Below, in pieces: positions 1 to 64,000 of a DNA stretch of 64,000 nt. This stretch comes from Filomicrobium sp. GTDB lineage: Bacteria > Pseudomonadota > Alphaproteobacteria > Rhizobiales > Hyphomicrobiaceae. Made by a program: the position numbers and the translations under genes. The notes below the pieces were generated by a model. The model did no database searches and was not told where the DNA came from. It saw only the letters and a program-made list of their open reading frames with translations. The stretch lies in contig CP051234.1 of assembly GCA_017792465.1 (NCBI GenBank), forward strand, positions 1,986,606 through 2,050,605. The letters are read 5' to 3'. Position 1 is the stretch's first letter, and every line of letters begins with the position of its first letter.

Positions 1-161
1 TAGATCGTGCGGAAATCGAGCGCCAGGAAGGCGACAGTCGCGAGCAACAGCATCCTGAACATGGCCGTCAGGATGTTGCGCTCATTGAGCCAGGCCGGAA
101 TTTTGGACGGCGAAGGCTCAGAGCCTGATTGGCTCATGGTGCTGTCGGTCTGGCTCATCAT
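1..161 (-). CDS. Partial membrane-anchored protein, N-terminal end only
   Basis: The reading frame begins at ATG 161 (tandem ATG codons at 161 and 158) and runs off the left edge, giving about 53 residues. It starts with a Ser/Gln-rich polar stretch, then a Pro-rich turn and Trp-Leu-Asn, followed by a hydrophobic segment near residues 36-52 that should be a first membrane span. The start lies 78 bases downstream of the stop of the membrane protein that ends at 239 on the same strand, so the two may be co-transcribed. Too little is present to name a family. No strong Shine-Dalgarno is seen, so the exact start is uncertain. Confidence 0.55.
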   Translation of the reverse strand, partial: MMSQTDSTMSQSGSEPSPSKIPAWLNERNILTAMFRMLLLATVAFLALDFRTI

Positions 162-238
162 CAACGCTTGTCTTGTGCAAGTTCCTCAAGAAGAAGCAGG
201 GCTCATATTCGCCGGGCCCTATTATCGCGGGGCTACGC

Positions 239-1609
239 TCATTCCTTTCGGCGGCTGCCGGGCATCGTGATCGGCGTGATCTTGTCGCTGAGCGTTTCTT
301 CACTCGGCTCGCTCATGGAAGATTGGCTGTCGTCGCGTTGTTCCGTTTTCGCTTCTGGGGGTGGTTGGGCGGCCTGCTGAGGCGTTGGCCGCTCAGCTGT
401 TGTGTTTGCCGGGGCCGCCGATGTACGCATCGCAAAGCGCTCTTCCATCTGGCGGTAGAGTTCGGCGCCGCGCATAACGTCGGCCGCACTCATGGTTTCG
501 GCATCGAGGTCGACGCCGCCGTGTCTGCGGATGGCGCCCTCGACAATGATCATGATGAAAATGAGCACGGCTGGCAGCAAGTCGATCGATATCGCACCCG
601 CCCAGCTGGGCAGGAAGTCGCGCGCATAAAGCAGCACGGCTTCCGGTGGCGATAGCGGCTGGAAGCGGGCGGGCGTCACCGGATCGCGCTGGAGGATTTC
701 GTCGGCGGCGCTGGCGAGCGCGCGGCTCTGCGCGCGAAGGGCCTGCTCGACGCGGCTGACGACTTCGGTCTGGCGCTGCTGCAGTCCTGCATCCTGTCCG
801 TCGGCAATCGGCGCGATGAAGGTCTTGCCGAGGTCTTCGGCCGCACGCTTCACCGACGGCGCAACAGACGTCTGCTGCAAGGCCGTGATCTGGCCGATGA
901 GCTTCAAGGTCTCTTCGCCGAACGCGTTGGCGCGGGCTTCGATCGGACCCGAGTTCGAAATCAGCGCCCGCATGCGTGAGAGATTGCGACCGCCGCCCTC
1001 GAAGTGACGCTTGACCTCGTCGCGGCTTTCTTCGACTTCGAGCGCCAGACGATTGAGTTCGGTCGACATCTGGGCCAATAGCTGGACGACGGTGCCCGAA
1101 CCCGACGTTCCTGTTAGAGCGCCGGTCGAACGTTCCTGCTGCGCGAGACTGGCAAAGCGTTTTGAGGCGAGCTGGATATCGGGCAGCAGACTTTGCGACG
1201 CGAGCGCATTGGCGTGCGCCTTGTCGAGCTGCTGCTGGTAGGTTTCGGTGGCGTTGGCCATATGCTGTTCGAGTGCGGCTGACCCGGCGAGCGCGGCGGC
1301 GTTCAGCCAACTCGACATGGCGATGATCATGCACGATCCGATCGCCATGGCGATAAACAGCCAGAACCTTGAAGCAGCGCTCTCGACGTGCGGCAGGAAG
1401 CGCATCAAGTAAGACCAAAACGCATAAATGCCGACGGAGACCGCCACTGAATAAATAACGGCGCCGAAAAACACGACGGCCGCATCGCCGTTCAAAAGTC
1501 CGCGCACGCCCAAGTAGGTGTAGACGCCGCTGGCCAAAGCCAACACCGCTAGGGTTACCTTTGTCGTCGATTCAAGCCGGGCCTGGCCCAACCGCAGTTG
1601 TTCTGCCAT
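239..1609 (-). CDS. Unrecognised multi-pass membrane protein with a large soluble middle domain
   Basis: 456 residues. Three hydrophobic helices are visible near residues 18-37, 44-66 and 81-103. A long charged, Gln/Ala-rich helical region of about 230 residues follows, then a single hydrophobic helix near 335-358 and a polar Pro/Gln/Ser-rich tail of about 95 residues. The layout (three membrane spans, helical domain, one span, disordered cytoplasmic tail) suggests a membrane scaffold or sensor, but no catalytic motif is visible and I do not recognise the family. It lies upstream of the partial membrane gene at the left edge. A membrane protein in the mobile element (29381-30583) has a similar layout, but no clear sequence similarity was seen by eye. 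Confidence 0.75.
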   Translation of the reverse strand: MAEQLRLGQARLESTTKVTLAVLALASGVYTYLGVRGLLNGDAAVVFFGAVIYSVAVSVGIYAFWSYLMRFLPHVESAASRFWLFIAMAIGSCMIIAMSSWLNAAALAGSAALEQHMANATETYQQQLDKAHANALASQSLLPDIQLASKRFASLAQQERSTGALTGTSGSGTVVQLLAQMSTELNRLALEVEESRDEVKRHFEGGGRNLSRMRALISNSGPIEARANAFGEETLKLIGQITALQQTSVAPSVKRAAEDLGKTFIAPIADGQDAGLQQRQTEVVSRVEQALRAQSRALASAADEILQRDPVTPARFQPLSPPEAVLLYARDFLPSWAGAISIDLLPAVLIFIMIIVEGAIRRHGGVDLDAETMSAADVMRGAELYRQMEERFAMRTSAAPANTTAERPTPQQAAQPPPEAKTEQRDDSQSSMSEPSEETLSDKITPITMPGSRRKE

Positions 1610-1838
1610 CTGTGCTCTTTCCCGTTTGTCAGACCGCTACCAATGGCAGCCCGCGATCGCCTGCCTTCATCATCTGCCTCTAGGGGCGCGACCGGCGTAA
1701 ATCCACTTCCTGGCTGCCGTTGCGAAGTGGCCCTTTTAAGGTCAAGCGGCCTGTTTCGCGCTCGTCAGCAGGCGTCCTTCGATGTCGCCGATATTGGGCG
1801 ACAACGGCTCTGGGGCAAGGCTAGAAGGAAAAAATGCT
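1610..1838. other. Intergenic stretch with no gene seen
   Basis: Non-coding spacer between the start of the membrane protein (1609) and the terminator of the chemoreceptor gene. It should hold the promoter of the membrane protein, but no convincing -35/-10 pair was identified. Short frames here have no recognisable content. Confidence 0.5.
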
Positions 1839-1877
1839 AAAAAAACAAACCCCGCGCTTGGCGAACCAGGCGCGGGG
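1839..1877 (-). terminator. Rho-independent terminator of the chemoreceptor gene
   Basis: A GC-rich stem-loop has arms at 1850-1861 and 1866-1877 (12 pairs including one wobble) and loop CGAA. Read on the minus strand it is followed by an almost pure T run (1839-1849). It sits about 80 bases past the stop of the chemoreceptor gene, as expected for an intrinsic terminator. Confidence 0.85.
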
Positions 1878-1956
1878 CAAGTTGGGAAGTAGGGAGAGTT
1901 CAGCCCCAATCGCGTTCATTCAAACAAGTCGAACGAACGCGATTTGGGAGTGTGCG

Positions 1957-3438
1957 TCAGGCAACCAGTTGGCGGGATGCCTCTTTGACCTTCTTCGTCG
2001 AGTCGTTTGCGGCTGTCGCGGCATCTGCGATATCGCTCATGCTTTCTGAGACCAATTCGACGCCGGATGCGACCGAATGCATGTTGCCGGAAATTTCTTC
2101 GGTCACGGCCGATTGCTGTTCGACTGCCGCGGCGATACTGGTCGAGATATCGTTGATCGAGCCAATCACCTGCGTGATCTGCGCAATGGCCTCGACAGCC
2201 GCCTTGGTTCCTTGCTGGACGGTGGCAATCTGGGCACCGATTTCGGCCGTTGCCTTTGCCGTCTGGTTGGCCAGTTCCTTGACCTCGGAGGCTACGACGG
2301 CGAATCCCTTGCCGGCTTCACCAGCACGTGCCGCTTCGATCGTCGCGTTCAGCGCGAGGAGGTTGGTCTGCGAAGCGATGTTGTTGATGAGATCCAAGAC
2401 TTCGCCGATGTGGTCGGCTGACTGCGCCAGCCCGGTGACGATGTCATTGGTCTGGTAGCTGCGTTCAACGGCCGTATTTGCGATGTTGGCCGCCTCAGAA
2501 ACGCTGCGGCTGATCTCATTGATCGAAGCTGCGAGTTCGCTGGCGGCAGCGGCAACAGCCTGGACATTCGATGACGTCGATGCGGACGAGTGCGCCGAAT
2601 TGCCGACCTGTTCGGTGGTCCGTGCGATCGCGGAGGCAATCAACTCGAGATCCTTATCGATCTCCGCCTGGATCTTGGCCTTGCGCATGCGCTCCTGCAC
2701 CTGCTTGGTGATGTCCGTGCAGAACTTCACGACCTTGTAGACGCGACCGGAAGGATCAAAAATCGGGTTATAGGTGGCCTGCAGCCAGATCTCTTTGCCG
2801 CCTTTGCCGATGCGCTTGTATTCCGCGGCCTGGAACTCACCGCGATTGAGAGCTTCCCAGAACTGGCGATACGCGGCGCAGCCGTTTTCCTCGTTTTCGA
2901 CGAACATCCGGTGATGCTTGCCCTGGATCTCGCTCAATCCATAACCGACTGTCTTGAGGAAATTCTCGTTGGCGGAAATGACAGTTCCATCGAGATTGAA
3001 GGAAATCACCGCCTGTGACCTGTTGATGGCGTCGAGCTGGCCTTGCACGTCGGCATCGCGCAGTTTGCGTTCGGTGATGTCGGTGCAAATCTTGACGATC
3101 CGATATGGCTTGCCATTCGACCCGATGACAGGGTTGTAGCTTGCCTGGATCCAAACATCCTGGCCGCTCTTCTTAATGCGGCGGAATTCACCCGACTGGA
3201 ATTTCCCGGCGTTCAGTTCGGCCCAGAATTTGCGATAAGCGTCGCTGTTTGCTTCCGCCTTGTCGACGAACATCTGATGATGCCGGCCTTTAATTTCATT
3301 GAGGCTATAGCCGACGGCCGACAAGAAGTTCTCGTTTGCGTCGAGAATAGTGCCATCGAGGTTGAATTCGATTATCGCCTGCGATCGCGCAAACGCTTTT
3401 AGCTTGTCTTCCAGCACTTGGACCTTTGAGTTAAACAT
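1957..3438 (-). CDS. Soluble methyl-accepting chemotaxis protein with two PAS domains
   Basis: 493 residues with no membrane span. Two consecutive PAS/PAC units lie near residues 10-125 and 130-245, each with the Asn-Glu-Asn-Phe-Leu core and ending in Cys-Thr-Asp-Ile-Thr. A chemoreceptor signalling domain fills the rest (about 265-493) and contains the conserved hairpin tip around [16 protein letters not shown]. Receptors of this architecture sense redox state or small ligands through PAS cofactors and control CheA kinase from the cytoplasm. No che genes lie beside it, so it must act with an array encoded elsewhere. It is monocistronic, with its own terminator downstream and an AT-rich leader upstream. 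The ligand cannot be read from the sequence. Confidence 0.93.
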
Positions 3439-3740
3439 TTATTGCCCTGACCTCTAATGGTGTCTTTTTAAGCACAATGCGTAATTCCTTGGTGGGAAAA
3501 TGCCACTCAGTCAGCCAATGAAGTATTAATGCGATATAGTTTTTTGCAAATAAAACCGGAAAATTTCCGACTTTTGAGCTAAAGTATACACTCAAAAAGC
3601 ACAGAAATGTTCCCCGGTAACACTTCTTCTCTTTTTTCGAGGCGACTTTCTACAACCAGAAAATAGCCAGCCGCCATTTTCTCTGAATTTTATTCAATTC
3701 AAAGTTGAATTCGGCATATTCTGGCCGGAATTTGTTGAGG
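3439..3740. other. AT-rich intergenic region with a short palindrome
   Basis: About 300 bases, clearly AT-richer than the flanking genes, between the HAD gene stop and the chemoreceptor start. It contains a near-perfect palindrome at 3696-3711 (arms AATTCAA and TTGAATT around AG) that could be an operator. It should carry the chemoreceptor promoter. No coding frame is supported. Confidence 0.45.
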
Positions 3741-4739
3741 TTAAATCCGGGCGCTGCGTGCGACTTTCCACATTTCCTCGTCAATGCGAATTGACGCGAG
3801 GATGCGGTCGATCAGCAGGCATGTGCGGTTGAATAGATCGCTGCCGCGCCGGTAATCTGCGGCGGCAAAGAAATCTATGCGGCCGGCTTTAAATAGATTG
3901 ACGCATTTCTTTTTGGATTTGTTCGGCGGATAAACGGCAATTGCATGCCCACCATTTTTTCTTGTTACGGCCATACTGGGCACATCAGTATCGCCGTCTC
4001 CGAAATAGATCATATTCGAAAATGGAATAGGTCGGTCTTGTTCCGGCATATGCTCGTTAATGTTTTCGCCGAGGTCCTCAACGCCCTTGTTGATTCGGAA
4101 TAAATATTGTGTCTTCCCAGTATCCGTGATGACGCGTTTGGGATAGGGGAGGTCGTAGGCATCAAACCAGTATTCGGACGCGAAAACGTTGTGGAACCGG
4201 TCGTAGATTGGCGTCCCTTCGACAATTTCCGTGAGGCCGGAGGAAATCAGATAGTGGCGCAGGGTAATCCCGTGGCTTTCGGCGCGGATCTTTGTGTATT
4301 CTTCGATCGCTTCGAACCATTCGAGGACGCCGGGAAATAGCTCGACTTCGCGGCCCTGCGCGACGAGGTCATCGCGGTCGATGCGCACGCCGGCGTCTTT
4401 CGCCTTCTTATAAAGAAGATGCATATACGTGATGAGCGGGTCGGCCTTGTGTTCCTTGGCGACCTTGTTGGTTTCCGTCCAGAAGGCGGCAGGATCGATC
4501 CCGATTTGCGGGAGGAAGGCATATTCCTGCATCGGGCGCGGCGATAACGTGCCGTCGAAATCATAAACGAGCGCAATCGTCTTCTTGCCGAATTTGGCTT
4601 TGGAGGATCGTGCGGAACTTTCTGCACTGCCGTTGGCGGGCTTTCTGCGCGCAGCCGATGCTGGAGCTCCTTGCCGGCGCGCACCTGACTTTACCGGTTG
4701 CGCGACAGCCTCTCCAGACTTCGTTGCCTCTGCGCCCAT
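3741..4739 (-). CDS. HAD-superfamily phosphatase
   Basis: 332 residues from ATG 4739, chosen because GGGAGG lies just upstream; the frame stays open to 4874 but the extra 45 residues look non-coding. The first ~50 residues are Ala/Lys/Arg-rich. Then come HAD motif I with the nucleophile (VYDFDGTLS, Asp about 60), motif II (LISSG) and motif IV (FGDGDTD). The helical insert after motif I is the cap. Proteins of this type hydrolyse phosphate esters; the substrate is unknown. It lies 140 bases downstream of folC on the same strand and may be the last gene of the trpA-accD-folC run. Confidence 0.88.
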   Translation of the reverse strand: MGAEATKSGEAVAQPVKSGARRQGAPASAARRKPANGSAESSARSSKAKFGKKTIALVYDFDGTLSPRPMQEYAFLPQIGIDPAAFWTETNKVAKEHKADPLITYMHLLYKKAKDAGVRIDRDDLVAQGREVELFPGVLEWFEAIEEYTKIRAESHGITLRHYLISSGLTEIVEGTPIYDRFHNVFASEYWFDAYDLPYPKRVITDTGKTQYLFRINKGVEDLGENINEHMPEQDRPIPFSNMIYFGDGDTDVPSMAVTRKNGGHAIAVYPPNKSKKKCVNLFKAGRIDFFAAADYRRGSDLFNRTCLLIDRILASIRIDEEMWKVARSARI

Positions 4740-4879
4740 ATCCTGCCTCCCAACAATCGCAGCTCCGTGTGCAGCTACAATTGTCTGATTCGGGGGCGCT
4801 GAATATGACGGAGGCAAGCGAATTCTGGGTATGCGCGAGACAAACCGTCTCGCAGCAGGGTTCCTGGCAAGCAAACAGC

Positions 4880-6229
4880 TTAGTTGGGCTGAGCCTCAAC
4901 GCCGGACTGGAGCGCCAGGACGTAGCCGGCCAGATAGAGCGAACCACAGATCAGGACGCGTTTTGGGCCCATATGGCGGCGGTCTATTGCACGCAGCGCG
5001 GCTTCGACCGAGGCTTCTTCTTCAGCGGCAATTCCAAGGCGAGTCGCCGCCTCGACAATCGCGTTGGGTTCCAGCGGCTGTTCATGCGCGCCGGGGATCG
5101 GCACGGCGTAGACGGCGCGGGCGAGGCCCTCGAAGCGGGCCAGGAAGCCGTCGATATCTTTCAGGCCCATCATTCCGATGACGAGAAATAGCGGACGCGG
5201 GCGGCGCTCTTCGAGATCGGCAACGGCTTGCGAGATGACTTCGGCGGCCGCCGGGTTATGACCGCCATCGAGCCAGAGTTCGCTGCCAAACGAGAGGAGA
5301 CCGGTGAGCGGGCCATCGGAAAAGCGCTGCATGCGAGCTGGCCATGTGGCTTCCTGCAGGCCCTGCTCGATGGCCTTTTCTGAGACCGGGAAGCTCTTGA
5401 AGCGCAGCGCCGCGATCGTTGCCACGCCGGCGTTGATGATCTGATGCGGTCCAATCAGAGACGGTAGCGGCAGATCGAGCAACTGATCCTCGCACTGCAC
5501 GACCAGCCGGCCGTTTTGCGCGTAGGCGTCGAAATCGCGGCCCCAGACTTCAACCGGCGAGCCGACGCGCGTTGCTGTTTGCTCGATCACTTCGACGACG
5601 TCATCAGGCTGCTTGCCGACGATCGTGCGAGCTCCCGGTTTCAGGATGCCGGCTTTTTCGGTGGCGATTTCGGCCAAGGTGCCGCCGAGCTTGTCGGCAT
5701 GATCTATCGAGATCGATGTGATCACGGCCAATTCCGGCTGCTCGATCACGTTGGTTGCATCAAGGCGACCGCCCAGACCGACTTCCAGGATCAGGACATC
5801 GGCGGGTGTTTCGGCAAAGGCCAGAAAGGCTGCGGCGGTGGTGATCTCAAACTGGGTGACGTCGTCGCCGTCGTTGCAGGCCCGGGTGCGGGTGAGAACG
5901 TCGACGAGGGCGTCCTCCTCAATCGGCCGGGACTTGCCGTCTTCGCCAGCCAGCATGATGCGCTCGTGAAAGCGCACAAGGTGCGGCGAGGTATAGACGT
6001 GCACGCGGGCGCCCGCGGCCTCGAACATCGCGCGCAAGAACGCCGACGTCGAGCCTTTGCCGTTGGTGCCGGCCACGTGGATGACTGGCGGCAGGCGCTT
6101 GTGGGGATCGCCGAGCTTTGCCAGTAGGCGCTCGATCCGACCCAGAGACAAGTCGATCAGCTTGGGGTGCAGGAGCTTGAGCTCTGCGAGTAGCTCTTTG
6201 CTCGTTGGCTTATCGCTCGTTGCTGTCAT
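4880..6229 (-). CDS. folC: Bifunctional folylpolyglutamate / dihydrofolate synthase
   Basis: 449 residues, normal length. The Mur-ligase-type P-loop GTNGKGST is near residue 54, followed by SPHLVRFHERI, typical of FolC, and the C-terminal ligase-domain motif LDGGHNP near 318. It adds glutamate to dihydropteroate and to folates in an ATP-dependent reaction in the cytoplasm. The order trpA-accD-folC on one strand is the usual arrangement in related bacteria. The gap to accD is about 170 bases. The start at 6229 has no strong Shine-Dalgarno, but homologues begin close to this point. Confidence 0.95.
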   Translation of the reverse strand: MTATSDKPTSKELLAELKLLHPKLIDLSLGRIERLLAKLGDPHKRLPPVIHVAGTNGKGSTSAFLRAMFEAAGARVHVYTSPHLVRFHERIMLAGEDGKSRPIEEDALVDVLTRTRACNDGDDVTQFEITTAAAFLAFAETPADVLILEVGLGGRLDATNVIEQPELAVITSISIDHADKLGGTLAEIATEKAGILKPGARTIVGKQPDDVVEVIEQTATRVGSPVEVWGRDFDAYAQNGRLVVQCEDQLLDLPLPSLIGPHQIINAGVATIAALRFKSFPVSEKAIEQGLQEATWPARMQRFSDGPLTGLLSFGSELWLDGGHNPAAAEVISQAVADLEERRPRPLFLVIGMMGLKDIDGFLARFEGLARAVYAVPIPGAHEQPLEPNAIVEAATRLGIAAEEEASVEAALRAIDRRHMGPKRVLICGSLYLAGYVLALQSGVEAQPN

Positions 6230-6395
6230 GCTTGCTGAAAGGTCCGCGTATTGATCCCGGCATCGATGGCGAAGGTGGCATTCTGCGGTAAGCGGGCCGG
6301 TCTGTCACCCAATTCTCGACCGCCGGCCGCATCGCTTCACAATTTTGGGGTGCTGCCTCTCACCGGTAGCAGCGCTTTGAGCAAGCCGCCGCCCG

Positions 6396-7586
6396 TTACG
6401 ATTTGGAGGCAGGGGAGGTTGGGCCAGCTGGCTTTTTCGAAGCATCGCCGGCCATCTTAGCGGCCTCTGGCGCCGGCTTTTTGTCGCCGACCTCGGCCGA
6501 GCCGTTCAACGCACTTTTCGGCTTTGTGTCCGCGGCGCCAGTTTCTTTGGCTTTGGCGGTTTCCGTTGTGCCGGCGCTGCTGGCATTATCTTTCTGCTTT
6601 GCGGCCGGTGACGCGGCGGCGATCACATGGTCTGTTCCATTGATCGTTTCAGGCGGCTGCTTTTTGGCCGGGGGTGCCGATTGACCCGGATGGAAGAGCT
6701 TGTTTTCGGCCTTCTTGCGGGCCTCGGCGTATTTGTGCCCGCCCATCAGGAGACGGCAGATCCGTGAAAGTGTTTCGCGTAGATGGTGACGGTGGACGAC
6801 CATGTCGACCATGCCGTGCTCAAGCAGATATTCGGAGCGCTGGAAGCCTTCCGGCAGCTGTTCGCGGATCGTCTGCTGAATGACGCGCGGGCCGGCAAAG
6901 CAAACGAGCGCGCCGGGTTCGGCGATGTGGACGTCTCCGAGCATGGCATAGGAAGCCGTAACGCCGCCGCTCGTCGGGTTGGTGAGGACGACGATATAAG
7001 GCAGGCCGGCTTCGCGAAGACGCTGAACGGCGATCGTCGTGCGCGGCATCTGCATCAGCGACAGAATGCCTTCCTGCATGCGCGCGCCGCCAGAGGCTGC
7101 AAACAGAATGAACGGCGCATGCTTTTCAACCGCGCGCAGCATTCCAGCGATGACGGCCTCTCCGGCAGCCATCCCGAGGGAGCCCGCCATGAAGCGGAAA
7201 TCCTGGACGGCGGCGACGGTGGTCTGGCCGTCGATGGTGCCTTCGCCAACGAGGACGGCGTCGTCGAGCTCGGTATTGGTCTTGGCTTCCTTCAGACGTT
7301 CGGTATAGCGGCGGCCATCGCGGAATTTCAAAGGATCGAGCGCGACGCTCGGCACGGCGACGGTTTCAAAAGCCGTATCGTCAAAAATGAGCTTGAGGCG
7401 ATCCTGCGCGCTCATGCGCTCGTGGTAGTCGGAGCCTGGATAGACGAACTGGTTGGCTTCCAGATCCTTGTGGAAGACCATCTGGCCGGTCACGGGGCAT
7501 GTGCGCCACAAATTGTCGGGCACTTCCCGTTTCGTGGTCAGGAAGCCGCGGATCTTTGGACGGACGAAGTTATTGATCCAGTTCAC
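6396..7586 (-). CDS. accD: Acetyl-CoA carboxylase carboxyltransferase subunit beta, with long C-terminal tail
   Basis: 396 residues from a GTG start (7586). The carboxyltransferase core is clear ([34 protein letters not shown]) and works with AccA to make malonyl-CoA for fatty-acid synthesis. Two oddities stand out. The N-terminal zinc-ribbon region keeps only one of the four cysteines of the E. coli enzyme (Cys-Pro-Val-Thr and Tyr-Pro-Gly-Ser replace the CxxC pairs); from memory, related alphaproteobacterial AccD proteins share this loss. The last ~95 residues are a low-complexity Ala/Lys/Pro tail beyond the usual length of about 300. Expected position between trpA and folC. Confidence 0.95.
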
Positions 7587-7735
7587 ACTCTTACACCCCG
7601 GGACTTGGGATGCCTCAATTGTTGACGTTCAATAGCCTTGTAGCACATCTTTCAAGCGTTTCGCATCGCAGCGTAACACTCAGAGCTAACGCGCTAAGCA
7701 CGGCATGATGTCGCCGACCAGCGTCTTTTTGGCGC

Positions 7736-8560
7736 TCAGGCCCGCAGTGCGGCGGCCAGATCCTTCACCAGATTTAGGACAGCATTGACCGTACCGCCAG
7801 TGGCGCGGCCGTTTTCATCGAGCGTGTCGGCGATGGCGTTGACCAGCGCTGAGCCCACAACGACGCCGTCGGCGCCCTTTGAGATCGCCTTGGCCTGTTC
7901 TCCGGTGCGGACGCCAAATCCGACGGCGACAGGCAGGTCGGTTGCGCGCTTGATGCGGGCCACCTGTGTATGCACGTCGCTGACGACGGGAGCCGCCGCG
8001 CCGGTGATGCCGGTAATCGAAACATAGTAAACGAAACCCGACGTGTTATTGAGGACGGCTGGAAGGCGCTTGTCGTCGGTGGTCGGGGTCGCCAGGCGGA
8101 TGAAATTGAGGCCGCGCTGCATGGCCGGGATACACAGTTCGTCGTCGGCTTCAGGCGGCACATCGACGACGATCAAGCCATCGACACCAGCGGCTGCGGC
8201 GTCATCGAGGAATTTCTCGCCTGGATAGACGTAGATCGGGTTGTAGTAGCCCATCAGAACGATCGGGGTATCGGGGTCGTTCTTACGGAATTCGGCGACC
8301 ATATCGAGCGTCTGGCGCATCGTCTGGCCGGCCTTGAGAGCGCGCTGCGAGGACGCCTGAATGGCCGGGCCATCGGCCATCGGATCGGAAAACGGCATCC
8401 CAAGTTCAATGATATCCGCCCCGGCCTCGGGCAGGCCGTTGAGGATGGCGCGCGAGGTGTCGAGGTCCGGATCGCCGGCGGTGATGAAGGTCACCAGAGC
8501 GGCTCGGCCATGTTCCTTGAGGACAGAAAAGCGGCGGTCAATTCGAGAAATGTGCGTCAT
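7736..8560 (-). CDS. trpA: Tryptophan synthase alpha subunit
   Basis: 274 residues from ATG 8560; ATG 8572 is an alternative and neither has a good Shine-Dalgarno. The TIM-barrel signature is clear: [14 protein letters not shown], then the catalytic-Glu strand [16 protein letters not shown], and the phosphate-binding [10 protein letters not shown] near the end. It cleaves indole-3-glycerol phosphate and channels indole to TrpB. In most relatives trpA directly follows trpB; here they are about 5 kb apart, separated by an inserted block. trpA must therefore have its own promoter in the 230-base divergent region upstream. Confidence 0.95.
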
Positions 8561-8788
8561 GGGCAGTTTCATGCTGTGCGGCGGGGCTGCGGTCAAGTGG
8601 GGATCTGGGCTTAGGCCGGTTTCGTTGCGGGAAATCGCTGAAATTGGCCCAACCGGGGTGGCAAACCCAAAGCAGACAAACCACTTACTTTGATCGGTGA
8701 CACGCGTTGCCAGGAAACAGCTCGCCGTCGTATTGGTTTGACGGACTTTATAATTATCGCATCACGACGATCGACAGGAAGGCGCCCA

Positions 8789-9955
8789 ATGGCCAAGGTC
8801 ACCGCTCTCAAGCAACTCGACAAGGCTCTGAAACAAGTTCGGGACCTCGGGCTCGACACCAAGATCGAGGAGGATTCCCCGATCAGCGGGCTTCTGGAAC
8901 AGATCTACGATCTCGACCAAGGCAATGTCGCGATTATCGCCAAGACCCTGTCGCAGGTGTCTTTGTTCAACGAGATCGTCCGCAATGAGATCTCCGCGAT
9001 GAATATCGGCGAGCGCTACGAAGACATCGTCTTAGCCTTCAACTCGATCCGGGACGACGCCAAGCGTCTCGTCGATCAGATGGCCGATGGCAAGATCAAT
9101 ACCTTCGAACGGGTCGCCAACGTCTGGATGAAGGTGCGCCGCGGGGACATCTCGGAGCGCTTCGACGAAATCCGGCATACCTATTTGGAAGTCGCCAAGG
9201 ACGCCAAGGACCAGATCATCCGCGAAGGGCGCATTCTTGATGCCTACAACGATTTCCGTGGTGCCTATAAGCAGGCGCAGGTGTTGTCGTTGAAGGTTTT
9301 GCAGAAAGCCGAAAAGCAACTGGCTGCCACGAAGAAGGAACTTGAAAAGGCCTCCAAGAAGGTCGCCGCCTACAAGGGCGACGACATCTCAGCGCGCGCC
9401 GAACTGGAGATGGATCGGGATGCGAAAATCCGGGCTCTGCAGGACGAAGAAAAACGTTATCAGATCGCCAAGGATCTCTCCGACAACCTGACAATTGGCT
9501 ACAACACCTCGGAAGTCGTCATGTCGCGCCTGACGCAGACGACGAGCGCCAAGGAGCGGGTCTACCAGCAGGCGGTTTCATTCTTCTCGACCAACGAAGC
9601 CGTTCTGACGGCGTTGAAAGCCTCGTTCACCGGCCTCTTTGGCTTGCATGAATCGACGCGCACGCTGGAATCCATGAAGGAAGGTATCGACAAGAGCCTG
9701 GAGACTCTGTCGGAGATCGGCGACAAGGTTCAGGAAGCCGCGATCAAGGCTGGCTACGGGCCGACGGTCAAGGCGGAGTCGGTCAAGATGCTTGTCGACT
9801 CGGTCGTCAATTTCCAGGTCCGCACGCGCGAGATCATCAACGAGATGCGAGTGTTGGCGACGCGTAATTCCGACGAGATCCGCGAGGCGGTCGAGGACGG
9901 CAAGAAGCGGCTGGCGCGCATTGCCGCCGATGGCGAAACGCTCCTCGAACAGTAA
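8789..9955 (+). CDS. Unrecognised cytoplasmic helical/coiled-coil protein, first gene of a three-gene operon
   Basis: 388 residues from ATG 8789, which has AGGAAGG seven bases upstream; the longer frame back to 8690 is not needed. It has no signal peptide or membrane span. It is rich in Lys, Glu, Asp and Ala, with a heptad-like coiled coil near residues 165-240, and appears all-helical. It vaguely recalls helical tellurite/toxic-anion-resistance (TelA-like) proteins, but I cannot confirm that. Two further genes follow with gaps of 6 bases and then a 1-base overlap, so the three products probably form one assembly. The block sits between trpA and trpB, out of keeping with the usual operon. Confidence 0.85.
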   Translation: MAKVTALKQLDKALKQVRDLGLDTKIEEDSPISGLLEQIYDLDQGNVAIIAKTLSQVSLFNEIVRNEISAMNIGERYEDIVLAFNSIRDDAKRLVDQMADGKINTFERVANVWMKVRRGDISERFDEIRHTYLEVAKDAKDQIIREGRILDAYNDFRGAYKQAQVLSLKVLQKAEKQLAATKKELEKASKKVAAYKGDDISARAELEMDRDAKIRALQDEEKRYQIAKDLSDNLTIGYNTSEVVMSRLTQTTSAKERVYQQAVSFFSTNEAVLTALKASFTGLFGLHESTRTLESMKEGIDKSLETLSEIGDKVQEAAIKAGYGPTVKAESVKMLVDSVVNFQVRTREIINEMRVLATRNSDEIREAVEDGKKRLARIAADGETLLEQ

Positions 9956-9961
9956 TTGTCA

Positions 9962-10972
9962 ATGGCAGGCGAAGACGCAAAGCGCGAAGACGGCTCCGAC
10001 GGAGCAGCACCCGCGGCAGACGGACCTGCAGCGGACGGCGTTGTCGGCGGCAAGTCGCCGCTCGATGACATCATGATCGCCATGGATGTCGTCGACACGC
10101 TGCGCCACGACGAAGGCCTCATCGAGCGCGAACTCAACGACGAAGCGCGGCGCAAGGATCTGATCGAACGCTTGCGCGAGATCTATCGCGGCCAGGGGAT
10201 CGAGGTCCCAGATCGCATTCTGGAAGAAGGTGTCGAGGCGCTCGAGGGCGACCGCTTCACCTATAAGCCGCCTAGCCCGGACGCCTTTTCCACCAAGCTC
10301 GCAAAGGCTTACGTCACGCGCTGGACCTGGGGCAAATATGTGCTGGGTCTCGTCGGTGGTATCGCGGCGTTCTTCCTCATCAATTACGCCGTGTTCGAAC
10401 GGCCAAAGCAGATGCAGGCCGAGACCGAGCAGCGGGAACTCGCCGTCATCCTGCCGAAACGGATCAGTAAGCTGCAATCCGATATTGCATCCGAAGCCGG
10501 CGACCCACTGATCGCGGCGCGGTCGGAGGGAATTGCCAAGTCCGGCCTCAACGCGGCCAGTTCGGGCAATCTGAAAACCGCGCGGCAGTCTTCTTCCGAA
10601 CTCGAAGAGATGCTGCGGAAACTGCGCTCCAGTTACGACATCCGCATCGTCAACCGGCCGGGCGAAGTTTCAGGCTTATGGCGCATCCCTGATGCGAACC
10701 CCGACACCTATAACTTCTATCTCGTCGTTGAAGCCGTTGATCCCGACGGCAAGGTTCTCGAACAGGCGATCCCGAACGAAGAAACCGGCAAGTCCGAAAA
10801 GGTGAAAACCTGGGCGGTGCGGGTCGACCGTTCGGTTCTGCAATCGGTCAAGGCCGATAAAGACGACGACGGCATCATCCAGGACAACATCGTCGGCCAC
10901 AAGGAGCGCGGACGGCTCGAACCGGACTGGTCGATCCCGATCAGGGGCGGCACGATCACGAGGTGGAAGTGA
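9962..10972 (+). CDS. Single-pass membrane protein with charged cytoplasmic N-terminus (possibly DUF6384-like)
   Basis: 336 residues from ATG 9962, six bases after the previous stop (TTG 9956 is in frame but less likely). An acidic, Ala-rich region of about 110 residues is followed by one membrane helix near 123-142 (YVLGLVGGIAAFFLINYAVF). The remaining ~190 residues should lie outside the inner membrane: a helical stretch, then a beta-rich domain with WRIPDANPDTYNFYLVVE. The fold of the C-terminal part is not recognised. The membrane helix suggests this subunit anchors the two soluble coiled-coil partners encoded on either side. Confidence 0.82.
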   Translation: MAGEDAKREDGSDGAAPAADGPAADGVVGGKSPLDDIMIAMDVVDTLRHDEGLIERELNDEARRKDLIERLREIYRGQGIEVPDRILEEGVEALEGDRFTYKPPSPDAFSTKLAKAYVTRWTWGKYVLGLVGGIAAFFLINYAVFERPKQMQAETEQRELAVILPKRISKLQSDIASEAGDPLIAARSEGIAKSGLNAASSGNLKTARQSSSELEEMLRKLRSSYDIRIVNRPGEVSGLWRIPDANPDTYNFYLVVEAVDPDGKVLEQAIPNEETGKSEKVKTWAVRVDRSVLQSVKADKDDDGIIQDNIVGHKERGRLEPDWSIPIRGGTITRWK

Positions 10973-12372
10973 TGGTTTCAGGCCGCCAGACGTTGCAGGA
11001 AATCGAACGCGCGATCCAGGATCTGAGGTCCCAGGAGCAACGGCTGCTGCGCGATGTCGAAGCGGCTAATCGTGAGCACGTTGACTTGATCAATCAGCGG
11101 ACGGCGGCGTTCCGCGAACTGGCCGAAGTGCGCACGCGCGATGCGGTGGCCGACGGCGTGATCGATGAGGCCGACATGCTGCAGCATCGCGTTGAAAGCC
11201 TGCTGCAAGCGCGCCAGACGACGATCGACAACCTCAAAGCACGCGAGAGCGAGACCAACGATCGCCGCGGCGAACTGACTGCGAAGGCCGAGGCGCTGAC
11301 CCACGAGATCGAGAAGTTGGAAAAGCTTCTCGACGAAATCGCTCGGCAGGCGCATTCCGAACTTGCCTCCGAAGCAGCTTTCCAATCTCTTGAAAAAGCG
11401 CGCGACCAAGCGAAGGCTATCCACGAGCAGGCTACTAAGAAAGCCGATCAGGCCGAACTGGATCGGCAGCGCAAGGGGCAGGCCTTCGAGGACGATCCGC
11501 TCTTCATGTATTTGTGGGAGCGCAAGTACGGAACCAAGGACTACCGGCCTTATTGGCTTGTTCGCTCTGGCGACGACTGGGTCGCGCGCATGGTCGGCTA
11601 TACGGATGCGCGCGCCAACTATGCGATCCTCAACGAGATCCCCGACCGGTTGGCTGAGCATGTCGCGCGCCTTGGCGAGGATCTTGCCCAGCGCGAAGCG
11701 GATATTGAATCGGCAGTTTCTGCGCGCATCAACAAGCTGGCGGAAACGGATCTCATCGGCGCGTTGGCCGAGGTGCGCGGACGCCAGAGCAATAACAACA
11801 AGGCGCTTGAAGCCATCGCCATCGAAATCACCGAGATCTCCAACCAGCTCAACCGCTATGCGGAAGGGCTGGATGAGTCGTTCAAACAGGCCGTGGACTT
11901 GTCTGCCGAATACCTGCAGCAGGAGAGCTACCGACAGCTCATCAGCGAGGCGCGCGCGACGCCCGGGCCTGCGGACGACAGGATCGTCTCGCGGATCGGC
12001 GAGATCGACCGCAAGACCGACGACGCGGAGCGTTCAATCGCCAATTTGCGCGGCGAACTCGACAAGGCCAACGCCAAGCGCAAGGAACTGATCGACGTCG
12101 CGGCGCGCTTCCGGCGCAATTACTACGACGATCCGTCCTCGCAGTTCGAGTATGACGACATCGCCGGGGCCATCCTGCGCGAACTCATCAACGGGGCGAT
12201 TACGGGGGCGGACTACTGGGCCAGATCGCAGCGGCGACACCAGTGGAAGAGCCGGCCTGCCGATCCCTTCCGGCGCAGCCAGGGCATGCCGCCGTTCGGT
12301 GGCGGATGGGGGCGTGGCGGCGGCAGCAATCGCAGCAGCGGAGGTGGCTTCCGAACCGGCGGCGGGTTTTGA
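10972..12372 (+). CDS. Long coiled-coil protein with glycine-rich C-terminal tail
   Basis: 466 residues from ATG 10972, which shares one base with the preceding TGA; AGGTGG lies just upstream. Residues 1-165 are a continuous charged coiled coil. A small globular part follows around 180-225 (LFMYLWERKYG and PYWLVRSGDDWVARMVGY), then a second coiled coil to about 390. The end is striking: an Arg/Pro segment and about 25 residues that are almost all Gly, Ser and Arg, ending in Gly-Gly-Gly-Phe. Such tails occur in proteins that self-assemble or bind RNA or membranes. I do not recognise the family. Translational coupling makes it a near-certain partner of the previous gene. Confidence 0.85.
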   Translation: MVSGRQTLQEIERAIQDLRSQEQRLLRDVEAANREHVDLINQRTAAFRELAEVRTRDAVADGVIDEADMLQHRVESLLQARQTTIDNLKARESETNDRRGELTAKAEALTHEIEKLEKLLDEIARQAHSELASEAAFQSLEKARDQAKAIHEQATKKADQAELDRQRKGQAFEDDPLFMYLWERKYGTKDYRPYWLVRSGDDWVARMVGYTDARANYAILNEIPDRLAEHVARLGEDLAQREADIESAVSARINKLAETDLIGALAEVRGRQSNNNKALEAIAIEITEISNQLNRYAEGLDESFKQAVDLSAEYLQQESYRQLISEARATPGPADDRIVSRIGEIDRKTDDAERSIANLRGELDKANAKRKELIDVAARFRRNYYDDPSSQFEYDDIAGAILRELINGAITGADYWARSQRRHQWKSRPADPFRRSQGMPPFGGGWGRGGGSNRSSGGGFRTGGGF

Positions 12373-12383
12373 GTCTTAGTTTT

Positions 12384-12582
12384 GCGCCTTCGGATGCCCA
12401 CGCTTCGGCTTCGCCTCGCGCATCCGGCGCTATGACACCTTTCTTGGCGCTTCGGATGCCCACCGCTTCGCGGCATCCGCGCTATGACACCTTTCTTGGC
12501 CCTTCGGATGCCGACCAGCACCCGGGCCGTGACATTTTTCTTGGCCCTTCAGTTGCCCACATGGCAACCGGGCCATGACAAT
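12384..12582. repeat. Array of four REP-like palindromic repeats
   Basis: Four imperfect hairpins spaced about 50 bases apart (arms at 12384-12397/12420-12430, ~12447-12460/12472-12482, ~12498-12507/12518-12528 and 12543-12556/12563-12574). Each reads roughly GGCCCTTCGGATGCC, spacer, GGCATCCGGGCC, followed by TATGACA or GTGACA and a pyrimidine-rich TTTCTTGGC linking to the next unit. The fourth copy is nearly identical to a copy at 58.67 kb. The array fills the gap between two convergent genes, a typical place for REP elements, and could also act as a bidirectional terminator. Confidence 0.85.
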
Positions 12583-12608
12583 TCTCCGAGACTGATGGGC
12601 CGCAGAGT

Positions 12609-13511
12609 TCAATCCTTGCTCAAGAGCACATAAGTCGAGGTGATCTTTTCCCACTGGCGCAGCAGCTGCAGCGTTGAGCTGGCGACGAGATCCAACTCCT
12701 CTTGCGGCGGCTTCGTGCCCGATGCCGCCTTGTCGATAATCGGCTCGATGCCGGCCAACAAACCGCGCGTCTCTGCAATGGTATCGACCACGATGCCAGG
12801 CTGCTCGCCTTCAAGGCCAACGTCCTTATCGCCTTTTGCAAACTTGTCTGTGACGTCCTTGAAGGTTGCAACGGCTTCTTTCAAACGGCCCGGCGTCTCC
12901 TCAGGCTTATAACCGGACAGCGCCTGACAGAACTCCTTGGCGATCTGCTGAGTGAGTGTGCGCTGACGTCCGGCAGCCAGGATCGTTTTGGCAGCATTTT
13001 CCTTGACCGACCCTTCCGCAACCAGAACCTTGCGGTAATGCTCGATCGCCTCGGTCAGCTGCTTGGTATAATCCTCATCGACTTCGTAGACTTTGAGCGC
13101 GAACTGCTTCTTGCCCCACCGGCCGCCGGTCCAGCTGTTCAGCGGCTCAGCGTATTTGACCCATTCAAGCTTGATCTGTTCGATCGTCTCGATCAGTTCG
13201 GGGTTTTGTTCTGCTGGGAGGTCGAGACCCGGATTGCCGGCCTTCAGGTTTTCAAGCGTCGAATGAAAAACATACTGCGCTACCGACATCTGATTGCGGT
13301 GCAGTTTCTTTGCGACGCGCAGATCGATGAAGCAAAGGCCCTTGGCCATCATGTCGGCGAGCATGCGCTGGCGGTCGATGAGGTTAAGGCGGGCGGCAGC
13401 CGTGGCCGGGTCTGTGGCCGGTGCAGCGAACGCTGTCGTTGAGGCCGCCACGATCAGCATCACCGTTGAGACGAGCTTCACTGGCCAATGCTTCGAACGA
13501 ACTCTGGACAT
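12609..13511 (-). CDS. Exported protein with tandem PilJ-type (type IV pili methyl-accepting N-terminal) domains
   Basis: 300 residues. A signal peptide covers about residues 1-30 (hydrophobic VKLVSTVMLIVAASTTAFA with cleavage after Ala-Phe-Ala-Ala). Two copies of the four-helix PilJ-type sensor module follow, recognised by repeated Gln-Arg-Met/Thr-Leu motifs: IDRQRMLADMMAKGLC near 45 and GRQRTLTQQIAKEFC near 190. No membrane anchor or signalling domain follows, so this is a free periplasmic sensor-like protein rather than a receptor. It converges on the coiled-coil operon and lies between trpB and trpA. Its role is unknown; ligand binding is inferred from the domain family. Confidence 0.85.
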   Translation of the reverse strand: MSRVRSKHWPVKLVSTVMLIVAASTTAFAAPATDPATAAARLNLIDRQRMLADMMAKGLCFIDLRVAKKLHRNQMSVAQYVFHSTLENLKAGNPGLDLPAEQNPELIETIEQIKLEWVKYAEPLNSWTGGRWGKKQFALKVYEVDEDYTKQLTEAIEHYRKVLVAEGSVKENAAKTILAAGRQRTLTQQIAKEFCQALSGYKPEETPGRLKEAVATFKDVTDKFAKGDKDVGLEGEQPGIVVDTIAETRGLLAGIEPIIDKAASGTKPPQEELDLVASSTLQLLRQWEKITSTYVLLSKD

Positions 13512-13583
13512 CTGAACCCCGCCTTTTGCTGAACGCCGCTTATGCTCCTTCCTGTGAGGACGTAGCGGATCAGCGCGCTGGGT

Positions 13584-14864
13584 TCAAATCTTCATTCCGA
13601 GATAACCGGCAACAGCGAAGACATCCTTGTCGCCACGGCCACACATGTTCATTACGAGCAAATTGTCCTGCGGCAGCGTTGGAGCGAGTTTGGTGACGTA
13701 GGCGAGCGCGTGCGACGGCTCGAGAGCGGGTATGATGCCTTCGAGCTTGGCGCAGAGCTGGAACGCTTCGAGCGCCTCCTTATCGGTGATCGGCACGTAG
13801 GTGACGCGGCCGGTGTCCTTGAGCCAGGAGTGCTCCGGGCCGACGCCGGGGTAATCGAGGCCTGCGGAGATCGAGTGGCCTTCGAGGATCTGGCCTTCCT
13901 TGTCCTGGAGAAGGTACGTGCGGTTGCCGTGCAGCACGCCCGGATTGCCGCCGCTCATTGAAGCGGCATGGCCGTTTTCGACTTCGACGCCATGACCACC
14001 GGCTTCAACGCCGTAGATCGCCACGCCTTCGTCATCGAGGAACGGGTGAAAGAGGCCGATGGCGTTGGACCCGCCGCCGATGCAGGCAACCAGCGTATCG
14101 GGCAGGCGGCCTTCACGCTCGATCATCTGCTCGCGCGTCTCCAAACCGATAACCGACTGGAAATCCCTGACCATTTCCGGATAGGGGTGCGGACCGGCGG
14201 CCGTGCCGATGATGTAGTAGGTGTCGGAGACGTTGGTGACCCAATCGCGGAGCGCTTCGTTCATGGCGTCCTTCAGGGTTCCGGCCCCGGACGTCACCGG
14301 ATTGACCTTGGCGCCCAGCATATGCATGCGCACAACGTTGGGACTTTGGCGCTCGACGTCGGTGGCGCCCATATAAACCTCGCAGGGCAGGCCAAAACGC
14401 GCGCAAACGGTGGCGACGGCGACGCCGTGCTGACCGGCACCGGTCTCGGCAATGATGCGGGTTTTCCCCATGCGGCGGGCAAGCAAAATCTGGCCCAGGC
14501 AGTTGTTGATCTTGTGCGAACCGGTGTGGTTGAGCTCGTCGCGCTTGAAGTAGATCTTTGCGCCGCCCGTGCCGCCCGACTTCTTGGCGACATCGCGGAA
14601 ATGCTCGGTCAGACGCTCGGCATGATAAAGCGGGCTGGGACGACCGCCGTAATGCGCCATCAGGTCGGCGAACTCATTGGCGAAGGCAGGATCGGCCTTG
14701 GCGTCGTTGAAGGCTTTTTCCAGGTCGAGGATCAGCGGCATCAACGTTTCGGCGACGAAACGGCCTCCGAACAGTCCAAAGTGGCCGCGGTCGTCAGGAC
14801 CGGAGCGATAGCTGTTGGGCTTCGTTTCGGGGCTGTTGTTCTTGGCGGCCGTTTTATCGGACAT
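13584..14864 (-). CDS. trpB: Tryptophan synthase beta subunit
   Basis: 426 residues, normal length with a polar N-terminal extension. The PLP lysine lies in HTGSHKINN, and the glycine-rich phosphate loop GGGSNAIG and ETGAGQHG are present. It joins indole with serine to give tryptophan, in an alpha2-beta2 complex with TrpA. trpF lies 186 bases upstream on the same strand. Downstream, instead of trpA, there is a PilJ-domain gene and an opposing operon. The start at 14864 has a weak AAGAG upstream. Confidence 0.97.
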
Positions 14865-15050
14865 TTGAGGCTCTTATTTCCATGTGTGTCTGCCTTAGGA
14901 ACAGACGCGGCACAGGCCTGCGCATTCGTTTCCTGGCTTTTGGTTCGTCGTCTTGCAGCAACTGCTGCTTGGCCCGTTCTTGCCGTCATTTGCGGTGACA
15001 GATCAAGAGGCGAGCTATCTGGTCTTATGTCTATTCCAGCTTATACGCGA

Positions 15051-15716
15051 TTAGGCGTCAGTTTGACCAACCCGTTTGCTTTCGGCGATGAAACGCTCGA
15101 CGAGGCGAGGGTCTTTCTTTCCAGGCTCGGCTTCGACACCTGAGGAGACGTCGACAACGGCGGCTTTGGTCAGCTGGATGGCTTCGGCGACGTTGTCAGG
15201 TGTCAGCCCACCGGCAAGCGTGAAGGGGAATTCGCCCGCGACACCCTCAAGGATCGTCCAATCGAAGCTCAGCCCGTTGCCGCCGGGAAGTTCAGCATTT
15301 GGAGGCGGCTTGGCGTCGAAGAGAATCATGTCGGCGCATCCGGGCATCAGGTAGTCGAAAGCCTGAGCGACATCTTCCTTTTCTGCAATAGCCAGCGCCT
15401 TCATGATCGGCCGCAGCGCCAGATTGCCGATTTCCGCAACGCGATCAGGCGGTTCGGTGCCGTGGAGCTGGATGATATCAGGAGCCACTTCGCGCGCGAC
15501 CAGATCGACGAGTTCATCGTCGGGGTTGACCAGCAGTACGACCGAGCGGGTGTCGGGAAACTGGCGGGCGATCTTGGCGAGTGACGCTGCGGTTGCCAGA
15601 TCGACGTGGCGCGGACTTTTCGGGAAATGGACCAGCCCGACGTAATTGGCCCCGGCGGAGATCGCGTGCCGCAGGTCGGTCTCGTTGGTCAATCCGCAGA
15701 TTTTGACGTTGGCCAT
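15051..15716 (-). CDS. trpF: Phosphoribosylanthranilate isomerase
   Basis: 221 residues, normal length. It starts with the family motif VKICGLTN, where the cysteine is the catalytic base. It also has YVGLVHFPKSPRHV, IQLHGTE, the catalytic-Asp strand MILFDAKPP and the phosphate-binding FTLAGGLTPDNV. It catalyses the Amadori rearrangement in tryptophan synthesis. It sits between lapA and trpB on the same strand, the usual alphaproteobacterial order. Confidence 0.97.
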   Translation of the reverse strand: MANVKICGLTNETDLRHAISAGANYVGLVHFPKSPRHVDLATAASLAKIARQFPDTRSVVLLVNPDDELVDLVAREVAPDIIQLHGTEPPDRVAEIGNLALRPIMKALAIAEKEDVAQAFDYLMPGCADMILFDAKPPPNAELPGGNGLSFDWTILEGVAGEFPFTLAGGLTPDNVAEAIQLTKAAVVDVSSGVEAEPGKKDPRLVERFIAESKRVGQTDA

Positions 15717-15872
15717 GAAGCCCGGCTTTCGAAGATGTTCAATTAGGGGAGGCGCCAGTTAGATTAGCAACGTGCCATGGCCTGTCCTGCCTCTGGCATC
15801 CCCACGAAACCGCATTGCGCGAGCCTGTCACAACTGTCAGACGTGCCGAGAAAACCAAGCGATGCGCGCGGA

Positions 15873-16244
15873 TTAGCGGTGTGCGAGGAGCAGGCTCTTG
15901 GTGGCGACGGCCGTCGAGCCCTGCTGGCGCGCGACATCGGCATCGCGCTCGTTGATCAGGCGGTTGGCTTCAGCCTGCCAGCGGCGGACTTCCTGCGCGC
16001 GCAGTCTGGCGGTCTTACGCCAACGGCCCTGGCTCATCCAAACAGCGGTGCCGCCGATCAAAACGCCAAGGAACATCGCGCCGAACAGGTAGAAGTAGAA
16101 GGGAAGGTCAACCACGATCGAAGGTGCGCTCGGTTTGAACGGGTCCAGCACCATGCGGACTTCGTGGCGGTTGATGACGGCGAGGGTGACGAGGAGGATC
16201 GCCACAGGGAACGCGACGAGAATGGTGACGATGCGCTTTAACAC
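15873..16244 (-). CDS. lapA: LapA-domain inner-membrane protein
   Basis: 123 residues from a GTG start at 16244. Two membrane helices (about 5-24 and 46-68) are followed by an Arg-rich coiled-coil cytoplasmic tail, the layout of the DUF1049/LapA family. In enterobacteria LapA partners LapB in controlling LpxC turnover and lipopolysaccharide synthesis. No LapB is visible here, so the symbol follows the family only. It is located between ihfB and trpF, as in many alphaproteobacteria. Confidence 0.85.
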   Translation of the reverse strand: MLKRIVTILVAFPVAILLVTLAVINRHEVRMVLDPFKPSAPSIVVDLPFYFYLFGAMFLGVLIGGTAVWMSQGRWRKTARLRAQEVRRWQAEANRLINERDADVARQQGSTAVATKSLLLAHR

Positions 16245-16373
16245 TTTGACTTACCTGCGTTTAATTCCCGAACAAGCTGATTGGCCGTGACCGAGGACGC
16301 GCGCCTTCAGCGCCAGAACCCTGATCCGGCCAAGTGCTACAAGAAATAGACCATCGCTGTGTCAGGGGCGAGG

Positions 16374-16661
16374 CTATTTTCGATGAGAGTTTAACCGCTC
16401 GCGAAGCTCTTTGCCCGTCTTGAAGAACGGGACAAACTTCTCTGCGACAGGAACGGGCGCGCCGGTGCGGGGATTTCGCCCCTCACGCGCCGGTCTGTGC
16501 TTAACCGTGAATGCCCCAAAGCCCCGCAATTCAACGCGATCGCCACGCGATAATGCATCGACGATCTCGTCAAAAATCACGTTCACGATGCGCTCGACAT
16601 CACGATGGTACAGGTGCGGATTCGCTGCTGCTATCCGCTGAATTAATTCCGACTTGATCAC
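16374..16661 (-). CDS. ihfB: Integration host factor beta subunit
   Basis: 95 residues, standard length. The frame starts at GTG 16661 with CGGAGG upstream. The DNA-binding beta-arm signature around [18 protein letters not shown] is diagnostic, followed by the usual Arg-Asn-Pro-Arg-Thr-Gly turn. With IhfA it bends DNA at specific sites for transcription, replication and recombination. It lies between sppA and lapA. HU is a possible alternative, but the position after rpsA/sppA and the N-terminus [11 protein letters not shown] support IhfB. Confidence 0.95.
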
Positions 16662-16695
16662 CGCCGCCTCCGGAAGACAAAGTCGTTGTTATTAC

Positions 16696-17664
16696 TCAAT
16701 TTTCGCGAGGTTGCCAAACGGCGAGCAAACCGTCAAGCGAAAGCGTCGACATTCCGGTCGAGGAACTGAGCGATTCTCCGATGCCGGAAACGGCTCCGCG
16801 CGCCATACTACGGGCGATTTCGGAGGCCATGGCGCTCAATCCCCAGCCCGAATTTTGTCCCGGCTGCCAGTCAATTATTTTGAGATCGGCTTCAACACCA
16901 CGCTCTTTTTCGAGCCATTCGCGCACTTCACGCTCTCCGCCGATGGCATCGACGAGCTTGTAGTTCATCGCCTGACGGCCGGAAAAGACGCGTCCCTGAC
17001 GCAGACCGGGGATGTCGTCGATTTTGACCCCGCGGCGGGTTTCAACCAGGCCGTGGAACCACTGGAAGCCGTCGGCGATCATTTCGGAAGTGACTTCGAT
17101 CGCTTCGGGGCTCGCTTTGCTGAATGGGTTGGGCTCAGCCTTCAACGTTCCGCTTTTGACCGTCTGCATTTTGACGCCGAGCTTATCGAGGAGGTCGGTG
17201 ACTTCCGGCCACTGAACGATGACGCCAACCGAGCCCGTCAGAGTGTTTCCGCGCGTGACGATGTAATCGGTTGCCAGGCCGACGATATAGCCGGCGGATG
17301 CCGCAACCGTGCCGAATTGGGCGACGACAGGCTTCTTTTCGGCGATGCGGCGCAGGCTGTCATAAAGCGCTTCGCCGCCGGTCGTGGTGCCGCCAGGGCT
17401 GTTGACGTAAACGATGAGCGCTTCGACGTTCTCGGCTTCTTCGATCTTTTCGAGCATTTTCAGTTGCTCGCGGTTTTCCATGATCGTGCCGGTTATCGAA
17501 ATCCGGGCAATCTGTTTTGGAGCAAACAGACCGGTATTCTCATCGCCAGCCGTCATTGCGATCCCGACTGCGATCAATGCGACGAGCACGGCCAGGGCGC
17601 GCCAAATGGTTACCTTGCGGCGCAGACGGCGGCGATCGAGGAGGGTGTCGACGTCGAGGCTCAT
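16696..17664 (-). CDS. sppA: Signal peptide peptidase SppA, short form
   Basis: 322 residues from ATG 17664 with GGGAG upstream; the frame extends to 17715 without support. An N-terminal membrane anchor lies near residues 22-42. The serine-protease (S49) core carries the nucleophile in TVAASAGYI and the candidate general-base lysine in KSGTLKAEPNP. It digests cleaved signal peptides in the inner membrane, facing the periplasm. It sits between rpsA and ihfB. Confidence 0.93.
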   Translation of the reverse strand: MSLDVDTLLDRRRLRRKVTIWRALAVLVALIAVGIAMTAGDENTGLFAPKQIARISITGTIMENREQLKMLEKIEEAENVEALIVYVNSPGGTTTGGEALYDSLRRIAEKKPVVAQFGTVAASAGYIVGLATDYIVTRGNTLTGSVGVIVQWPEVTDLLDKLGVKMQTVKSGTLKAEPNPFSKASPEAIEVTSEMIADGFQWFHGLVETRRGVKIDDIPGLRQGRVFSGRQAMNYKLVDAIGGEREVREWLEKERGVEADLKIIDWQPGQNSGWGLSAMASEIARSMARGAVSGIGESLSSSTGMSTLSLDGLLAVWQPREN

Positions 17665-17870
17665 GATCCGATTAACTCCCAAAAGTTCCCATGCAGACCG
17701 ACAGCGCCGGAGCATCCGTCAGGCATCGTTAGTGCAATTTCACCGAAAAGCTAGGCAAGGATCGGGCCGACTTCAATTCGCGGTTGTAGCAGCCGGAATT
17801 GCGGGCCTTTCGAGCAAAACATCGGCGAGACCAGTGCAACATCCTGACGCGGCACGGAACGATGCGGGTC

Positions 17871-17907
17871 AAAATAAGACAGCGCGCCAGACGAGCCGGC
17901 GCGCTGT
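17871..17907 (-). terminator. Rho-independent terminator of rpsA
   Basis: A perfect 10-bp stem has arms at 17879-17888 and 17898-17907 with a 9-base loop. On the minus strand it is followed by CTTATTTT. It lies about 40 bases past the rpsA stop and separates rpsA from sppA. Confidence 0.88.
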
Positions 17908-17945
17908 TGGTTCAGTCTTGAAGCAGAAAAATACTGCTTAAAGGC

Positions 17946-19688
17946 TTATTTTTCTTCAGTTTCGTCGGCACTTTCGTCTTCGGAGCCTTCACGCTGCTTC
18001 ATGGCAAGGCCGAGAATGTCACCCAGCGAGGCGCCAGAGTCGGACGAACCGTACTGTGCGACGGCCTTTTTCTCTTCAGAGATTTCAAGTGCCTTGACCG
18101 AGACGTTAATGCGACGGGCGGCCTTGTCGCTGCTGATCACGGCCGCATCGATCTTGTCACCGACGTTGTAACGCTCTGGGCGCTGCTCGGAACGGTCACG
18201 CGACAGGTCGGAGCGCTTGACGAACGTGGTGATGTCCGTGTCGGCGATCTTCACCTCGATGCCGTTTTCCTGGACGGCCACGACTTCGCAGGTGACGGTC
18301 TCGCCCTTGCGGAAGCCGCCGATGGCTTCGGCCGGATCGCCCGCAACCTGCTTGATGCCAAGCGAGATGCGCTCTTTCGAGCTGTCGACGTCGAGAACGA
18401 CGGCCTGAACGTTGTCGCCCTTCTTGTAGTCCTTGATGGCTTCGTCGCCGGGGCGGTTCCAGTCGAGGTCGGACAAGTGAACCATGCCGTCGACACCACC
18501 ATCGAGACCGATGAACAAACCGAACTCGGTGATGTTGCGGATCGGACCTTCGACGACAGAGCCACGCGGATGCTCGGACAGGAAGGCTTCCCAAGGGTTG
18601 TCCTGGGTCTGCTTGAGCCCCAGCGAGATACGGCGCTTGTTGGGGTCGACTTCGAGGATCTGAACTTCGACTTCCTGGCTCGTCGAGACGATCTTGCCTG
18701 GATGGACGTTCTTCTTGGTCCAGCTCATTTCGGAGACGTGAATCAAGCCTTCAACGCCGGCTTCGAGCTCAACGAATGCGCCGTAGTCAGCGATGTTGGT
18801 CACCGTACCCTTGAAGCGGCCGCCGATTGGGTATTTGGCTTCGATGGCTTCCCATGGGTCGGACTGCAGCTGCTTCATGCCAAGCGAGATGCGCTGCGTA
18901 TCTGGATTGATCCGGATGATCTGCACCTTGACGGTGTCGCCAACGTTGAGGATCTCGGATGGGTGGTTGACGCGGCGCCATGCCATGTCAGTGACGTGCA
19001 GCAGGCCGTCGATGCCGCCCAAGTCGATGAACGCACCGTAATCGGTGATGTTCTTGACGACGCCGTCGATAACCTGGCCTTCGCCAAGACGGGCGACGAT
19101 GTCCGCGCGCTGTTCGGCGCGGGTTTCTTCGAGGACCGAGCGGCGCGAAACGACGATGTTGCCGCGGCGGCGATCCATCTTGAGGATCTGGAAGGGCTGC
19201 GGCTGATGCATCAGCGGAGCGATGTCGCGTACGGGGCGGATATCGACCTGCGAACCCGGAAGGAACGCAACGGCGCCGTCGAGATCGACGGTGAAGCCGC
19301 CTTTGACGCGGTTAAAGATGACACCGGTGACCTTCTCGCCAGCTTCGTGCTGCTTTTCAAGACGGTTCCAGCTTTCTTCGCGGCGGGCTTTCTCGCGGCT
19401 GAGCACGGCTTCGCCACGGGCGTTTTCGATGCGCTCGAGATAGACTTCGACTTCGTCGCCGACTTTCAGATCGGCATCGTTTTCAGGTGTACCGAATTCG
19501 CGCAGTGGGACGCGGCCTTCCATCTTGAGGCCGACGTCGATGATCGCCAGATCTTTCTCGATGCCGACGACCTTGCCGGAGACGACGCTGCCTTCGTAGA
19601 CATCTTCCTTGGCAAGGCTTTCGGCGAGCAGGGCGGCAAATTCGTCCTGGGTTGGGTTGAGTTCCTTCGACAATTCAGTCTGCGACAT
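17946..19688 (-). CDS. rpsA: 30S ribosomal protein S1
   Basis: 580 residues from ATG 19688, with AAAGGAGC ten bases upstream; the frame continues to 19736 without need. Six S1/OB-fold domains are visible, with repeated GAFVxL/GLIHVSEMSW and RISLGxKQ motifs in domains 3-6. S1 brings mRNA to the 30S subunit and is essential in most proteobacteria. The order aroA-cmk-rpsA is conserved widely; here an extra gene sits between aroA and cmk. Confidence 0.98.
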   Translation of the reverse strand: MSQTELSKELNPTQDEFAALLAESLAKEDVYEGSVVSGKVVGIEKDLAIIDVGLKMEGRVPLREFGTPENDADLKVGDEVEVYLERIENARGEAVLSREKARREESWNRLEKQHEAGEKVTGVIFNRVKGGFTVDLDGAVAFLPGSQVDIRPVRDIAPLMHQPQPFQILKMDRRRGNIVVSRRSVLEETRAEQRADIVARLGEGQVIDGVVKNITDYGAFIDLGGIDGLLHVTDMAWRRVNHPSEILNVGDTVKVQIIRINPDTQRISLGMKQLQSDPWEAIEAKYPIGGRFKGTVTNIADYGAFVELEAGVEGLIHVSEMSWTKKNVHPGKIVSTSQEVEVQILEVDPNKRRISLGLKQTQDNPWEAFLSEHPRGSVVEGPIRNITEFGLFIGLDGGVDGMVHLSDLDWNRPGDEAIKDYKKGDNVQAVVLDVDSSKERISLGIKQVAGDPAEAIGGFRKGETVTCEVVAVQENGIEVKIADTDITTFVKRSDLSRDRSEQRPERYNVGDKIDAAVISSDKAARRINVSVKALEISEEKKAVAQYGSSDSGASLGDILGLAMKQREGSEDESADETEEK

Positions 19689-19914
19689 ACGTAAAAACTG
19701 CTCCTTTGAGCCAAGTTTGTAATCCGCGGCCGGCAAGCTGCGCGGAGAGTTTCAGGTTGGGACCCAATATGCTCAATCGGGCCCCGGAACGAACGCAAAG
19801 CGTTGTTCACGGCGCCGCTTAAGGCACTCGGATGGCATGGAATTTGGAATCGGTTGCTGCAGCGATGGGCTCTTGCCGCCAACTAAATTTGGGGCCCGCG
19901 TGATCCCGCGCACC

Positions 19915-20541
19915 CTATTGGCTGATCTTCCTCTTGATCAATCCGACTGCAGCGTCGAATGCCGTCTCTATATCCATTTTGGTCGTATCGAGCAAGTCGG
20001 CATCTTCGGCGCGACGCATTGGAGCACTGCCGCGGCCGGAATCGCGCGCATCCCGATTGGTGATCAGCTCCAGGATTTCTTCATACGTGACGTCCTCGCC
20101 CTGGCTGCGGCGTTCTTCATAACGGCGCCGCGCGCGCTCTTCCAGGGTTGCTGTTACAAAAATCTTGATGTCAGCGTCCGGGCAGACGACCGTGCCGATA
20201 TCGCGGCCATCGAGGACGGCGCCGGGCGGTTTGCGGGAAAAATCGCGCTGATATTGCAGGAGAGCGGCGCGGACTTCCGGGATTCCTGCCACCCGCGAGG
20301 CTGCTTCGCCGACGCCTGGGGCGCGTAAACCGTCGTCTTCGAGGGTTGCGGGATCGAGCGAGCGGGCCAGAGAGACGGCCGCCCAAATATCATCGAGCCG
20401 GAAGCCACGGGCCAGCACATCACGGGCGACGGCGCGGTAAAGCAGGCCGGTATCAAGGCAGGGAAAGCCGAAGTGCTGCGCAATTCTGCGGGCCAGCGTG
20501 CCTTTGCCCGAAGCGGCCGGTCCGTCGATAGCGATGATCAT
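19915..20541 (-). CDS. cmk: Cytidylate kinase
   Basis: 208 residues, normal length. The P-loop GPAASGKGT is at the N-terminus, then LDTGLLYRAVA and DGRDIGTVVCPDADIKIF, which are Cmk hallmarks. It phosphorylates CMP and dCMP. Its start codon overlaps by one base the stop codon of the TIR-domain gene upstream, so its translation may now be coupled to that inserted gene. Confidence 0.97.
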   Translation of the reverse strand: MIIAIDGPAASGKGTLARRIAQHFGFPCLDTGLLYRAVARDVLARGFRLDDIWAAVSLARSLDPATLEDDGLRAPGVGEAASRVAGIPEVRAALLQYQRDFSRKPPGAVLDGRDIGTVVCPDADIKIFVTATLEERARRRYEERRSQGEDVTYEEILELITNRDARDSGRGSAPMRRAEDADLLDTTKMDIETAFDAAVGLIKRKISQ

Positions 20542-20963
20542 TACTCAGCGCTATCCTGAACGGCACTACGGATCGCCTTTACTATAGAATCTGTCCGCCA
20601 TGCTGCCATGCAAAATGCCCGTTCGTTTACCAATTGCGATCCTCTCTCAAGATCATACGGCCTGACGGCAACGATTGGAACGCTCCAATATCTGGCAACG
20701 TTCAACTCGCGATCTATCCAACGTCGCCTTGAAGCAGCGGGATGATCAAACATTATCACGACGTCGGAGTCACTAATTCGCTCGGATATTTCCCTCTCTA
20801 ATCTTTGGTCCGAAATAGTTTCGATAGGCATATCTTGAGGAATTGATTTGTTTAACCAACGAAAATATTTTGCATCTTTTAACATGTCGCGGACACGCTC
20901 ATAGTATTCATCATGGGTCCAACAATGACTTATAAAGACCCGATACTCTTTCAATGCCGGCAT
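20541..20963 (-). CDS. TIR-like domain protein (ThsB / MTH538 type)
   Basis: 140 residues, a single domain. It starts with RVFISHCWTHDEYYERV, closely matching the opening of ThsB-type TIR-like proteins (PF08937), and continues with a Rossmann-like core (SDVVIMFDH, VPIVAVRPYD). In Thoeris defence, ThsB makes an NAD-derived signal for the effector ThsA; no ThsA or SIR2 gene is visible nearby. AGGAG lies upstream of the start. It is wedged between aroA and cmk (17-base gap, 1-base overlap), its base use is AT-richer than either neighbour, and the arrangement suggests acquisition by transfer. Its activity alone is unknown. Confidence 0.85.
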   Translation of the reverse strand: MPALKEYRVFISHCWTHDEYYERVRDMLKDAKYFRWLNKSIPQDMPIETISDQRLEREISERISDSDVVIMFDHPAASRRRWIDRELNVARYWSVPIVAVRPYDLERGSQLVNERAFCMAAWRTDSIVKAIRSAVQDSAE

Positions 20964-20979
20964 AGCAAAACTCCTAATA

Positions 20980-22329
20980 TTAAATACTTTCGATTTGCTT
21001 CTTGAAATTTGCGCCCAGGCCCTCCATCAATCCGATGAACTCCGGGAAGCTGGTAGCGATCATCGCGGTATCATCGACGGTGACGGGGGTTTCGGTCGCA
21101 AGGCCCAGGATCAGGAACGCCATCGCGATGCGGTGGTCGAGGTGGGTTTCGACCGTTCCGCCACCTTTCACCCCGCCGGGCGTGCCGTGCACGGTCAAGG
21201 TATCGCCTTCGATCTTCGTCTTCACGCCGTTGGCTTCGAGGCCGGCGGCCGTTGCTGCTAGGCGATCGCTCTCCTTGACGCGCAGTTCAGCGAGCCCCTC
21301 CATCACCGTGTCGCCGGTCGCAAACGACGCGACGCAAGCAAGCATGGGATATTCGTCGATCATTGAGGGCGCGCGCTCGGGCGGAACGCGGACACCGTGC
21401 AACGTCGACGCTTTGGCGCGGATATCTGCGACTGGCTCTCCGCCTTGGTCGCGCTCGTTCTCGAAGGTCACCTCGGCGCCCATTTCACGCAGCGTTTGAT
21501 AGAAACCGGTGCGGGTCGGGTTGATCAGCACGCCTTCGACTGTGACGTCAGAGCCCGGCACGAGGACGGCGGCGGCGATGAGGAAGGCGGCTGACGATGG
21601 GTCAGCCGGTACGCGGACGGTCTGCCCGTTCAGCGTCGGATTGCCCGTCACCGTGATCCGAGTTCGGCCTTTATCATCGGGCGTTGCAGTTACCTGCGCG
21701 CCGAAGAAACGCAGCATACGCTCGGTGTGATCACGGGTCGCTTCGGCTTCGACGACCGTCGTTTCGCCTTCGGCGTGCAAACCGGCCAGCAGAATGGCAG
21801 ATTTCACCTGGGCGGATGGCACAGGCAGCTCATAGGTCATCGGCACCAGTTCCGCTCGGCCTTTGACCGTCAGCGGCAAGCGGTCTCCTTCGCCTGCGAC
21901 GACCTCAAGGCCCATTGTTTTCAGGGGATTAAGCACGCGACCCATCGGCCGGCGAGACAACGAAGCGTCTCCCACCATCTCGACGGTGAAGTCGTGGCCG
22001 GCCAAGACGCCCATCATCAGGCGGGTGCCGGTTCCAGAGTTGCCGAAGTCGAGCGGGCCTTCAGGTTGCTTGAGCCCGCCGACGCCGCGGCCTTTGACCA
22101 CCCATTCGTCGCCTTCCTTGGCAGCCGGCGCGCCAAGGGCCGTCACCGATTTGGCCGTGTTGATCACGTCTTCGGCTTCCAAAAGCCCGCTTATTCTCGT
22201 CGTTCCAAGGCTCAAGGCCCCAAACAAGAGCGCCCGATGCGAGATCGATTTATCCCCGGGCACGGTCAAACGCCCCTTCAATGCTGGCGATTTGCAGGAT
22301 GCGAGGGGTTTGGGCGAAGCATGCGACAC
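20980..22329 (-). CDS. aroA: 3-phosphoshikimate 1-carboxyvinyltransferase (EPSP synthase), CP4-like class II
   Basis: 449 residues from GTG 22329. It has [41 protein letters not shown] and the C-terminal [11 protein letters not shown] and ATSFPEF motifs. The overall pattern resembles the Agrobacterium CP4 enzyme far more than the E. coli one. The substrate loop reads [14 protein letters not shown], with Gly where CP4 has the glyphosate-insensitivity Ala. It condenses shikimate-3-phosphate with phosphoenolpyruvate in the shikimate pathway, upstream of tryptophan synthesis. It diverges from the FYDLN protein gene across a 290-base promoter region. Confidence 0.97.
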
Positions 22330-22622
22330 GGTGCGGCAATCCAGTTCTATCGGCCGGATGAGGCGGCCGGTTCAAAAGGCGGGGCAGTCGTCTCACATAT
22401 CTGTCGGCTCAGGTGAAATCGAGCCCAAACTTGCAGGTCTGCGACGGCTCCTCGACTTACAGCAATCTGCAGGCCCCGATGTCAATGGCGGCACGTTGCC
22501 CGTGCGGACGACCTTCTGCTCGATTATTTAAGAGTCGGTAATTTTTGACAGCAGCCATCGGCTGTGGCAGACGGCTGCAATCCCTTTATTCGAATAATGA
22601 ATCTTAAGAGGCTCAAACACTC

Positions 22623-22997
22623 ATGGAGACCGTCGACGCCCGCGGTACCAAGCGGACCTGTCAGAATACCGATTGCGGCGGCCGGTTCTACGACCTGAAC
22701 CGGGACCCGATCATTTGCCCGATCTGCAACAGCACCTACGCCATCGCCCACGCGCCGGCTGGTGCCGTCATCGAAGAGCCGAAGGAAAAGCCGGCCAAGC
22801 GGCCTGCCGAGGAGGATGCACAGGCAGAAACCGCCAGTGCAGACGAAGACGGCGAACTGGCCGATATCGAAACGGACGATGCGATCCCCGATGACGACGA
22901 TGATGACGATACCTTCCTGGAAGACGAGGAAGAAGATGGCGGCAACGTCACCGACATCATCGGCGGAATTTCCGATGGCGATAGCGACGAAACCTAG
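22623..22997 (+). CDS. TIGR02300 family (FYDLN acid) protein
   Basis: 124 residues. A short conserved N-terminal domain contains two Cys pairs that could bind zinc (KRTCQNTDCG and CPICNS) and the eponymous FYDLN segment. A strongly acidic tail of Asp/Glu runs follows. The family is typical of alphaproteobacteria and usually lies next to aroA in the divergent direction, as here. Function is unknown. tRNA-Ala follows about 130 bases downstream. Confidence 0.92.
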   Translation: METVDARGTKRTCQNTDCGGRFYDLNRDPIICPICNSTYAIAHAPAGAVIEEPKEKPAKRPAEEDAQAETASADEDGELADIETDDAIPDDDDDDDTFLEDEEEDGGNVTDIIGGISDGDSDET

Positions 22998-23124
22998 TGC
23001 CGTCGGCGGCTATTCGCATTTCTTGGCGGCCGCCAGCAAATTTAGGCTTGCAGTTTTGTCCGCAAGACCTTAATCAACGCGATCTCAAACGGCGGCTCAT
23101 CGTGCGCCGTTTGTCCCAAGGTTC

Positions 23125-24727
<1,603 letters not shown>

Positions 24728-24731
<4 letters not shown>

Positions 24732-25084
24732 GACTCCTCACTTTCCAGGCGGCGGGCCGAGCCCCGGCTTCGCGCGCCTCTGCTTGTTCTTATTGTTTTT
24801 GGATCAGATGAGACTAGCATTTTGGCCGATGGACTTGAAATGCTCTTTTTATTTCCTTCCCGATTATTCTGGGCTTCCTGAATCGGATGCACGCCATAAC
24901 CTAAAGAAACGAAATTGCAGATGATCTCCCAAAGCGAATCGAGAAACTCGCGTTTCTCCTCTTCGCTCATATCAGCATCCGCCAAATAAGCCTCATAGCG
25001 GGCGTAGTCCACTTGCAAGACAGCCCTTTTCGGCCTGTCCGCAGCAACCGGAGGCTGAGTTTCTTTTTCTTGTTCGTTTTTCAT
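24728..25084 (-). CDS. Small acidic/basic protein coupled to the integrase
   Basis: 118 residues from ATG 25084 with AAGGAGG upstream; the in-frame extension to 25111 is not needed. Residues 1-70 are acidic (DYARYEAYLADADMSEEEKREF), with a hydrophobic patch EIICNFVSLGYGVHPI. The end is Ser/Arg-rich. Its stop codon overlaps the integrase start (ATGA), so the two are translationally coupled. It may be a recombination directionality or control factor, but that is only a guess from position. No known domain is recognised. Confidence 0.7.
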
Positions 25085-25177
25085 TTTTGGCCTCCTTTCT
25101 TTTCCAGACAAAAAGAAATCATCATAGGATATTATTCCTACCTAATGCAAGAACAAAATGTGAACATTTGGTCATTA

Positions 25178-25212
25178 CGGCCTTTGTTCCCGTTTTATGA
25201 AAACAAAGGCCG
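25178..25212. terminator. Perfect 11-bp hairpin between two minus-strand genes
   Basis: Arms CGGCCTTTGTT (25178-25188) and AACAAAGGCCG (25202-25212) have a 13-base loop. It lies 13 bases past the stop of the 240-residue protein gene. A T run follows only on the plus strand (25217-25222), so its use as a minus-strand terminator is uncertain. It could insulate the integrase genes from the operon upstream. Confidence 0.5.
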
Positions 25213-25225
25213 CATTGTTTTTTCT

Positions 25226-25948
25226 CTATCTCCGGCGCATGCTTCGAACCGGCGCATTGCCGTCAAGCTGCTGTTCTTTAGCCTGTGCACGGGCTTCCTT
25301 CTCAGCTTCAATCTGAGGGCGGTAGAACTGCGCATCAAGCGTATCGCCCCAGTCGCGCCAGCTGATACCGTCTTCTCCTTGACCCGCCTTAAAGGCGTCC
25401 ATCATCATTGATCTTGCATGGACGTCAGTGACACCGAATTCATCGGCGAGGTTTTGGGCCTGTTCGGCAACGGCTCGGTTGAACGTGACCTTGTCGCCTT
25501 CGGCCATGCGGACCTCGATGGCGTGGGCTGCTAGCAGCGCCTTGTCCTGGCTGCCTTCAGGTTGGCGTTCCTCGCGGGCTTTCAGATCTTCGCGCATCTG
25601 GTTCATGGTGCGCCCAGTACGCTCGCGGAAAAGATCTCTCAGCGAACCTTCCAGTTTGCGCGCATCCATGTTCTCTGACCGGGCCATGGCATAGGCGTAA
25701 TCGCGGAGCTTGTCCTTGAAGGCGCCGCTCTTATAGATCTCGCGCTCCAGAATATGGGTGATGGCAATCGCTTCATCGAACTGGGCATTTGTCAGAAGCC
25801 GCCCGGCATAGCTTTCGCGGGCTTCGGCCAAACGGCTTTGCTCGGTGTTTGACTTCGATTGGTCTGAAGGATCTTTGAGGCCCGCGAACGGAAAATCCGA
25901 TCGGCCGTTCGCTTGCGGTTGCGTGTCAGGTTGGCGGTCTGTGGTCAT
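25226..25948 (-). CDS. Unrecognised hydrophilic protein, last gene of the transfer-like operon
   Basis: 240 residues with a disordered, Gln/Asp/Ser-rich N-terminus (about 1-45). A helical, highly charged body follows: alternating Glu/Arg/Lys with Met, e.g. MNQMREDLKAREERQ. No signal peptide, membrane span or catalytic motif is seen. GGAG lies upstream of ATG 25948. It closes a run of closely packed minus-strand genes containing a VirD4-like coupling protein, so a role in conjugative transfer or its control is likely but unproven. Confidence 0.75.
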   Translation of the reverse strand: MTTDRQPDTQPQANGRSDFPFAGLKDPSDQSKSNTEQSRLAEARESYAGRLLTNAQFDEAIAITHILEREIYKSGAFKDKLRDYAYAMARSENMDARKLEGSLRDLFRERTGRTMNQMREDLKAREERQPEGSQDKALLAAHAIEVRMAEGDKVTFNRAVAEQAQNLADEFGVTDVHARSMMMDAFKAGQGEDGISWRDWGDTLDAQFYRPQIEAEKEARAQAKEQQLDGNAPVRSMRRR

Positions 25949-25982
25949 GGGTCATACTCCTTTGGCTACTGGGGTGGGATGA

Positions 25983-26468
25983 TCAGTCGCGCGAGCGCCG
26001 GCGGACGGGCGGTGGGATTTTTCCAGCCTCGCGTCGGCCACGATTTTCGCTCGGGTGTGTTTTCTTGAATGCAGCTTCATCGGGCCGCTTAGCGATCTCT
26101 TCCAGCGCGTGTGTTTCTTGCTGATCAAGCAGAGACATGGCGGCCCGGTGGGCATGGCGCACGCGGCGTTCGGCCCTCATTTGAAGGCTTGATTGATCGA
26201 AGCGGTCATGGCCAGCAAAGCCCGGCTTGAACGACCTGTCTTTGGCGCCGGCTTCGTCGATCAGCGCCTTCATGGCGCCATTGACACGGTCCTGATACTC
26301 CAGATGATAAAGCCGCTCTTCTTCGCCCCTGACCTTGTCGAAGTCGCGGATGATAGCGATCGCTTCTCGCCGGTCTTCACCTTTGAGCTTCATGTCTGCC
26401 TGCATGCGCAGACCTGCCAAATGGAACGATTGATTGAGTTCGGAAATTGGGTCGATGTCGTTCTGCAT
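25983..26468 (-). CDS. Unrecognised small helical protein
   Basis: 161 residues, very rich in Arg, Glu, Asp and His. Mostly alpha-helical by composition, with a basic C-terminal tail (KTHPSENRGRREAGKIPPPV then an Arg-rich end). GGGAG precedes ATG 26468. No domain is recognised. It sits 12 bases downstream of a small membrane protein gene in the transfer-like operon; a relaxosome-accessory or regulatory role is possible by position only. Confidence 0.7.
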   Translation of the reverse strand: MQNDIDPISELNQSFHLAGLRMQADMKLKGEDRREAIAIIRDFDKVRGEEERLYHLEYQDRVNGAMKALIDEAGAKDRSFKPGFAGHDRFDQSSLQMRAERRVRHAHRAAMSLLDQQETHALEEIAKRPDEAAFKKTHPSENRGRREAGKIPPPVRRRSRD

Positions 26469-26480
26469 GAGACTACTCCC

Positions 26481-26759
26481 TCACCATTTGAGCGGCTTGC
26501 CAACGCCGTCTTTTGCAAAGCGAATTATCGGGCAGCGCCCGCCTTCCGGAGGCTCAACTTCGAAGCTCTGCGTGAATCCCAAATAGGTGCAGCGCAGGTA
26601 GTACCTGTCAGCGAAAGGCTTGTAGCCCTGACCGTCATCGCGCCACGTGTAGATCCACCGGAGATGGGGTAGCCCGTAGATCTGATATGCCCCGAAGACC
26701 AACAGCGGCACTGCGATCCAGACGAGATAAGAGGGCCGGAAAAACCAGACCGTGTTCAT
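26481..26759 (-). CDS. Small membrane protein
   Basis: 92 residues. One hydrophobic helix lies near the N-terminus (about 5-27, SYLVWIAVPLLVFGAYQIYG), followed by a polar domain with two cysteines (YYLRCTYLGF and GGRCPI). It probably exposes the C-terminal part on one side of the inner membrane. Its ATG overlaps the stop of the coupling-protein gene (ATGA). Conjugative systems often have such small membrane proteins next to the coupling protein. The family is not recognised. Confidence 0.75.
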   Translation of the reverse strand: MNTVWFFRPSYLVWIAVPLLVFGAYQIYGLPHLRWIYTWRDDGQGYKPFADRYYLRCTYLGFTQSFEVEPPEGGRCPIIRFAKDGVGKPLKW

Positions 26760-28171
26760 GGGGCTTGCTCCGTCGTTTCTGTGGGCGGTGAGGGAATCGT
26801 GATCAGCGGTTCGGGCGGCAGGCGCGCGCCTTCAAGCGGGTTGTCTTCGAGATCAAAGCAGTAAGGCGCGATCTGGTTTTGCCGCAGCTTCCTGGCGTGG
26901 ATGAACCCGACATCCTTGATATGGATGATCTGCTCATCAGGCGGCATGCGCATCAAAGCTTCAGGCGTAAAAAGCCTCTCGCGCACCTTTGTGAAATTGC
27001 CGCTAAATTCGTTGCTGCTCGACTGAAGCCCCATGCTTTCAGCCAGATGCAGCGCATCGCCGATCGCCTTCGAAACCCGTTCTGCCTCTGTGAAGGACGA
27101 AAACGCGAACCATTGCTTCACAATGGCGTTTTCTTCGATGGTCAGCGTTTCTTTATCGCCGTACTTGCGCTCGATCTCCGAGCGCGACTGCGCCACCATG
27201 TGGACATTACCGCCCTAGGCGCGCATGGTGGTGAGCCGCGCGACAAGTTCTTTCAGCGGCGCGTTGGTGAACTCATCGAGGATGAAATCAACCGTCAGCC
27301 CTTTGGTCGATAGCAACGCTTCCATGAAGGATTGAAGGTGAAGCGCAAAATAAGGACCAAGCCGTTCCATGTGGCGCTGCGGGCCGACGATGAAAACGAC
27401 GTAGTGCTCTTCCAAAAGCTCGCGGTGGGTCTTGTCCGACCAAGCGCCTGCGCCATAAAGCGGGCTTCCTGCTGAAAAGATTCTCAGCGCTTTCAAAATT
27501 GCGCCGCGATGCTGGGAGAAGTGCTCCTTGTTGAGCTGCATCTCTGAAGCATGATGCGCAAGCGCCGACAAGGCGCGGTCATTACTGTTCTTGTCGATTT
27601 CAACGGCCGCGTTGAAAAGTTTCGGATCGGAAAGAATGGTCCAGACCGCGCCCGGATAGGCCTTGATGCCGCCGCGCCTTAGAATCGAAAGTTGGACGAA
27701 CTCGGCGAGCGTGCGCGGCTCGTTGCGCCAATACGCATTTCGCTGATCGCGCGGAGGTTCCTCGATAATCGCATGGTTGGCGTTGTCGGTGGCAAAGACC
27801 AGCTCGCCGTTCTGGCTTTCATGCGCGGTTACAATGCCGCCATAAGGGTTGAGATCGATGCGGGCCGGGTGGTCGATGTCAAAAATCTTGAAGTCGTCGA
27901 TGAGCGCGACTTTGCGGCCATACTCGGTGCACATCTTGGCGCACTGCGCCGCCATCTCACCATCCTTGACGTCAGTGATGATGATGGTGCGCTTTTCATC
28001 GGCCAGCATCGATTGAAGCCAAGGCACCGCGCCGTAAGTCGTCTTGCCGCCGCCCGCCGCCGACAACAAAAGCGAATGGCAAGGCTTGGGCTCAAAGATC
28101 GGATGCCGGTCCATGGTCAGGCCAAGCAACCGACGGCCGGGTTTTCCGGTGATGGTTTGAGGTTTAACCAT
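26756..28171 (-). pseudogene. VirD4/TraG-type coupling protein interrupted by one in-frame amber codon
   Basis: The frame from ATG 28171 to the stop at 26756 is open over 472 codons except for one TAG at 27215-27217. Before it (318 residues) are the P-loop SAAGGGKTT (about 37-45), the coupling-protein core, and the Walker-B-like strand VDFILDEFTNA (about 295). After it the family pattern continues in the same frame: GGNVHMVAQSRSEIERKYGD. So a single base change or sequencing error, not a frameshift, splits the gene; Tyr is a plausible original residue. Such ATPases carry relaxase-DNA complexes to the transfer channel. It overlaps the genes on both sides. The lower half could restart at ATG 27199. 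Confidence 0.85.
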
Positions 28172-28472
28172 CGATCACCCCCGCTTTGCGAAGAGCGTCG
28201 TTGGAAGCAAGTTCAGCATTCGTTTGCGATTTGGCCTGCGCCCGGTAGGACGCAAGCGCCCGGTCGCGCACATAAAGCGCTGTCATCTTTTTGAGCGCTT
28301 CGATCAGAGCAAGGCCAGAGCCAAAGCCGCAGATCATGCTGATGAAGCCAAAGCCCCACCAGATGATGTCTGTTGGCCAAAGCACATAAGCGAGCCAGCC
28401 ATAAAGGACGGCGCCAAGCAAATGCGCGTTGATCGAAACAATTGTTCCGAACGACCGGGTCAGGGCACTCAT
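28164..28472 (-). CDS. Small two-span membrane protein
   Basis: 102 residues with two hydrophobic helices (about 10-30 and 32-54: AHLLGAVLYGWLAYVLW then IIWWGFGFISMICGFGSGLALI). A charged cytoplasmic tail of about 45 residues follows. It overlaps the coupling-protein start by 8 bases and the preceding stop by 4 (ATGA). The position directly upstream of a coupling protein suggests a membrane partner of the transfer apparatus. The family is unrecognised. Confidence 0.75.
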   Translation of the reverse strand: MSALTRSFGTIVSINAHLLGAVLYGWLAYVLWPTDIIWWGFGFISMICGFGSGLALIEALKKMTALYVRDRALASYRAQAKSQTNAELASNDALRKAGVIDG

Positions 28473-28846
28473 GACTCAGGCCCTCCGAGCTTATCTTCGC
28501 GCAGAGCGCCTGCGATCTTGAGACGTTCCCTTTGCAAGGCGCTGTAGGTGCCCCAAACCGCATCAGCCAGTTCGGTGCCTTTGGTCTCGCGCGAGAGCAG
28601 TTTCAGCTGAGCCACCGTATGGCCGCCAAGCATGGCAAGGACGGCAAAGCCCGTCAGGCAGGCGATTTCGAAAAGATAAAGCAAGTCGGCAAAGGCAGCG
28701 GCAAAGCCAAGTGCTCCGGCCGCTGCCAGCAGGCTGCCTGCAAAGAAGGGGCGCCGCACACTCACAACCGTGAGGTTCTTCAGGAGATAGGAATCCCGGT
28801 GCGTGCTGACCGCGCCGTCTGAGACTTCAACGTGTCCGAAGATCAT
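28469..28846 (-). CDS. Small membrane protein
   Basis: 125 residues from ATG 28846 with GGAGGTG upstream; the frame back to 28879 is not used. Two adjacent hydrophobic segments lie near residues 32-53 and 55-78, followed by a basic helix. The N-terminus resembles a beta strand pair (MIFGHVEVSDGAVSTHRDSY). Start and stop each overlap the neighbouring genes by four bases, so it belongs to the same coupled operon. No family is recognised. Confidence 0.72.
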   Translation of the reverse strand: MIFGHVEVSDGAVSTHRDSYLLKNLTVVSVRRPFFAGSLLAAAGALGFAAAFADLLYLFEIACLTGFAVLAMLGGHTVAQLKLLSRETKGTELADAVWGTYSALQRERLKIAGALREDKLGGPES

Positions 28847-29391
28847 GACGCACCTCCGGCCTTGAACAATGCTGCGCATTGAGGTGTGGCCAAAGCGCCT
28901 TCAAGGGCACCGTCCAGGTTGCCGATCGACGTCGGGCGGATTGTCCTTGCAGATCCGGCATAAATCGCAAACGATCCACGCTTGGCTTCGCTCACTTCCG
29001 ATAAGGCACAAGAACAAGCTGCACCCTTGTTCGAGAGTGCGGCATCGAGCGCCAGGGATTTGAGCTTTTCAGCGCTGCGGCGGGCTCGGTTTTGAGCATC
29101 GATCATTTGGCAGGCGATTTCACCGCCGAAGATCCGGATCAGTTGAACGACTTCAGGGTCGAGACTGTCCAAAATGTCTTCGCAGCTGATCTCGGGCGTT
29201 TGAGCGGTGGAGGACTTTCTCGCCTTGAGTTCGGTTTCAACGCGTGCTTCGCAGCGGGCAAGCCAACCAGATTTTTCGGCCATGCGCTCCATGACGAGAG
29301 GACCTGTCACGTACATCGAAGCACCTGCGTACAAGAGACCTGCGACGACAATTCCGCCGCCTGAATTCAGAAGGTTCTGATCAATGGACAT
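28843..29391 (-). CDS. Membrane-anchored protein with cysteine-containing helical domain
   Basis: 182 residues from ATG 29391 (GGAGG five bases upstream, inside the end of the preceding gene). One hydrophobic helix near residues 10-30 (GGGIVVAGLLYAGASMYVTG), then a helical domain with six cysteines (e.g. ACSCALSEV and TPQCAAL), suggesting a periplasmic domain with disulfides. Coupled to its neighbours at both ends. Possibly a structural piece of the transfer machinery; unrecognised. Confidence 0.72.
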   Translation of the reverse strand: MSIDQNLLNSGGGIVVAGLLYAGASMYVTGPLVMERMAEKSGWLARCEARVETELKARKSSTAQTPEISCEDILDSLDPEVVQLIRIFGGEIACQMIDAQNRARRSAEKLKSLALDAALSNKGAACSCALSEVSEAKRGSFAIYAGSARTIRPTSIGNLDGALEGALATPQCAALFKAGGAS

Positions 29392-30583
29392 TGTGGCCTC
29401 CATGGCTTGCGATTGGTGGGGGAGCGGATCGGTTCGATGGCGAAGGCGGATCGTCGCGGTAGTGCCGCCAGACATGGCCAAGCAGCACGTAAACCCACAG
29501 CGTCAAAGGCATGATGAGCTCGATGACGGCGGTCAGAGCCGCAATCGGAATGAAGTGGCCGATATAAGAAAATGTTGCCGAGACACCGGCCTTGTCCGGG
29601 AACGAAGGTGCAGTTGATTTTGCCTCCGGCATAGCGTCGAGGCTGGCGCTCAAAGCGGCCCCATGACGGCCGAGCAAGGCGCTCACATTGCGGGTTGCTT
29701 CAGGCCGTCCGTCGATCGACAAGCCCTTTGAAAGCTCATCGGCGTAGGCTTTGACCATCGAGACAGGCAGCAGCTCTTTGAGCGAGGCGGCTTCCTGCTT
29801 GATCTCGGAATCGTGCCTAGAGAGCTTTTGGCGCTTGTCTTTTCTTGAAAGCGCTTCATCGCCTGCCACCAGTTGGTAGTTGCCAACCAGCCGGTTGATG
29901 CGTGTGAGCGATACGTTTCGGGTTTCACCACTTTGCGCAATCTGTGCGGCGATCTCATGGGCGCGCTTGGCAACCGGTTCGAGTGCGCGCGTAACGCGTC
30001 CACGTCCACCGTTGCCGCGACCAGACAGACAGCTTTCATCCAGTTCGCAAGCCAGATGCAAATCGATGTCAGAAGCGGCAGCCTGCAAAGGAGGCGCAAT
30101 GCTGCTCAAGCGCGCCGCGCCGCTATGAACGTTTTCGATATAGACCGCGAGTGCCTGCCCGTTCTTTTGCAACTTCAGGTCGTTGACGCGGTCAATCGTC
30201 AAGCCCGCATAGGTCGAAGCAAATAAGCCTCCGCCGACAATCAACACAGACGAAACGCTGACAAAACCGGCCCACAGAAACCCGCGAGACGCCAGTTCGG
30301 CGCCGTCTTCAACCGCATGGCGGTTGACGACATAAGAGACAAGTCCAGCGCCCGCTGTGAATACTCCGATCTTGAGCCAGCCGCTCCAGCCGACAGGCTC
30401 AATCAGCTGAGGCGCCGATAGACCAACCATCGCGCCCGTCGCCAGCGCAAAGCACGGAAGCGCGTAATCCTTGAAATCAAAGCGATTTTTGGGCGGCAAC
30501 CGCACGGGAGGTTTTGCCGGGCTGTTTGGTTTTGACAGGTCCTGGATTGGCCGCTCGAACTTGGTCGTGTAACGCGGGCTCAT
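29381..30583 (-). CDS. Multi-pass membrane protein with large soluble middle domain
   Basis: 400 residues. A basic Pro-rich N-terminus is followed by three hydrophobic helices (about 42-62, 67-87 and 102-125), about 190 residues of charged helical sequence with two cysteines and a Gly/Arg segment, and one or two hydrophobic helices near 340-370. The end is Pro/Ser/His-rich. The layout echoes the membrane protein at 239-1609, though sequence similarity is not evident. The start overlaps the SprT-like stop (ATGA). Probably a scaffold of the transfer-like complex. Confidence 0.78.
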   Translation of the reverse strand: MSPRYTTKFERPIQDLSKPNSPAKPPVRLPPKNRFDFKDYALPCFALATGAMVGLSAPQLIEPVGWSGWLKIGVFTAGAGLVSYVVNRHAVEDGAELASRGFLWAGFVSVSSVLIVGGGLFASTYAGLTIDRVNDLKLQKNGQALAVYIENVHSGAARLSSIAPPLQAAASDIDLHLACELDESCLSGRGNGGRGRVTRALEPVAKRAHEIAAQIAQSGETRNVSLTRINRLVGNYQLVAGDEALSRKDKRQKLSRHDSEIKQEAASLKELLPVSMVKAYADELSKGLSIDGRPEATRNVSALLGRHGAALSASLDAMPEAKSTAPSFPDKAGVSATFSYIGHFIPIAALTAVIELIMPLTLWVYVLLGHVWRHYRDDPPSPSNRSAPPPIASHGGHNVH

Positions 30584-31350
30584 GGCGCTTCTCCGGTCGG
30601 GGTTTCATTTTCGGGTGGCACGAGAGGGGCATCGCAAGGCGTGCATTTGAGAAGGGCGGATGGACGCGCCCATGCGTTCTGCCGGCACTTGGGACAGGAG
30701 AACTTCACGCGGTCTTTGGGTTTCTTGCGCGCCCCGCTGCGCCGGGAGCCACCACGAGATGAAGAACGAAGCCCTGCCTCTGCCGTATCAGCTTCGACGC
30801 GGTCAGCCCATCGGATCGAAAAACCTGTTGCGAACAGACGCTGTGCGGCTTGTTCAAACGGACCGCCTGCTTCAATAAAGTGGCTGACTTTCGGCCCGAC
30901 GCGCCGCCCTCCCGGAGCGCCCGTAACAGAAGGGATCAAGCCAATCTCTTCCATGCGCGTTGCCCAAAGCGCGTCGTGGTAACCGTTTGAGGGTGTACCG
31001 CCCGGGCAGAAGTCCTCGCGCCACTGATGCGCCATTTCGTGCACGAGCGTGGAGAGCGTATCGAGGTCACCTTTCTGGCGTAGATAAAATGGATTGAGAA
31101 TGATCTCGTGACACAGTTCGCCGGTTTGGCTCTTGAACCTGTTCGGGCAGAACGCACCAAGCATGCGCGGCTTGCGCGCCAGTGTGATCAAGGGCTGAGA
31201 CAGCGCGCCATTGAACAGCGTGTCATTGAACCAGCCGAACGCCGTCAAGAAATCCGAGTAGGCTTCGACCGTCGGCTGGATCTCATTCGGTCGTACGATT
31301 GAGGGGCTGACGGCGCCGGTTCTATCGGCCACTGTGGCAGTTTCGGACAT
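30580..31350 (-). CDS. SprT-like zinc metalloprotease-like protein
   Basis: 256 residues. The SprT core has the zinc motif LVHEMAHQW (about 103-111) with a following His-Asp-Ala-Leu helix (NGYHDALWATRM). An Arg/Ser-rich linker leads to a C-terminal zinc ribbon: FSCPKCRQNAW ... LKCTPCDAPL. SprT/Spartan-type proteins bind DNA and cleave DNA-protein crosslinks; on mobile elements they may process relaxase- or enzyme-DNA adducts. It is the first gene of the minus-strand operon that contains the coupling protein. AGAGG lies upstream of the start. Confidence 0.85.
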   Translation of the reverse strand: MSETATVADRTGAVSPSIVRPNEIQPTVEAYSDFLTAFGWFNDTLFNGALSQPLITLARKPRMLGAFCPNRFKSQTGELCHEIILNPFYLRQKGDLDTLSTLVHEMAHQWREDFCPGGTPSNGYHDALWATRMEEIGLIPSVTGAPGGRRVGPKVSHFIEAGGPFEQAAQRLFATGFSIRWADRVEADTAEAGLRSSSRGGSRRSGARKKPKDRVKFSCPKCRQNAWARPSALLKCTPCDAPLVPPENETPTGEAP

Positions 31351-31462
31351 GCGAAGACCTCTTTCTTCAGGTCGTTGACGATGTCCAAAAGGCTAGGTGG
31401 ACGCGCGCGCGGAAATCTCGCGCAAAAAGGGTAGAAAACACGCAATTTTTGGGAGGGGCTGG

Positions 31463-32230
31463 ATGCCGATTGATTGGCTCAAGGCAACTATTGAAGAGCG
31501 CCAAATCCTTTACCGGCAGCTTAAAGACGTCGCTGACCGGAAGAACGCCTCCATAGAAGCTCTATGCTTTGAAATTCTCGGCTGCGAGTTCAGCAGCGAG
31601 TACGCAAAAACGCTGCGTTCTGGAAAGTACTCCTGTAAAAACGCGTTTCAATTTTATAAATGGCTTCGGTCCAATAAGCCGGACGCCGCAGCGCGCGTCG
31701 ATGAGGCAATCGAGGAAATGAGCGGCGGGCCGGCAGGCTCCAAATGGCAAGCTCTACTTGAAGATCACGCGCGAGAAGATGGATGCCGCCTTGCCGTTCG
31801 TCGCGGCAAGGGATTTGAGATCGTTGGACTGACGCGGCTGCGCTCAGCGCCCAAAATCAAACTGGGTCAGGATTTCTATCTTCATCTCGATTGTCCGAAG
31901 CCCGGAACGCTTGGCGCGCTCCAAAGCTACAACGGCGCATGGTATCGGTTACCGCTGATCGGCAAATCTCCGGTCATTTCCGTGACGCCCGGCGAACGAT
32001 CGCTCCCCCTCCATCCGGACACAGGCAAAATCGATTATCTCTCCGAAGCAAATGACACCGGCCCGTATGAGTTCGTCCTCGCGCTTGTACCCGGCCCAGA
32101 CCCCTTCGAGCTTCTGCGCCGGATCCGGGAACGTCAGTCAGTTCCACCAGCCGTGCTCGATGCCATTGGCGAGGCGCTTGCCGATGATGAGGAAGCTCTC
32201 GTGTGGCGGCTGCCCTTCCAGATTGTTTAG
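31463..32230 (+). CDS. Unrecognised protein with a DUF4384-like C-terminal domain
   Basis: 255 residues from ATG 31463, which has GGGAGGGG upstream. Residues 1-90 look like a helical DNA-binding or adaptor region with conserved aromatic residues (NAFQFYKWLRSNKPDAAAR). The rest resembles a beta-rich DUF4384-type domain (GQDFYLHLDCPKPGTLGAL ... YEFVLALVPGPDPFELL). DUF4384 domains often accompany peptidases and effector proteins. It converges with the metallopeptidase gene, overlapping it by four bases. Function unknown; the domain call is tentative. Confidence 0.7.
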   Translation: MPIDWLKATIEERQILYRQLKDVADRKNASIEALCFEILGCEFSSEYAKTLRSGKYSCKNAFQFYKWLRSNKPDAAARVDEAIEEMSGGPAGSKWQALLEDHAREDGCRLAVRRGKGFEIVGLTRLRSAPKIKLGQDFYLHLDCPKPGTLGALQSYNGAWYRLPLIGKSPVISVTPGERSLPLHPDTGKIDYLSEANDTGPYEFVLALVPGPDPFELLRRIRERQSVPPAVLDAIGEALADDEEALVWRLPFQIV

Positions 32231-33246
32231 TCCTGATCCTCACTGCGCATGCCGCTCGCTTGCATGATCTGCTCATTGAGGACGATCAGTCGGGACCATT
32301 CTTTGCCACCCTTTGAGCCAAAGCTATCTTCGGAAAGATCCTCGCCATATTGCGCCGTGAAAATGTCCCGGATCAGCGCGGCGTCCCCGCGTAAATCCGC
32401 AATCAAGTCTGTCAACTCGAGCGCCGTGGCAATCACGATCACATCGTTCACCACCGGCCTGACAAGCCCGTCGAAGTAAGCTTTGAGCTCTTCTTCTGTG
32501 GGCGTTTCGCTGAGTTCCACCCGTGCGGTCTCAGCGTCGCTCTTGATATTTCCGCGCTCATACATCCAGCGCTGAAACAGCCCGGCCATCAGCGTAAAGA
32601 ACCGCGCCATCGCGCTTGGGTGGTCGCGGCCAAGCGTGCCTGCCTGCATGTTGCCCCGCTCAATTAACAGCACCACAGCCATGATTGAGACTGCCCGAAT
32701 GCGCAGCGCGGTAAAGTTGTTAGCCTTCGCCGCGTCAAGTACCAATTGACCGGCCTGCCAGTCGGCCTGCATCTCCAGACAATGCCGGATGAGCACGGGA
32801 TCACAGCCAAGCTGCGCTGCAAGATCCGTATGAGGGGAAGGGGTTGAACGGGACGATGACAGGCCGACGATCTCCGCTTCGACGATGAGGTCGAAATGGC
32901 CCATGGCAATGTGCATCAGCTCATGCATCATTAGCCAGGTGAGCGACACTTGCGCCAGCGTTTTGGGTGCGTCGTCGACTTGGAGTGGCGCAACGTATGC
33001 GCCATCCGCCCCTTTCAGAACATCGTGAATCAGCACGTCGCTCCATAGCTTCTGGATGCTTTGTTCTGTCCCGGTGTTACAATGGATCGCGTAGCCATTC
33101 TCCTCCGGGCGGACCATGGCCCAGAGTTCTGGGTCTGTGTATGTGATTAGTTGAAGTTCAAACGGAAAAGGTTCGTTGCTCGCTTGAGCGATCTCTGCGA
33201 TTGCAGCATCTAATGCGTCCTCAATCATTGAGTCTCGCGTCGCCAT
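32227..33246 (-). CDS. Predicted HExxH zinc metallopeptidase (M48- or Lit-like)
   Basis: 339 residues from ATG 33246; GTG 33258 is possible. Residues about 105-125 carry HELMHIAMGH, a classic zinc motif with two His and Glu, and about 45 residues on is ECLEMQADWQAG-like sequence (CLEMQADWQAGQL), giving the third ligand as in M48-type enzymes. No signal peptide. One hydrophobic stretch (about 190-205) may be buried or membrane-associated. Cytoplasmic HExxH peptidases on mobile elements include phage-exclusion proteins such as Lit, which is a speculative comparison here. It converges on the DUF4384-like gene. Confidence 0.75.
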   Translation of the reverse strand: MATRDSMIEDALDAAIAEIAQASNEPFPFELQLITYTDPELWAMVRPEENGYAIHCNTGTEQSIQKLWSDVLIHDVLKGADGAYVAPLQVDDAPKTLAQVSLTWLMMHELMHIAMGHFDLIVEAEIVGLSSSRSTPSPHTDLAAQLGCDPVLIRHCLEMQADWQAGQLVLDAAKANNFTALRIRAVSIMAVVLLIERGNMQAGTLGRDHPSAMARFFTLMAGLFQRWMYERGNIKSDAETARVELSETPTEEELKAYFDGLVRPVVNDVIVIATALELTDLIADLRGDAALIRDIFTAQYGEDLSEDSFGSKGGKEWSRLIVLNEQIMQASGMRSEDQD

Positions 33247-33326
33247 CTCGCACTTCACCCAAATTCTTGCTCTGAGGCTAAGTCGGCTGCTCCGAGCACC
33301 TCCGTCTCACCACAGGAAACGAATCT

Positions 33327-34040
33327 TCAGCTCCTTTGTATTGCCTTGCCCTTTCTGGGACCTGCAATGGGTGGATCAATGTCAATTTCTCCACGTCGCC
33401 ACAACCAGAATTCGCTGCCGTAAGCACCAGGTAGTGGTTCGACGCCGAAAACCCGCCGGTAATAACGGACCATCGCCAATTGCCGGAGTTGCAAGCGATT
33501 CTCAAGTGGTGAGCCATCAGGCGCCTCACCTTGATACTCGAGCGGAAAAGCTTTCATGATAACGCAGCTACAATCCGAGAAAACCGTGCCCAAGATCGCG
33601 TTACCAGCTAAGCTGAACAACTTTCGATTTGACGCGTCAGGGCTTATCCAAGCAGACCTGAAATCTACAATCGGTCCATAAACAGACAAACTTTCGGGGA
33701 CGTCGTTCCAGCAATCACAAATAACTCTGGACAGTCTTGCTTCAAATTCCTCATCGAGGTCCATGATCTCCAGAAATTCATGGTTGTTGAAGCAGCCGAC
33801 AGCGTCATACGCTCGAAGCTCGAACGCTCCTATTCTCTTTCTTCCTGATACCAACCATCCAAAGAACTCTGTTCGTCGGACATAGCCGTCGTCCTCTCCG
33901 ACCGAGGTCGGTCGCGATAGCCGGTATCTGACCCTTTCCTCTCGGTCTGCGAGAGTAATTTCTTTGGTATATTTCCTACGTCGTGCGGCTTCATGCCGCG
34001 CGAAATCGGGGAGTTCCGAAGTTCTTGTGAGGAAAGACAT
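33327..34040 (-). CDS. Unrecognised cytoplasmic protein
   Basis: 237 residues from ATG 34040; the open frame continues to 34175, where no ATG is available. It begins with MSFLTRTSELPDFARHEAARRRKY and has a mixed alpha/beta pattern rich in Phe, Tyr and Trp (TEFFGWLVSGRKRIGAFELRAYD). It has three cysteines close together (ICDCWND, SDCSCV) but no recognisable motif. No signal peptide or membrane span. It lies between an HExxH peptidase and the start of a plus-strand group, so it may be cargo of the element. Confidence 0.62.
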   Translation of the reverse strand: MSFLTRTSELPDFARHEAARRRKYTKEITLADREERVRYRLSRPTSVGEDDGYVRRTEFFGWLVSGRKRIGAFELRAYDAVGCFNNHEFLEIMDLDEEFEARLSRVICDCWNDVPESLSVYGPIVDFRSAWISPDASNRKLFSLAGNAILGTVFSDCSCVIMKAFPLEYQGEAPDGSPLENRLQLRQLAMVRYYRRVFGVEPLPGAYGSEFWLWRRGEIDIDPPIAGPRKGKAIQRS

Positions 34041-34255
34041 TGTCAGTTGCTCTTGTCTTTGTTCCACGGCTGCCAAGCTTAATTTCCGGCGATCACTTTG
34101 GTTTCGCTCCACGGCATTAGGAGACACAAACCATGCACTCTTTGCACTATTTCCAAAGCGTCCTGGCACTCTCAAATCAAGAGTGCTAATATGTTCTTGA
34201 TTCGCCTTGTCAAGCGTCCGAATTCCTTATCCAGATCTTGCCCGGAGAAACTGAT

Positions 34256-34654
34256 ATGGATGCTGATCCATTTAAGGACAGACTTGATCAACGCGCCAAA
34301 GAACGCGCCGCCGCCGAAGCGGAGGCTCAAAAAACACTGCAGCGGCGCAACAATTACGCAAAGCACTATGCTGAGGGGATCGCCAGTGCACTTGAAAGAA
34401 ACGCTTGTCCGGAGTTCTCAGTCCAGCTGACTGCGGACCAGTATAATCATTACCGTATCGATATGATGTTTCATGGTACGATAATTGGCGGGTGGCATGA
34501 GCAGCAGGACGGCGCTTATGTTTTCTTTTCGCAAGGCGTATCCGGAACAATCTCCATGAATTCCAATGTAACAATGAAGCGGTTGTATTCCTTGCAAGAT
34601 ATGATTGTTTGTGCAGCTGATGTCGTCGAATATATGCGCAATCGACCGAAATAA
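34256..34654 (+). CDS. Unrecognised small protein
   Basis: 132 residues from ATG 34256, with CGGAGAAA upstream (ATG 34238 is in frame too). A charged, Ala/Glu/Lys-rich N-terminal helix (about 1-35) leads to a compact beta-rich domain (FSVQLTADQYNHYRIDMMFHGTII, then GAYVFFSQGVSG). No known family. It is followed by 600 bases of structured non-coding DNA. Confidence 0.65.
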   Translation: MDADPFKDRLDQRAKERAAAEAEAQKTLQRRNNYAKHYAEGIASALERNACPEFSVQLTADQYNHYRIDMMFHGTIIGGWHEQQDGAYVFFSQGVSGTISMNSNVTMKRLYSLQDMIVCAADVVEYMRNRPK

Positions 34655-34869
34655 TACCTTTGCGAGTAGGAGTCGTGATCCTGCTATTTCAATAGAATTC
34701 CGATTATCAGTCTAGCATTTCTTGCTGTGCGTGACACTGCCGTCCCCGCCCGCAGGGCAGGCGGGCCGCGCTCTCGTGAACCGAGCCTGCGCACTCGCGT
34801 GCATGTCTCGGCCATTCGGCTTCGATCGCTGACGGAAGTGATTACCGTGCGCGTGCCGCGCGCTTTGTT
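34655..34869. other. Non-coding leader of the structured region
   Basis: No gene is supported. It contains a strong GC hairpin near 34745-34768 (CCCGCC, loop, GGCGGG). The sequence becomes GC-rich and hairpin-prone towards the structured RNA candidate. An origin of transfer or a promoter for the RNA could be here, but no diagnostic nic site was recognised. Confidence 0.4.
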
Positions 34870-35136
34870 TGTTCATGCCCGGATTGTCCGGGCATGGAAC
34901 CCATAGTCCAGCTTACATCAAAACCGCTCGACGCCCTGACGGGCTGTGGGTCAATGGCTTTTTCCCGTCAGACAGGCTATGGCGATCAGACCGGCATTTT
35001 TTCGATGCTGCGGTCGGCCTGATCGCCAAGTCCGTCTAGACGGTCCCCCACAAAAGCCGTTGACCCATCGGCGGTGTTTGATGCGAGGTCCAAATGATTG
35101 CGGTCGTCACCGACTAAGGCGGTGACGGCTTTTTTT
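34870..35136 (+). ncRNA. Candidate structured RNA (or folded DNA origin) upstream of the ArdA gene
   Basis: No open frame. Four ordered secondary structures are visible: a 9-bp hairpin at 34874-34896 (CATGCCCGG/CCGGGCATG); a 16-bp long-range stem at 34947-34962/35052-35067 with one wobble; inside it a 9-bp plus 5-bp stem at 34981-34995/35013-35027; and a palindrome CCGTCTAGACGG at 35032-35043. The region ends in a textbook terminator (35103-35136). The order hairpin, closed multibranch domain, terminator is what a stable non-coding RNA or a long riboswitch-like leader looks like. The ArdA gene starts 113 bases later, so it could control ardA. An origin of transfer or replication is the alternative. 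Confidence 0.5.
35103..35136 (+). terminator. Rho-independent terminator
   Basis: Stem CGTCACCG/CGGTGACG (35105-35112 and 35120-35127), extended by a wobble and a G-C pair, with loop ACTAAGG and then seven T (35130-35136). Strong and oriented with the plus strand. No protein gene ends just upstream, which supports a non-coding transcript. Confidence 0.88.
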
Positions 35137-35248
35137 GTTGCCAAGGATTTGGACGCTCGCCGCTGGGCAAGGGTTCATGCGCGGGGTGTTCTCATTCGAT
35201 TTGAGAAGAGCCTTGCGGGAACCCACTCACCCGAAAGCGAGGCCATCC

Positions 35249-35758
35249 ATGACACTCATTTTATTTGCACAGCCCTACAACATCGACGCGAACGGCTTTT
35301 ATTTCAAAAGCGCCGCTGAGTATCGCGCCGCCGCGTCCCTCCTCAAAGACCGCTTCGGTCAGCCAGTCGAGGAATTCGAAATCCAGTTTATCGATGGCGA
35401 GGCTATCGAGACCGATCTCGCCAAGGCGTGGAACTTGAACCAATGCAATTTCGGAGCTTTCTTTACTGCTGCCGAAACGTGGGACGACTTCCAAAAGACC
35501 ACCTTCATCATCGCAGTCGGTGAGTGCGGCTACAGCTTCGATCCAGACACCGTCGATCCGAACGATTTTGACATTGAATTCTACCATATCGGCGGACTGA
35601 AAGAGCTTGCCGAGCAGTTCGTCGAAGACGGGCTTCTTGGCGATATCCCCGAACGGCTTCGGTTTTATTTCGACTATGACGCTCTCGCCCGAGACCTTTC
35701 AGCCGATTACAGCGAAACCACCGTTGCTGGAGAAAGCATCATCTATCGGTGCGGGTGA
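35249..35758 (+). CDS. ArdA-type antirestriction protein
   Basis: 169 residues from ATG 35249, with AAAGCGAGG upstream; the open frame back to 35135 is ignored. Acidic throughout, as expected for a DNA mimic. The C-terminal two thirds match the ArdA pattern: GDIPERLRFYFDYDALARDL preceded by LKELAEQFVEDGLL. ArdA mimics B-form DNA and blocks type I restriction enzymes when an element enters a new host. It is followed by a ParB-like gene, a common arrangement on alphaproteobacterial mobile elements. The N-terminus is more divergent than usual. Confidence 0.8.
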   Translation: MTLILFAQPYNIDANGFYFKSAAEYRAAASLLKDRFGQPVEEFEIQFIDGEAIETDLAKAWNLNQCNFGAFFTAAETWDDFQKTTFIIAVGECGYSFDPDTVDPNDFDIEFYHIGGLKELAEQFVEDGLLGDIPERLRFYFDYDALARDLSADYSETTVAGESIIYRCG

Positions 35759-35824
35759 ACCCCCGCGCCGCAACCACTTGCGTATCACTTTTTTAGACCA
35801 ACCCATTTTGAAAGGAAGAAACCA

Positions 35825-37570
35825 ATGAAACTCAAACACATCCACCTCGAACAGCTCGAAGTCTCCAAAACCAATGTTCGCAAGTTCGGTGCTAAGCAGG
35901 TCGATGACCTCGTCCTCAGTATCGAAACGCTCGGACTGCTTCAACCGCTTCTTGTACGCCGCGGCTTTGAAGAGAGCATGGCACCGACTTTTGAAATCAT
36001 CGCTGGTCAGCGCCGATATCATGCGCTTTCAAAGATTGCTGAAAACGCAGCTATCGAGCCTGTGCCTTGCATGGTCATGGAAGATGGAGACGATGCTCTA
36101 GCAATCGAAGCGTCCCTTGCCGAAAACATCGCCCGTTTGCCCATGGATGAAATCGACCAGTACAAGGCTTTCTCGGCGCTTGCGAGCACAGGGCTTGAAA
36201 TCGAAGACATCGCGCACCGCTTTGGCGTGAGCGAAAGACTGGTCAAACAGCGCCTTGCCATTGCACGGCTGCACCCGCCCATTCTCAGCGCCTACCGCAA
36301 GGAAAAGATCGATCCGCGAAGTCTTCGCGCTTTGACACTCGCGCCGCTTGCCAAACAAAGGGAATGGTGGGCGCTCTTCAAAGATGGAGACGCCCACGTT
36401 CCGACAGGCCATGCGCTCAAGCGCTGGCTTCTGGGTGGCGACAACATCCCCACCGACCACGCGCTCTTCGCTCTCGAAAACTATCAAGGCGCGATCATCA
36501 CAGACCTTTTTGGCGATCACCGCTATTTTGATGATGCCGCGAAGTTCTGGGAACTCCAGAACGCTGAGATCGCCAGACTGCAAGAAGATTATCTCGTCAA
36601 GGGATGGAGCAATGTCACCATCCTTGATCTCGGAACATGGTGGAGTTCATGGGAACATGTCGAAGCTACAAAGAAAGATGGCGGCGAAGTTTTTGTCGAA
36701 ATCAGCACGGACGGAGCCGTCACATGCCATGAAGGCTTTGTCACCAAGGCAGAAGCCAAGCGCCGCGAAAAGGCTTTGCAAGGCGGTGCGGACAGCAAGC
36801 CGACCAAATGCGAACTGACCAAGACGATGCAAAACTATCTCGATCTACACCGCCATGCCGCCGTGAAAGCCAAGCTTTTTGATCACCAAATGTTAGCGCT
36901 ACGAATCGCAACCGCTCAGATCATTGCAGGCTCCGACCTCTGGGACGTCCAAGCCGACAGGCAAAAAGCAAATACCGAAGCAATCGAAGACAGCCTCTCA
37001 GAGAACGAAGCTGAAAAGCAGTTTGCAACCGAGCGCGGAGCAATCCTCGAACTCCTTGGGCTGGAAGGCGAAGGGACGCTCGTCCCGACCAAGGACGACT
37101 GGGGCAAATCCCATGACTTGGCCACAGTACTGGCAGCGCTCATGCAGCTTGATGATGAAGCGGTCATGCGGGTTTTTACGTTTGTTGTCGCCGAATGCCT
37201 ATCATGTGGCAGCGCTCTTGTGGAATGGCTTGGTGAGGAGCTAAAACCCGATCTGACAGAGGTACATCAAGCTGGTGACGTGTTCTTCGATCTTCTCAAG
37301 GACAAACAGGCGATCAACGCGGCGCTCGAAGAAGTCACGGACAAGCGCAAAGCCGCTAGCCACATCAGCGATACCGCCAAGGTGCAGAAAGCCGTCTTGC
37401 GTAATGCCATTAAGGCGAAAGGCAACGACTGGAGCCCGAGATATTTTCGCTTCCCCATGCAGGCCTACACGGACAAAGGCGGGATTGCCGCTGTCGACCG
37501 CGCCGCAATATTCGCAGGCTCTACCGTTCAGCCGAAATCGGACGGAGAGACAGAAAAGAAAGCAGCGTAA
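35825..37570 (+). CDS. Large ParB/Srx-domain protein
   Basis: 581 residues, about twice the size of chromosomal ParB. AAAGGAAG precedes ATG 35825. The ParB N-terminal nuclease/CTPase-like domain covers about 5-110 and contains GLLQPLLVRRG, EIIAGQRRYHAL and the Glu-Asn-Ile-Ala box (ASLAENIARLPMDEIDQYKAF). A helix-turn-helix follows (IEDIAHRFGVSERLVKQRLAIARL). The remaining ~350 residues are a helical region not seen in classical ParB. Such long ParB-like proteins are common on plasmids and ICEs of Rhizobiales and may act in segregation or regulation. No ParA is adjacent, arguing against a standard partition pair. Confidence 0.9.
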   Translation: MKLKHIHLEQLEVSKTNVRKFGAKQVDDLVLSIETLGLLQPLLVRRGFEESMAPTFEIIAGQRRYHALSKIAENAAIEPVPCMVMEDGDDALAIEASLAENIARLPMDEIDQYKAFSALASTGLEIEDIAHRFGVSERLVKQRLAIARLHPPILSAYRKEKIDPRSLRALTLAPLAKQREWWALFKDGDAHVPTGHALKRWLLGGDNIPTDHALFALENYQGAIITDLFGDHRYFDDAAKFWELQNAEIARLQEDYLVKGWSNVTILDLGTWWSSWEHVEATKKDGGEVFVEISTDGAVTCHEGFVTKAEAKRREKALQGGADSKPTKCELTKTMQNYLDLHRHAAVKAKLFDHQMLALRIATAQIIAGSDLWDVQADRQKANTEAIEDSLSENEAEKQFATERGAILELLGLEGEGTLVPTKDDWGKSHDLATVLAALMQLDDEAVMRVFTFVVAECLSCGSALVEWLGEELKPDLTEVHQAGDVFFDLLKDKQAINAALEEVTDKRKAASHISDTAKVQKAVLRNAIKAKGNDWSPRYFRFPMQAYTDKGGIAAVDRAAIFAGSTVQPKSDGETEKKAA

Positions 37571-37596
37571 GCCAAATGCGGTTGTTCCTTGCAAAT

Positions 37597-37629
37597 CGGC
37601 TGGCAGAACAAGTTCTGCCAGCCGTTCTC
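37597..37629 (+). terminator. Terminator of the ParB-like gene
   Basis: A perfect 13-bp stem (37597-37609 with 37612-37624) closed by only two unpaired bases, followed by the pyrimidine run TTCTCTT. It lies 27 bases past the ParB-like stop. Confidence 0.75.
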
Positions 37630-37703
37630 TTAACTCTCGGGCGGTCTGAACCCTGCACATATAGTCCTTCCAAAGACAGGAACGGTTCTGGTATACTGAA
37701 GCT

Positions 37704-37979
37704 ATGACAGAGCACTCAAAGACACTGACTTTGGACGCCGATCTTGAGGCAAAACTCGCAGCGCTTGCTGCGCGCACAGGGCAGAGCGTCGATGCGTTGG
37801 CGCTCGATATTCTGCGCAGCCATGCTGACGCGCAAGAGCGCCTTGCCAGCGAAATCGTTGAAGATGAAGAGCGGTGGCAGAGATACGTTTCAACCGGCCA
37901 GAGCGTTCCCTACCAGAGCGTTCGGACGAAGCTTCAAAATCTCGCGGCAAGCGCCGCTCAAAAGGCTTCCCGCCAGTGA
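37704..37979 (+). CDS. Antitoxin of a ParDE/RelBE-type toxin-antitoxin pair
   Basis: 91 residues. The N-terminus LTLDADLEAKLAALAARTGQ followed by SVDALALDIL looks like a ribbon-helix-helix DNA-binding domain, as in ParD-type antitoxins. A charged C-terminal tail should wrap the toxin. A TATACT box at 37692-37697 just upstream could be the -10 of an autoregulated promoter. The stop overlaps the toxin GTG start, typical of such pairs. Confidence 0.8.
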   Translation: MTEHSKTLTLDADLEAKLAALAARTGQSVDALALDILRSHADAQERLASEIVEDEERWQRYVSTGQSVPYQSVRTKLQNLAASAAQKASRQ

Positions 37980-38269
37980 ATGTCGTCTTCCTGCCGGAGG
38001 CAGAAGCCGACATTGAGCGGCTCTACGATTTCCTGCTCGCTCTCAACCCGCTCGCTGCTCAAAAAGCCATGCTTGCCCTTGATGAAGGGATCGAGCTGTT
38101 GTTGCAATCTCCGATGATCGGGCTTTCCATGGAGGGGCGTACGCCGTATCGCGAACTCTTCATTCCATTCGGCAAGAGTGCTTACGTTCTGCGCTACCGG
38201 ATTGATGAGGATAAGGACTGCGTTGTCGTGATCCGTGTTTGGCACGGGCGGGAAAAACGCTCAGATTGA
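37976..38269 (+). CDS. RelE/ParE-type toxin
   Basis: 97 residues from GTG 37976, overlapping the antitoxin stop by four bases. The ParE/RelE fold pattern is clear: VVFLPEAEADIERLYDFL, the loop MIGLSMEGRTPYRELFIPFG, then the strand pair AYVLRYRIDEDKDCVVVIRVWHGRE. ParE toxins poison gyrase and RelE toxins cut ribosomal mRNA; the sequence does not decide between them. As a pair with the antitoxin it probably stabilises the element. Confidence 0.87.
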   Translation: MNVVFLPEAEADIERLYDFLLALNPLAAQKAMLALDEGIELLLQSPMIGLSMEGRTPYRELFIPFGKSAYVLRYRIDEDKDCVVVIRVWHGREKRSD

Positions 38270-38281
38270 GGTTGAGCTCGC

Positions 38282-38863
38282 TCAGACCTTTTCGAGTGCC
38301 TCATCAAGCGCTCTGATCCTTCGCGTGATCGTCCAAGGATTGACGCCGTAAAGAGCTGCGGCCTCTTCCACCGAATACGCGCCGGACTCAATCTTACCTT
38401 TGACGATCCGAACCTGCCTGTCTGAAATCTTGGGCCTACGCCCAATCCGTTTGCCTTTGCGTCGCGCGGCTTCCAGCCCTTCCTTCGTGCGGCGGGACAG
38501 GCGGCTGCGTTCGTGCTCGGCGAAGGCAGCGATGATTGTATAGAACAGTTTGCCGTCGTCTGTGCCGGTATCGAAGCCGAGTGTGACGACCTGAAAGCCT
38601 ATGCCGCGCTCGCGCAGCTTTCCTTCAATAGTCAAAGCATCAATCGTTGAGCGGAATGCGCGGTCGAGGTCCCAGACAACAAGTGTGTCCCCGGCCCTCA
38701 ACGCCTGGAGTACATGCTCAAAGACGGGCCTACGGGCGGTGGCCGCCGAATAGGTCTCGATATGGAGCTCATCGCACAAGGGCCTCAAGGCATCGATCTG
38801 TCTGTCAGGGCATTGTTCCCGTGTGCTGACGCGCACATAGCCTAACTTCTTGTTTTTATTCAT
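38282..38863 (-). CDS. Small serine recombinase (resolvase/invertase)
   Basis: 193 residues from ATG 38863 with GGGGCAG upstream. The catalytic domain begins GYVRVSTREQ (Ser is the nucleophile) and includes VWDLDRAFRSTID, AFAEHERSRLSRRTKEGL, and the C-terminal helix-turn-helix SVEEAAALYGVNPWTITRRI. It is a Tn3-resolvase/Hin-type enzyme that resolves co-integrates or inverts DNA. It converges with the toxin gene. It may be left from a transposon or serve multimer resolution of the circular element. No Tn3 transposase is present. Confidence 0.95.
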   Translation of the reverse strand: MNKNKKLGYVRVSTREQCPDRQIDALRPLCDELHIETYSAATARRPVFEHVLQALRAGDTLVVWDLDRAFRSTIDALTIEGKLRERGIGFQVVTLGFDTGTDDGKLFYTIIAAFAEHERSRLSRRTKEGLEAARRKGKRIGRRPKISDRQVRIVKGKIESGAYSVEEAAALYGVNPWTITRRIRALDEALEKV

Positions 38864-39038
38864 TTCTGCCCCGCTTCCTTGTGGTTTCGCTGCTACATAA
38901 ACGATCCCTTTCCTCATTTTAGAAAACATGTCCGTTTCAACGGCCAGCGAAACTGCCAACCTACTGATATTGCTTTCTTCTGGAATAATTATAGCAAATT
39001 CAAGAATGTCGATGCAAACTTTGCAAAACTGATCGTTT

Positions 39039-39401
39039 ATGCGCGGTCAGAAAGAACTAAGATCACGTAAAATCCGACAGCAAATTCTGTTAGCAACGAT
39101 TGCGTCAATTTCGCTTGGTATGTTTCCAATTCATGCAAATGCATTTTCTTCAAGCGATCTCCTCGAGAAAATGAAGCCCAGTGAACGGCAGGCCTATTTG
39201 GCCGGAGTTGTCGACGGACTGCGCCAAGCACGCTGGATCAAAGATAAGCCATCCAGCGAGGCAGTCGTCTGCATCCGCAAGTGGTTCTACGACGATGTCG
39301 GAAAAAGTTCAGGACAGATAGAACAGCTGATGCGTCGAAACCCGGAGAAAGCTGCCGAATCTATCCTGTTTGTTCTGATAAAAAAGGAGTGCGGTTGGTA
39401 G
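39039..39401 (+). CDS. Exported Rap1a/Tai-like small protein
   Basis: 120 residues. A signal peptide is likely: basic start, hydrophobic IRQQILLATIASISLGMFPI, and cleavage after His-Ala-Asn-Ala. The mature part resembles the Rap1a/Tai family in its YLAGVVDGL motif and paired cysteines (VVCIRKW and KKECGW), which should form a disulfide. In type VI secretion this fold serves as immunity to an amidase effector; here no such effector is seen, so the role (periplasmic immunity or transfer-related) is open. The next gene starts one base after its stop. Confidence 0.68.
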   Translation: MRGQKELRSRKIRQQILLATIASISLGMFPIHANAFSSSDLLEKMKPSERQAYLAGVVDGLRQARWIKDKPSSEAVVCIRKWFYDDVGKSSGQIEQLMRRNPEKAAESILFVLIKKECGW

Positions 39402-39402
39402 A

Positions 39403-40176
39403 ATGATGCGCGCAGCGGACCATTTTCGGATGAGACAGAAGGCGAGACTCGATAAGGACGTCGAGCGCCGGAAGTGGTTCATTGCGGCCAAAGAAAATAA
39501 GCAACGCCGCGACGAGATGGATCAGAGCGCAGATGATGCGCTGATGGAATTGGCTGCCGCGACAATTCTGGCCGATCCCGCCCAACTGGAAGCTTTCCAA
39601 GTCAAACTCGATACTTACGATGAGGCAACGGTCAAAGCACTCCTTGAAAACGACCAACTGCTTGACGCCGTGCAAGCGCAGATAGACCACATGTTGGAGC
39701 GGGCGTATGTGATTAAGGATGGACGCCGGGTGTTTAAGACGCTCGATGGGCGTAAGGTTTTTGACGAGCTTGGCGCCACTGTCCCTGAGGGCATCGTTCA
39801 TCCTGATCAAATACCGGATGATCTTCCACGTTGGGAGGCCTTCCGCGATCTTACGAAGGAAAAATCCGCTCTGGAGCGTGACCGGAAAGAGATTCTCGAA
39901 TTCCAGAACAAGCTCGACCAAGCCCGCGAACGGGCGGGCGACGAAGATCTGACCCAGCAGGAGTTGGATGACCTTGAAGCCGACCTCGAAGAGTGCGCCT
40001 GGGGCCGTCGCCCAACAGATGCCTGGGTACGAGCACAGCCCTCGACCCGAATTGAAGAACGCATTCGGGGCTGCTTCTATTTCATCGCCAATGCAATCCA
40101 TACGCGCGACTCCGGACTTTGCTCCAAATCAATAATATCGAAATCAGATCTCTATATAACGCCTCCGTTTTGCTAA
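39403..40176 (+). CDS. Unrecognised coiled-coil protein
   Basis: 257 residues starting right after the previous stop (ATG 39403, or the next codon). It is highly charged and predominantly helical, with a coiled coil near 145-195 (LTKEKSALERDRKEILEFQNK). The last ~35 residues change character (Cys, Phe and Ile rich), which could mean the original 3' end was replaced at a recombination point. No known domain. It may be co-transcribed with the exported protein before it. Confidence 0.62.
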   Translation: MMRAADHFRMRQKARLDKDVERRKWFIAAKENKQRRDEMDQSADDALMELAAATILADPAQLEAFQVKLDTYDEATVKALLENDQLLDAVQAQIDHMLERAYVIKDGRRVFKTLDGRKVFDELGATVPEGIVHPDQIPDDLPRWEAFRDLTKEKSALERDRKEILEFQNKLDQARERAGDEDLTQQELDDLEADLEECAWGRRPTDAWVRAQPSTRIEERIRGCFYFIANAIHTRDSGLCSKSIISKSDLYITPPFC

Positions 40177-40180
40177 GCTA

Positions 40181-40218
40181 GGAATATATTGACAAATATT
40201 CAGAAATGGGAATATATT
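40181..40218 (+). promoter_or_regulatory. Promoter with duplicated 10-bp operator-like repeat
   Basis: TTGACA at 40189-40194 and TATATT at 40213-40218 are separated by 18 bases, a near-consensus sigma-70-type pair. The sequence GGAATATATT occurs twice, at 40181-40190 and 40209-40218, so one copy overlaps each promoter box. This suggests binding of a dimeric or paired repressor. It drives the small gene at 40261. Confidence 0.6.
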
Positions 40219-40260
40219 CATCTCATTGCAAATACTCAATTTTTAAAAAGGAGAAATGTT

Positions 40261-40692
40261 ATGAGTAATTCAATCAAATATAACGACACCAAACAAATCG
40301 CGACAGACATGGTTCGCCGCCTCGACCGGATGTCCGATCAGGACAGAGAGCGCATGGCCACGAACCTAAGGATAGATGCGTCTGGATTTCAGACACGGAT
40401 CATCCTGGCGACTGGCAAAGAAAAGAGGGCGCGTAATCCGGTCGAAGACTTCGCAAAACAGGTTGCTCTCGTTGAACTCGCTCCTGAGAGGTGGGTGATT
40501 GCCCGCAACATTGTCGGCGCTGAGCCGATTTCCAAGGAGCGCGCCGACCAGCTCCGTGAGAATGGTGGGCAGCTCAATCACGACTTCCAGTCCGCAGTCG
40601 AGACAATAGCCGGTACTGTTTGGTCTACAGCAAGTGTCGACGAAGTCATGTCGCGCAAGGCTTCTGCGCTTCGGCCAAGCGGGATGCGCTAA
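40261..40692 (+). CDS. Unrecognised small cytoplasmic protein
   Basis: 143 residues from ATG 40261, with AAAGGAG eight bases upstream. It has a compact alpha/beta composition and hydrophilic character (SDQDRERMATNLRIDASGFQ). No membrane span or known motif. A strong promoter with a duplicated operator lies just upstream and a hairpin terminator just downstream, so this is a self-contained, regulated single-gene unit. Confidence 0.72.
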   Translation: MSNSIKYNDTKQIATDMVRRLDRMSDQDRERMATNLRIDASGFQTRIILATGKEKRARNPVEDFAKQVALVELAPERWVIARNIVGAEPISKERADQLRENGGQLNHDFQSAVETIAGTVWSTASVDEVMSRKASALRPSGMR

Positions 40693-40720
40693 TCCGCGAC
40701 GACGGATCTAAGATACTCAG

Positions 40721-40756
40721 CCGCCCGCCTGTACCACAGCGCGGGCGGTATTCGTT
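40721..40756 (+). terminator. Hairpin terminator after the small gene
   Basis: Perfect 8-bp stem CCGCCCGC (40721-40728) with GCGGGCGG (40741-40748), 12-base loop, followed by TATTCGTT. The T run is weak, so activity is plausible rather than certain. Confidence 0.55.
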
Positions 40757-40984
40757 AGGTCCAATGACCAAGAAGCAGCTATTGCCAAGGCCCCGTTGAA
40801 CGGATGAATTTGGCGACCGACGATGTCAGCAATTGAGGGCACCATAAATGTATGCACTTTCTATTGTCGCCAGCCGTCGGCTCACTTTCTCTAGCCGGAC
40901 GAACGAAATAGCCGCATTTCGCCAATAGCCGACTGTCGAGAGGCGTCGTGAATGACCCACAATGGACAATATGGCTACTGCGAC

Positions 40985-41896
40985 CTAGTCACGTGCAATC
41001 AGTCTGAAACTCGCCTCAACCATTGTGGCTAACGCGACTCCAAGTCCTGTAGAAAAGACAACAAGCAAAACCGTGTACAATTTCTTGAGAGACAAATCCT
41101 CAACGATCAAATCAATAACATCAGTGTCTGACCGTATCTCTCGCGACACTATTAAGTTTCCTCGGGAAGTCACGTGAATATCGCCTGGAACCTGCTCAAC
41201 ACTCCAACTTTCTAGAATTCGATGTTCCGCCGGTAGAGGCTCAACCTTCGACCCTGGAACCAATGCTTCGCGGCTAATACGAAAGGTTACCCGAAACTCA
41301 TAAAAGCTAATTTTGTATCCTACAGGATAAATTACCGCTGAACCATGTTCGGTGCTGTATAGAGATTTTCTAGGACCTGCCATGCCCATGTTCTCTAAAA
41401 CGTAGACCGTCCCTTCGTCCGTTGCAATGGGCTTTCCAACCTCGCCTAATGTCACCGTCACAGGGCGAGTTCCAGTTTGGTCTAAAAGAGCACTACGTGC
41501 TTTTTGACCGGCAATCGTATCTCCCACCATTGCAAACGAAAATTCGCAGTCTTTGAAACTGAAATCTTCTAGACTTTCTTCAGGCGCAAGTTTATTGCTG
41601 GCGAATCCTTTTGAATCTCGCTTAGTGAAAGAAGTCGTCGCTTCGACATAGTCTTGAAACGCACTTTCCGGACTGTTCAATGTAACTCTAATCGACTTTA
41701 GACAAACGGGCCAATCGCCTAGATGGTCACGTGCATTTTCTAAGGAACCGACCTTCTTGCTAGATGTAATTATGTTATACACGTGCGGAGTCGATTCATA
41801 AAATACGACCATATGCAAGACTCCAACAAAGCAAAAAAGAAAAATGAGAAATCCGATAAAGAAAGCTAACCAAAATCGTTTCAGTTGTTGAGTCAT
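40985..41896 (-). CDS. Unrecognised membrane-anchored protein
   Basis: 303 residues. One long membrane helix near the N-terminus (about 8-32, FWLAFFIGFLIFLFCFVGVLHMV) and one near the C-terminus (about 270-294). Between them is an extracytoplasmic domain of about 230 residues, beta-rich with two cysteines (PVCLKSI, KDCEFSF). The sequence is AT-richer than the host. No family is recognised. It stands alone on the minus strand just before the defence candidate, so it could be an accessory or an unrelated cargo gene. Confidence 0.68.
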   Translation of the reverse strand: MTQQLKRFWLAFFIGFLIFLFCFVGVLHMVVFYESTPHVYNIITSSKKVGSLENARDHLGDWPVCLKSIRVTLNSPESAFQDYVEATTSFTKRDSKGFASNKLAPEESLEDFSFKDCEFSFAMVGDTIAGQKARSALLDQTGTRPVTVTLGEVGKPIATDEGTVYVLENMGMAGPRKSLYSTEHGSAVIYPVGYKISFYEFRVTFRISREALVPGSKVEPLPAEHRILESWSVEQVPGDIHVTSRGNLIVSREIRSDTDVIDLIVEDLSLKKLYTVLLVVFSTGLGVALATMVEASFRLIARD

Positions 41897-42353
41897 TTTA
41901 CCGAGCCTGTTTTGTGTGCTAAAAACAATATGTCTACAATAACAGAAGTCTTTGCGGCACTAAATCGAACAAGATTTCTTAGATTTACTCTTGTTATTGA
42001 TATCTTTTCCCCTGCACGGATCGCATCTTCTCGATTCCAGAGATCACCGTGACTACGTGACACAGCCGATACGAGATCTCATGACTTCCGCCGTTGGCCC
42101 TTCGCTTCAGGCAATCAGCGGGGCTGGGCCGCTTGATTCCAATTGCGGACATTGGTGAGCAAATCCGGTCCGTCTCGAACACCAGCTGCGCGCCGGTCGC
42201 GAAGAGATAGAGACCAGACCCTACAAGAGGACGTCGTCGACCTTCGGCTTCACCACCCGACGCGACATCCAAGCATGTAGTACCGGGCATCTGTAGAGAG
42301 TACCCAGTAAAACGTGGCAAGTTGCATTGAGCAGTCGCCCTCCCCGTGCCAGT
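41897..42353. other. Intergenic region, no gene supported
   Basis: About 450 bases between divergent genes. Its left third is AT-rich and should hold promoters for the membrane protein and the defence operon. The rest is GC-richer and has a minus-strand frame (to 41994) without recognisable protein character. Composition changes within it suggest a junction between segments of different origin. Confidence 0.45.
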
Positions 42354-43310
42354 ATGCGATCTGTCCACGTCTTAGCAGAGCAAAATGGTGTGGTAAGTGC
42401 CGTTCAGGTATGGAATCCCGACGATTGGGAAGCCTTCGCGCTTAGCCTTCTGCAGAATCGCCATGGGGTTCTGAGCGTGCATAAGATACCCGCAGCTCAC
42501 AAAAGCGACTTCGGCATCGACTATTACTGCACTGACCCAGCGGTCGCTTATCAGTGCTATGCTGTACAGGAGCCGGTCGACATCGTCGTGCGCGCCGACC
42601 GACAGAAGAGAAAGATCACAACCGATGTTGGCAAACTGATTGCCAACGCCAGCGAGGTCTCCAAACTTTTTCTTGGGAGCACGATCAGGCATTGGGTTCT
42701 TTTGGCGCCACTCCACGATAGCAAGGATGTGAACCTTCATTGCTCCAACAAAACGATTGAAGTGCGCCAGCAAGGGCACTCGCATCTGGATGCATGTTTC
42801 GAGATCGGCGTTCATGATCAAGGGTCATTCGCGCCAGAAGCAGTCGCTGCAGGTATCGCCGGACTCGCAACAGTCGCCCTTAATGTACCTCACCCGACGA
42901 CAGAGGAAGTAGGCCGCTGGGAGGCGGGCTCGCGCAATCTGCTCGTGAACGCGACAACCAAGCTGAGCAAGCGAACCGGGGAAGGCAAGGTTCAGGAAGC
43001 CGTTGCCGAGGCTGTGCGATCATTCTTGCACTGTAACGCGACGCTGGACGCACTGCGCAGCGGGTCGCCTGATCTCCATGAGCGGGTCATGAGCGCAGTA
43101 TCGGGACGTCGCCGCCGCCTCACTCTCGCTGGCCCTCAAGGCGGCCCCGCTCCAGGTGCCATTCTCAACACGGAAATTGACTCCTTGATCGCTGCTATCA
43201 AATCGGCAGCACCCAATCTATCAGATGATAACGCCGAGCAAATCGCCTTCGGCACCATTTCTGAATGGATCATGCGTTGCCCTCTGGATTTCCCCCAAAA
43301 TGCCAGCTGA
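42354..43310 (+). CDS. Putative nuclease effector of an ABC-three-component (Lamassu-like) defence system
   Basis: 318 residues from ATG 42354 (start uncertain; GTG 42390 is possible). Residues about 20-70 fit a restriction-endonuclease-like fold of the Mrr type: Glu in WNPDDWEAF, Asp in SDFGIDYYC (about 56) and Gln-Cys-Tyr at 67-69, where the usual Gln-x-Lys has Tyr. The C-terminal half is helical and probably docks on the ATPase. It overlaps the next gene by 11 bases. In Lamassu, LmuA-type nucleases are held silent by an SMC-like LmuB and a small LmuC until phage DNA is sensed. The fold assignment is by motif only. Confidence 0.65.
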   Translation: MRSVHVLAEQNGVVSAVQVWNPDDWEAFALSLLQNRHGVLSVHKIPAAHKSDFGIDYYCTDPAVAYQCYAVQEPVDIVVRADRQKRKITTDVGKLIANASEVSKLFLGSTIRHWVLLAPLHDSKDVNLHCSNKTIEVRQQGHSHLDACFEIGVHDQGSFAPEAVAAGIAGLATVALNVPHPTTEEVGRWEAGSRNLLVNATTKLSKRTGEGKVQEAVAEAVRSFLHCNATLDALRSGSPDLHERVMSAVSGRRRRLTLAGPQGGPAPGAILNTEIDSLIAAIKSAAPNLSDDNAEQIAFGTISEWIMRCPLDFPQNAS

Positions 43311-43785
43311 TCCAGCACTGAAAGCCATCCTGAGTGGACCGTTCTCCTTTACCGCACGGCCCGAGCCGGTCGCCGGCGACTTGCGAATGTCCTGGGGCAT
43401 CGCGGTGCTGATACTCGCCTTGCTCCATTGCCGGGCCAAGAAGAGCAACTTTCAGAAACTGCAGTTCCTGGCGCATGCCGTGCGCCTTCCCGAAGGCCGG
43501 GAGGACGTCCGCAGAATGCTGAAAGGGACCGCGCACCCCGCGGATATTTCTGTGCGGGTCGAACCATGGCTGAACCGCGCGGTCGCCTACGCTCACGGAC
43601 TCAAACTTGTCTCGGTCGACAAGGGAAAATCCGTCGCGCTGACAGAGGCTGGCATGCGGGCAGCGAATGCCATCGCGCAAGACAAGAAACTGCTGGCTGA
43701 AGAACGGAAATTCTTGAGCGAAGTCGCTCCGAAACTCACTGCAGCACAGCTGGTCAAAATCTGGCGGATGGAGGACCTGCTATGA
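43300..43785 (+). CDS. Middle component (LmuC-like) of the ABC-three-component system
   Basis: 161 residues from ATG 43300, overlapping the nuclease-gene end; a frame back to 43225 is open but would overlap it by 86 bases. It is a small helical protein with a winged-helix feel: KSNFQKLQFLAHAVRLPEGRE, then VDKGKSVALTEAGMRAANAI. The size, gene position and low conservation match middle components that bridge the ATPase and effector. Its stop overlaps the ATPase start (ATGA). Confidence 0.68.
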   Translation: MPADPALKAILSGPFSFTARPEPVAGDLRMSWGIAVLILALLHCRAKKSNFQKLQFLAHAVRLPEGREDVRRMLKGTAHPADISVRVEPWLNRAVAYAHGLKLVSVDKGKSVALTEAGMRAANAIAQDKKLLAEERKFLSEVAPKLTAAQLVKIWRMEDLL

Positions 43786-45803
43786 CACTTCGCCTCCGGC
43801 ATCTTCGCCTGCGTGCCTCGACATCAGCAGGCCCGTATGGCGCAGATATTCCGTTCTGCCCCGGGCTGACGGTCATCTGGGCTGACAATACCAAGGGCAA
43901 GTCGACCTGCATGCAAGGCATGCTCTATGCATTGGGCCTGGAGCGCATGCTCAGCCCGCGGCGTGAAATCCCGCTTCCCCACGCCATGACTAGCTACCTG
44001 GAAACGGACACCAAGGAACGGCACCACATTCTGGAATCGCGCGTGTCGCTCGAGATTGGAAATGCCGCGGGTCAGATCGTGACCGTGCATCGGACGGTTA
44101 AGTCCCTCGTGGACAATCGGCTTATCAGCGTCGATTTCGGACCGACACTCACCGACGCGAACGCAACGGCCAAACACAGGAATTTCTTTGCTGTCGATCC
44201 GGGCGCAGCTCAGCGGGAGGATGGCTTTCACCATTTCCTCGAAGAGTTCCTTGGCTGGAAGCTCCCGCAGGTCAGGCGCTACGACTCAGCCGATGCGAAG
44301 TTGTATCTGGAGACTATATTTCCACTGTTCTGGGTGGAGCAGAAAGCGGGATGGTCCGCCATACCCGCTGCCATACCGACCTATCTGCGCATACGCGAAG
44401 TACACAAGCGTGCCATCGAGTTCATTATGGATCTCGATGTTCACAAACTTGAACTCCGGCGATTGCAGCTGGATGATCTGATTGCCGCGAACGTGCGGGA
44501 GTGGCGCACTCAATGGGACGAGGCAGACAAGCTGGCTCGGCGGAGTGGCTGCAGGATAGAAGCGTTGCCGCCGAAGCCGACGTCGATCTCGTCCGAGCTG
44601 GACGCCGTTCACCTGTCGATCGCTGAAAACAAGGACTGGATTCCACTACGGACACAGCTGTCGCGACTTCGCTCACAAGTGGCGGCAGCATTGGCTACTC
44701 CCGTTCCGTCCGTGGGAGCGTCATCCGCTGAACTGGAGCGCCAGCTCCAGGAGATTGGCGGTCAGATCGAGGCCGTGAACACCGAGCGCCTCAAGGTTCA
44801 CAATGCGAAGCGACTAAAAAGCACCGACATTGAATCGCTCAAGCGGCGGATCAAATCGCTTGCCGAGGATCTGCAGAAAAATCAGGATGTACAGAAACTT
44901 CAACGGTACTCAGGTGCAGTCGCCGATCTGACGCCGGATCGGTGTCCGACGTGCGAGCAGTCCCTGATCGATACACTGCTCTCGCAAGAAGCCCTGGCTG
45001 CCGTCATGCCGATCGAAGACAACATTGAATACCTACGCTCACAGCTCAAGATGTTTGAAGACATCCTCGCGAGGGAAGAGCACGACATCCGGTCTATAGA
45101 GCAGGCCGTTAGCCGGATGGACCGCGAACTCGCCGAATACTACAGCCGTGTTCGCACACTGCGCGCGGATCTGGTATCCGCAGGGTCAAGTCCATCGGCT
45201 ACGGTCATCGAGGAGCGGATTCGCACCGAAAGCCGCATTCGAGAACTCGAAGGCGTCCAGACCTCGTTCGAGGAGTTTATCCAAGGGCTGAAGCTGCTCG
45301 CAACGACGTACTCCGGCTTGCTCAAGGATCGCGCCGAGCTGCCTTCCGACAAGATGACGGCAGACGACAGAGCGAAGTTCAGAGAACTTACGAGGCTGCT
45401 ACGCGAGCAAGCCAGGGAATACGGCTTCAGCACCTTCGATCCTGCTGAACTCACCATCTCCGAGGATACCTATCGCCCCGAGAAGGAAGGTTTCGAGATC
45501 GGCTTCGAGACTTCGGCGAGCGACGCAATCCGGCTAAAGTGGGCATACCAGCTCGCTTTGCTCGAGCTAGATAGCGAAATCTCTACAAATCATCCAGGCG
45601 TGCTGCTCTTTGACGAGCCGCGACAACAGTCATCTGCAAAAGTAAGCTTTGAAAGTTTGCTCCAGCGGGCTGCATTAGCTAAACAGCGAAATCAGCAAGT
45701 GATCTTCTCCACCAGCGAAGAGCTCTCGAACCTGCAGAGGATCACCAGTGAGCTGGATTGCTCGGAACTGATATTTCCAGGATACGTCATTCAGCCGTTA
45801 TAA
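43782..45803 (+). CDS. SMC/Rad50-like ATPase (LmuB-like) of the ABC-three-component system
   Basis: 673 residues. Walker A near 35-42 (ADNTKGKST) follows an N-terminal strand set (PFCPGLTVIWADN). A long coiled coil is broken at its tip by a Rad50-type zinc hook, CPTCEQ (Cys388 and Cys391), and Walker B is GVLLFDEPRQQ near 606. This is a compact SMC-like ATPase typical of ABC-three-component and Lamassu systems, which bind DNA ends and release an effector. It is translationally coupled to the middle component. AT content rises near the 3' end. No terminator was seen. Confidence 0.85.
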   Translation: MTLRLRHLRLRASTSAGPYGADIPFCPGLTVIWADNTKGKSTCMQGMLYALGLERMLSPRREIPLPHAMTSYLETDTKERHHILESRVSLEIGNAAGQIVTVHRTVKSLVDNRLISVDFGPTLTDANATAKHRNFFAVDPGAAQREDGFHHFLEEFLGWKLPQVRRYDSADAKLYLETIFPLFWVEQKAGWSAIPAAIPTYLRIREVHKRAIEFIMDLDVHKLELRRLQLDDLIAANVREWRTQWDEADKLARRSGCRIEALPPKPTSISSELDAVHLSIAENKDWIPLRTQLSRLRSQVAAALATPVPSVGASSAELERQLQEIGGQIEAVNTERLKVHNAKRLKSTDIESLKRRIKSLAEDLQKNQDVQKLQRYSGAVADLTPDRCPTCEQSLIDTLLSQEALAAVMPIEDNIEYLRSQLKMFEDILAREEHDIRSIEQAVSRMDRELAEYYSRVRTLRADLVSAGSSPSATVIEERIRTESRIRELEGVQTSFEEFIQGLKLLATTYSGLLKDRAELPSDKMTADDRAKFRELTRLLREQAREYGFSTFDPAELTISEDTYRPEKEGFEIGFETSASDAIRLKWAYQLALLELDSEISTNHPGVLLFDEPRQQSSAKVSFESLLQRAALAKQRNQQVIFSTSEELSNLQRITSELDCSELIFPGYVIQPL

Positions 45804-46692
45804 CCGCGACTCCTTATGAGATCCCGCACTGGAGGTCCTGCGATCAAGCGCCTGACCATGTCTCTTCATTGAGATGCATCAGACACGCTTGGCTGCTGAC
45901 TAAGTGGCCGTTTCAAGCACTGCCCAGTGGCAGCTTTCTCCCCTTAGCTGATGTAAATGCATCGGGTTGAGCCCCGATGGGCCACACCGAATTGCTGTAT
46001 TACCTGCAGCGCAATGGGGGAAAGCTCTTGTTCACGCTACGCGCAAGATGTGTGATGTATTACATCACTATCTTGGCAGGGAGACGCTACGCTCTCCCGT
46101 GCACCCTCTCGCCTTGACGCAGAATGAATGCGATCTGGCTGTCTGTGAATTTCGGGCGCCTCATCGTCTCTCCTCGCAATGCGGCCAAGGCCGCCTAAAC
46201 GAGAATTTTCCAGACCCCGGTGTCCCAAAGACGTGTGCGGCTCATCGGGATCAAATCCATAGCTCGAGTCGGAGCACTTCAGTGGGGGAGGCTCACACGG
46301 TGCCTTCGTGCTTCGAACCTCAGCGCTGCATGGAGGGTACAACGCTCACCCTGCGGTCATATTTTACCACAACACTGGTCCACAAATAGGCTTCGGACCA
46401 GCTTGCAACCTGGTAATTGACAACATCCTTTGGGTCTAAGATCGTGTCTTGCGTAGATATAAGTGTTGTGTATGCTCCTTTGATGATTGCCAAACTTGGC
46501 CGTTAATTCGGGCGGTAAAGTGTAGCATAGACTTATGCTTCGGCGACATGGCTTAAGGCTTGTCGACCATTGCCGACATAGCAGCCCTGGATATGCTCAC
46601 TTTTCTAGTGTTTTTTATTCTTGACTTGCTAACCAGAAGTGTTGAACCAAAGTATTTTCAATGGGTGCCCCAACGGATTTTTTTCGATAGAC
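45804..46692. other. Gene-poor spacer with an IS3 scrap
   Basis: About 890 bases separate the defence operon from the biosynthetic island. Apart from the IS3-family remnant at 46087-46164 no gene is supported. Base composition falls in GC towards the right. The promoter of the kinase gene should be in the last 200 bases. Confidence 0.5.
46087..46164 (-). pseudogene. IS3-family transposase OrfA remnant
   Basis: From ATG 46164 on the minus strand the frame reads Met-Arg-Arg-Pro-Lys-Phe-Thr-Asp-Ser-Gln-Ile-Ala-Phe-Ile-Leu-Arg-Gln, the typical start of IS3-family OrfA proteins, and then ends at a TAG after 25 residues. The rest of the transposase is missing. The ~70 bases above it (to about 46240), with GGGTCTGGAAAATTCTCGTT-type sequence on the minus strand, look like the IS leader and end. 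Confidence 0.75.
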
Positions 46693-47280
46693 ATGTATGT
46701 AATTGGCCTAGAAGGTGCTTGCTGCAGTGGCAAGTCTACAATGAGTATTGCGCTCCGGAAACATTTTGGGGCAGACGTAGCTTTTATTACGCCAGATTAC
46801 TCGGATCTAACGGAGCCACAGAGTCGTCCCACAACCCTTGCCAAGACATTTGACGAAGCTGTAACCAGTTTCGAATTCTACCTAAATATAGAGCGACAAC
46901 GATTGGAACAGGTAAGATCCTGGCATGGTAGCATTGTCATCGTTGATAGAACATATCATACACTGCTTGCCCATGCTTATGCAGTTGATTCTATTTCAAA
47001 CATCGAATCGTTCGAAGATCTAAAGAGGCTGTCAGATGGCGCGCCGCGAGTGGAACCGAATCAAATTATCTACCTTGACGCGCCTCGCAGTATTTTGATT
47101 GATCGTGCAAAGCTTCGGTCTCCCGACCTGCCGCTCGTATTCCATCACGAGGTCTATCTCGAAACAACACAGCACTATTTCAAAAACATGATCAAAGATG
47201 TCACGCCCATTGTTGTTGATTCGTCTGCATCACCAGACCGCACAGTAGCCTCCGCTATAAAGTACTTTAAGGTCAAATGA
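46693..47280 (+). CDS. P-loop nucleotide/nucleoside kinase-like protein
   Basis: 195 residues from ATG 46693 (an in-frame start at 46639 is possible). Walker A is GACCSGKS near 8-15, followed by a thymidylate-kinase-like body with the Asp-Arg motif VIVDRTYHTLL, IYLDAP and a lid-like Arg/Lys segment (DRAKLRSPDLP). It should phosphorylate a nucleotide, nucleoside or small sugar-like substrate. Its TGA overlaps the ATG of the glycosyltransferase gene, so they work together. AT-rich relative to the host. First gene of a putative biosynthetic island. Confidence 0.78.
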   Translation: MYVIGLEGACCSGKSTMSIALRKHFGADVAFITPDYSDLTEPQSRPTTLAKTFDEAVTSFEFYLNIERQRLEQVRSWHGSIVIVDRTYHTLLAHAYAVDSISNIESFEDLKRLSDGAPRVEPNQIIYLDAPRSILIDRAKLRSPDLPLVFHHEVYLETTQHYFKNMIKDVTPIVVDSSASPDRTVASAIKYFKVK

Positions 47281-48629
47281 GTTTAATAAATTTCATCGCC
47301 GTTCTTCTATGTGCCGCTATCCTTCTGAAAATTGTGGCTGATATTATCGCCTTTGAATTGTCGACCAGACATATTCTTTCTGCTCCCCAGATTGAGCAGG
47401 ATGATGTGGAGGCCTGGGCCACAGGTTCGAGGCGACTCCACATAGTGATACCGCTATTGAATGAGCAGAATCGGTTCGACGAGCTTGCAGCCCAGTTTCA
47501 GAGGATACTTGAAGAATACCCGTACACCACTCTGAACTTTGTGACTACGGCGCGAGAGCTAATAGCGGACCAAGACAATAAAATTACAACGATGGGTCTC
47601 ATTGATCGGTTTATATTTGTTCAAGAGGCAAAATTCCGTGAACGTATACGGAGAATGCATTATCCAAATGTGAATCAAACAATAGTAGAACAGTTGAACT
47701 ACGGCTTGCGTGTTGTTCTTAAACAATCCGGAGATCGCGACTTTGTCCTATTCTACAATGCAGATAGTGTAATTAGTCCCGATGATATTGGTCTTTTTGC
47801 GCGCGAGATCTGCGACCACCAGCCGGCCGCGATCCAGCAGTCGGCTCTGTTCCTAAATAACTTCGAAGCCTTGATTAACAATGGTCAATTTATTTGTGCT
47901 GCTGACGCCATTTTTCAATCTCGCTGGACATTATACCGGGAAATCCCTCGTTACCTTTTCTCTTCACATAACTCGCTGGGGATACCTATTTCTATTCGCC
48001 GCTTGGTGTTCCAGCATTGCACGACGCATGGCTTAGCAGTGAATGTGAAGGTAATGCGCAAACTAGGCGGGTTTCCTGTGACCAGGTTTGGACTCGAGGA
48101 TTCGGCAGTTGGATTTGCGCTAGGGGTGCGCCATTTGCAGATCCGCTCACTATCAAGCCTTGAGAATGCCGATGCCGCCACCAACGTTCGTTCTTTGATA
48201 ATGCAGAAGTCGACTTGGGTAAGAGCTGCTTGGGGGACAATTGAGTATTACTTCGACGCCATAAGATCGCAAGCGAACCAATTGACGGCTTTCGCATTCT
48301 TGCTGCAAGGCGTCTACATGAGTCTGAAGTGGTCCCTGGGAATCCCCCTGTTCATTGTGGCTCTCGTATGGGCTGATTCGACAACGCGAACAGTATTGAT
48401 TATCGGTTACTTGGGAATGGCATACATTCCTTATCTACAAATCTACTTTCTTTGGCGAAAACTTCCCCAAGATACTTTTCCGATTGTCAGCCTGGGGGAA
48501 TATTTAAGGGTAGCTCCGGCGATGTTAGGTGCTCCGTTTGTACACGGCACTGTTGGGCTGTTGGGACTTGTAAGGCTAATAAAACAAGTAGTCCTAAGGG
48601 AGAGCTTTAAACAGATCAAGACAAAGTGA
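47277..48629 (+). CDS. Membrane glycosyltransferase, family GT2-like
   Basis: 450 residues. An N-terminal membrane helix (about 3-25) is followed by a GT-A catalytic domain: HIVIPLLNEQNRF (about 58), the metal-binding DxD-like FYNADS (about 160), and the acceptor motif TRFGLEDSAVGFALG (about 270). Several C-terminal hydrophobic helices (about 345-430) anchor it. It transfers a sugar from a nucleotide donor to a lipid or membrane-near acceptor. Coupled to the kinase gene by ATGA overlap. Confidence 0.85.
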   Translation: MSLINFIAVLLCAAILLKIVADIIAFELSTRHILSAPQIEQDDVEAWATGSRRLHIVIPLLNEQNRFDELAAQFQRILEEYPYTTLNFVTTARELIADQDNKITTMGLIDRFIFVQEAKFRERIRRMHYPNVNQTIVEQLNYGLRVVLKQSGDRDFVLFYNADSVISPDDIGLFAREICDHQPAAIQQSALFLNNFEALINNGQFICAADAIFQSRWTLYREIPRYLFSSHNSLGIPISIRRLVFQHCTTHGLAVNVKVMRKLGGFPVTRFGLEDSAVGFALGVRHLQIRSLSSLENADAATNVRSLIMQKSTWVRAAWGTIEYYFDAIRSQANQLTAFAFLLQGVYMSLKWSLGIPLFIVALVWADSTTRTVLIIGYLGMAYIPYLQIYFLWRKLPQDTFPIVSLGEYLRVAPAMLGAPFVHGTVGLLGLVRLIKQVVLRESFKQIKTK

Positions 48630-48736
48630 AGATTTGTCTTGTGTGAATTGAATGTGGACATTTGAGAGTTCCTGATTGAGAGAGAGAGGCAAGTCTGGCA
48701 ACCTCGAAAAGTTTAAAGCCTTTGGCGAGCAACTCC

Positions 48737-49417
48737 ATGAAACTTAAGCAGTCAGATAAAAAATCTCAGACTCTACTTCCTTTACTCAGTAAGGTGGTTT
48801 TTGTCGATTGGCATGGCGTGTTAAGCGATACGCCATTTTGGCATTCAATGCGCCACAAGCGTCTTGGGCCAGGTTTTAATTTTGCTGAGAAAATTTCTGA
48901 AGAGCTTTTTGTCAACAGAGCAGACTTAGTTGCGGATTGGATGAGAGGCAAAGCATCGTCCGATGATGTAGTCACTGCGATGCGAAACGGTTTATCGCAA
49001 GAGGGACAAGTTATTGAAATCGATTTGCTAGAAAAACTTAAGCGGGACTGCAAGTTTATGAATTATGATCGCGGCCTACTTGGAAAATTGCAGACCATTC
49101 GCAGCTCCGCCTACTTGACACTTGCTACAGACAACATGGATTGCTTTGTAGAGGCGTTACCGAAGAGACCATCTTTATACCGTCATTTCGATTTTGTGCT
49201 AAGTTCATCAGAACTTGGTGTTCTAAAGAAAGAAAGTGTAGAAACTTTTTTTGGAGACTGGCTTCATGCTCATGGCCTAAGTTACTCGCAAGCGCTTTTG
49301 ATTGACGACAGAAATGACAATTGCGACGCATTTCGGTCGGCCGGAGGGCATGCAACTGTTTACTCTGGCTGGGAGTCGATTCGACGAGATCTTACGTTGT
49401 TCCTAAATCTCGACTAG
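48737..49417 (+). CDS. HAD-like phosphatase
   Basis: 226 residues from ATG 48737 (TTG 48722 is in frame). HAD motif I is VFVDWHGVLSD with Asp nucleophile and His in place of the usual second Asp; motif II is in LTLATDNMD, the lysine in GVLKKESVE, and motif IV is LLIDDRNDNCDAF. It should remove phosphate from a sugar or nucleotide intermediate. Its 3' end overlaps by 26 bases the convergent HD-domain gene, a compact arrangement within the island. Confidence 0.82.
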   Translation: MKLKQSDKKSQTLLPLLSKVVFVDWHGVLSDTPFWHSMRHKRLGPGFNFAEKISEELFVNRADLVADWMRGKASSDDVVTAMRNGLSQEGQVIEIDLLEKLKRDCKFMNYDRGLLGKLQTIRSSAYLTLATDNMDCFVEALPKRPSLYRHFDFVLSSSELGVLKKESVETFFGDWLHAHGLSYSQALLIDDRNDNCDAFRSAGGHATVYSGWESIRRDLTLFLNLD

Positions 49418-50171
49418 GCTCTGGTATGGGTTCAAGAAGATTGGACACGCGCCTGCGGAACTGATCTAACTTTACCGACGTGACGCTGAGTGTACAGTCG
49501 TGCATCAACTTTAGCATCACATCCAATTGTTTTGTGGCGGCTATTTTTGTGCATTTGAAATGCATAAGAGCAGGAAGTCGAATAATTTTTTCAAAAAAGT
49601 GGTCCAGCATGTATTGAGTTGGTTCTAACTGTCGATTTAGCGCTAGAGGGTCAACTGGATGGCAAGCCAGTGACCCAATTTGCCCGGACACGTAAAACAG
49701 TCTTGAAAAACCTACGATTCCAAGCGCATCTAACTTGTCTGCATCGCTTATTATTCTGCCCTCGATACTTGTTGGCTTTAAGTTTGCGGAAAAGCTATGG
49801 CTTTTTATTGCATCGGCTACAATAGAGCACTGCTTCTTCGTGAAACCAAGCTCCAGGAGTAATGGGGCTACTGCCTCCGCACTTTGCTTTGCGGCGTGTG
49901 CTCGAAATTCTGAGTTCTTGGGAAACTGTATAAAGTCGTGTAAGTAAGAGGCAGCAGCTAAGATTCGTGAATCTGTTGTCTTCAAGGATTCTTCGTGTAC
50001 GATCCAAATCGAAGTGTTGAACACCCTCCGAAAGTGTCCAAGATCGTGGGCGCCATCAGTGCTCCCGGAGAGGACTATGTTTTCAAGGCGCTCGATTAGT
50101 AGTTCATTGTCGTCAATTGTTGCGAGCATGTACGTCGGGCTTCCTATTTGTGGATTGCTCGTCAGAAACAT
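49392..50171 (-). CDS. HD-domain phosphohydrolase
   Basis: 259 residues from ATG 50171; ATG 50129 is an alternative start. HD-superfamily metal ligands are visible: GAHDLGHFRRV, then ASYLHDFIQFP (His-Asp) and ISDADKLDALG (Asp). This pattern matches the YedJ-type uncharacterised hydrolases that act on phosphate esters of nucleotides or similar compounds. It faces the HAD gene, overlapping it at the 3' end, and diverges from the deacetylase gene. Substrate unknown. Confidence 0.85.
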   Translation of the reverse strand: MFLTSNPQIGSPTYMLATIDDNELLIERLENIVLSGSTDGAHDLGHFRRVFNTSIWIVHEESLKTTDSRILAAASYLHDFIQFPKNSEFRAHAAKQSAEAVAPLLLELGFTKKQCSIVADAIKSHSFSANLKPTSIEGRIISDADKLDALGIVGFSRLFYVSGQIGSLACHPVDPLALNRQLEPTQYMLDHFFEKIIRLPALMHFKCTKIAATKQLDVMLKLMHDCTLSVTSVKLDQFRRRVSNLLEPIPEPSRDLGTT

Positions 50172-50273
50172 GGAGCGAGAATCAACCAGTATCGATTAAC
50201 TATATAATGGATTTTAGGCATATTGAAGAATGGATTTGTCGATTAGATTAAGCAACCGAATTATCTTGTTGAT

Positions 50274-51037
50274 TTGTTTGGGGCGACAAAATTGCACATA
50301 TTGGTAGTGTCTCCGCATTTAGACGACGCCTGCTTCTCGATCGGCGGTTTACTTGCGCGATTGACATGCGAGAAGACGATTTGTAACGTTTTCAGCTTGA
50401 CCAATTACTCGAAGACTGTGTCGCCTTCGTTAGGAACTGACCGAATAGCTTCCGTTAGCCGTCAGCGTAGAGGAGAGGATGTGAAATTCGCAAGGTTGAT
50501 TGGTGCGACACAAGTAAACCTAGACCTCCAAGACGCTATCGTTCATTCAACAGACCCATTTAGCCAGACAAACCTGTCAATGCAAAGAATACAGGCCGTA
50601 GAGAGAGCAATCCTTAGGCAACTGAGCACACCAGTCCGTCACGTGGATTTTATTTTTGCTCCACTGGGTATAGGAAAACATGCGGATCATGTGGTGGCGA
50701 ATCTGGCCATCCGGAACTTGATAAAAAAAAACTCCGCGTAGGTGTGGCCTATTATGCAGATTTACCTTATGCGCACAGGCATTCGCTTCAAGATCTGGTG
50801 CTTGTCGTAGGTAGGGCTTTTCCAAATTGCGTTTACCGGAATCTTCTGAATGTCATGACGCGAAGAAATCTCGACGCGAAAATTCGAATGGCAAAACTAT
50901 ATCAGAGCCAGATATCAAGATCCGATTGTGACTTGAGGCGGAGATTGTGCATAAATGATAAGTCAGCTAAGTGCGAAGCGGTTTTCGGGCCGTATACGAC
51001 CCTAAAAAGATTGGAGCTAGTTCTTGCTCGGACTTAA
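50274..51037 (+). pseudogene. PIG-L family deacetylase split by a frameshift in an A9 run
   Basis: Part one (from an in-frame TTG at 50274 to TAG 50741) has the zinc motif SPHLDDACFSIGG and the distal HADHVV, typical of LmbE/PIG-L enzymes that remove acetyl groups from N-acetylglucosamine-type sugars. The frame fails at a run of nine A (50723-50731): after Leu-Ile-Lys-Lys it meets TAG, whereas one more A gives Leu-Arg-Val-Gly-Val-Ala-Tyr-Tyr-Ala-Asp and runs on to 51037. Either one A is lost (mutation or read error) or transcriptional slippage or -1 frameshifting makes the whole protein. It converges with the GT4 gene (21-base overlap). The true start is uncertain. Confidence 0.8.
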
Positions 51038-52093
51038 GATACCTTGATCAATCAAGCGCGTCGCCGGGTCTTTTGCGAACTGCGAGTAATGTTCAACGAG
51101 ACCTTTGCGATGAGTTTCTGTAATCGGGTTATCCAAAAGGTTTTTCAGAGCTTCAGCCCAGGCCTCGGTATCTTTAGCCACGATTGAGCGAGGGTCTGCC
51201 ACCGTCTCTGGAAGTCCACCTGAATCGGATACTAGACTCGGCACGCCGTGAAGCCCAGCTTCCACTACCACTCGCCCGAAACCTTCTGGGGCCAAACTAG
51301 GCACCAGAAGCACAAGAGTCTGCGACCAAACATGGCTCATGGATTGTTGCTGAGGTAGAATTCTCAAATTCGGAGGTGGATTGCCGTGCAGTTCTTGGTT
51401 AGGGAACCAGGCCTCTACGGCTAAGAACTTCAGTCTTGGAAATTTTTCACATAGCTCAACTAGTGTAGAGAGCCCCTTCGACGGAATTGGGTTGACCATT
51501 GTAACGTAGTTTCTAGGGCCATCGAAGATGAATTGTCGAGGTAGAATAAAGGGTGGATAGAACAAATAACTCTTTGCACCAAACTCTTGGTGAAGAAACT
51601 GCTTTACGTATTTGGAAGTTGCCAAGATGCGGTTCGGATTACTCATCAGCACGTTAGTTGACCTCGCTGAAACTGAGTGAACCCACGCTATAGCAAGCGC
51701 GTCGTTGCATTTTGCGCACTCAACCAGAGGTCCGGAGTCTTCGAAAGCGGTTATCAATGTCTTCTTTGAGCAGGAGCTCTTTCTGAGCACCTCGTTTGTT
51801 ACTGGCACTATACGGGATTGGCTGGTAGCCACGCACCTGACACCATTCCAGTTGTAAATTACTTCATTTGGTCGCTCGACGACATCCGTAGTGTCTGCTG
51901 CTACTTTTATAGCGTGCAATAATTCTTTTTCGCTTTGGGCCCATTCGCCTTCTGGTGCAATCAGAGTTCCGATGAAGTGTACTCTAAACCCCTGACGAGC
52001 TAGGCTTTGGGCGAGCAGCCTCATAGAGACCTCTGCTCCACCTAAAAACATTGGCGGAGGCAAACGCCTCCACGACATGATAACGTCAGTCAT
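51017..52093 (-). CDS. Glycosyltransferase, family GT4-like
   Basis: 358 residues from ATG 52093; the start could instead be 52078. The N-terminal domain has the GGAEVSMRLLAQSLARQG motif of GT-B enzymes. The C-terminal domain has the strand RNYVTMVNPIPSKGLSTLVE, then PSLAPEGFGRVVVEAGLHGVP with the two glutamates that bind the nucleotide sugar. GT4 enzymes paired with a PIG-L deacetylase are known in mycothiol, bacillithiol and aminoglycoside pathways, where a GlcNAc-type sugar is added and then deacetylated. Co-oriented with the RHH-like gene upstream. Confidence 0.88.
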   Translation of the reverse strand: MTDVIMSWRRLPPPMFLGGAEVSMRLLAQSLARQGFRVHFIGTLIAPEGEWAQSEKELLHAIKVAADTTDVVERPNEVIYNWNGVRCVATSQSRIVPVTNEVLRKSSCSKKTLITAFEDSGPLVECAKCNDALAIAWVHSVSARSTNVLMSNPNRILATSKYVKQFLHQEFGAKSYLFYPPFILPRQFIFDGPRNYVTMVNPIPSKGLSTLVELCEKFPRLKFLAVEAWFPNQELHGNPPPNLRILPQQQSMSHVWSQTLVLLVPSLAPEGFGRVVVEAGLHGVPSLVSDSGGLPETVADPRSIVAKDTEAWAEALKNLLDNPITETHRKGLVEHYSQFAKDPATRLIDQGILSPSKN

Positions 52094-52153
52094 CTCCAGA
52101 ACTTTTCGGCAGAAACAACACAATACAGAAAAAACGAGAGAGTCTAGAAAAAT

Positions 52154-52825
52154 TCATTGTCCCATCTGATGTTGGCGTTGGGACTGAATTACTATAAGGT
52201 CTCGGACGAGGTGGTTAATGCTGCCTGATTTAGTTGCGTAAGCAATTTCGGCGATTCGACTTGCATCACTAGCAGCTAAACTCAGCTCAAGAGTTCTGGA
52301 GCTGCTTTGAATTCCTTCGTCTTGATTGCTGATCAATTCTGTATGATTTCGGATACTTTCTAGCCATGAATTAAGCTGTGATGGATCGCTTTGCAAGGGC
52401 AATTCTCGAAGCACCAAGTCTGCTATATAAGCGCTTAAACTAATACCTTTCTGTCGGGACTGCCTGATTAAATCTGTTCTAAGCGCGTCAGAAACTTCGA
52501 TTTGGAATTCCAATTTCTTATTAATTGCAACAGGGACCTCTTTCAATGACGAGACAATTTCGGATAATTCAGCCTCGCCTTTATCAAGAACAGCCGTTTC
52601 GAGTCGGGATAAATAATTGTCATACGCTTCATCCGCAAATTCACCATAACCAGTTATTGGAATGGTATTCAGCTCAGTCCCCTCAAGTTGCCGAATAATA
52701 TGTGTTCCTGTCGAGGCATGAAAAAACTTGTCAAACCGTACGCTAGCAAGATCAACTACAGCCCGCCTCAGCAACCCAAGCTGCGAACTGTCTGCGCTAT
52801 TATCAATTAGCCGGACGCTGTCCAT
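52154..52825 (-). CDS. Unrecognised protein with a ribbon-helix-helix-like segment
   Basis: 223 residues. A region near 103-145 (KLEFQIEVSDALRTDLIRQ then GISLSAYIADLVLREL) resembles a ribbon-helix-helix DNA-binding fold, suggesting a local regulator or antitoxin-like protein. A second similar pattern may occur near 180-215. The N-terminal ~100 residues are unique. AGAAG lies upstream of ATG 52825. It sits in the middle of the biosynthetic island, upstream of the GT4 gene on the same strand. Confidence 0.65.
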   Translation of the reverse strand: MDSVRLIDNSADSSQLGLLRRAVVDLASVRFDKFFHASTGTHIIRQLEGTELNTIPITGYGEFADEAYDNYLSRLETAVLDKGEAELSEIVSSLKEVPVAINKKLEFQIEVSDALRTDLIRQSRQKGISLSAYIADLVLRELPLQSDPSQLNSWLESIRNHTELISNQDEGIQSSSRTLELSLAASDASRIAEIAYATKSGSINHLVRDLIVIQSQRQHQMGQ

Positions 52826-53262
52826 CGATCTTCTTCCCCCACATCGAATTCGCGGCTAGAATCGTTACCGCAATTCGACATATCTTGCCATACAGCGAGA
52901 TGACCCTATCGACAAGTTTTGTAACTGTGACAGCCGATGGCTTTGATCTAGCAACGAATGACGCCAGATATAACAATGGGGTAAGTCGACGTCACAAGTC
53001 ATTGTATCTGCGGGCAACTCTATTGTCTATCTCGTATTTGCCGTGTATTGACCAAGTGGTTGTTTGAGCTAAACACTTCATATGTTCCGTCGATGCGCAA
53101 ATTATGTTGCGGTGCGGCAACAGCTGTTTTCTATCAGCGGTACATTCTAAACGAGAGTACGGCTAGCCGAGGGTATAAGGCTGCTGCCGTGCAGATTTGT
53201 TGGGCGATACCGACCATTTGAGGATGTGCAGGCTATAATTGCCTAGTGTGGGGTTACTAACT
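52826..53262. other. Intergenic promoter region of the oxygenase gene
   Basis: About 430 bases between divergent genes with no supported frame. A TATAAT box at 53234-53239 lies just upstream of the oxygenase; the matching -35 (around 53211) is poor. The first possible start codons come 9 and 24 bases after this box, so the transcript leader would be very short. Confidence 0.45.
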
Positions 53263-54312
53263 GTGAATTCCAGATTAGCTACCTCTCGGCTAGCTGCCCC
53301 GCTGCAGCTGCCTGAGCTTTCAGCCCGGCCTGGGACGGCCGTTGTTAGCGAAGATGCGCTTCAGAAGGCAGACTATGTTGCCGAGCAACTTCCTGTCGCC
53401 TTTCGGTCACATATGAACCTCTTGGCGATGAATATTCTATCCGCTGTTAAGTTAGAGGGAGCATTTGATCTAAATCTTGCTGCAGACAAGGTACCGACGC
53501 ACTTCACAGACACCAATTGCGATCCTGCCTGGTGGCCTGCTGCAGGAATAACAATGGCAATCTGTGATTCACTTGGCATCAACCTTTGCTCATATGCTGT
53601 TGAGAACGAAGGAGAATTATTTGTCCATCTAGTGCCTACGATAGGTGACAGCCCGCAGGCGAAAAAGTCACGTGGCGCCATGCGGGGACATACCGATGGA
53701 GTAGTATTGCCTCTTCCTTGGGAAGTTACACCCAATGACGGCCTCGCACCATCACCCGATTTGGTAATACTTGTAGGACTAAGAAATTCGCACCATGTGG
53801 CCACCCGGCTTGCGCCGATCTCTGCCGTAATACGGAAATTGGCGAAAACAACATTACATATACTGCAAGAGCCACTTTACGATATCTCCCCGCAAATTTC
53901 GTTTAGGATGCCTAGCGATCACGTGAGGGAGAGGTGCCCGGTAATCGTTCGTGACCAACATGAGGGGTATATTATTCGGTTCAGCCACGGCAATGTTTCT
54001 GCCAACTCCGCAGCGGGAGTTGCGGCAGATGTTGCCTTGGTGGATTTGAAAGACGCGATATCGACTTCATTCGAAAATGTGGTGGTAAAGCCTGGCGACA
54101 TCTTGTTTGTAAATAATCGCACAAGTTTGCACGGTCGCGAAGAAGTAATGATCGGACTCACTAAGAATAGATGGCTATTACGTTCGTATGGACTCTACTC
54201 CGAGCTGTCGCCTTATTTGATTGATGCCAAAAAAAGCAATCACATGCTTCTTCCTGCACGCAAAGATGACACTGTAGGTCACCGAGTTACTATACCTCAA
54301 CCAGATGCCTAG
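53263..54312 (+). CDS. Fe(II)/2-oxoglutarate-dependent oxygenase (TauD/clavaminate-synthase-like)
   Basis: 349 residues from GTG 53263; GTG 53248 is possible. The iron facial triad is visible: His-x-Asp in MRGHTDGVVLPL and the distal His in VNNRTSLHGREE. The 2-oxoglutarate-binding Arg is in RWLLRSYG. It should hydroxylate or desaturate a substrate such as an amino acid or amino sugar, as clavaminate synthase or VioC do in antibiotic pathways. It is the only oxidative tailoring enzyme of the island. IS5 and IS66 scraps follow directly. Confidence 0.85.
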   Translation: MNSRLATSRLAAPLQLPELSARPGTAVVSEDALQKADYVAEQLPVAFRSHMNLLAMNILSAVKLEGAFDLNLAADKVPTHFTDTNCDPAWWPAAGITMAICDSLGINLCSYAVENEGELFVHLVPTIGDSPQAKKSRGAMRGHTDGVVLPLPWEVTPNDGLAPSPDLVILVGLRNSHHVATRLAPISAVIRKLAKTTLHILQEPLYDISPQISFRMPSDHVRERCPVIVRDQHEGYIIRFSHGNVSANSAAGVAADVALVDLKDAISTSFENVVVKPGDILFVNNRTSLHGREEVMIGLTKNRWLLRSYGLYSELSPYLIDAKKSNHMLLPARKDDTVGHRVTIPQPDA

Positions 54313-54385
54313 CGCAGCAGCTTCAGGGATGTCGTGTAGTTTGTGTTGTGGCAGCAGACTCGCTTTGCAATCGCCCGGTAGTGCC

Positions 54386-54610
54386 TCAGTTAGTTGAAGA
54401 AGCGTGCCCCCCCGGATTGGTCCACTGCACGAAACTGTTGTCGCAGGCCGTAGTCCTGTACCCCTGGCGATTGCCAGCTTTGGGATGGTGCGAATAGATC
54501 AACCTGAGCAGGGTCGCCCACGGCACCACCACCTCCGAAAGAAATCGCTCGCGTTTCGTCCGCTTCTTCTTGTATTGGTGGTCAAGCGTTGCAAAGCTCA
54601 GCAGGCTCAT
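54386..54610 (-). pseudogene. IS5-family transposase N-terminal remnant
   Basis: From ATG 54610 on the minus strand about 45 residues match the start of IS5-family transposases: SLLSFATLDHQYKKKRTKRE followed by FLSEVVVPWATLLRLI and HHPKAG. The following residues lose the pattern and the frame ends at 54386. The catalytic DDE part is absent, so the element is dead. Confidence 0.72.
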
Positions 54611-54639
54611 CGTCCCGCGACCCTCAAATCAACATCGAC

Positions 54640-54766
54640 ATTGTGCTGTCAACGCTGGAGAGAATGTAGGCCAGATTGACCGATCATCTCGCCAAGCGGA
54701 TCGACGACCTCATGCCCTGGAACTGGAACGCGCCAGCTTGACCTGCGGTGTTCGCCGGATGCTTAC
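54640..54766 (+). pseudogene. IS66-family transposase C-terminal remnant and IS end
   Basis: The frame 54673-54741 reads Arg-Leu-Thr-Asp-His-Leu-Ala-Lys-Arg-Ile-Asp-Asp-Leu-Met-Pro-Trp-Asn-Trp and then stops, the characteristic C-terminus of IS66-type transposases. The sequence continues to TTCGCCGGATGCTTAC (ending 54766), which looks like the IS66 terminal repeat. The stop codon of the aminotransferase gene (54768-54770) is one base further, so this IS end abuts, and may have clipped, that gene. Confidence 0.75.
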
Positions 54767-54767
54767 C

Positions 54768-55997
54768 CTAAATCCGTTCTAAAATAGTTTCCAGGATCTC
54801 ACGCGCTGCAGCTTCTCGGATCGCTGGCAGGCGAAATCCTACCGTTGATTTGGAAATGCGGTCCGCGTTGGGGCAGGATGTGCTGAACTCGCTCAACCAG
54901 GGATAAGTTTCAAAAGCCAAACCAAGTTTGTATTTTTGCGAATCGCAAATTGCACCACCCTCATGGAAAACCCTATGGATTTCGTTTCGATCTTTTTCCG
55001 ATGCGGCAATGCATGTAAATCCATAGCTTGACGACCTGAATTCTGGATCCTCCTTTGGCCAATGCAATCCCAGATTGCCGCAGAATTTTTGATCGCAAAG
55101 ATTAAAGAGCAACTTCCGGTGCGTTATTTCATCTTTGATATACTGCAGGTTATCGAGACCAGCCCTTGCACCATAACCAGAATGCTTTAACTTTAGGAAG
55201 AGTTCGTTATTGGAAAATATTCTTCCTCCAAACTCGCGTATCTCCTGCGCTCTCTCGGCGTATGTGAGTTGTTGGCAAAGCAAATATCCTCCTTCACCTG
55301 TCTGCAACAGCTTATTGTTGTGAAGACTGCCGCATCCGATAACACCAAACGTACCTATTGGCTTGCCCAAATAGCTTGCGAATTGGGACTGGGCTATGTC
55401 CTCAACATGAAGGATTCCAAATTTATTCAGGAGCTCAACTACTTGTCGGCTGAATGGCTGTCGCCCCCACATCCCAACGGTAATCACCGCATCAATCGTT
55501 GATTCGGAAAGTTGGCTTTCTAGCGCTCGAGGATCCAACGAAAACGGGTAATCCAAGTCTACGTCGATAAAGACGGGTATGTTCTTCGATAATACAATCG
55601 GTATATAACTCATGGCGGGTGCAAGAGGTGAAATCGCTATTCTCTTCCCGCCCGCTGGGAACAGTATTTTTAGAGCAATAAAAATTGCTGTCGTTCCAGA
55701 ATTTGTTGTGACGGCATGCGGGCATAAAAAGGTGCGTGCTAGTGCTCCCTCAAACTTTTGCACTATATCGCTGCTACCGGAGAAATTGATTTCAACCATT
55801 GAATGTATACGATTCCTATTTTGGGGACAGACTACTAAATCGTTTGGCAATCGGCTGAGACTACCAGTGTACAATGGAAATTGTAAATCCCTCCCATGTT
55901 GGCTGAGGTCACCTGGTCTATGTTTGGTGCAGACGCCGCGCACTTCAATGAGATCACCCTTGGCCAGCCCCGGCAGAGATCTCTTCGTTTTCTCCAC
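54768..55997 (-). CDS. DegT/DnrJ/EryC1/StrS-type aminotransferase
   Basis: 409 residues from GTG 55997 (AAAGAG just upstream). PLP-fold features: TTNSGTTAIFIALK (about 97), HVEDIAQSQF with the ring-stacking Asp, and the PLP lysine in SLHNNKLLQTGEGGYL. Members aminate keto-sugars attached to nucleotides, or keto-cyclitols. It is 10 bases downstream of the methyltransferase gene. Its C-terminus ends one base from an IS66 terminus, so it may be slightly altered, though length is normal for the family. Confidence 0.87.
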   Translation of the reverse strand: MEKTKRSLPGLAKGDLIEVRGVCTKHRPGDLSQHGRDLQFPLYTGSLSRLPNDLVVCPQNRNRIHSMVEINFSGSSDIVQKFEGALARTFLCPHAVTTNSGTTAIFIALKILFPAGGKRIAISPLAPAMSYIPIVLSKNIPVFIDVDLDYPFSLDPRALESQLSESTIDAVITVGMWGRQPFSRQVVELLNKFGILHVEDIAQSQFASYLGKPIGTFGVIGCGSLHNNKLLQTGEGGYLLCQQLTYAERAQEIREFGGRIFSNNELFLKLKHSGYGARAGLDNLQYIKDEITHRKLLFNLCDQKFCGNLGLHWPKEDPEFRSSSYGFTCIAASEKDRNEIHRVFHEGGAICDSQKYKLGLAFETYPWLSEFSTSCPNADRISKSTVGFRLPAIREAAAREILETILERI

Positions 55998-56007
55998 CTC
56001 TTTTATT

Positions 56008-56571
56008 TTAATTTCGGCGATAAAACTGCAAAAGCTTATATCGAAGGGAAGGGGATATTTGGCCGTGGTCTACGGCGTTTGCGACTAGTTGTCGAGTTTG
56101 TTGAAACCCATTGCTCCCAGTATAGAAGGCGAGCTGTCCTCCAGTTAGTGTCTTTTCAATCATGAGTGAGAGTAAACCTTCATCATCCAAAGGTGCGTAT
56201 GAATTTCTTTCAGAATAATATTCGCAAAGGTGAAAAAGCGTAACTATGTCGAAGCTTGGCAGTTGCACGCGAGATAAAGTGTAAATATCGCAGAATATCG
56301 CTTTATAGTATACGGAAAGCACCGGCTTTTTCATCACTAAATCCATGTAAGCCTGATATTCGGGAATGCTTGCCGTAACTCCAATAACGGTGTTTTTACA
56401 GCGTTGATTATAATCTGCGGTTCCAACAATGTGATGTAGCCCCGTTCCAAAGTGGAAGATAGTATTATTCGATATTTTTTTTAATGCTATGTACTCTATG
56501 AATTGTATATCGCAAGGGCAGACCTCTTCATTGAGTCGCCAGGCGTCATCGTATGATGCAAACATCTCCAT
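56008..56571 (-). CDS. Class I methyltransferase-like protein
   Basis: 187 residues from ATG 56571, with AAGGAG upstream; the frame back to 56616 is not needed. A Rossmann-type pattern is visible: NTIFHFGTGLHHIVG (motif I-like), then ASIPEYQAYMDL, and the motif IV strand SFDIVTLFHLCEYYS, followed by GGQLAFYTGSNG. The glycine loop is shortened, so S-adenosylmethionine binding is likely but not certain. First gene of a two-gene transcript with the aminotransferase. AT-rich. Confidence 0.68.
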   Translation of the reverse strand: MEMFASYDDAWRLNEEVCPCDIQFIEYIALKKISNNTIFHFGTGLHHIVGTADYNQRCKNTVIGVTASIPEYQAYMDLVMKKPVLSVYYKAIFCDIYTLSRVQLPSFDIVTLFHLCEYYSERNSYAPLDDEGLLSLMIEKTLTGGQLAFYTGSNGFQQTRQLVANAVDHGQISPSLRYKLLQFYRRN

Positions 56572-56850
56572 TGAGCACTCCTTAGAGATACCGCTGAACT
56601 GTAGCGACTGCGCCACGGAGCCGCCTCGGCTTTCCTGAACGATGCATTGTTTTAGTTACATGGCAATTACCAGCCTCATCGCGCTGAAAAAGTAGTTTGT
56701 CTCGTCTTTGGCAGGCTGTTGAAAACCATCTGATGAAAAATATTGTTATTTGAACTTTTCAACCTATTCATGCATTGAAGCTTCTCCGTCATTGAATTTG
56801 CTATGTGGTGGTCGCTGAACTCAAGCAGTCCCATCGATATTAGCGATGTG

Positions 56851-58107
56851 TCACTGCAATCTAGTGCGGCGGCTCTTATGGCAGTGGCTTTGCGGGCTTT
56901 GCAACCTCAACCCAGCCAATGCGGCTCTTATCTCCGTAAGCCGTATCTCTGCTTGTTCTCGAAACAACCTCCGATCATGTTGCAGCGCCTGCCGCTCCAG
57001 TAGCTGTCGACGGATCAGGGCTTCCCGTTCCTGCGCATGAGCGAGCAACTGTTTCTGTGTCGCCTGCTCGATCTGCTGCTTATTTTTGTCATACTTACCA
57101 GTCAGCCGAAACCATATCGCCTTAAGCCCGGTCGGCAACAAAGCTGCGTGGCGGCGGATTGTGACTCGGCGCTGTTTTTCTTGTGCTCTCGCCAGTGCGT
57201 TTCGGGCCTCGCGTTGTTGGCGGCGCATGTTATGAAGGCGCTTGAGGAATTCTCCTTCGGCCCTTTCAAGCGTACTGGCTTGTTCATCTTGTCTGCGCTG
57301 CAGATCCTTATCAATCTTCCTGGTGAGGATCGCTTTGGCGTCTTCAACAGTTGGTAGGTTGTCGGGCTTACCAAGTTTTTCGCGGACGTCTTTGGCACTA
57401 ACACCCGCCCACCGGCTCACAGCATAGACATTGTCTTGCCAATCTACGGCGAGATAACCGCGCCGGTCGCCCTTCGCCAGAAGCAGGCCGTTTTGTTCCA
57501 GCGCTGATTGGAAGGATTTCACGTCATCACATCGATTCCAGCAGCGCTGAACGAGTGCCTTCATGGCCCTTGGGTCTACGCCGGCCCGCTTGGATTGCTG
57601 CCACTCAGGTAAGCCATAGTTCAGCGGGTCGCGGTCTTTGGTATTCGCCAGGCCTTTCGGCAGGCGCCAGCCATGTTCGAGGAACAACTCGCGGCTCTGG
57701 TCCCGCAATTTGGACTTGAAATAGGGCAGATTGATCGCTCGCATCTTGCTCGTATCTACGCGCAGCCACACTGCATGGCAGTGCCTCCGCGCTTCCTTCT
57801 CATGAAAGACGATCGCTCGTGGTTGCCCGGATAGCCCCAGTCGATCCTCGATTTTTGCTATTCCTTCTTCGAATTCGGCCACGGTTACGCGCGCCCGCTC
57901 CGGAGGATTGAGGCTCAGTGAGAATAAGAACTGGCGGCAGCGCTTGGTGCCTCGGCTGATTGCATGGGCTTCCTTCATTGCGCCATGCAGATCATCGGCC
58001 ATGAAGCCCCGCACCTCATGCAGCGTGACGTGGTCATTGTCCGCGTCATTCATGAGATGGTTGGCGAGTTGGATTCCGCCGGCACGCTGTGATCCCTTCA
58101 AAATCAC
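56851..58107 (-). CDS. MobA/VirD2-type relaxase
   Basis: 418 residues from GTG 58107. The relaxase domain lies in the first ~190 residues: MILKGSQRAGGIQLANHL, HVTLHEVRGFMADDLHGAM and the metal-binding HUH-like strand RHCHAVWLRVD. The C-terminal ~200 residues are a very charged Arg/Gln/Glu coiled coil. The relaxase nicks oriT and leads the strand into the recipient. It follows mobC by only 7 bases. It lies 28 kb from the coupling protein, but both read the same way. Confidence 0.9.
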   Translation of the reverse strand: MILKGSQRAGGIQLANHLMNDADNDHVTLHEVRGFMADDLHGAMKEAHAISRGTKRCRQFLFSLSLNPPERARVTVAEFEEGIAKIEDRLGLSGQPRAIVFHEKEARRHCHAVWLRVDTSKMRAINLPYFKSKLRDQSRELFLEHGWRLPKGLANTKDRDPLNYGLPEWQQSKRAGVDPRAMKALVQRCWNRCDDVKSFQSALEQNGLLLAKGDRRGYLAVDWQDNVYAVSRWAGVSAKDVREKLGKPDNLPTVEDAKAILTRKIDKDLQRRQDEQASTLERAEGEFLKRLHNMRRQQREARNALARAQEKQRRVTIRRHAALLPTGLKAIWFRLTGKYDKNKQQIEQATQKQLLAHAQEREALIRRQLLERQALQHDRRLFREQAEIRLTEIRAALAGLRLQSPQSHCHKSRRTRLQ

Positions 58108-58114
58108 CGCAGCC

Positions 58115-58552
58115 TCATGTCTTTAGGCCAAGCGCCCAGATCAGATGCCGACGTATTTCCATGACATAAAGATAAGCTTCTTTGATCTGGCTCTGCGTTT
58201 GCTCGTCCATGAGTAGCGATCCCAGATGGGATTCCTTGGCCAACTGGTTGAGGTTGTTTGCGATTTTGGACTGACCGAGAAGGGCGAGCACTTGTGCCAA
58301 TTCTTCCCGATCCTTGATCGGCGCCTTGCTGCTCGATTTGCGCGGCGAGACCTCTTCGGCGAAGAGCACCATGCGGATGTAGGCGCTAAGCGTCATCGTC
58401 TGCGCCAGTTCTTCAAGTTTCGCCCGCTCTTCCGGGGTCAACCGCAGCGTAATCGGCGATGGCCTCTTTGCCTCGACCGGCTTCCTGGGCGTCTCAATCG
58501 CACGATTGAAGATCTCACGCGGGGAGAATTCCTGGAATCCTTTATTCCTCAT
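58115..58552 (-). CDS. Mobilisation protein MobC
   Basis: 145 residues. An RHH-type N-terminal region (ITLRLTPEERAKLEELAQTM followed by LSAYIRMVL) and the signature GQSKIANNLNQLAKESHLGS are typical of MobC relaxosome proteins, which open the oriT duplex for the relaxase. It directly precedes mobA. The origin of transfer is therefore expected in the short stretch upstream (58553-58670), although no nic motif was recognised. Confidence 0.9.
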   Translation of the reverse strand: MRNKGFQEFSPREIFNRAIETPRKPVEAKRPSPITLRLTPEERAKLEELAQTMTLSAYIRMVLFAEEVSPRKSSSKAPIKDREELAQVLALLGQSKIANNLNQLAKESHLGSLLMDEQTQSQIKEAYLYVMEIRRHLIWALGLKT

Positions 58553-58661
58553 GGGCTTGATCCCCCATGAGCTTGGTCAGGTTTCCTTCGCTCAGGTGCT
58601 TCTCCCAACGCTCCAGTTCATCAAAAAGGGTGTTCGAGGTTTCTCCCTCAAGGCCCACCAT
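58542..58661 (-). CDS. Possible small protein upstream of mobC
   Basis: 39 residues from ATG 58661, ending inside the first codons of mobC (11-base overlap). The sequence EGETSNTLFDELERWEKHLS looks like a genuine amphipathic helix rather than random translation. There is no clear Shine-Dalgarno. It may be the remains of a longer gene whose beginning was replaced by the repeat array to the right, which would place the element boundary at about 58.66 kb. Confidence 0.4.
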   Translation of the reverse strand: MVGLEGETSNTLFDELERWEKHLSEGNLTKLMGDQAHEE

Positions 58662-58664
58662 TCT

Positions 58665-58875
58665 TGGTTGGCCCTTCGGTTGCCCACTCGGCAACCGGGC
58701 CATGACAATTCTCCGCGAGAGTATTCGCTTGGCCCTTCGGTTGCCCACTGCGCAACCGGGCCGTGACGCTCCTCCGCAAGCTTGTTTGTCGCGCTCCGGA
58801 TGCCCACGCTATGTTTTTTTTCTAACACTTCCTAAAGTCGTGTTACGAGCGCTTCGGCGCATCCGCGCGCCTGGA
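58665..58875. repeat. Second array of REP-like palindromic repeats
   Basis: Three copies of the family seen at 12.4 kb: arms at 58670-58684/58690-58701, at about 58731-58745/58752-58762, and a split copy with arms at 58791-58804 and 58857-58870. The first copy is almost identical to the last copy of the left array, including the trailing ATGACAATTCTCCG. The third is opened by about 50 bases with a T8 run and a TAACAC/GTGTTA mini-hairpin. Since the left array lies in host DNA, this array argues that host sequence resumes by 58.66 kb. Confidence 0.8.
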
Positions 58876-59065
58876 AAAGCAAAGAAAATTGTTCGGCAAT
58901 GGCCGCACCACGAAAACAAGCGGCGTTAAGCGTTCTTCACTTGGCGATGAACTGGATGCGCGAATAGGGACCGACCACGCTCGCCGAGCAGATGCTGAGC
59001 GAAACGGAGCGATGTCCTGTAACGTAGCCCCATGGGGTGACCCGTCGGCTGCAGCGCGAGTTCAC
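58876..59065. other. Intergenic, no gene seen
   Basis: Spacer between the repeat array and the stop of the cupredoxin-like gene. Short frames have no recognisable content. Confidence 0.4.
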
Positions 59066-59497
59066 TTATTTGACTTTGATTGTGCCCTTCATTCCTTTGT
59101 CGGCCAGTCCTTCGCATTCCCAGGTGTATTCACCAGGATGGATCGGCGTGAAGAAGAGCTCGGCGGATCCTTCCCGCTCAAACTCGATCTCATATACGGC
59201 CTGGAACTTGAGTTCGACCTTGTTGACTTCGATCTTGCGGAACCAAACGTTTCTGAAAAATTCCGGTGCGACGAACGCGCATTCTTTCGCCCCGGTTGCC
59301 TTGATCCATAGGCGATAGCCTTTGCCGGTCTCAAGATTGTAGTCGTGATTGGAAACACCGTAACCGGAAGCTCCAAGCCCGACTTCGATGTCAGGAAGGC
59401 GTTCGGTTCTTTGAACGAGGAAACCCTCGGCGTGGGCATTCGTCAGGGCAAACATCGTCAGGGCCAATGCACCGACACGCGTAATGAGTTCATGCAC
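59066..59497 (-). CDS. Exported cupredoxin-like protein
   Basis: 143 residues from GTG 59497, chosen because GGAG lies upstream and a signal peptide starts here (VGALALTMFALTNAHA, cleavage before Glu-Gly-Phe); ATG 59575 is an alternative. The mature protein ends in PIHPGEYTWECEGLADKGMKG, resembling the C-terminal copper loop of cupredoxins with Cys and Met. The usual His between them is missing, so copper binding is doubtful. Being close to PQQ-associated genes, it might be a periplasmic electron-transfer or structural protein of that system. Confidence 0.68.
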   Translation of the reverse strand: MHELITRVGALALTMFALTNAHAEGFLVQRTERLPDIEVGLGASGYGVSNHDYNLETGKGYRLWIKATGAKECAFVAPEFFRNVWFRKIEVNKVELKFQAVYEIEFEREGSAELFFTPIHPGEYTWECEGLADKGMKGTIKVK

Positions 59498-59744
59498 GTT
59501 CGTGGTCTCCAGAATATTGAGCCGCTCAACAATGCCTTGAACTAGCTTCACAAGCTTGCAGGGGTCAACGCGCATGAATTCCCGAATCTTTGTGTGAAAA
59601 TTCTTGGCCGTATCGGGAACTTTCCTGCTTACGGAACCCATGCATTCGAGAAGATTTCGCAAAAGGCTGAATTGCGAACAGGCCTCCTGTGAGTGCAATC
59701 AATCGTAAAGATTTGCGCTCGCCTTCGGGAGGTTGTCCCATTCC

Positions 59745-59880
59745 ATCGCCGACAATGAACCCATATTGTCGGGGACTGGCGCTTTAAACCAAATAAACCT
59801 CGCGTAAGCGGCGTTATTTGGTTTTGGCGTTCCCCCCATTCAACTACTCCTTACCGATGCTCTATGAGCATCGGTTTTCT
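59745..59880 (+). ncRNA. Candidate small RNA with three hairpins and terminator
   Basis: In the gap between two minus-strand genes, the plus strand shows an inverted repeat CGACAAT/ATTGTCG (59748-59754/59765-59771), a perfect 11-bp stem AAACCAAATAA/TTATTTGGTTT (59786-59796/59814-59824) with an inner CGC/GCG tip, a single-stranded C-rich, pyrimidine-heavy linker (TCCCCCCATTCAACTACTCC), and a perfect 9-bp terminator hairpin. The C-rich linker could pair with Shine-Dalgarno sequences, as in alphaproteobacterial trans-acting small RNAs. No coding frame. The exact 5' end and promoter are not defined. Confidence 0.6.
59854..59880 (+). terminator. Rho-independent terminator of the candidate small RNA
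   Basis: Stem CCGATGCTC (59854-59862) with GAGCATCGG (59866-59874), a three-base loop, then TTTTCTTTT. It is oriented with the plus strand, while the genes on both sides are on the minus strand, so it must end a separate transcript. Confidence 0.88.
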
Positions 59881-59911
59881 TTTGCCGGATTGCGCCGAAT
59901 TCCGTGCAACG

Positions 59912-61087
59912 CTACCGAATTTTCCAAAGCTTGGCTGTATCGTCTAATGACGACGTGACGACAAATCTCCCGTCCGGAGATATGTCAGCGTTCTCGACCT
60001 CTTTGTTGTGCCCGACCAAGGTCATCAACTGTTTTGCCGTTGCGGTTTCCCAGACATGCACGAATTTGTCGTGCCCGACTGTCAAGAAGCTTTTGCCGTC
60101 GGGATGGAAGCGTACTTCAACGATGTTGCGCCGATGCGCTCTCTCAATCAGAGCCTGGAGCTGGCGGCTTTGCGCATCCCATATGCGAACCGTTTTGTCA
60201 CTTCCCGCCGACACTACGTGTTCGCCATCCGGACTGAAGGCGACGGCTGTTACAGCCCGCGTATTGCCACCGAGTTTCGCGATAAGCCGAAAGTCTTTTA
60301 GGCCCCAGAGGCCCGCGGACTTGTCGCTCGATGCGGTCACGAGTGTCTGACCATCCGGGCTGAAACCGGCCTGCATGACCATGCCGTCGTGCGCGGTCAA
60401 GACACCGCTTTCTCCCCCGGTCTCGGCATTCCAGATGCGAACGGTCTTGTCGCTGGACGTCGTGACGATGGTCTTGTCATCCGGGCTGAACGCTGCACTT
60501 GTGATCCAATGCTTGTGGCCTTGCAGGACAAACATCTCACGGCCGTCAGCCGCATCCCAGACGCGGGCTGTCTTGTCATAAGACCCCGTCAGGACACGCT
60601 TGCCGTCATGGCTGAAGCCGACCATTTCGACGCTTTGCCCATGACCTTGAAGGATTGCTTTCACCTTCCCGCTTTCGGCATCCCATAGACGGGCTGTCTT
60701 GTCGCGCGAGGCCGTTGCGATCAGTTTTCCATCCGGGCTGAACACGGCTTGCCGAAGGCCTTTGCTATTTGCGTTCAAGACCATCAATTGCTTGCCGCTT
60801 TTACGGTCCCAGACCCTTGCGGTCCCATCGCTGGAAGCGGTTACGACGCGGCTGCCGTCGGGGCTGAAATGTGCGCTATTGACGGGGCGCTCGTGCCCTT
60901 TGAAGGTCAATAGGGGTGAGATCTTTTGCGCTTCGTCACCACTGCTTGCTGCCTCAGGAAACGATGCAAGTGCAATGGCGCAAGCGATCCCACAGACGGC
61001 AAATCTTGGAAGACCAGCCCCATAGGCACGAGGCTGGATGATCTCCAAATTCTGTTTCTCGGGTCGGTGACTATGTTCTCCCATCAT
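59912..61087 (-). CDS. Exported WD40-repeat beta-propeller protein
   Basis: 391 residues. A polar N-terminus is followed by a hydrophobic signal segment (about 27-47, FAVCGIACAIALASFPEAA), so it is probably periplasmic or lipid-anchored. Eight WD40 repeats follow, each with Phe-Ser-Pro-Asp-Gly and a terminal Val/Leu/Ile-Trp-Asp/Asn, e.g. GHERPVNSAHFSPDG and SSDKTVRIWN. Repeats are very regular. Such propellers scaffold protein complexes. It is co-oriented with the exported small protein and the YVTN propeller upstream. Confidence 0.88.
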   Translation of the reverse strand: MMGEHSHRPEKQNLEIIQPRAYGAGLPRFAVCGIACAIALASFPEAASSGDEAQKISPLLTFKGHERPVNSAHFSPDGSRVVTASSDGTARVWDRKSGKQLMVLNANSKGLRQAVFSPDGKLIATASRDKTARLWDAESGKVKAILQGHGQSVEMVGFSHDGKRVLTGSYDKTARVWDAADGREMFVLQGHKHWITSAAFSPDDKTIVTTSSDKTVRIWNAETGGESGVLTAHDGMVMQAGFSPDGQTLVTASSDKSAGLWGLKDFRLIAKLGGNTRAVTAVAFSPDGEHVVSAGSDKTVRIWDAQSRQLQALIERAHRRNIVEVRFHPDGKSFLTVGHDKFVHVWETATAKQLMTLVGHNKEVENADISPDGRFVVTSSLDDTAKLWKIR

Positions 61088-61187
61088 CGGGCCACTCCCT
61101 GGTCACTCAATTGCATTTCTCAAGGACAGTTGTCTTGGGTCTGGACGCCGTCGAAAACGCAGGTTGGCTTGTGACGTCCCGACCGGG

Positions 61188-61655
61188 TCAAAGCTCGCGC
61201 GGTGCTTTCCAGCCGGGATGCTCGAATTGGTTGGCGTACTGCGCCAGGGCTTCATCCATCAAAACAATTCCGTCGATCTGGCTGATCTCCTTGCTCTCCC
61301 CCGCAACCGCCTTGGCGCCCGTCTCCAGGTCCGCGAGGATGGCACTCATTTCCATCCGAGCGTCGCCTTGGAGCGTTGAGTTCTTACGGATCGAATTGAT
61401 CTGCGCCTGGACGCTTGATGACATTTTCAGAGCCATGGCCTTTGGCATTCGCCGGTGCGTCACCAATGAATGATTGTCCGCGACCAGATTGCGGATCTCG
61501 GTCATGGCATCTTTTGTCGGCTGATCGACCGGGTGTTTCTTTGGGGCTCTTTCAACTTGGCCAGTACCAGCGGCGAGGACCGGCAAATACGGCGCTCCCG
61601 CCATCGACGAAATCAACGCCAAAACAATCGCGGTGATTAGATTGGAAGCTCGCAT
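61188..61655 (-). CDS. Small exported protein of unknown function
   Basis: 155 residues. A clear signal peptide covers about 1-29 (LITAIVLALISSMAGAPYLPVLAA, cleavage after Ala-Ala). The mature part is helical with many Lys, Met and Gln (MPKAMALKMSSSVQAQINSI). No cysteines, no known motif. It sits 31 bases downstream of the YVTN-propeller gene and about 100 bases upstream of the WD40 gene, so it is likely part of the same periplasmic module. Confidence 0.75.
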   Translation of the reverse strand: MRASNLITAIVLALISSMAGAPYLPVLAAGTGQVERAPKKHPVDQPTKDAMTEIRNLVADNHSLVTHRRMPKAMALKMSSSVQAQINSIRKNSTLQGDARMEMSAILADLETGAKAVAGESKEISQIDGIVLMDEALAQYANQFEHPGWKAPREL

Positions 61656-61686
61656 TCGAGGCTACCTTCGCGCTTTCAGATTATCC

Positions 61687-62667
61687 TCACGGTTTGACCG
61701 CGACACCCCAAGGCAACCGCCCTACCGGCACCGAACGCATCGCCTTCAATGTCTTGGCATCGATGACGGTCATGTCGTTGGTCAGGCCATTGGCGACGTA
61801 GATTTTGGAGCCGTCTGGATGGACCTCCAGATGCCAGGGCCGCTGGCCAACTAGCACGAATTTCTCGACCTCAAACGTTTTGGAATCGACGACTGCGATC
61901 CGGTTGGCCGGACCAAGTGCGACGAAAGCTTTCGAACCATCTTTTGAGAACCGAATACCCAGCGGCTGAATGAGATTTTCGCGAATGCCGGGGATGTCGA
62001 ATGTGATGCGGTGAACGACTTCGTAGGTCTCGCCATCAATCACAGAAACCGAACCTCCGATTTCTGCCGAGACCCATACATTCTTGCCCTCCTTGTCGAA
62101 CTCCGCGTGGCGCGGACGGGTGTCGACAAGAACGTTTGCCAGGACCTCAAGCGTTTCGTTATCGATGACATGGGCCATACTCGAGGCTTCGGACGTCGCA
62201 ACCGTGATCTTGTTGTCGGGGCTCACCGCCATCCCCTCAGGCTCGACGCCAATTGGGATTTCGGCCAGCACCTTACCGGTCGCGCGTTCGATCACCGTGA
62301 CGATGGCGTCATCCTCGTTGGCGACGTAGATCCGTTCGTTGTTGGGATCGATGTCGAGCAATTCAGGGTCTGGACCGGAATCGACATGGGCAACAATTTC
62401 AAGCTTGGCGGTATCGATCACGTCAAGCCGGTTATCATCGCCAGCGCAAACGTAAAGCAGCTTGAAGTCCGGTGTCAGCACCATGCCGCGTGGTCGGCGC
62501 GAAGTCTTGATCGTCTTGATGACTTCAAGGCTGTCGCCGTCGACAACGGTGACGGTATTGTCCTTTTCATTGCTTACGAACACCGTCGTGGCGTTTGCCT
62601 GCATCGGCGGCACAAGGCAGCAAAGCGCCATCAGTGCCAATGCGTCCATTTTTGCGAAGCGTCCCAT
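61687..62667 (-). CDS. PQQ-dependent catabolism-associated YVTN beta-propeller protein
   Basis: 326 residues. Signal peptide at the N-terminus (MDALALMALCCLVPPMQANA). Then YVTN-type propeller repeats such as VFVSNEKDNTVTVVDGDSLE, RIYVANEDDAIVTVIERATG and KIYVANGLTNDMTVIDAKTL. This matches the TIGR03866-type periplasmic propeller encoded with PQQ-dependent alcohol dehydrogenase systems. Exact biochemical role is not established; it may stabilise the dehydrogenase or a substrate-transport complex. It follows the ABC binding protein gene by 28 bases. Confidence 0.9.
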   Translation of the reverse strand: MGRFAKMDALALMALCCLVPPMQANATTVFVSNEKDNTVTVVDGDSLEVIKTIKTSRRPRGMVLTPDFKLLYVCAGDDNRLDVIDTAKLEIVAHVDSGPDPELLDIDPNNERIYVANEDDAIVTVIERATGKVLAEIPIGVEPEGMAVSPDNKITVATSEASSMAHVIDNETLEVLANVLVDTRPRHAEFDKEGKNVWVSAEIGGSVSVIDGETYEVVHRITFDIPGIRENLIQPLGIRFSKDGSKAFVALGPANRIAVVDSKTFEVEKFVLVGQRPWHLEVHPDGSKIYVANGLTNDMTVIDAKTLKAMRSVPVGRLPWGVAVKP

Positions 62668-62695
62668 CTGCGTTTCCTGAAAGCTGTTGTTTTAG

Positions 62696-63964
62696 TTATT
62701 GAAATCGACATTGCGACTCGGCTTCATCGAAGCCGAGCGTGTCGGTCAGATACTTGTGATGAAGGAATTTCGGCTGCGGCGAGATCGACACCAAAGTGCG
62801 CGGCCCAGACAGGAGGATCGGCTGACGCAGCTGGTGGTTCCAGCTGCGAAAGTTGAGCCCTTCGCCTTTGAAGCCTGCGACCTTGAACGCATCCGACATG
62901 ATGTAGGTGCGCAGCTTGGCCGGATCGCTTGAATTGTTTCTCAACACCGCCTCGCCAACAATGCGGACCGACAACCAGGCCGCGTAGTCGCGTTCGGTCA
63001 TGGTCCGCCCGACGAATTTCTCGAAGCGATTTTGCATTTGCATCCCGGCGTACTGCTCGAACGAGCGATGCCAAGCCACGGCAACCAAACCATGCGATCC
63101 CACCACCGGTCTTGGATCGTAGGTGCGCCACATGAGGTAGTCGCCGAAAACCTCCGAGGCATCCGCGACCATAACGACGTGATGCTGAGGCACACCTTGC
63201 GTGAGGAGCGGCATTTGCGTTTGCACTTGCTGGTGCCCATCATCGGTGCGGCGATTGCCTCCGGCAAATTCGTAGGTTCGCTCCGCCACGATCTTGGCAC
63301 CGAAACGCTTCGCGGCACGTTTCATGGCCGCAGCATACTCGCGGTCTTTCGGCTTGCGCCCCGTCAACAAAAACCATCGCGGCCACTGTTTCCAGATCAG
63401 GAACTGGGCCAGCGCATCGGCCCGTTGGGCCCAGCTTGGAATGACGTGGAATAAATTGCGGCGGCAAGTCTTGCCGCGCAGGTCGTCGTTGCTTGAACGG
63501 ACATTGAAAATCGTCTTTTCGCGGGCTTCGGGAAGATCGGCAACGGCGACAAGATCGTCTGCTTCGAGATCGGCGACGACGAAGGATACGCCAGAGGCAA
63601 ATAGTGACTTGGCCTCAGCCCGAAGGTCATCATCCAAGGCGACTGATTTTTCAATCAGCTCGTAGCTTTGACCCAGCAGTCTCCCCGTTGTTGCGTTGTA
63701 TCTAATGCCGACGCGAGCGCCTTGGACGCCGTTATCGGTCAATATTTTGTCGACCAGAGAAAGCGGGGGAGGTTCTTCATATGGCCGTGTCAGGTAGCCA
63801 ATTTTGACGTGCAATTTGCTTGGAGCATTACCGCTCGTTCGCTGCCGATTGACGGCATCCTGTGCCGCAGACGAAGTCGACGCCAAGGGTAATGGCAAGA
63901 CCAGCAAAGCTGCGGCCAGGGTGTAGAGCCAGGCCATCGAAAAGAAGGCGCGAGGACGCTTCAT
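62696..63964 (-). CDS. ABC-type substrate-binding protein of a PQQ-dependent alcohol dehydrogenase system
   Basis: 422 residues from ATG 63964, with AGGAGCGGT upstream; the frame runs on to 63997 without need. A signal peptide spans about 1-32. It is a periplasmic Leu/Ile/Val-type binding fold: KLHVKIGYLTRPYEEPPPL, VVADLEADDLVAVADLPEA, RNLFHVIPSWAQRADALAQF and the C-terminal QPILLSGPRTLVSISP. This fits the TIGR03863-type protein linked to PQQ-dependent alcohol oxidation. The partner ABC genes are expected either beyond the right edge or elsewhere. First gene of the run ending in the propeller. Confidence 0.9.
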   Translation of the reverse strand: MKRPRAFFSMAWLYTLAAALLVLPLPLASTSSAAQDAVNRQRTSGNAPSKLHVKIGYLTRPYEEPPPLSLVDKILTDNGVQGARVGIRYNATTGRLLGQSYELIEKSVALDDDLRAEAKSLFASGVSFVVADLEADDLVAVADLPEAREKTIFNVRSSNDDLRGKTCRRNLFHVIPSWAQRADALAQFLIWKQWPRWFLLTGRKPKDREYAAAMKRAAKRFGAKIVAERTYEFAGGNRRTDDGHQQVQTQMPLLTQGVPQHHVVMVADASEVFGDYLMWRTYDPRPVVGSHGLVAVAWHRSFEQYAGMQMQNRFEKFVGRTMTERDYAAWLSVRIVGEAVLRNNSSDPAKLRTYIMSDAFKVAGFKGEGLNFRSWNHQLRQPILLSGPRTLVSISPQPKFLHHKYLTDTLGFDEAESQCRFQ

Positions 63965-64000
63965 ACCGCTCCTATTTACGCAGCAACAAACCAGCAAATC

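Follow-up and report, generated by a model that had tools for sequence, protein, structure and literature searches.

An AT-rich ten-gene island in Filomicrobium sp., possibly a mobile cassette for a small amino-sugar-containing glycoside

We identified an island of ten genes at positions 46693-56616 of the stretch of Filomicrobium sp. DNA analysed here (64,000 nucleotides; the window), which we read, with middling confidence, as a composite cassette gained by lateral transfer, whose specialised-metabolite product would be a small glycoside containing an amino sugar; that it is carried by integrative or mobilisable DNA is part of this explanation and is held at the same level. Because parts of the set are found side by side again in distant bacteria, the island is probably a small-molecule pathway rather than random cargo, and sugar tailoring is favoured since relatives of its kinase, GT2, HAD, and GT4 genes adjoin each other or PIG-L/DegT genes in Nocardia, Streptomyces, Rhizobium, and actinomycete loci. 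The G+C content of the island is 46.7%, versus 59.2% in bases 1-22000 of the window and 54.8% in the mobile DNA beside it, in agreement with an earlier note on this DNA that called the island AT-richer than its host; it is low and alike in all ten genes (42-49%). The genes run on both strands, with positions and orientations as in that note, and one of the ten, the PIG-L gene, is split into two ORFs. In the order and class to which the host belongs, relatives of the island genes are rare, which fits lateral gain.

Eight of the proteins belong to a recognisable family or fold, and five names given in the earlier note (kinase, HD, PIG-L, GT4, and DegT) correspond to scores above curated Pfam cut-offs. 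The first gene (46693-47280, + strand) overlaps the next by 4 bases and encodes a P-loop kinase that barely exceeds the cut-off of Pfam dNK (27.6 bits versus 27); among the families compared its fold is that of deoxynucleoside/thymidylate kinases (dNK/TMPK). This fold is shared with thymidylate kinase proper, for which the protein falls below the TIGR00041 cut-off (28.4/83.25 bits). The second gene (47277-48629, + strand) encodes a membrane-anchored GT2 glycosyltransferase with hydrophobic segments at 1-30 and 346-364 and the GT2 motifs NADS, LED, and QKSTW, and the third (48722-49417, + strand) a HAD-superfamily protein with motif I DWHG, in which the +2 residue is not Asp. These two names, and that of the 2OG oxygenase below, hold through relatives and motifs, but the window proteins themselves stay below the Pfam cut-off or have no Pfam match: GT2 reaches 16.2/27 bits (its relative in locus L049, 30.8/27), and the HAD protein has no Pfam match and a weak NCBIfam HAD match (its Nocardia relative scores 37.8/26.4 bits with PF00702). 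The fourth gene (49392-50171, - strand) encodes an HD-domain phosphohydrolase (PF01966, 39.6 bits, cut-off 22) that is PRK10119-like, with 147 bits, below that model's cut-off of 286.

The N-terminal part of the PIG-L deacetylase (50274-50741, + strand; PF02585, 51.8 bits, cut-off 28.2) contains the motifs PHLDD and HADH. The ORF that follows in a different frame (50744-51037, + strand) has no Pfam match by itself and, judging from position and frame, is probably the C-terminal remainder; a run of nine adenines lies just ahead of the first ORF's end. This split casts doubt on the island's present function. A GT4 glycosyltransferase (51017-52123, - strand) scores 44.5 bits with PF00534 (Glycos_transf_1, cut-off 26.4). 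The protein formerly described as RHH-like (52154-52825, - strand) is better called an orphan, with no family in Pfam, NCBIfam, PADLOC, or PHROGs and no plasmid relative at E 0.01. It is followed by a Fe(II)/2-oxoglutarate (2OG) oxygenase of the clavaminate-synthase/VioC type (53239-54312, + strand), for which the former label "clavaminate-synthase-like" is correct at superfamily level; Pfam TauD gives 24.9 bits, below its cut-off of 27, and arginine hydroxylases are matched in the PDB (2.3e-6). The DegT-family PLP aminotransferase (54768-55997, - strand; PF01041, 118.8 bits, cut-off 19.8) matches a sugar aminotransferase in the PDB at 2e-22 and, in the comparison with scyllo-inosose aminotransferase, 2c7t more weakly at 5e-19. 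The last gene (56008-56616, - strand) encodes a conserved protein whose reading as a class I methyltransferase (MT-like) is unconfirmed: no family was matched in the libraries searched (including NCBIfam, PADLOC, and PHROGs), and a single-sequence model reached a pLDDT of only 35, useless for fold.

The first three genes recur on a plasmid of Nocardia sp. NBC_01377 (~100-106 kb), in the island's order and strand and with overlapping ends, the HAD gene directly 3′ of GT2. The identities to the island proteins are 24% for the kinase (a weak link, E 4e-4), 31% over 385 aa for GT2, and 36% over 214 aa for HAD. Ahead of this trio lie a glycosyltransferase gene and, in place of PIG-L, a nucleotide-sugar dehydrogenase and a weak match to polysaccharide deacetylase; the cluster stretch contains no relative of GT4, DegT, or 2OG, and the plasmid has no DegT. 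A different subset is found in Streptomyces, where a scan seeded with the GT4s of the island and of S. zaomyceticus yielded 25 loci, in addition to the S. zaomyceticus plasmid, with the arrangement GT8-APH-GT2-PIG-L-kinase-GT4. These share with the island a GT4 (33-37% identity in the 25 loci; 35% over 329 aa in S. zaomyceticus), a kinase (26-32%), and a PIG-L enzyme, the last only distantly similar (E 7e-4 in S. zaomyceticus). Mobile-element genes are a further common trait: they are annotated close to the cassette in L011 and were picked out by eye in L016 and L022. In 24 of the 25 loci the kinase match lies at most 30 bases 5′ of that to GT4, and in L037 it lies 1.4 kb 5′; it is partial in L031 and L032, and the island kinase itself matches the Streptomyces kinase in 24/25. 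PIG-L lies near GT4 in 23 loci, the same count as for each of GT8, APH, and a second GT2. Unlike the island, the Streptomyces cassette is a one-strand gene row, and a search of it for the island's GT2, HAD, 2OG, and MT-like proteins yielded no relative; at 1e-8 the island GT2 matched none of the 25 genomes (the search took in 26 of 27 entries, all except L006). The 25 loci represent a single orthologous cassette, for which no published name or description was found among the titles and abstract openings listed, a coverage that excludes most subscription journals.

The GT2 profile matched 4 of 394 actinomycete-class genomes, two of them near-identical, which leaves three distinct loci, and in each a DegT gene lies 1.2-3.0 kb from the GT2 match. 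With 15, 9, and 18 DegT matches in 8.4, 7.1, and 8.0 Mb, the chance of a DegT within ±5 kb is 1.5-2.5% per genome (product 7e-6), assuming uniform placement and ignoring the general clustering of biosynthetic genes. The actinomycete G1017 has GT2, an overlapping PIG-L, DegT, and kinase at one locus, together with NUDIX and radical SAM genes; the kinase, 2.5 kb off, is the genome's best match to the kinase profile and was itself outside that profile. The 35 genomes searched in the order of G1017 gave no GT2 relatives beyond the three known. Vibrio also holds a GT2 relative. On a Rhizobium BT04 plasmid, a kinase relative (28%) lies near HAD-type, glycosyltransferase, DegT (29%), Gfo/Idh, and NUDIX genes, and that HAD does not match the island HAD. 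The DegT and PIG-L links between loci are at family level only. According to annotation tables, the contexts of HAD in Rhizobium rhizogenes and C104 and of DegT in Rhodococcus are unlike the island; the ORF list around a Nonomuraea HAD relative shows no cluster, nor does the short contig with a kinase match in genome G298 (adenylate-kinase-like and secretion-type ORFs, by eye).

No second locus with the complete set was found anywhere searched, and the 2OG, orphan, and MT-like genes were not seen together with other island genes elsewhere. Relatives of 2OG were absent from 58 other relatives and 298 other phylum genomes, the sole place being a fragmentary match on a plasmid (Roseomonas, 62% covered), outside any such cluster. 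The sugar-tailoring pathway proposed earlier gains from the recurrence of gene subsets but is held back by the lack of a full-set locus, the separateness of these three genes, a probable IS scar, the split PIG-L, and the lack of any recognisable gene for export, self-resistance, or a scaffold among the island ORFs. The single-pathway reading is further weakened since the Streptomyces loci are one cassette from genomes with no match to the island GT2, the Nocardia plasmid lacks DegT and its kinase link is weak, the Gloeothece GT2 neighbours described below are more surface-glycan-like, and the island genes run on both strands.

We infer one joint pathway, along with every substrate, the order of the steps, and any activity of the product, and in our best reading the nucleoside-kinase-fold enzyme is the hub of this putative amino-sugar glycoside cassette. 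GT4 would use a nucleotide sugar to attach N-acetylhexosamine to a small acceptor, and PIG-L would remove the acetyl group to leave a free amine. The kinase may phosphorylate the acceptor or an intermediate (nucleoside or sugar), a phosphate that HAD, and perhaps HD too, would later take off; the membrane GT2 might add another sugar at the membrane, DegT could place a second amine onto a keto-sugar, and 2OG may hydroxylate an amino-acid-like or attached group. GT4 and PIG-L enzymes are also paired in mycothiol and bacillithiol synthesis, a parallel drawn in the earlier note; as an assignment we rejected it, since the curated cut-offs are missed widely, by GT4 (MshA 35.7/462.5, BshA 31.9/273.7 bits) and by the N-terminal piece of PIG-L (BshB1 21.7/182.5, BshB2 16.6/195.25 bits). 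In the tunicamycin cluster TunE is a PIG-L-type deacetylase, and the cluster includes a radical SAM enzyme and an acyltransferase, unlike the island, among whose ORFs neither was recognised. The likeness is one of logic, a nucleoside-linked scaffold receiving GlcNAc: tunABCDEH are essential, and according to prediction TunD attaches GlcNAc to tunicaminyl-uracil (PMC6105854). Similarly, 2OG shares its superfamily and its Fe and 2OG motifs with the hydroxylases VioC, CmnC, OrfP, and GntD: the 2-His-1-carboxylate triad and 2OG-binding Arg are present (HTD 151, LHGR 297, RWLLR 311, aligned with VioC). VioC binds the guanidinium group through the pair Asp268/Asp270 (PMC10884159, PMC9513391), which appears absent from the island protein in a gapped alignment (SHGNVSA versus GDFSA, with Asn opposite the second Asp and a gap opposite the first). 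A VioC/GntD-type arginine or enduracididine hydroxylase was rejected on curated NCBIfam cut-offs (GntD 59.2/345, VioC 42.1/418.6 bits). The scaffold gene of 2-deoxystreptamine aminoglycosides, 2-deoxy-scyllo-inosose synthase, was not recognised among the island ORFs scanned.

We tentatively extend the cassette reading: the island may be a fused member of a mobile family of metabolite clusters, not yet described and spanning phyla, in which the kinase hub is constant and glycosyltransferases, deacetylases, and DegT are swapped around it; its product would then belong to a new class of amino-oligosaccharides, phosphorylated or nucleoside-linked, with no known scaffold synthase. If so, small mobile saccharide/nucleoside clusters, common to actinobacteria and a very different host, have been overlooked, their core lacking NRPS, PKS, and 2-deoxystreptamine hallmarks, and kinase, GT2, HAD, and GT4 would provide four marker subfamilies for mining.

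It is possible, if doubtful, that GT2, GT4, DegT, and PIG-L instead decorate a capsule, O-antigen, glycolipid, or other lipid-linked oligosaccharide, maybe altering a phage receptor. The membrane anchor and motifs of GT2 would suit this, as would the phage-defence (Lamassu) genes 0.9 kb upstream; in Gloeothece a distantly related GT2 (26%, E 3e-7) lies among ABC-transporter, polysaccharide pyruvyl transferase, glycosyltransferase, and sulfotransferase genes, the MT-like protein is 39.5% identical to an ORF in two Burkholderia replicons (gene tables empty at that place) that in L014 stands between GT4-like and polysaccharide-deacetylase-like ORFs (by eye), and the top NCBIfam matches of DegT are of LegC and enterobacterial-common-antigen type, all far below cut-off. 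Against this, the island ORFs include no recognisable flippase, polymerase, initiating transferase, or nucleotide-sugar gene; surface-glycan loci do not usually contain a nucleoside-kinase fold or a 2OG oxygenase; and genes of APH-like, radical SAM, or NRPS-like type are found in the loci of closer relatives (NRPS by eye). We consider it unlikely that the island is chance cargo on mobile DNA, in which two or three short modules (kinase-GT2-HAD; PIG-L and GT4; DegT and MT-like), along with orphans, were never part of a single pathway and some are now decaying. Both strands, the IS-like scraps, the orphan, the split PIG-L, the lack of a relative with the full set, and the separation of GT4 from the island GT2 in 25 Streptomyces genomes fit such an accumulation, for which the earlier note named as signs that homologues never occur together or that several genes are decayed; relatives do co-occur in Nocardia, Streptomyces, other actinomycetes, and Rhizobium, but the PIG-L gene is split. 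This co-occurrence, the similarly low G+C content, and the catalytic motifs, present where checked, argue against it. A nucleotide-based defence or conflict module working with the neighbouring Lamassu is very improbable: kinase, HD, and HAD could act on nucleotides and GT4 exceeds the Pfam "GT4-conflict" cut-off (29.3 versus 26), but over residues 259-337 only and below two general GT4 models (44.5 and 43.5 bits), the Streptomyces GT4 misses that cut-off (21.3/26), and the ten proteins give one weak PADLOC match (kinase, 15.8 bits).

As for the setting of the cassette, six-frame reading shows short stretches that look like transposase ends, which we take, by their motifs, to be probably the IS3, IS5, and IS66 scraps reported earlier; the two pieces searched, including 54392-54628, gave no Pfam match. 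Probable IS5 and IS66 scraps at 54389-54742 (no strand assigned) lie between 2OG and DegT, and a scar of IS origin thus probably parts these genes. A plasmid source was rejected for 39500-64000, which has no megablast match, and so was a phage source, scans of viral contigs with GT2, GT4, MT-like, HAD, and 2OG having confirmed no relative. A second copy of the tRNA-Ala end, which would mark the right end of the element, was not found nearby; elsewhere in the genome this end is matched at 3255071 (91%) and, partially, at 2567919 (78%).

The AT-rich island described in the earlier note is real: its ten genes, running from 46,693 to 56,616, have a G+C content of 46.7% overall (42-49% in single genes), against 59.2% at 1-22,000, 54.8% at 23,151-46,000 and 56.0% at 56,851-64,000 of the window (positions 1,986,606-2,050,605 on one 4.47 Mb contig), and third-position G+C is likewise lower (38-51%, versus 62-68% in three measured flanking genes). 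Lamassu-type defence genes at 42,327-45,803, encoding LmuA-like (E = 1.9e-25), LmuC-like (1.1e-18) and LmuB-like (7.1e-109) proteins, end 0.9 kb before the island kinase gene. Further to the left, the ORF of a large serine recombinase (23,125-24,731) overlaps the 3′ end of tRNA-Ala(GGC) at 23,125-23,200, and is followed by a T4SS DNA-transfer-type protein, a ParB-like protein and a resolvase; this site is probably the left end of an integrative element, whose right end we looked for and did not find. A relaxase and a MobC-like gene lie to the right of the island. Two 52-nt direct repeats (58,668-58,780; 87% alike, with starts 61 bases apart) adjoin these mobilisation genes, and 59,912-61,087 encodes a WD40-repeat protein (8 Pfam WD40 stretches; DNA period 126 nt).

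Among the functions first assigned to the island genes, the kinase (dNK, barely), HD, PIG-L, GT4 and DegT labels are upheld by Pfam matches above cut-off; GT2, HAD and 2OG, with Pfam matches below cut-off or absent, are supported by relatives, motifs and NCBIfam or PDB matches; the RHH-like and methyltransferase-like labels stayed unproven after family searches. Motif checks found a P-loop (GACCSGKS) in the kinase, NADS, LED and QKSTW in GT2, HTD, LHGR and RWLLR in 2OG, SLHNNK in DegT, and HDLGH and HD in the HD protein. The HAD motif reads DWHG, with His where phosphatases usually have a second Asp, so its predicted phosphatase role is less certain. The PIG-L gene is spread over two frames, with PHLDD and HADH both in the first piece; the second piece gave no profile match, and we therefore infer that it is the remainder of this gene. 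The split may be a sequencing error, slippage or real decay.

The island proteins are rare among the host's relatives (other genomes only, in overlapping samples each drawn from a larger group): 2OG was found in 0 of 58 relatives at 0.001 and 0 of 298 genomes of the phylum at 1e-15, GT2 in 0 of 384 genomes of the class at 1e-10, and the HAD profile in 0 of 198 genomes of the order at 1e-10; at 1e-12 the kinase profile matched one of 384 class genomes, where the gene context is dissimilar.

Subsets of the gene set recur in Nocardia, Streptomyces, actinomycete-class genomes such as G1017, and Rhizobium. One GT4 scan, seeded with a two-row alignment (the island protein and S. zaomyceticus) and thus biased towards S. 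zaomyceticus-like loci, gave 56 pattern stretches and 25 relatives, the latter all in Streptomyces. In 24 of the 25 loci, no more than 30 bases separate the GT4 match from a kinase match upstream of it (1.4 kb in L037; kinase match only partial in L031 and L032), the island kinase alone matches in 24 (all but L031), and PIG-L is present in 23. These loci are a single orthologous cassette, not 25 independent events. The island GT2 was found in none of these 25 genomes, and DegT matched in one locus (E = 4e-4). The order GT8-APH-GT2-PIG-L-kinase-GT4 is conserved in Streptomyces (L016-L040), its GT2 giving no match to the island's; relaxase- or integrase-like ORFs were seen by eye in L016 and L022, and an HTH regulator with a divergent phosphotransferase gene in another stretch, L011, and by eye in L022.

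The GT2 profile matched 4 of 394 actinomycete-class genomes, two of them near-identical (G984 and G914), and 35 genomes of G1017's order added no further relatives. The G1017 locus holds a kinase, GT2, PIG-L, NUDIX, DegT, a second kinase-like protein and a radical SAM protein, that of G984/G914 holds GT8, GT2, kinase and DegT, and that of G1089 a distant GT2 and DegT, with NRPS-like ORFs by eye. The distance between DegT and GT2 is 1.2-3.0 kb in each of the three distinct loci. Given 15, 9 and 18 DegT matches in the respective genomes, uniform placement gives a chance product of 7e-6, which is too optimistic because biosynthetic genes cluster. G1017 has two kinase-profile matches genome-wide, of which the stronger lies 2.5 kb away from GT2, and is the one independent find, the G984 and Nocardia kinases having been profile rows.

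On a plasmid of Nocardia NBC_01377, consecutive and mostly overlapping genes encode a nucleotide-sugar dehydrogenase, a glycosyltransferase, a weak deacetylase match, a kinase (24% identity to the island's; E only 4e-4), GT2 (31%) and HAD (36%); no DegT was found on this plasmid. On the Rhizobium BT04 plasmid, a kinase gene (28%) precedes a HAD-type gene, which did not match the island HAD; the locus also has glycosyltransferases and, on the opposite strand within about 4 kb, DegT (29%), Gfo/Idh and NUDIX.

The island thus combines parts found paired elsewhere in varying combinations, which argues for a modular pathway type over pure chance, and it is a candidate cluster for a saccharide-type metabolite. 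A distant GT2 relative (26%) in Gloeothece, among ABC-transporter, polysaccharide pyruvyl transferase and sulfotransferase genes, runs counter to this pattern. Recurrence of subsets does not establish that this exact ten-gene set forms one pathway, as it may; the 2OG, orphan and methyltransferase-like genes are without comparable co-location support. In Burkholderia, a relative of the last is flanked by GT4-like and deacetylase-like ORFs (one locus, L014, context by eye). A Mycetohabitans endofungorum megaplasmid (L058, 6,242-17,565) carries Gfo/Idh, DegT, NUDIX, DegT, FAD oxidoreductase, HAD, desaturase, MTA phosphorylase and transporter genes; NUDIX adjoins DegT there, and again in the Rhizobium BT04 (L012) and G1017 (L049) stretches.
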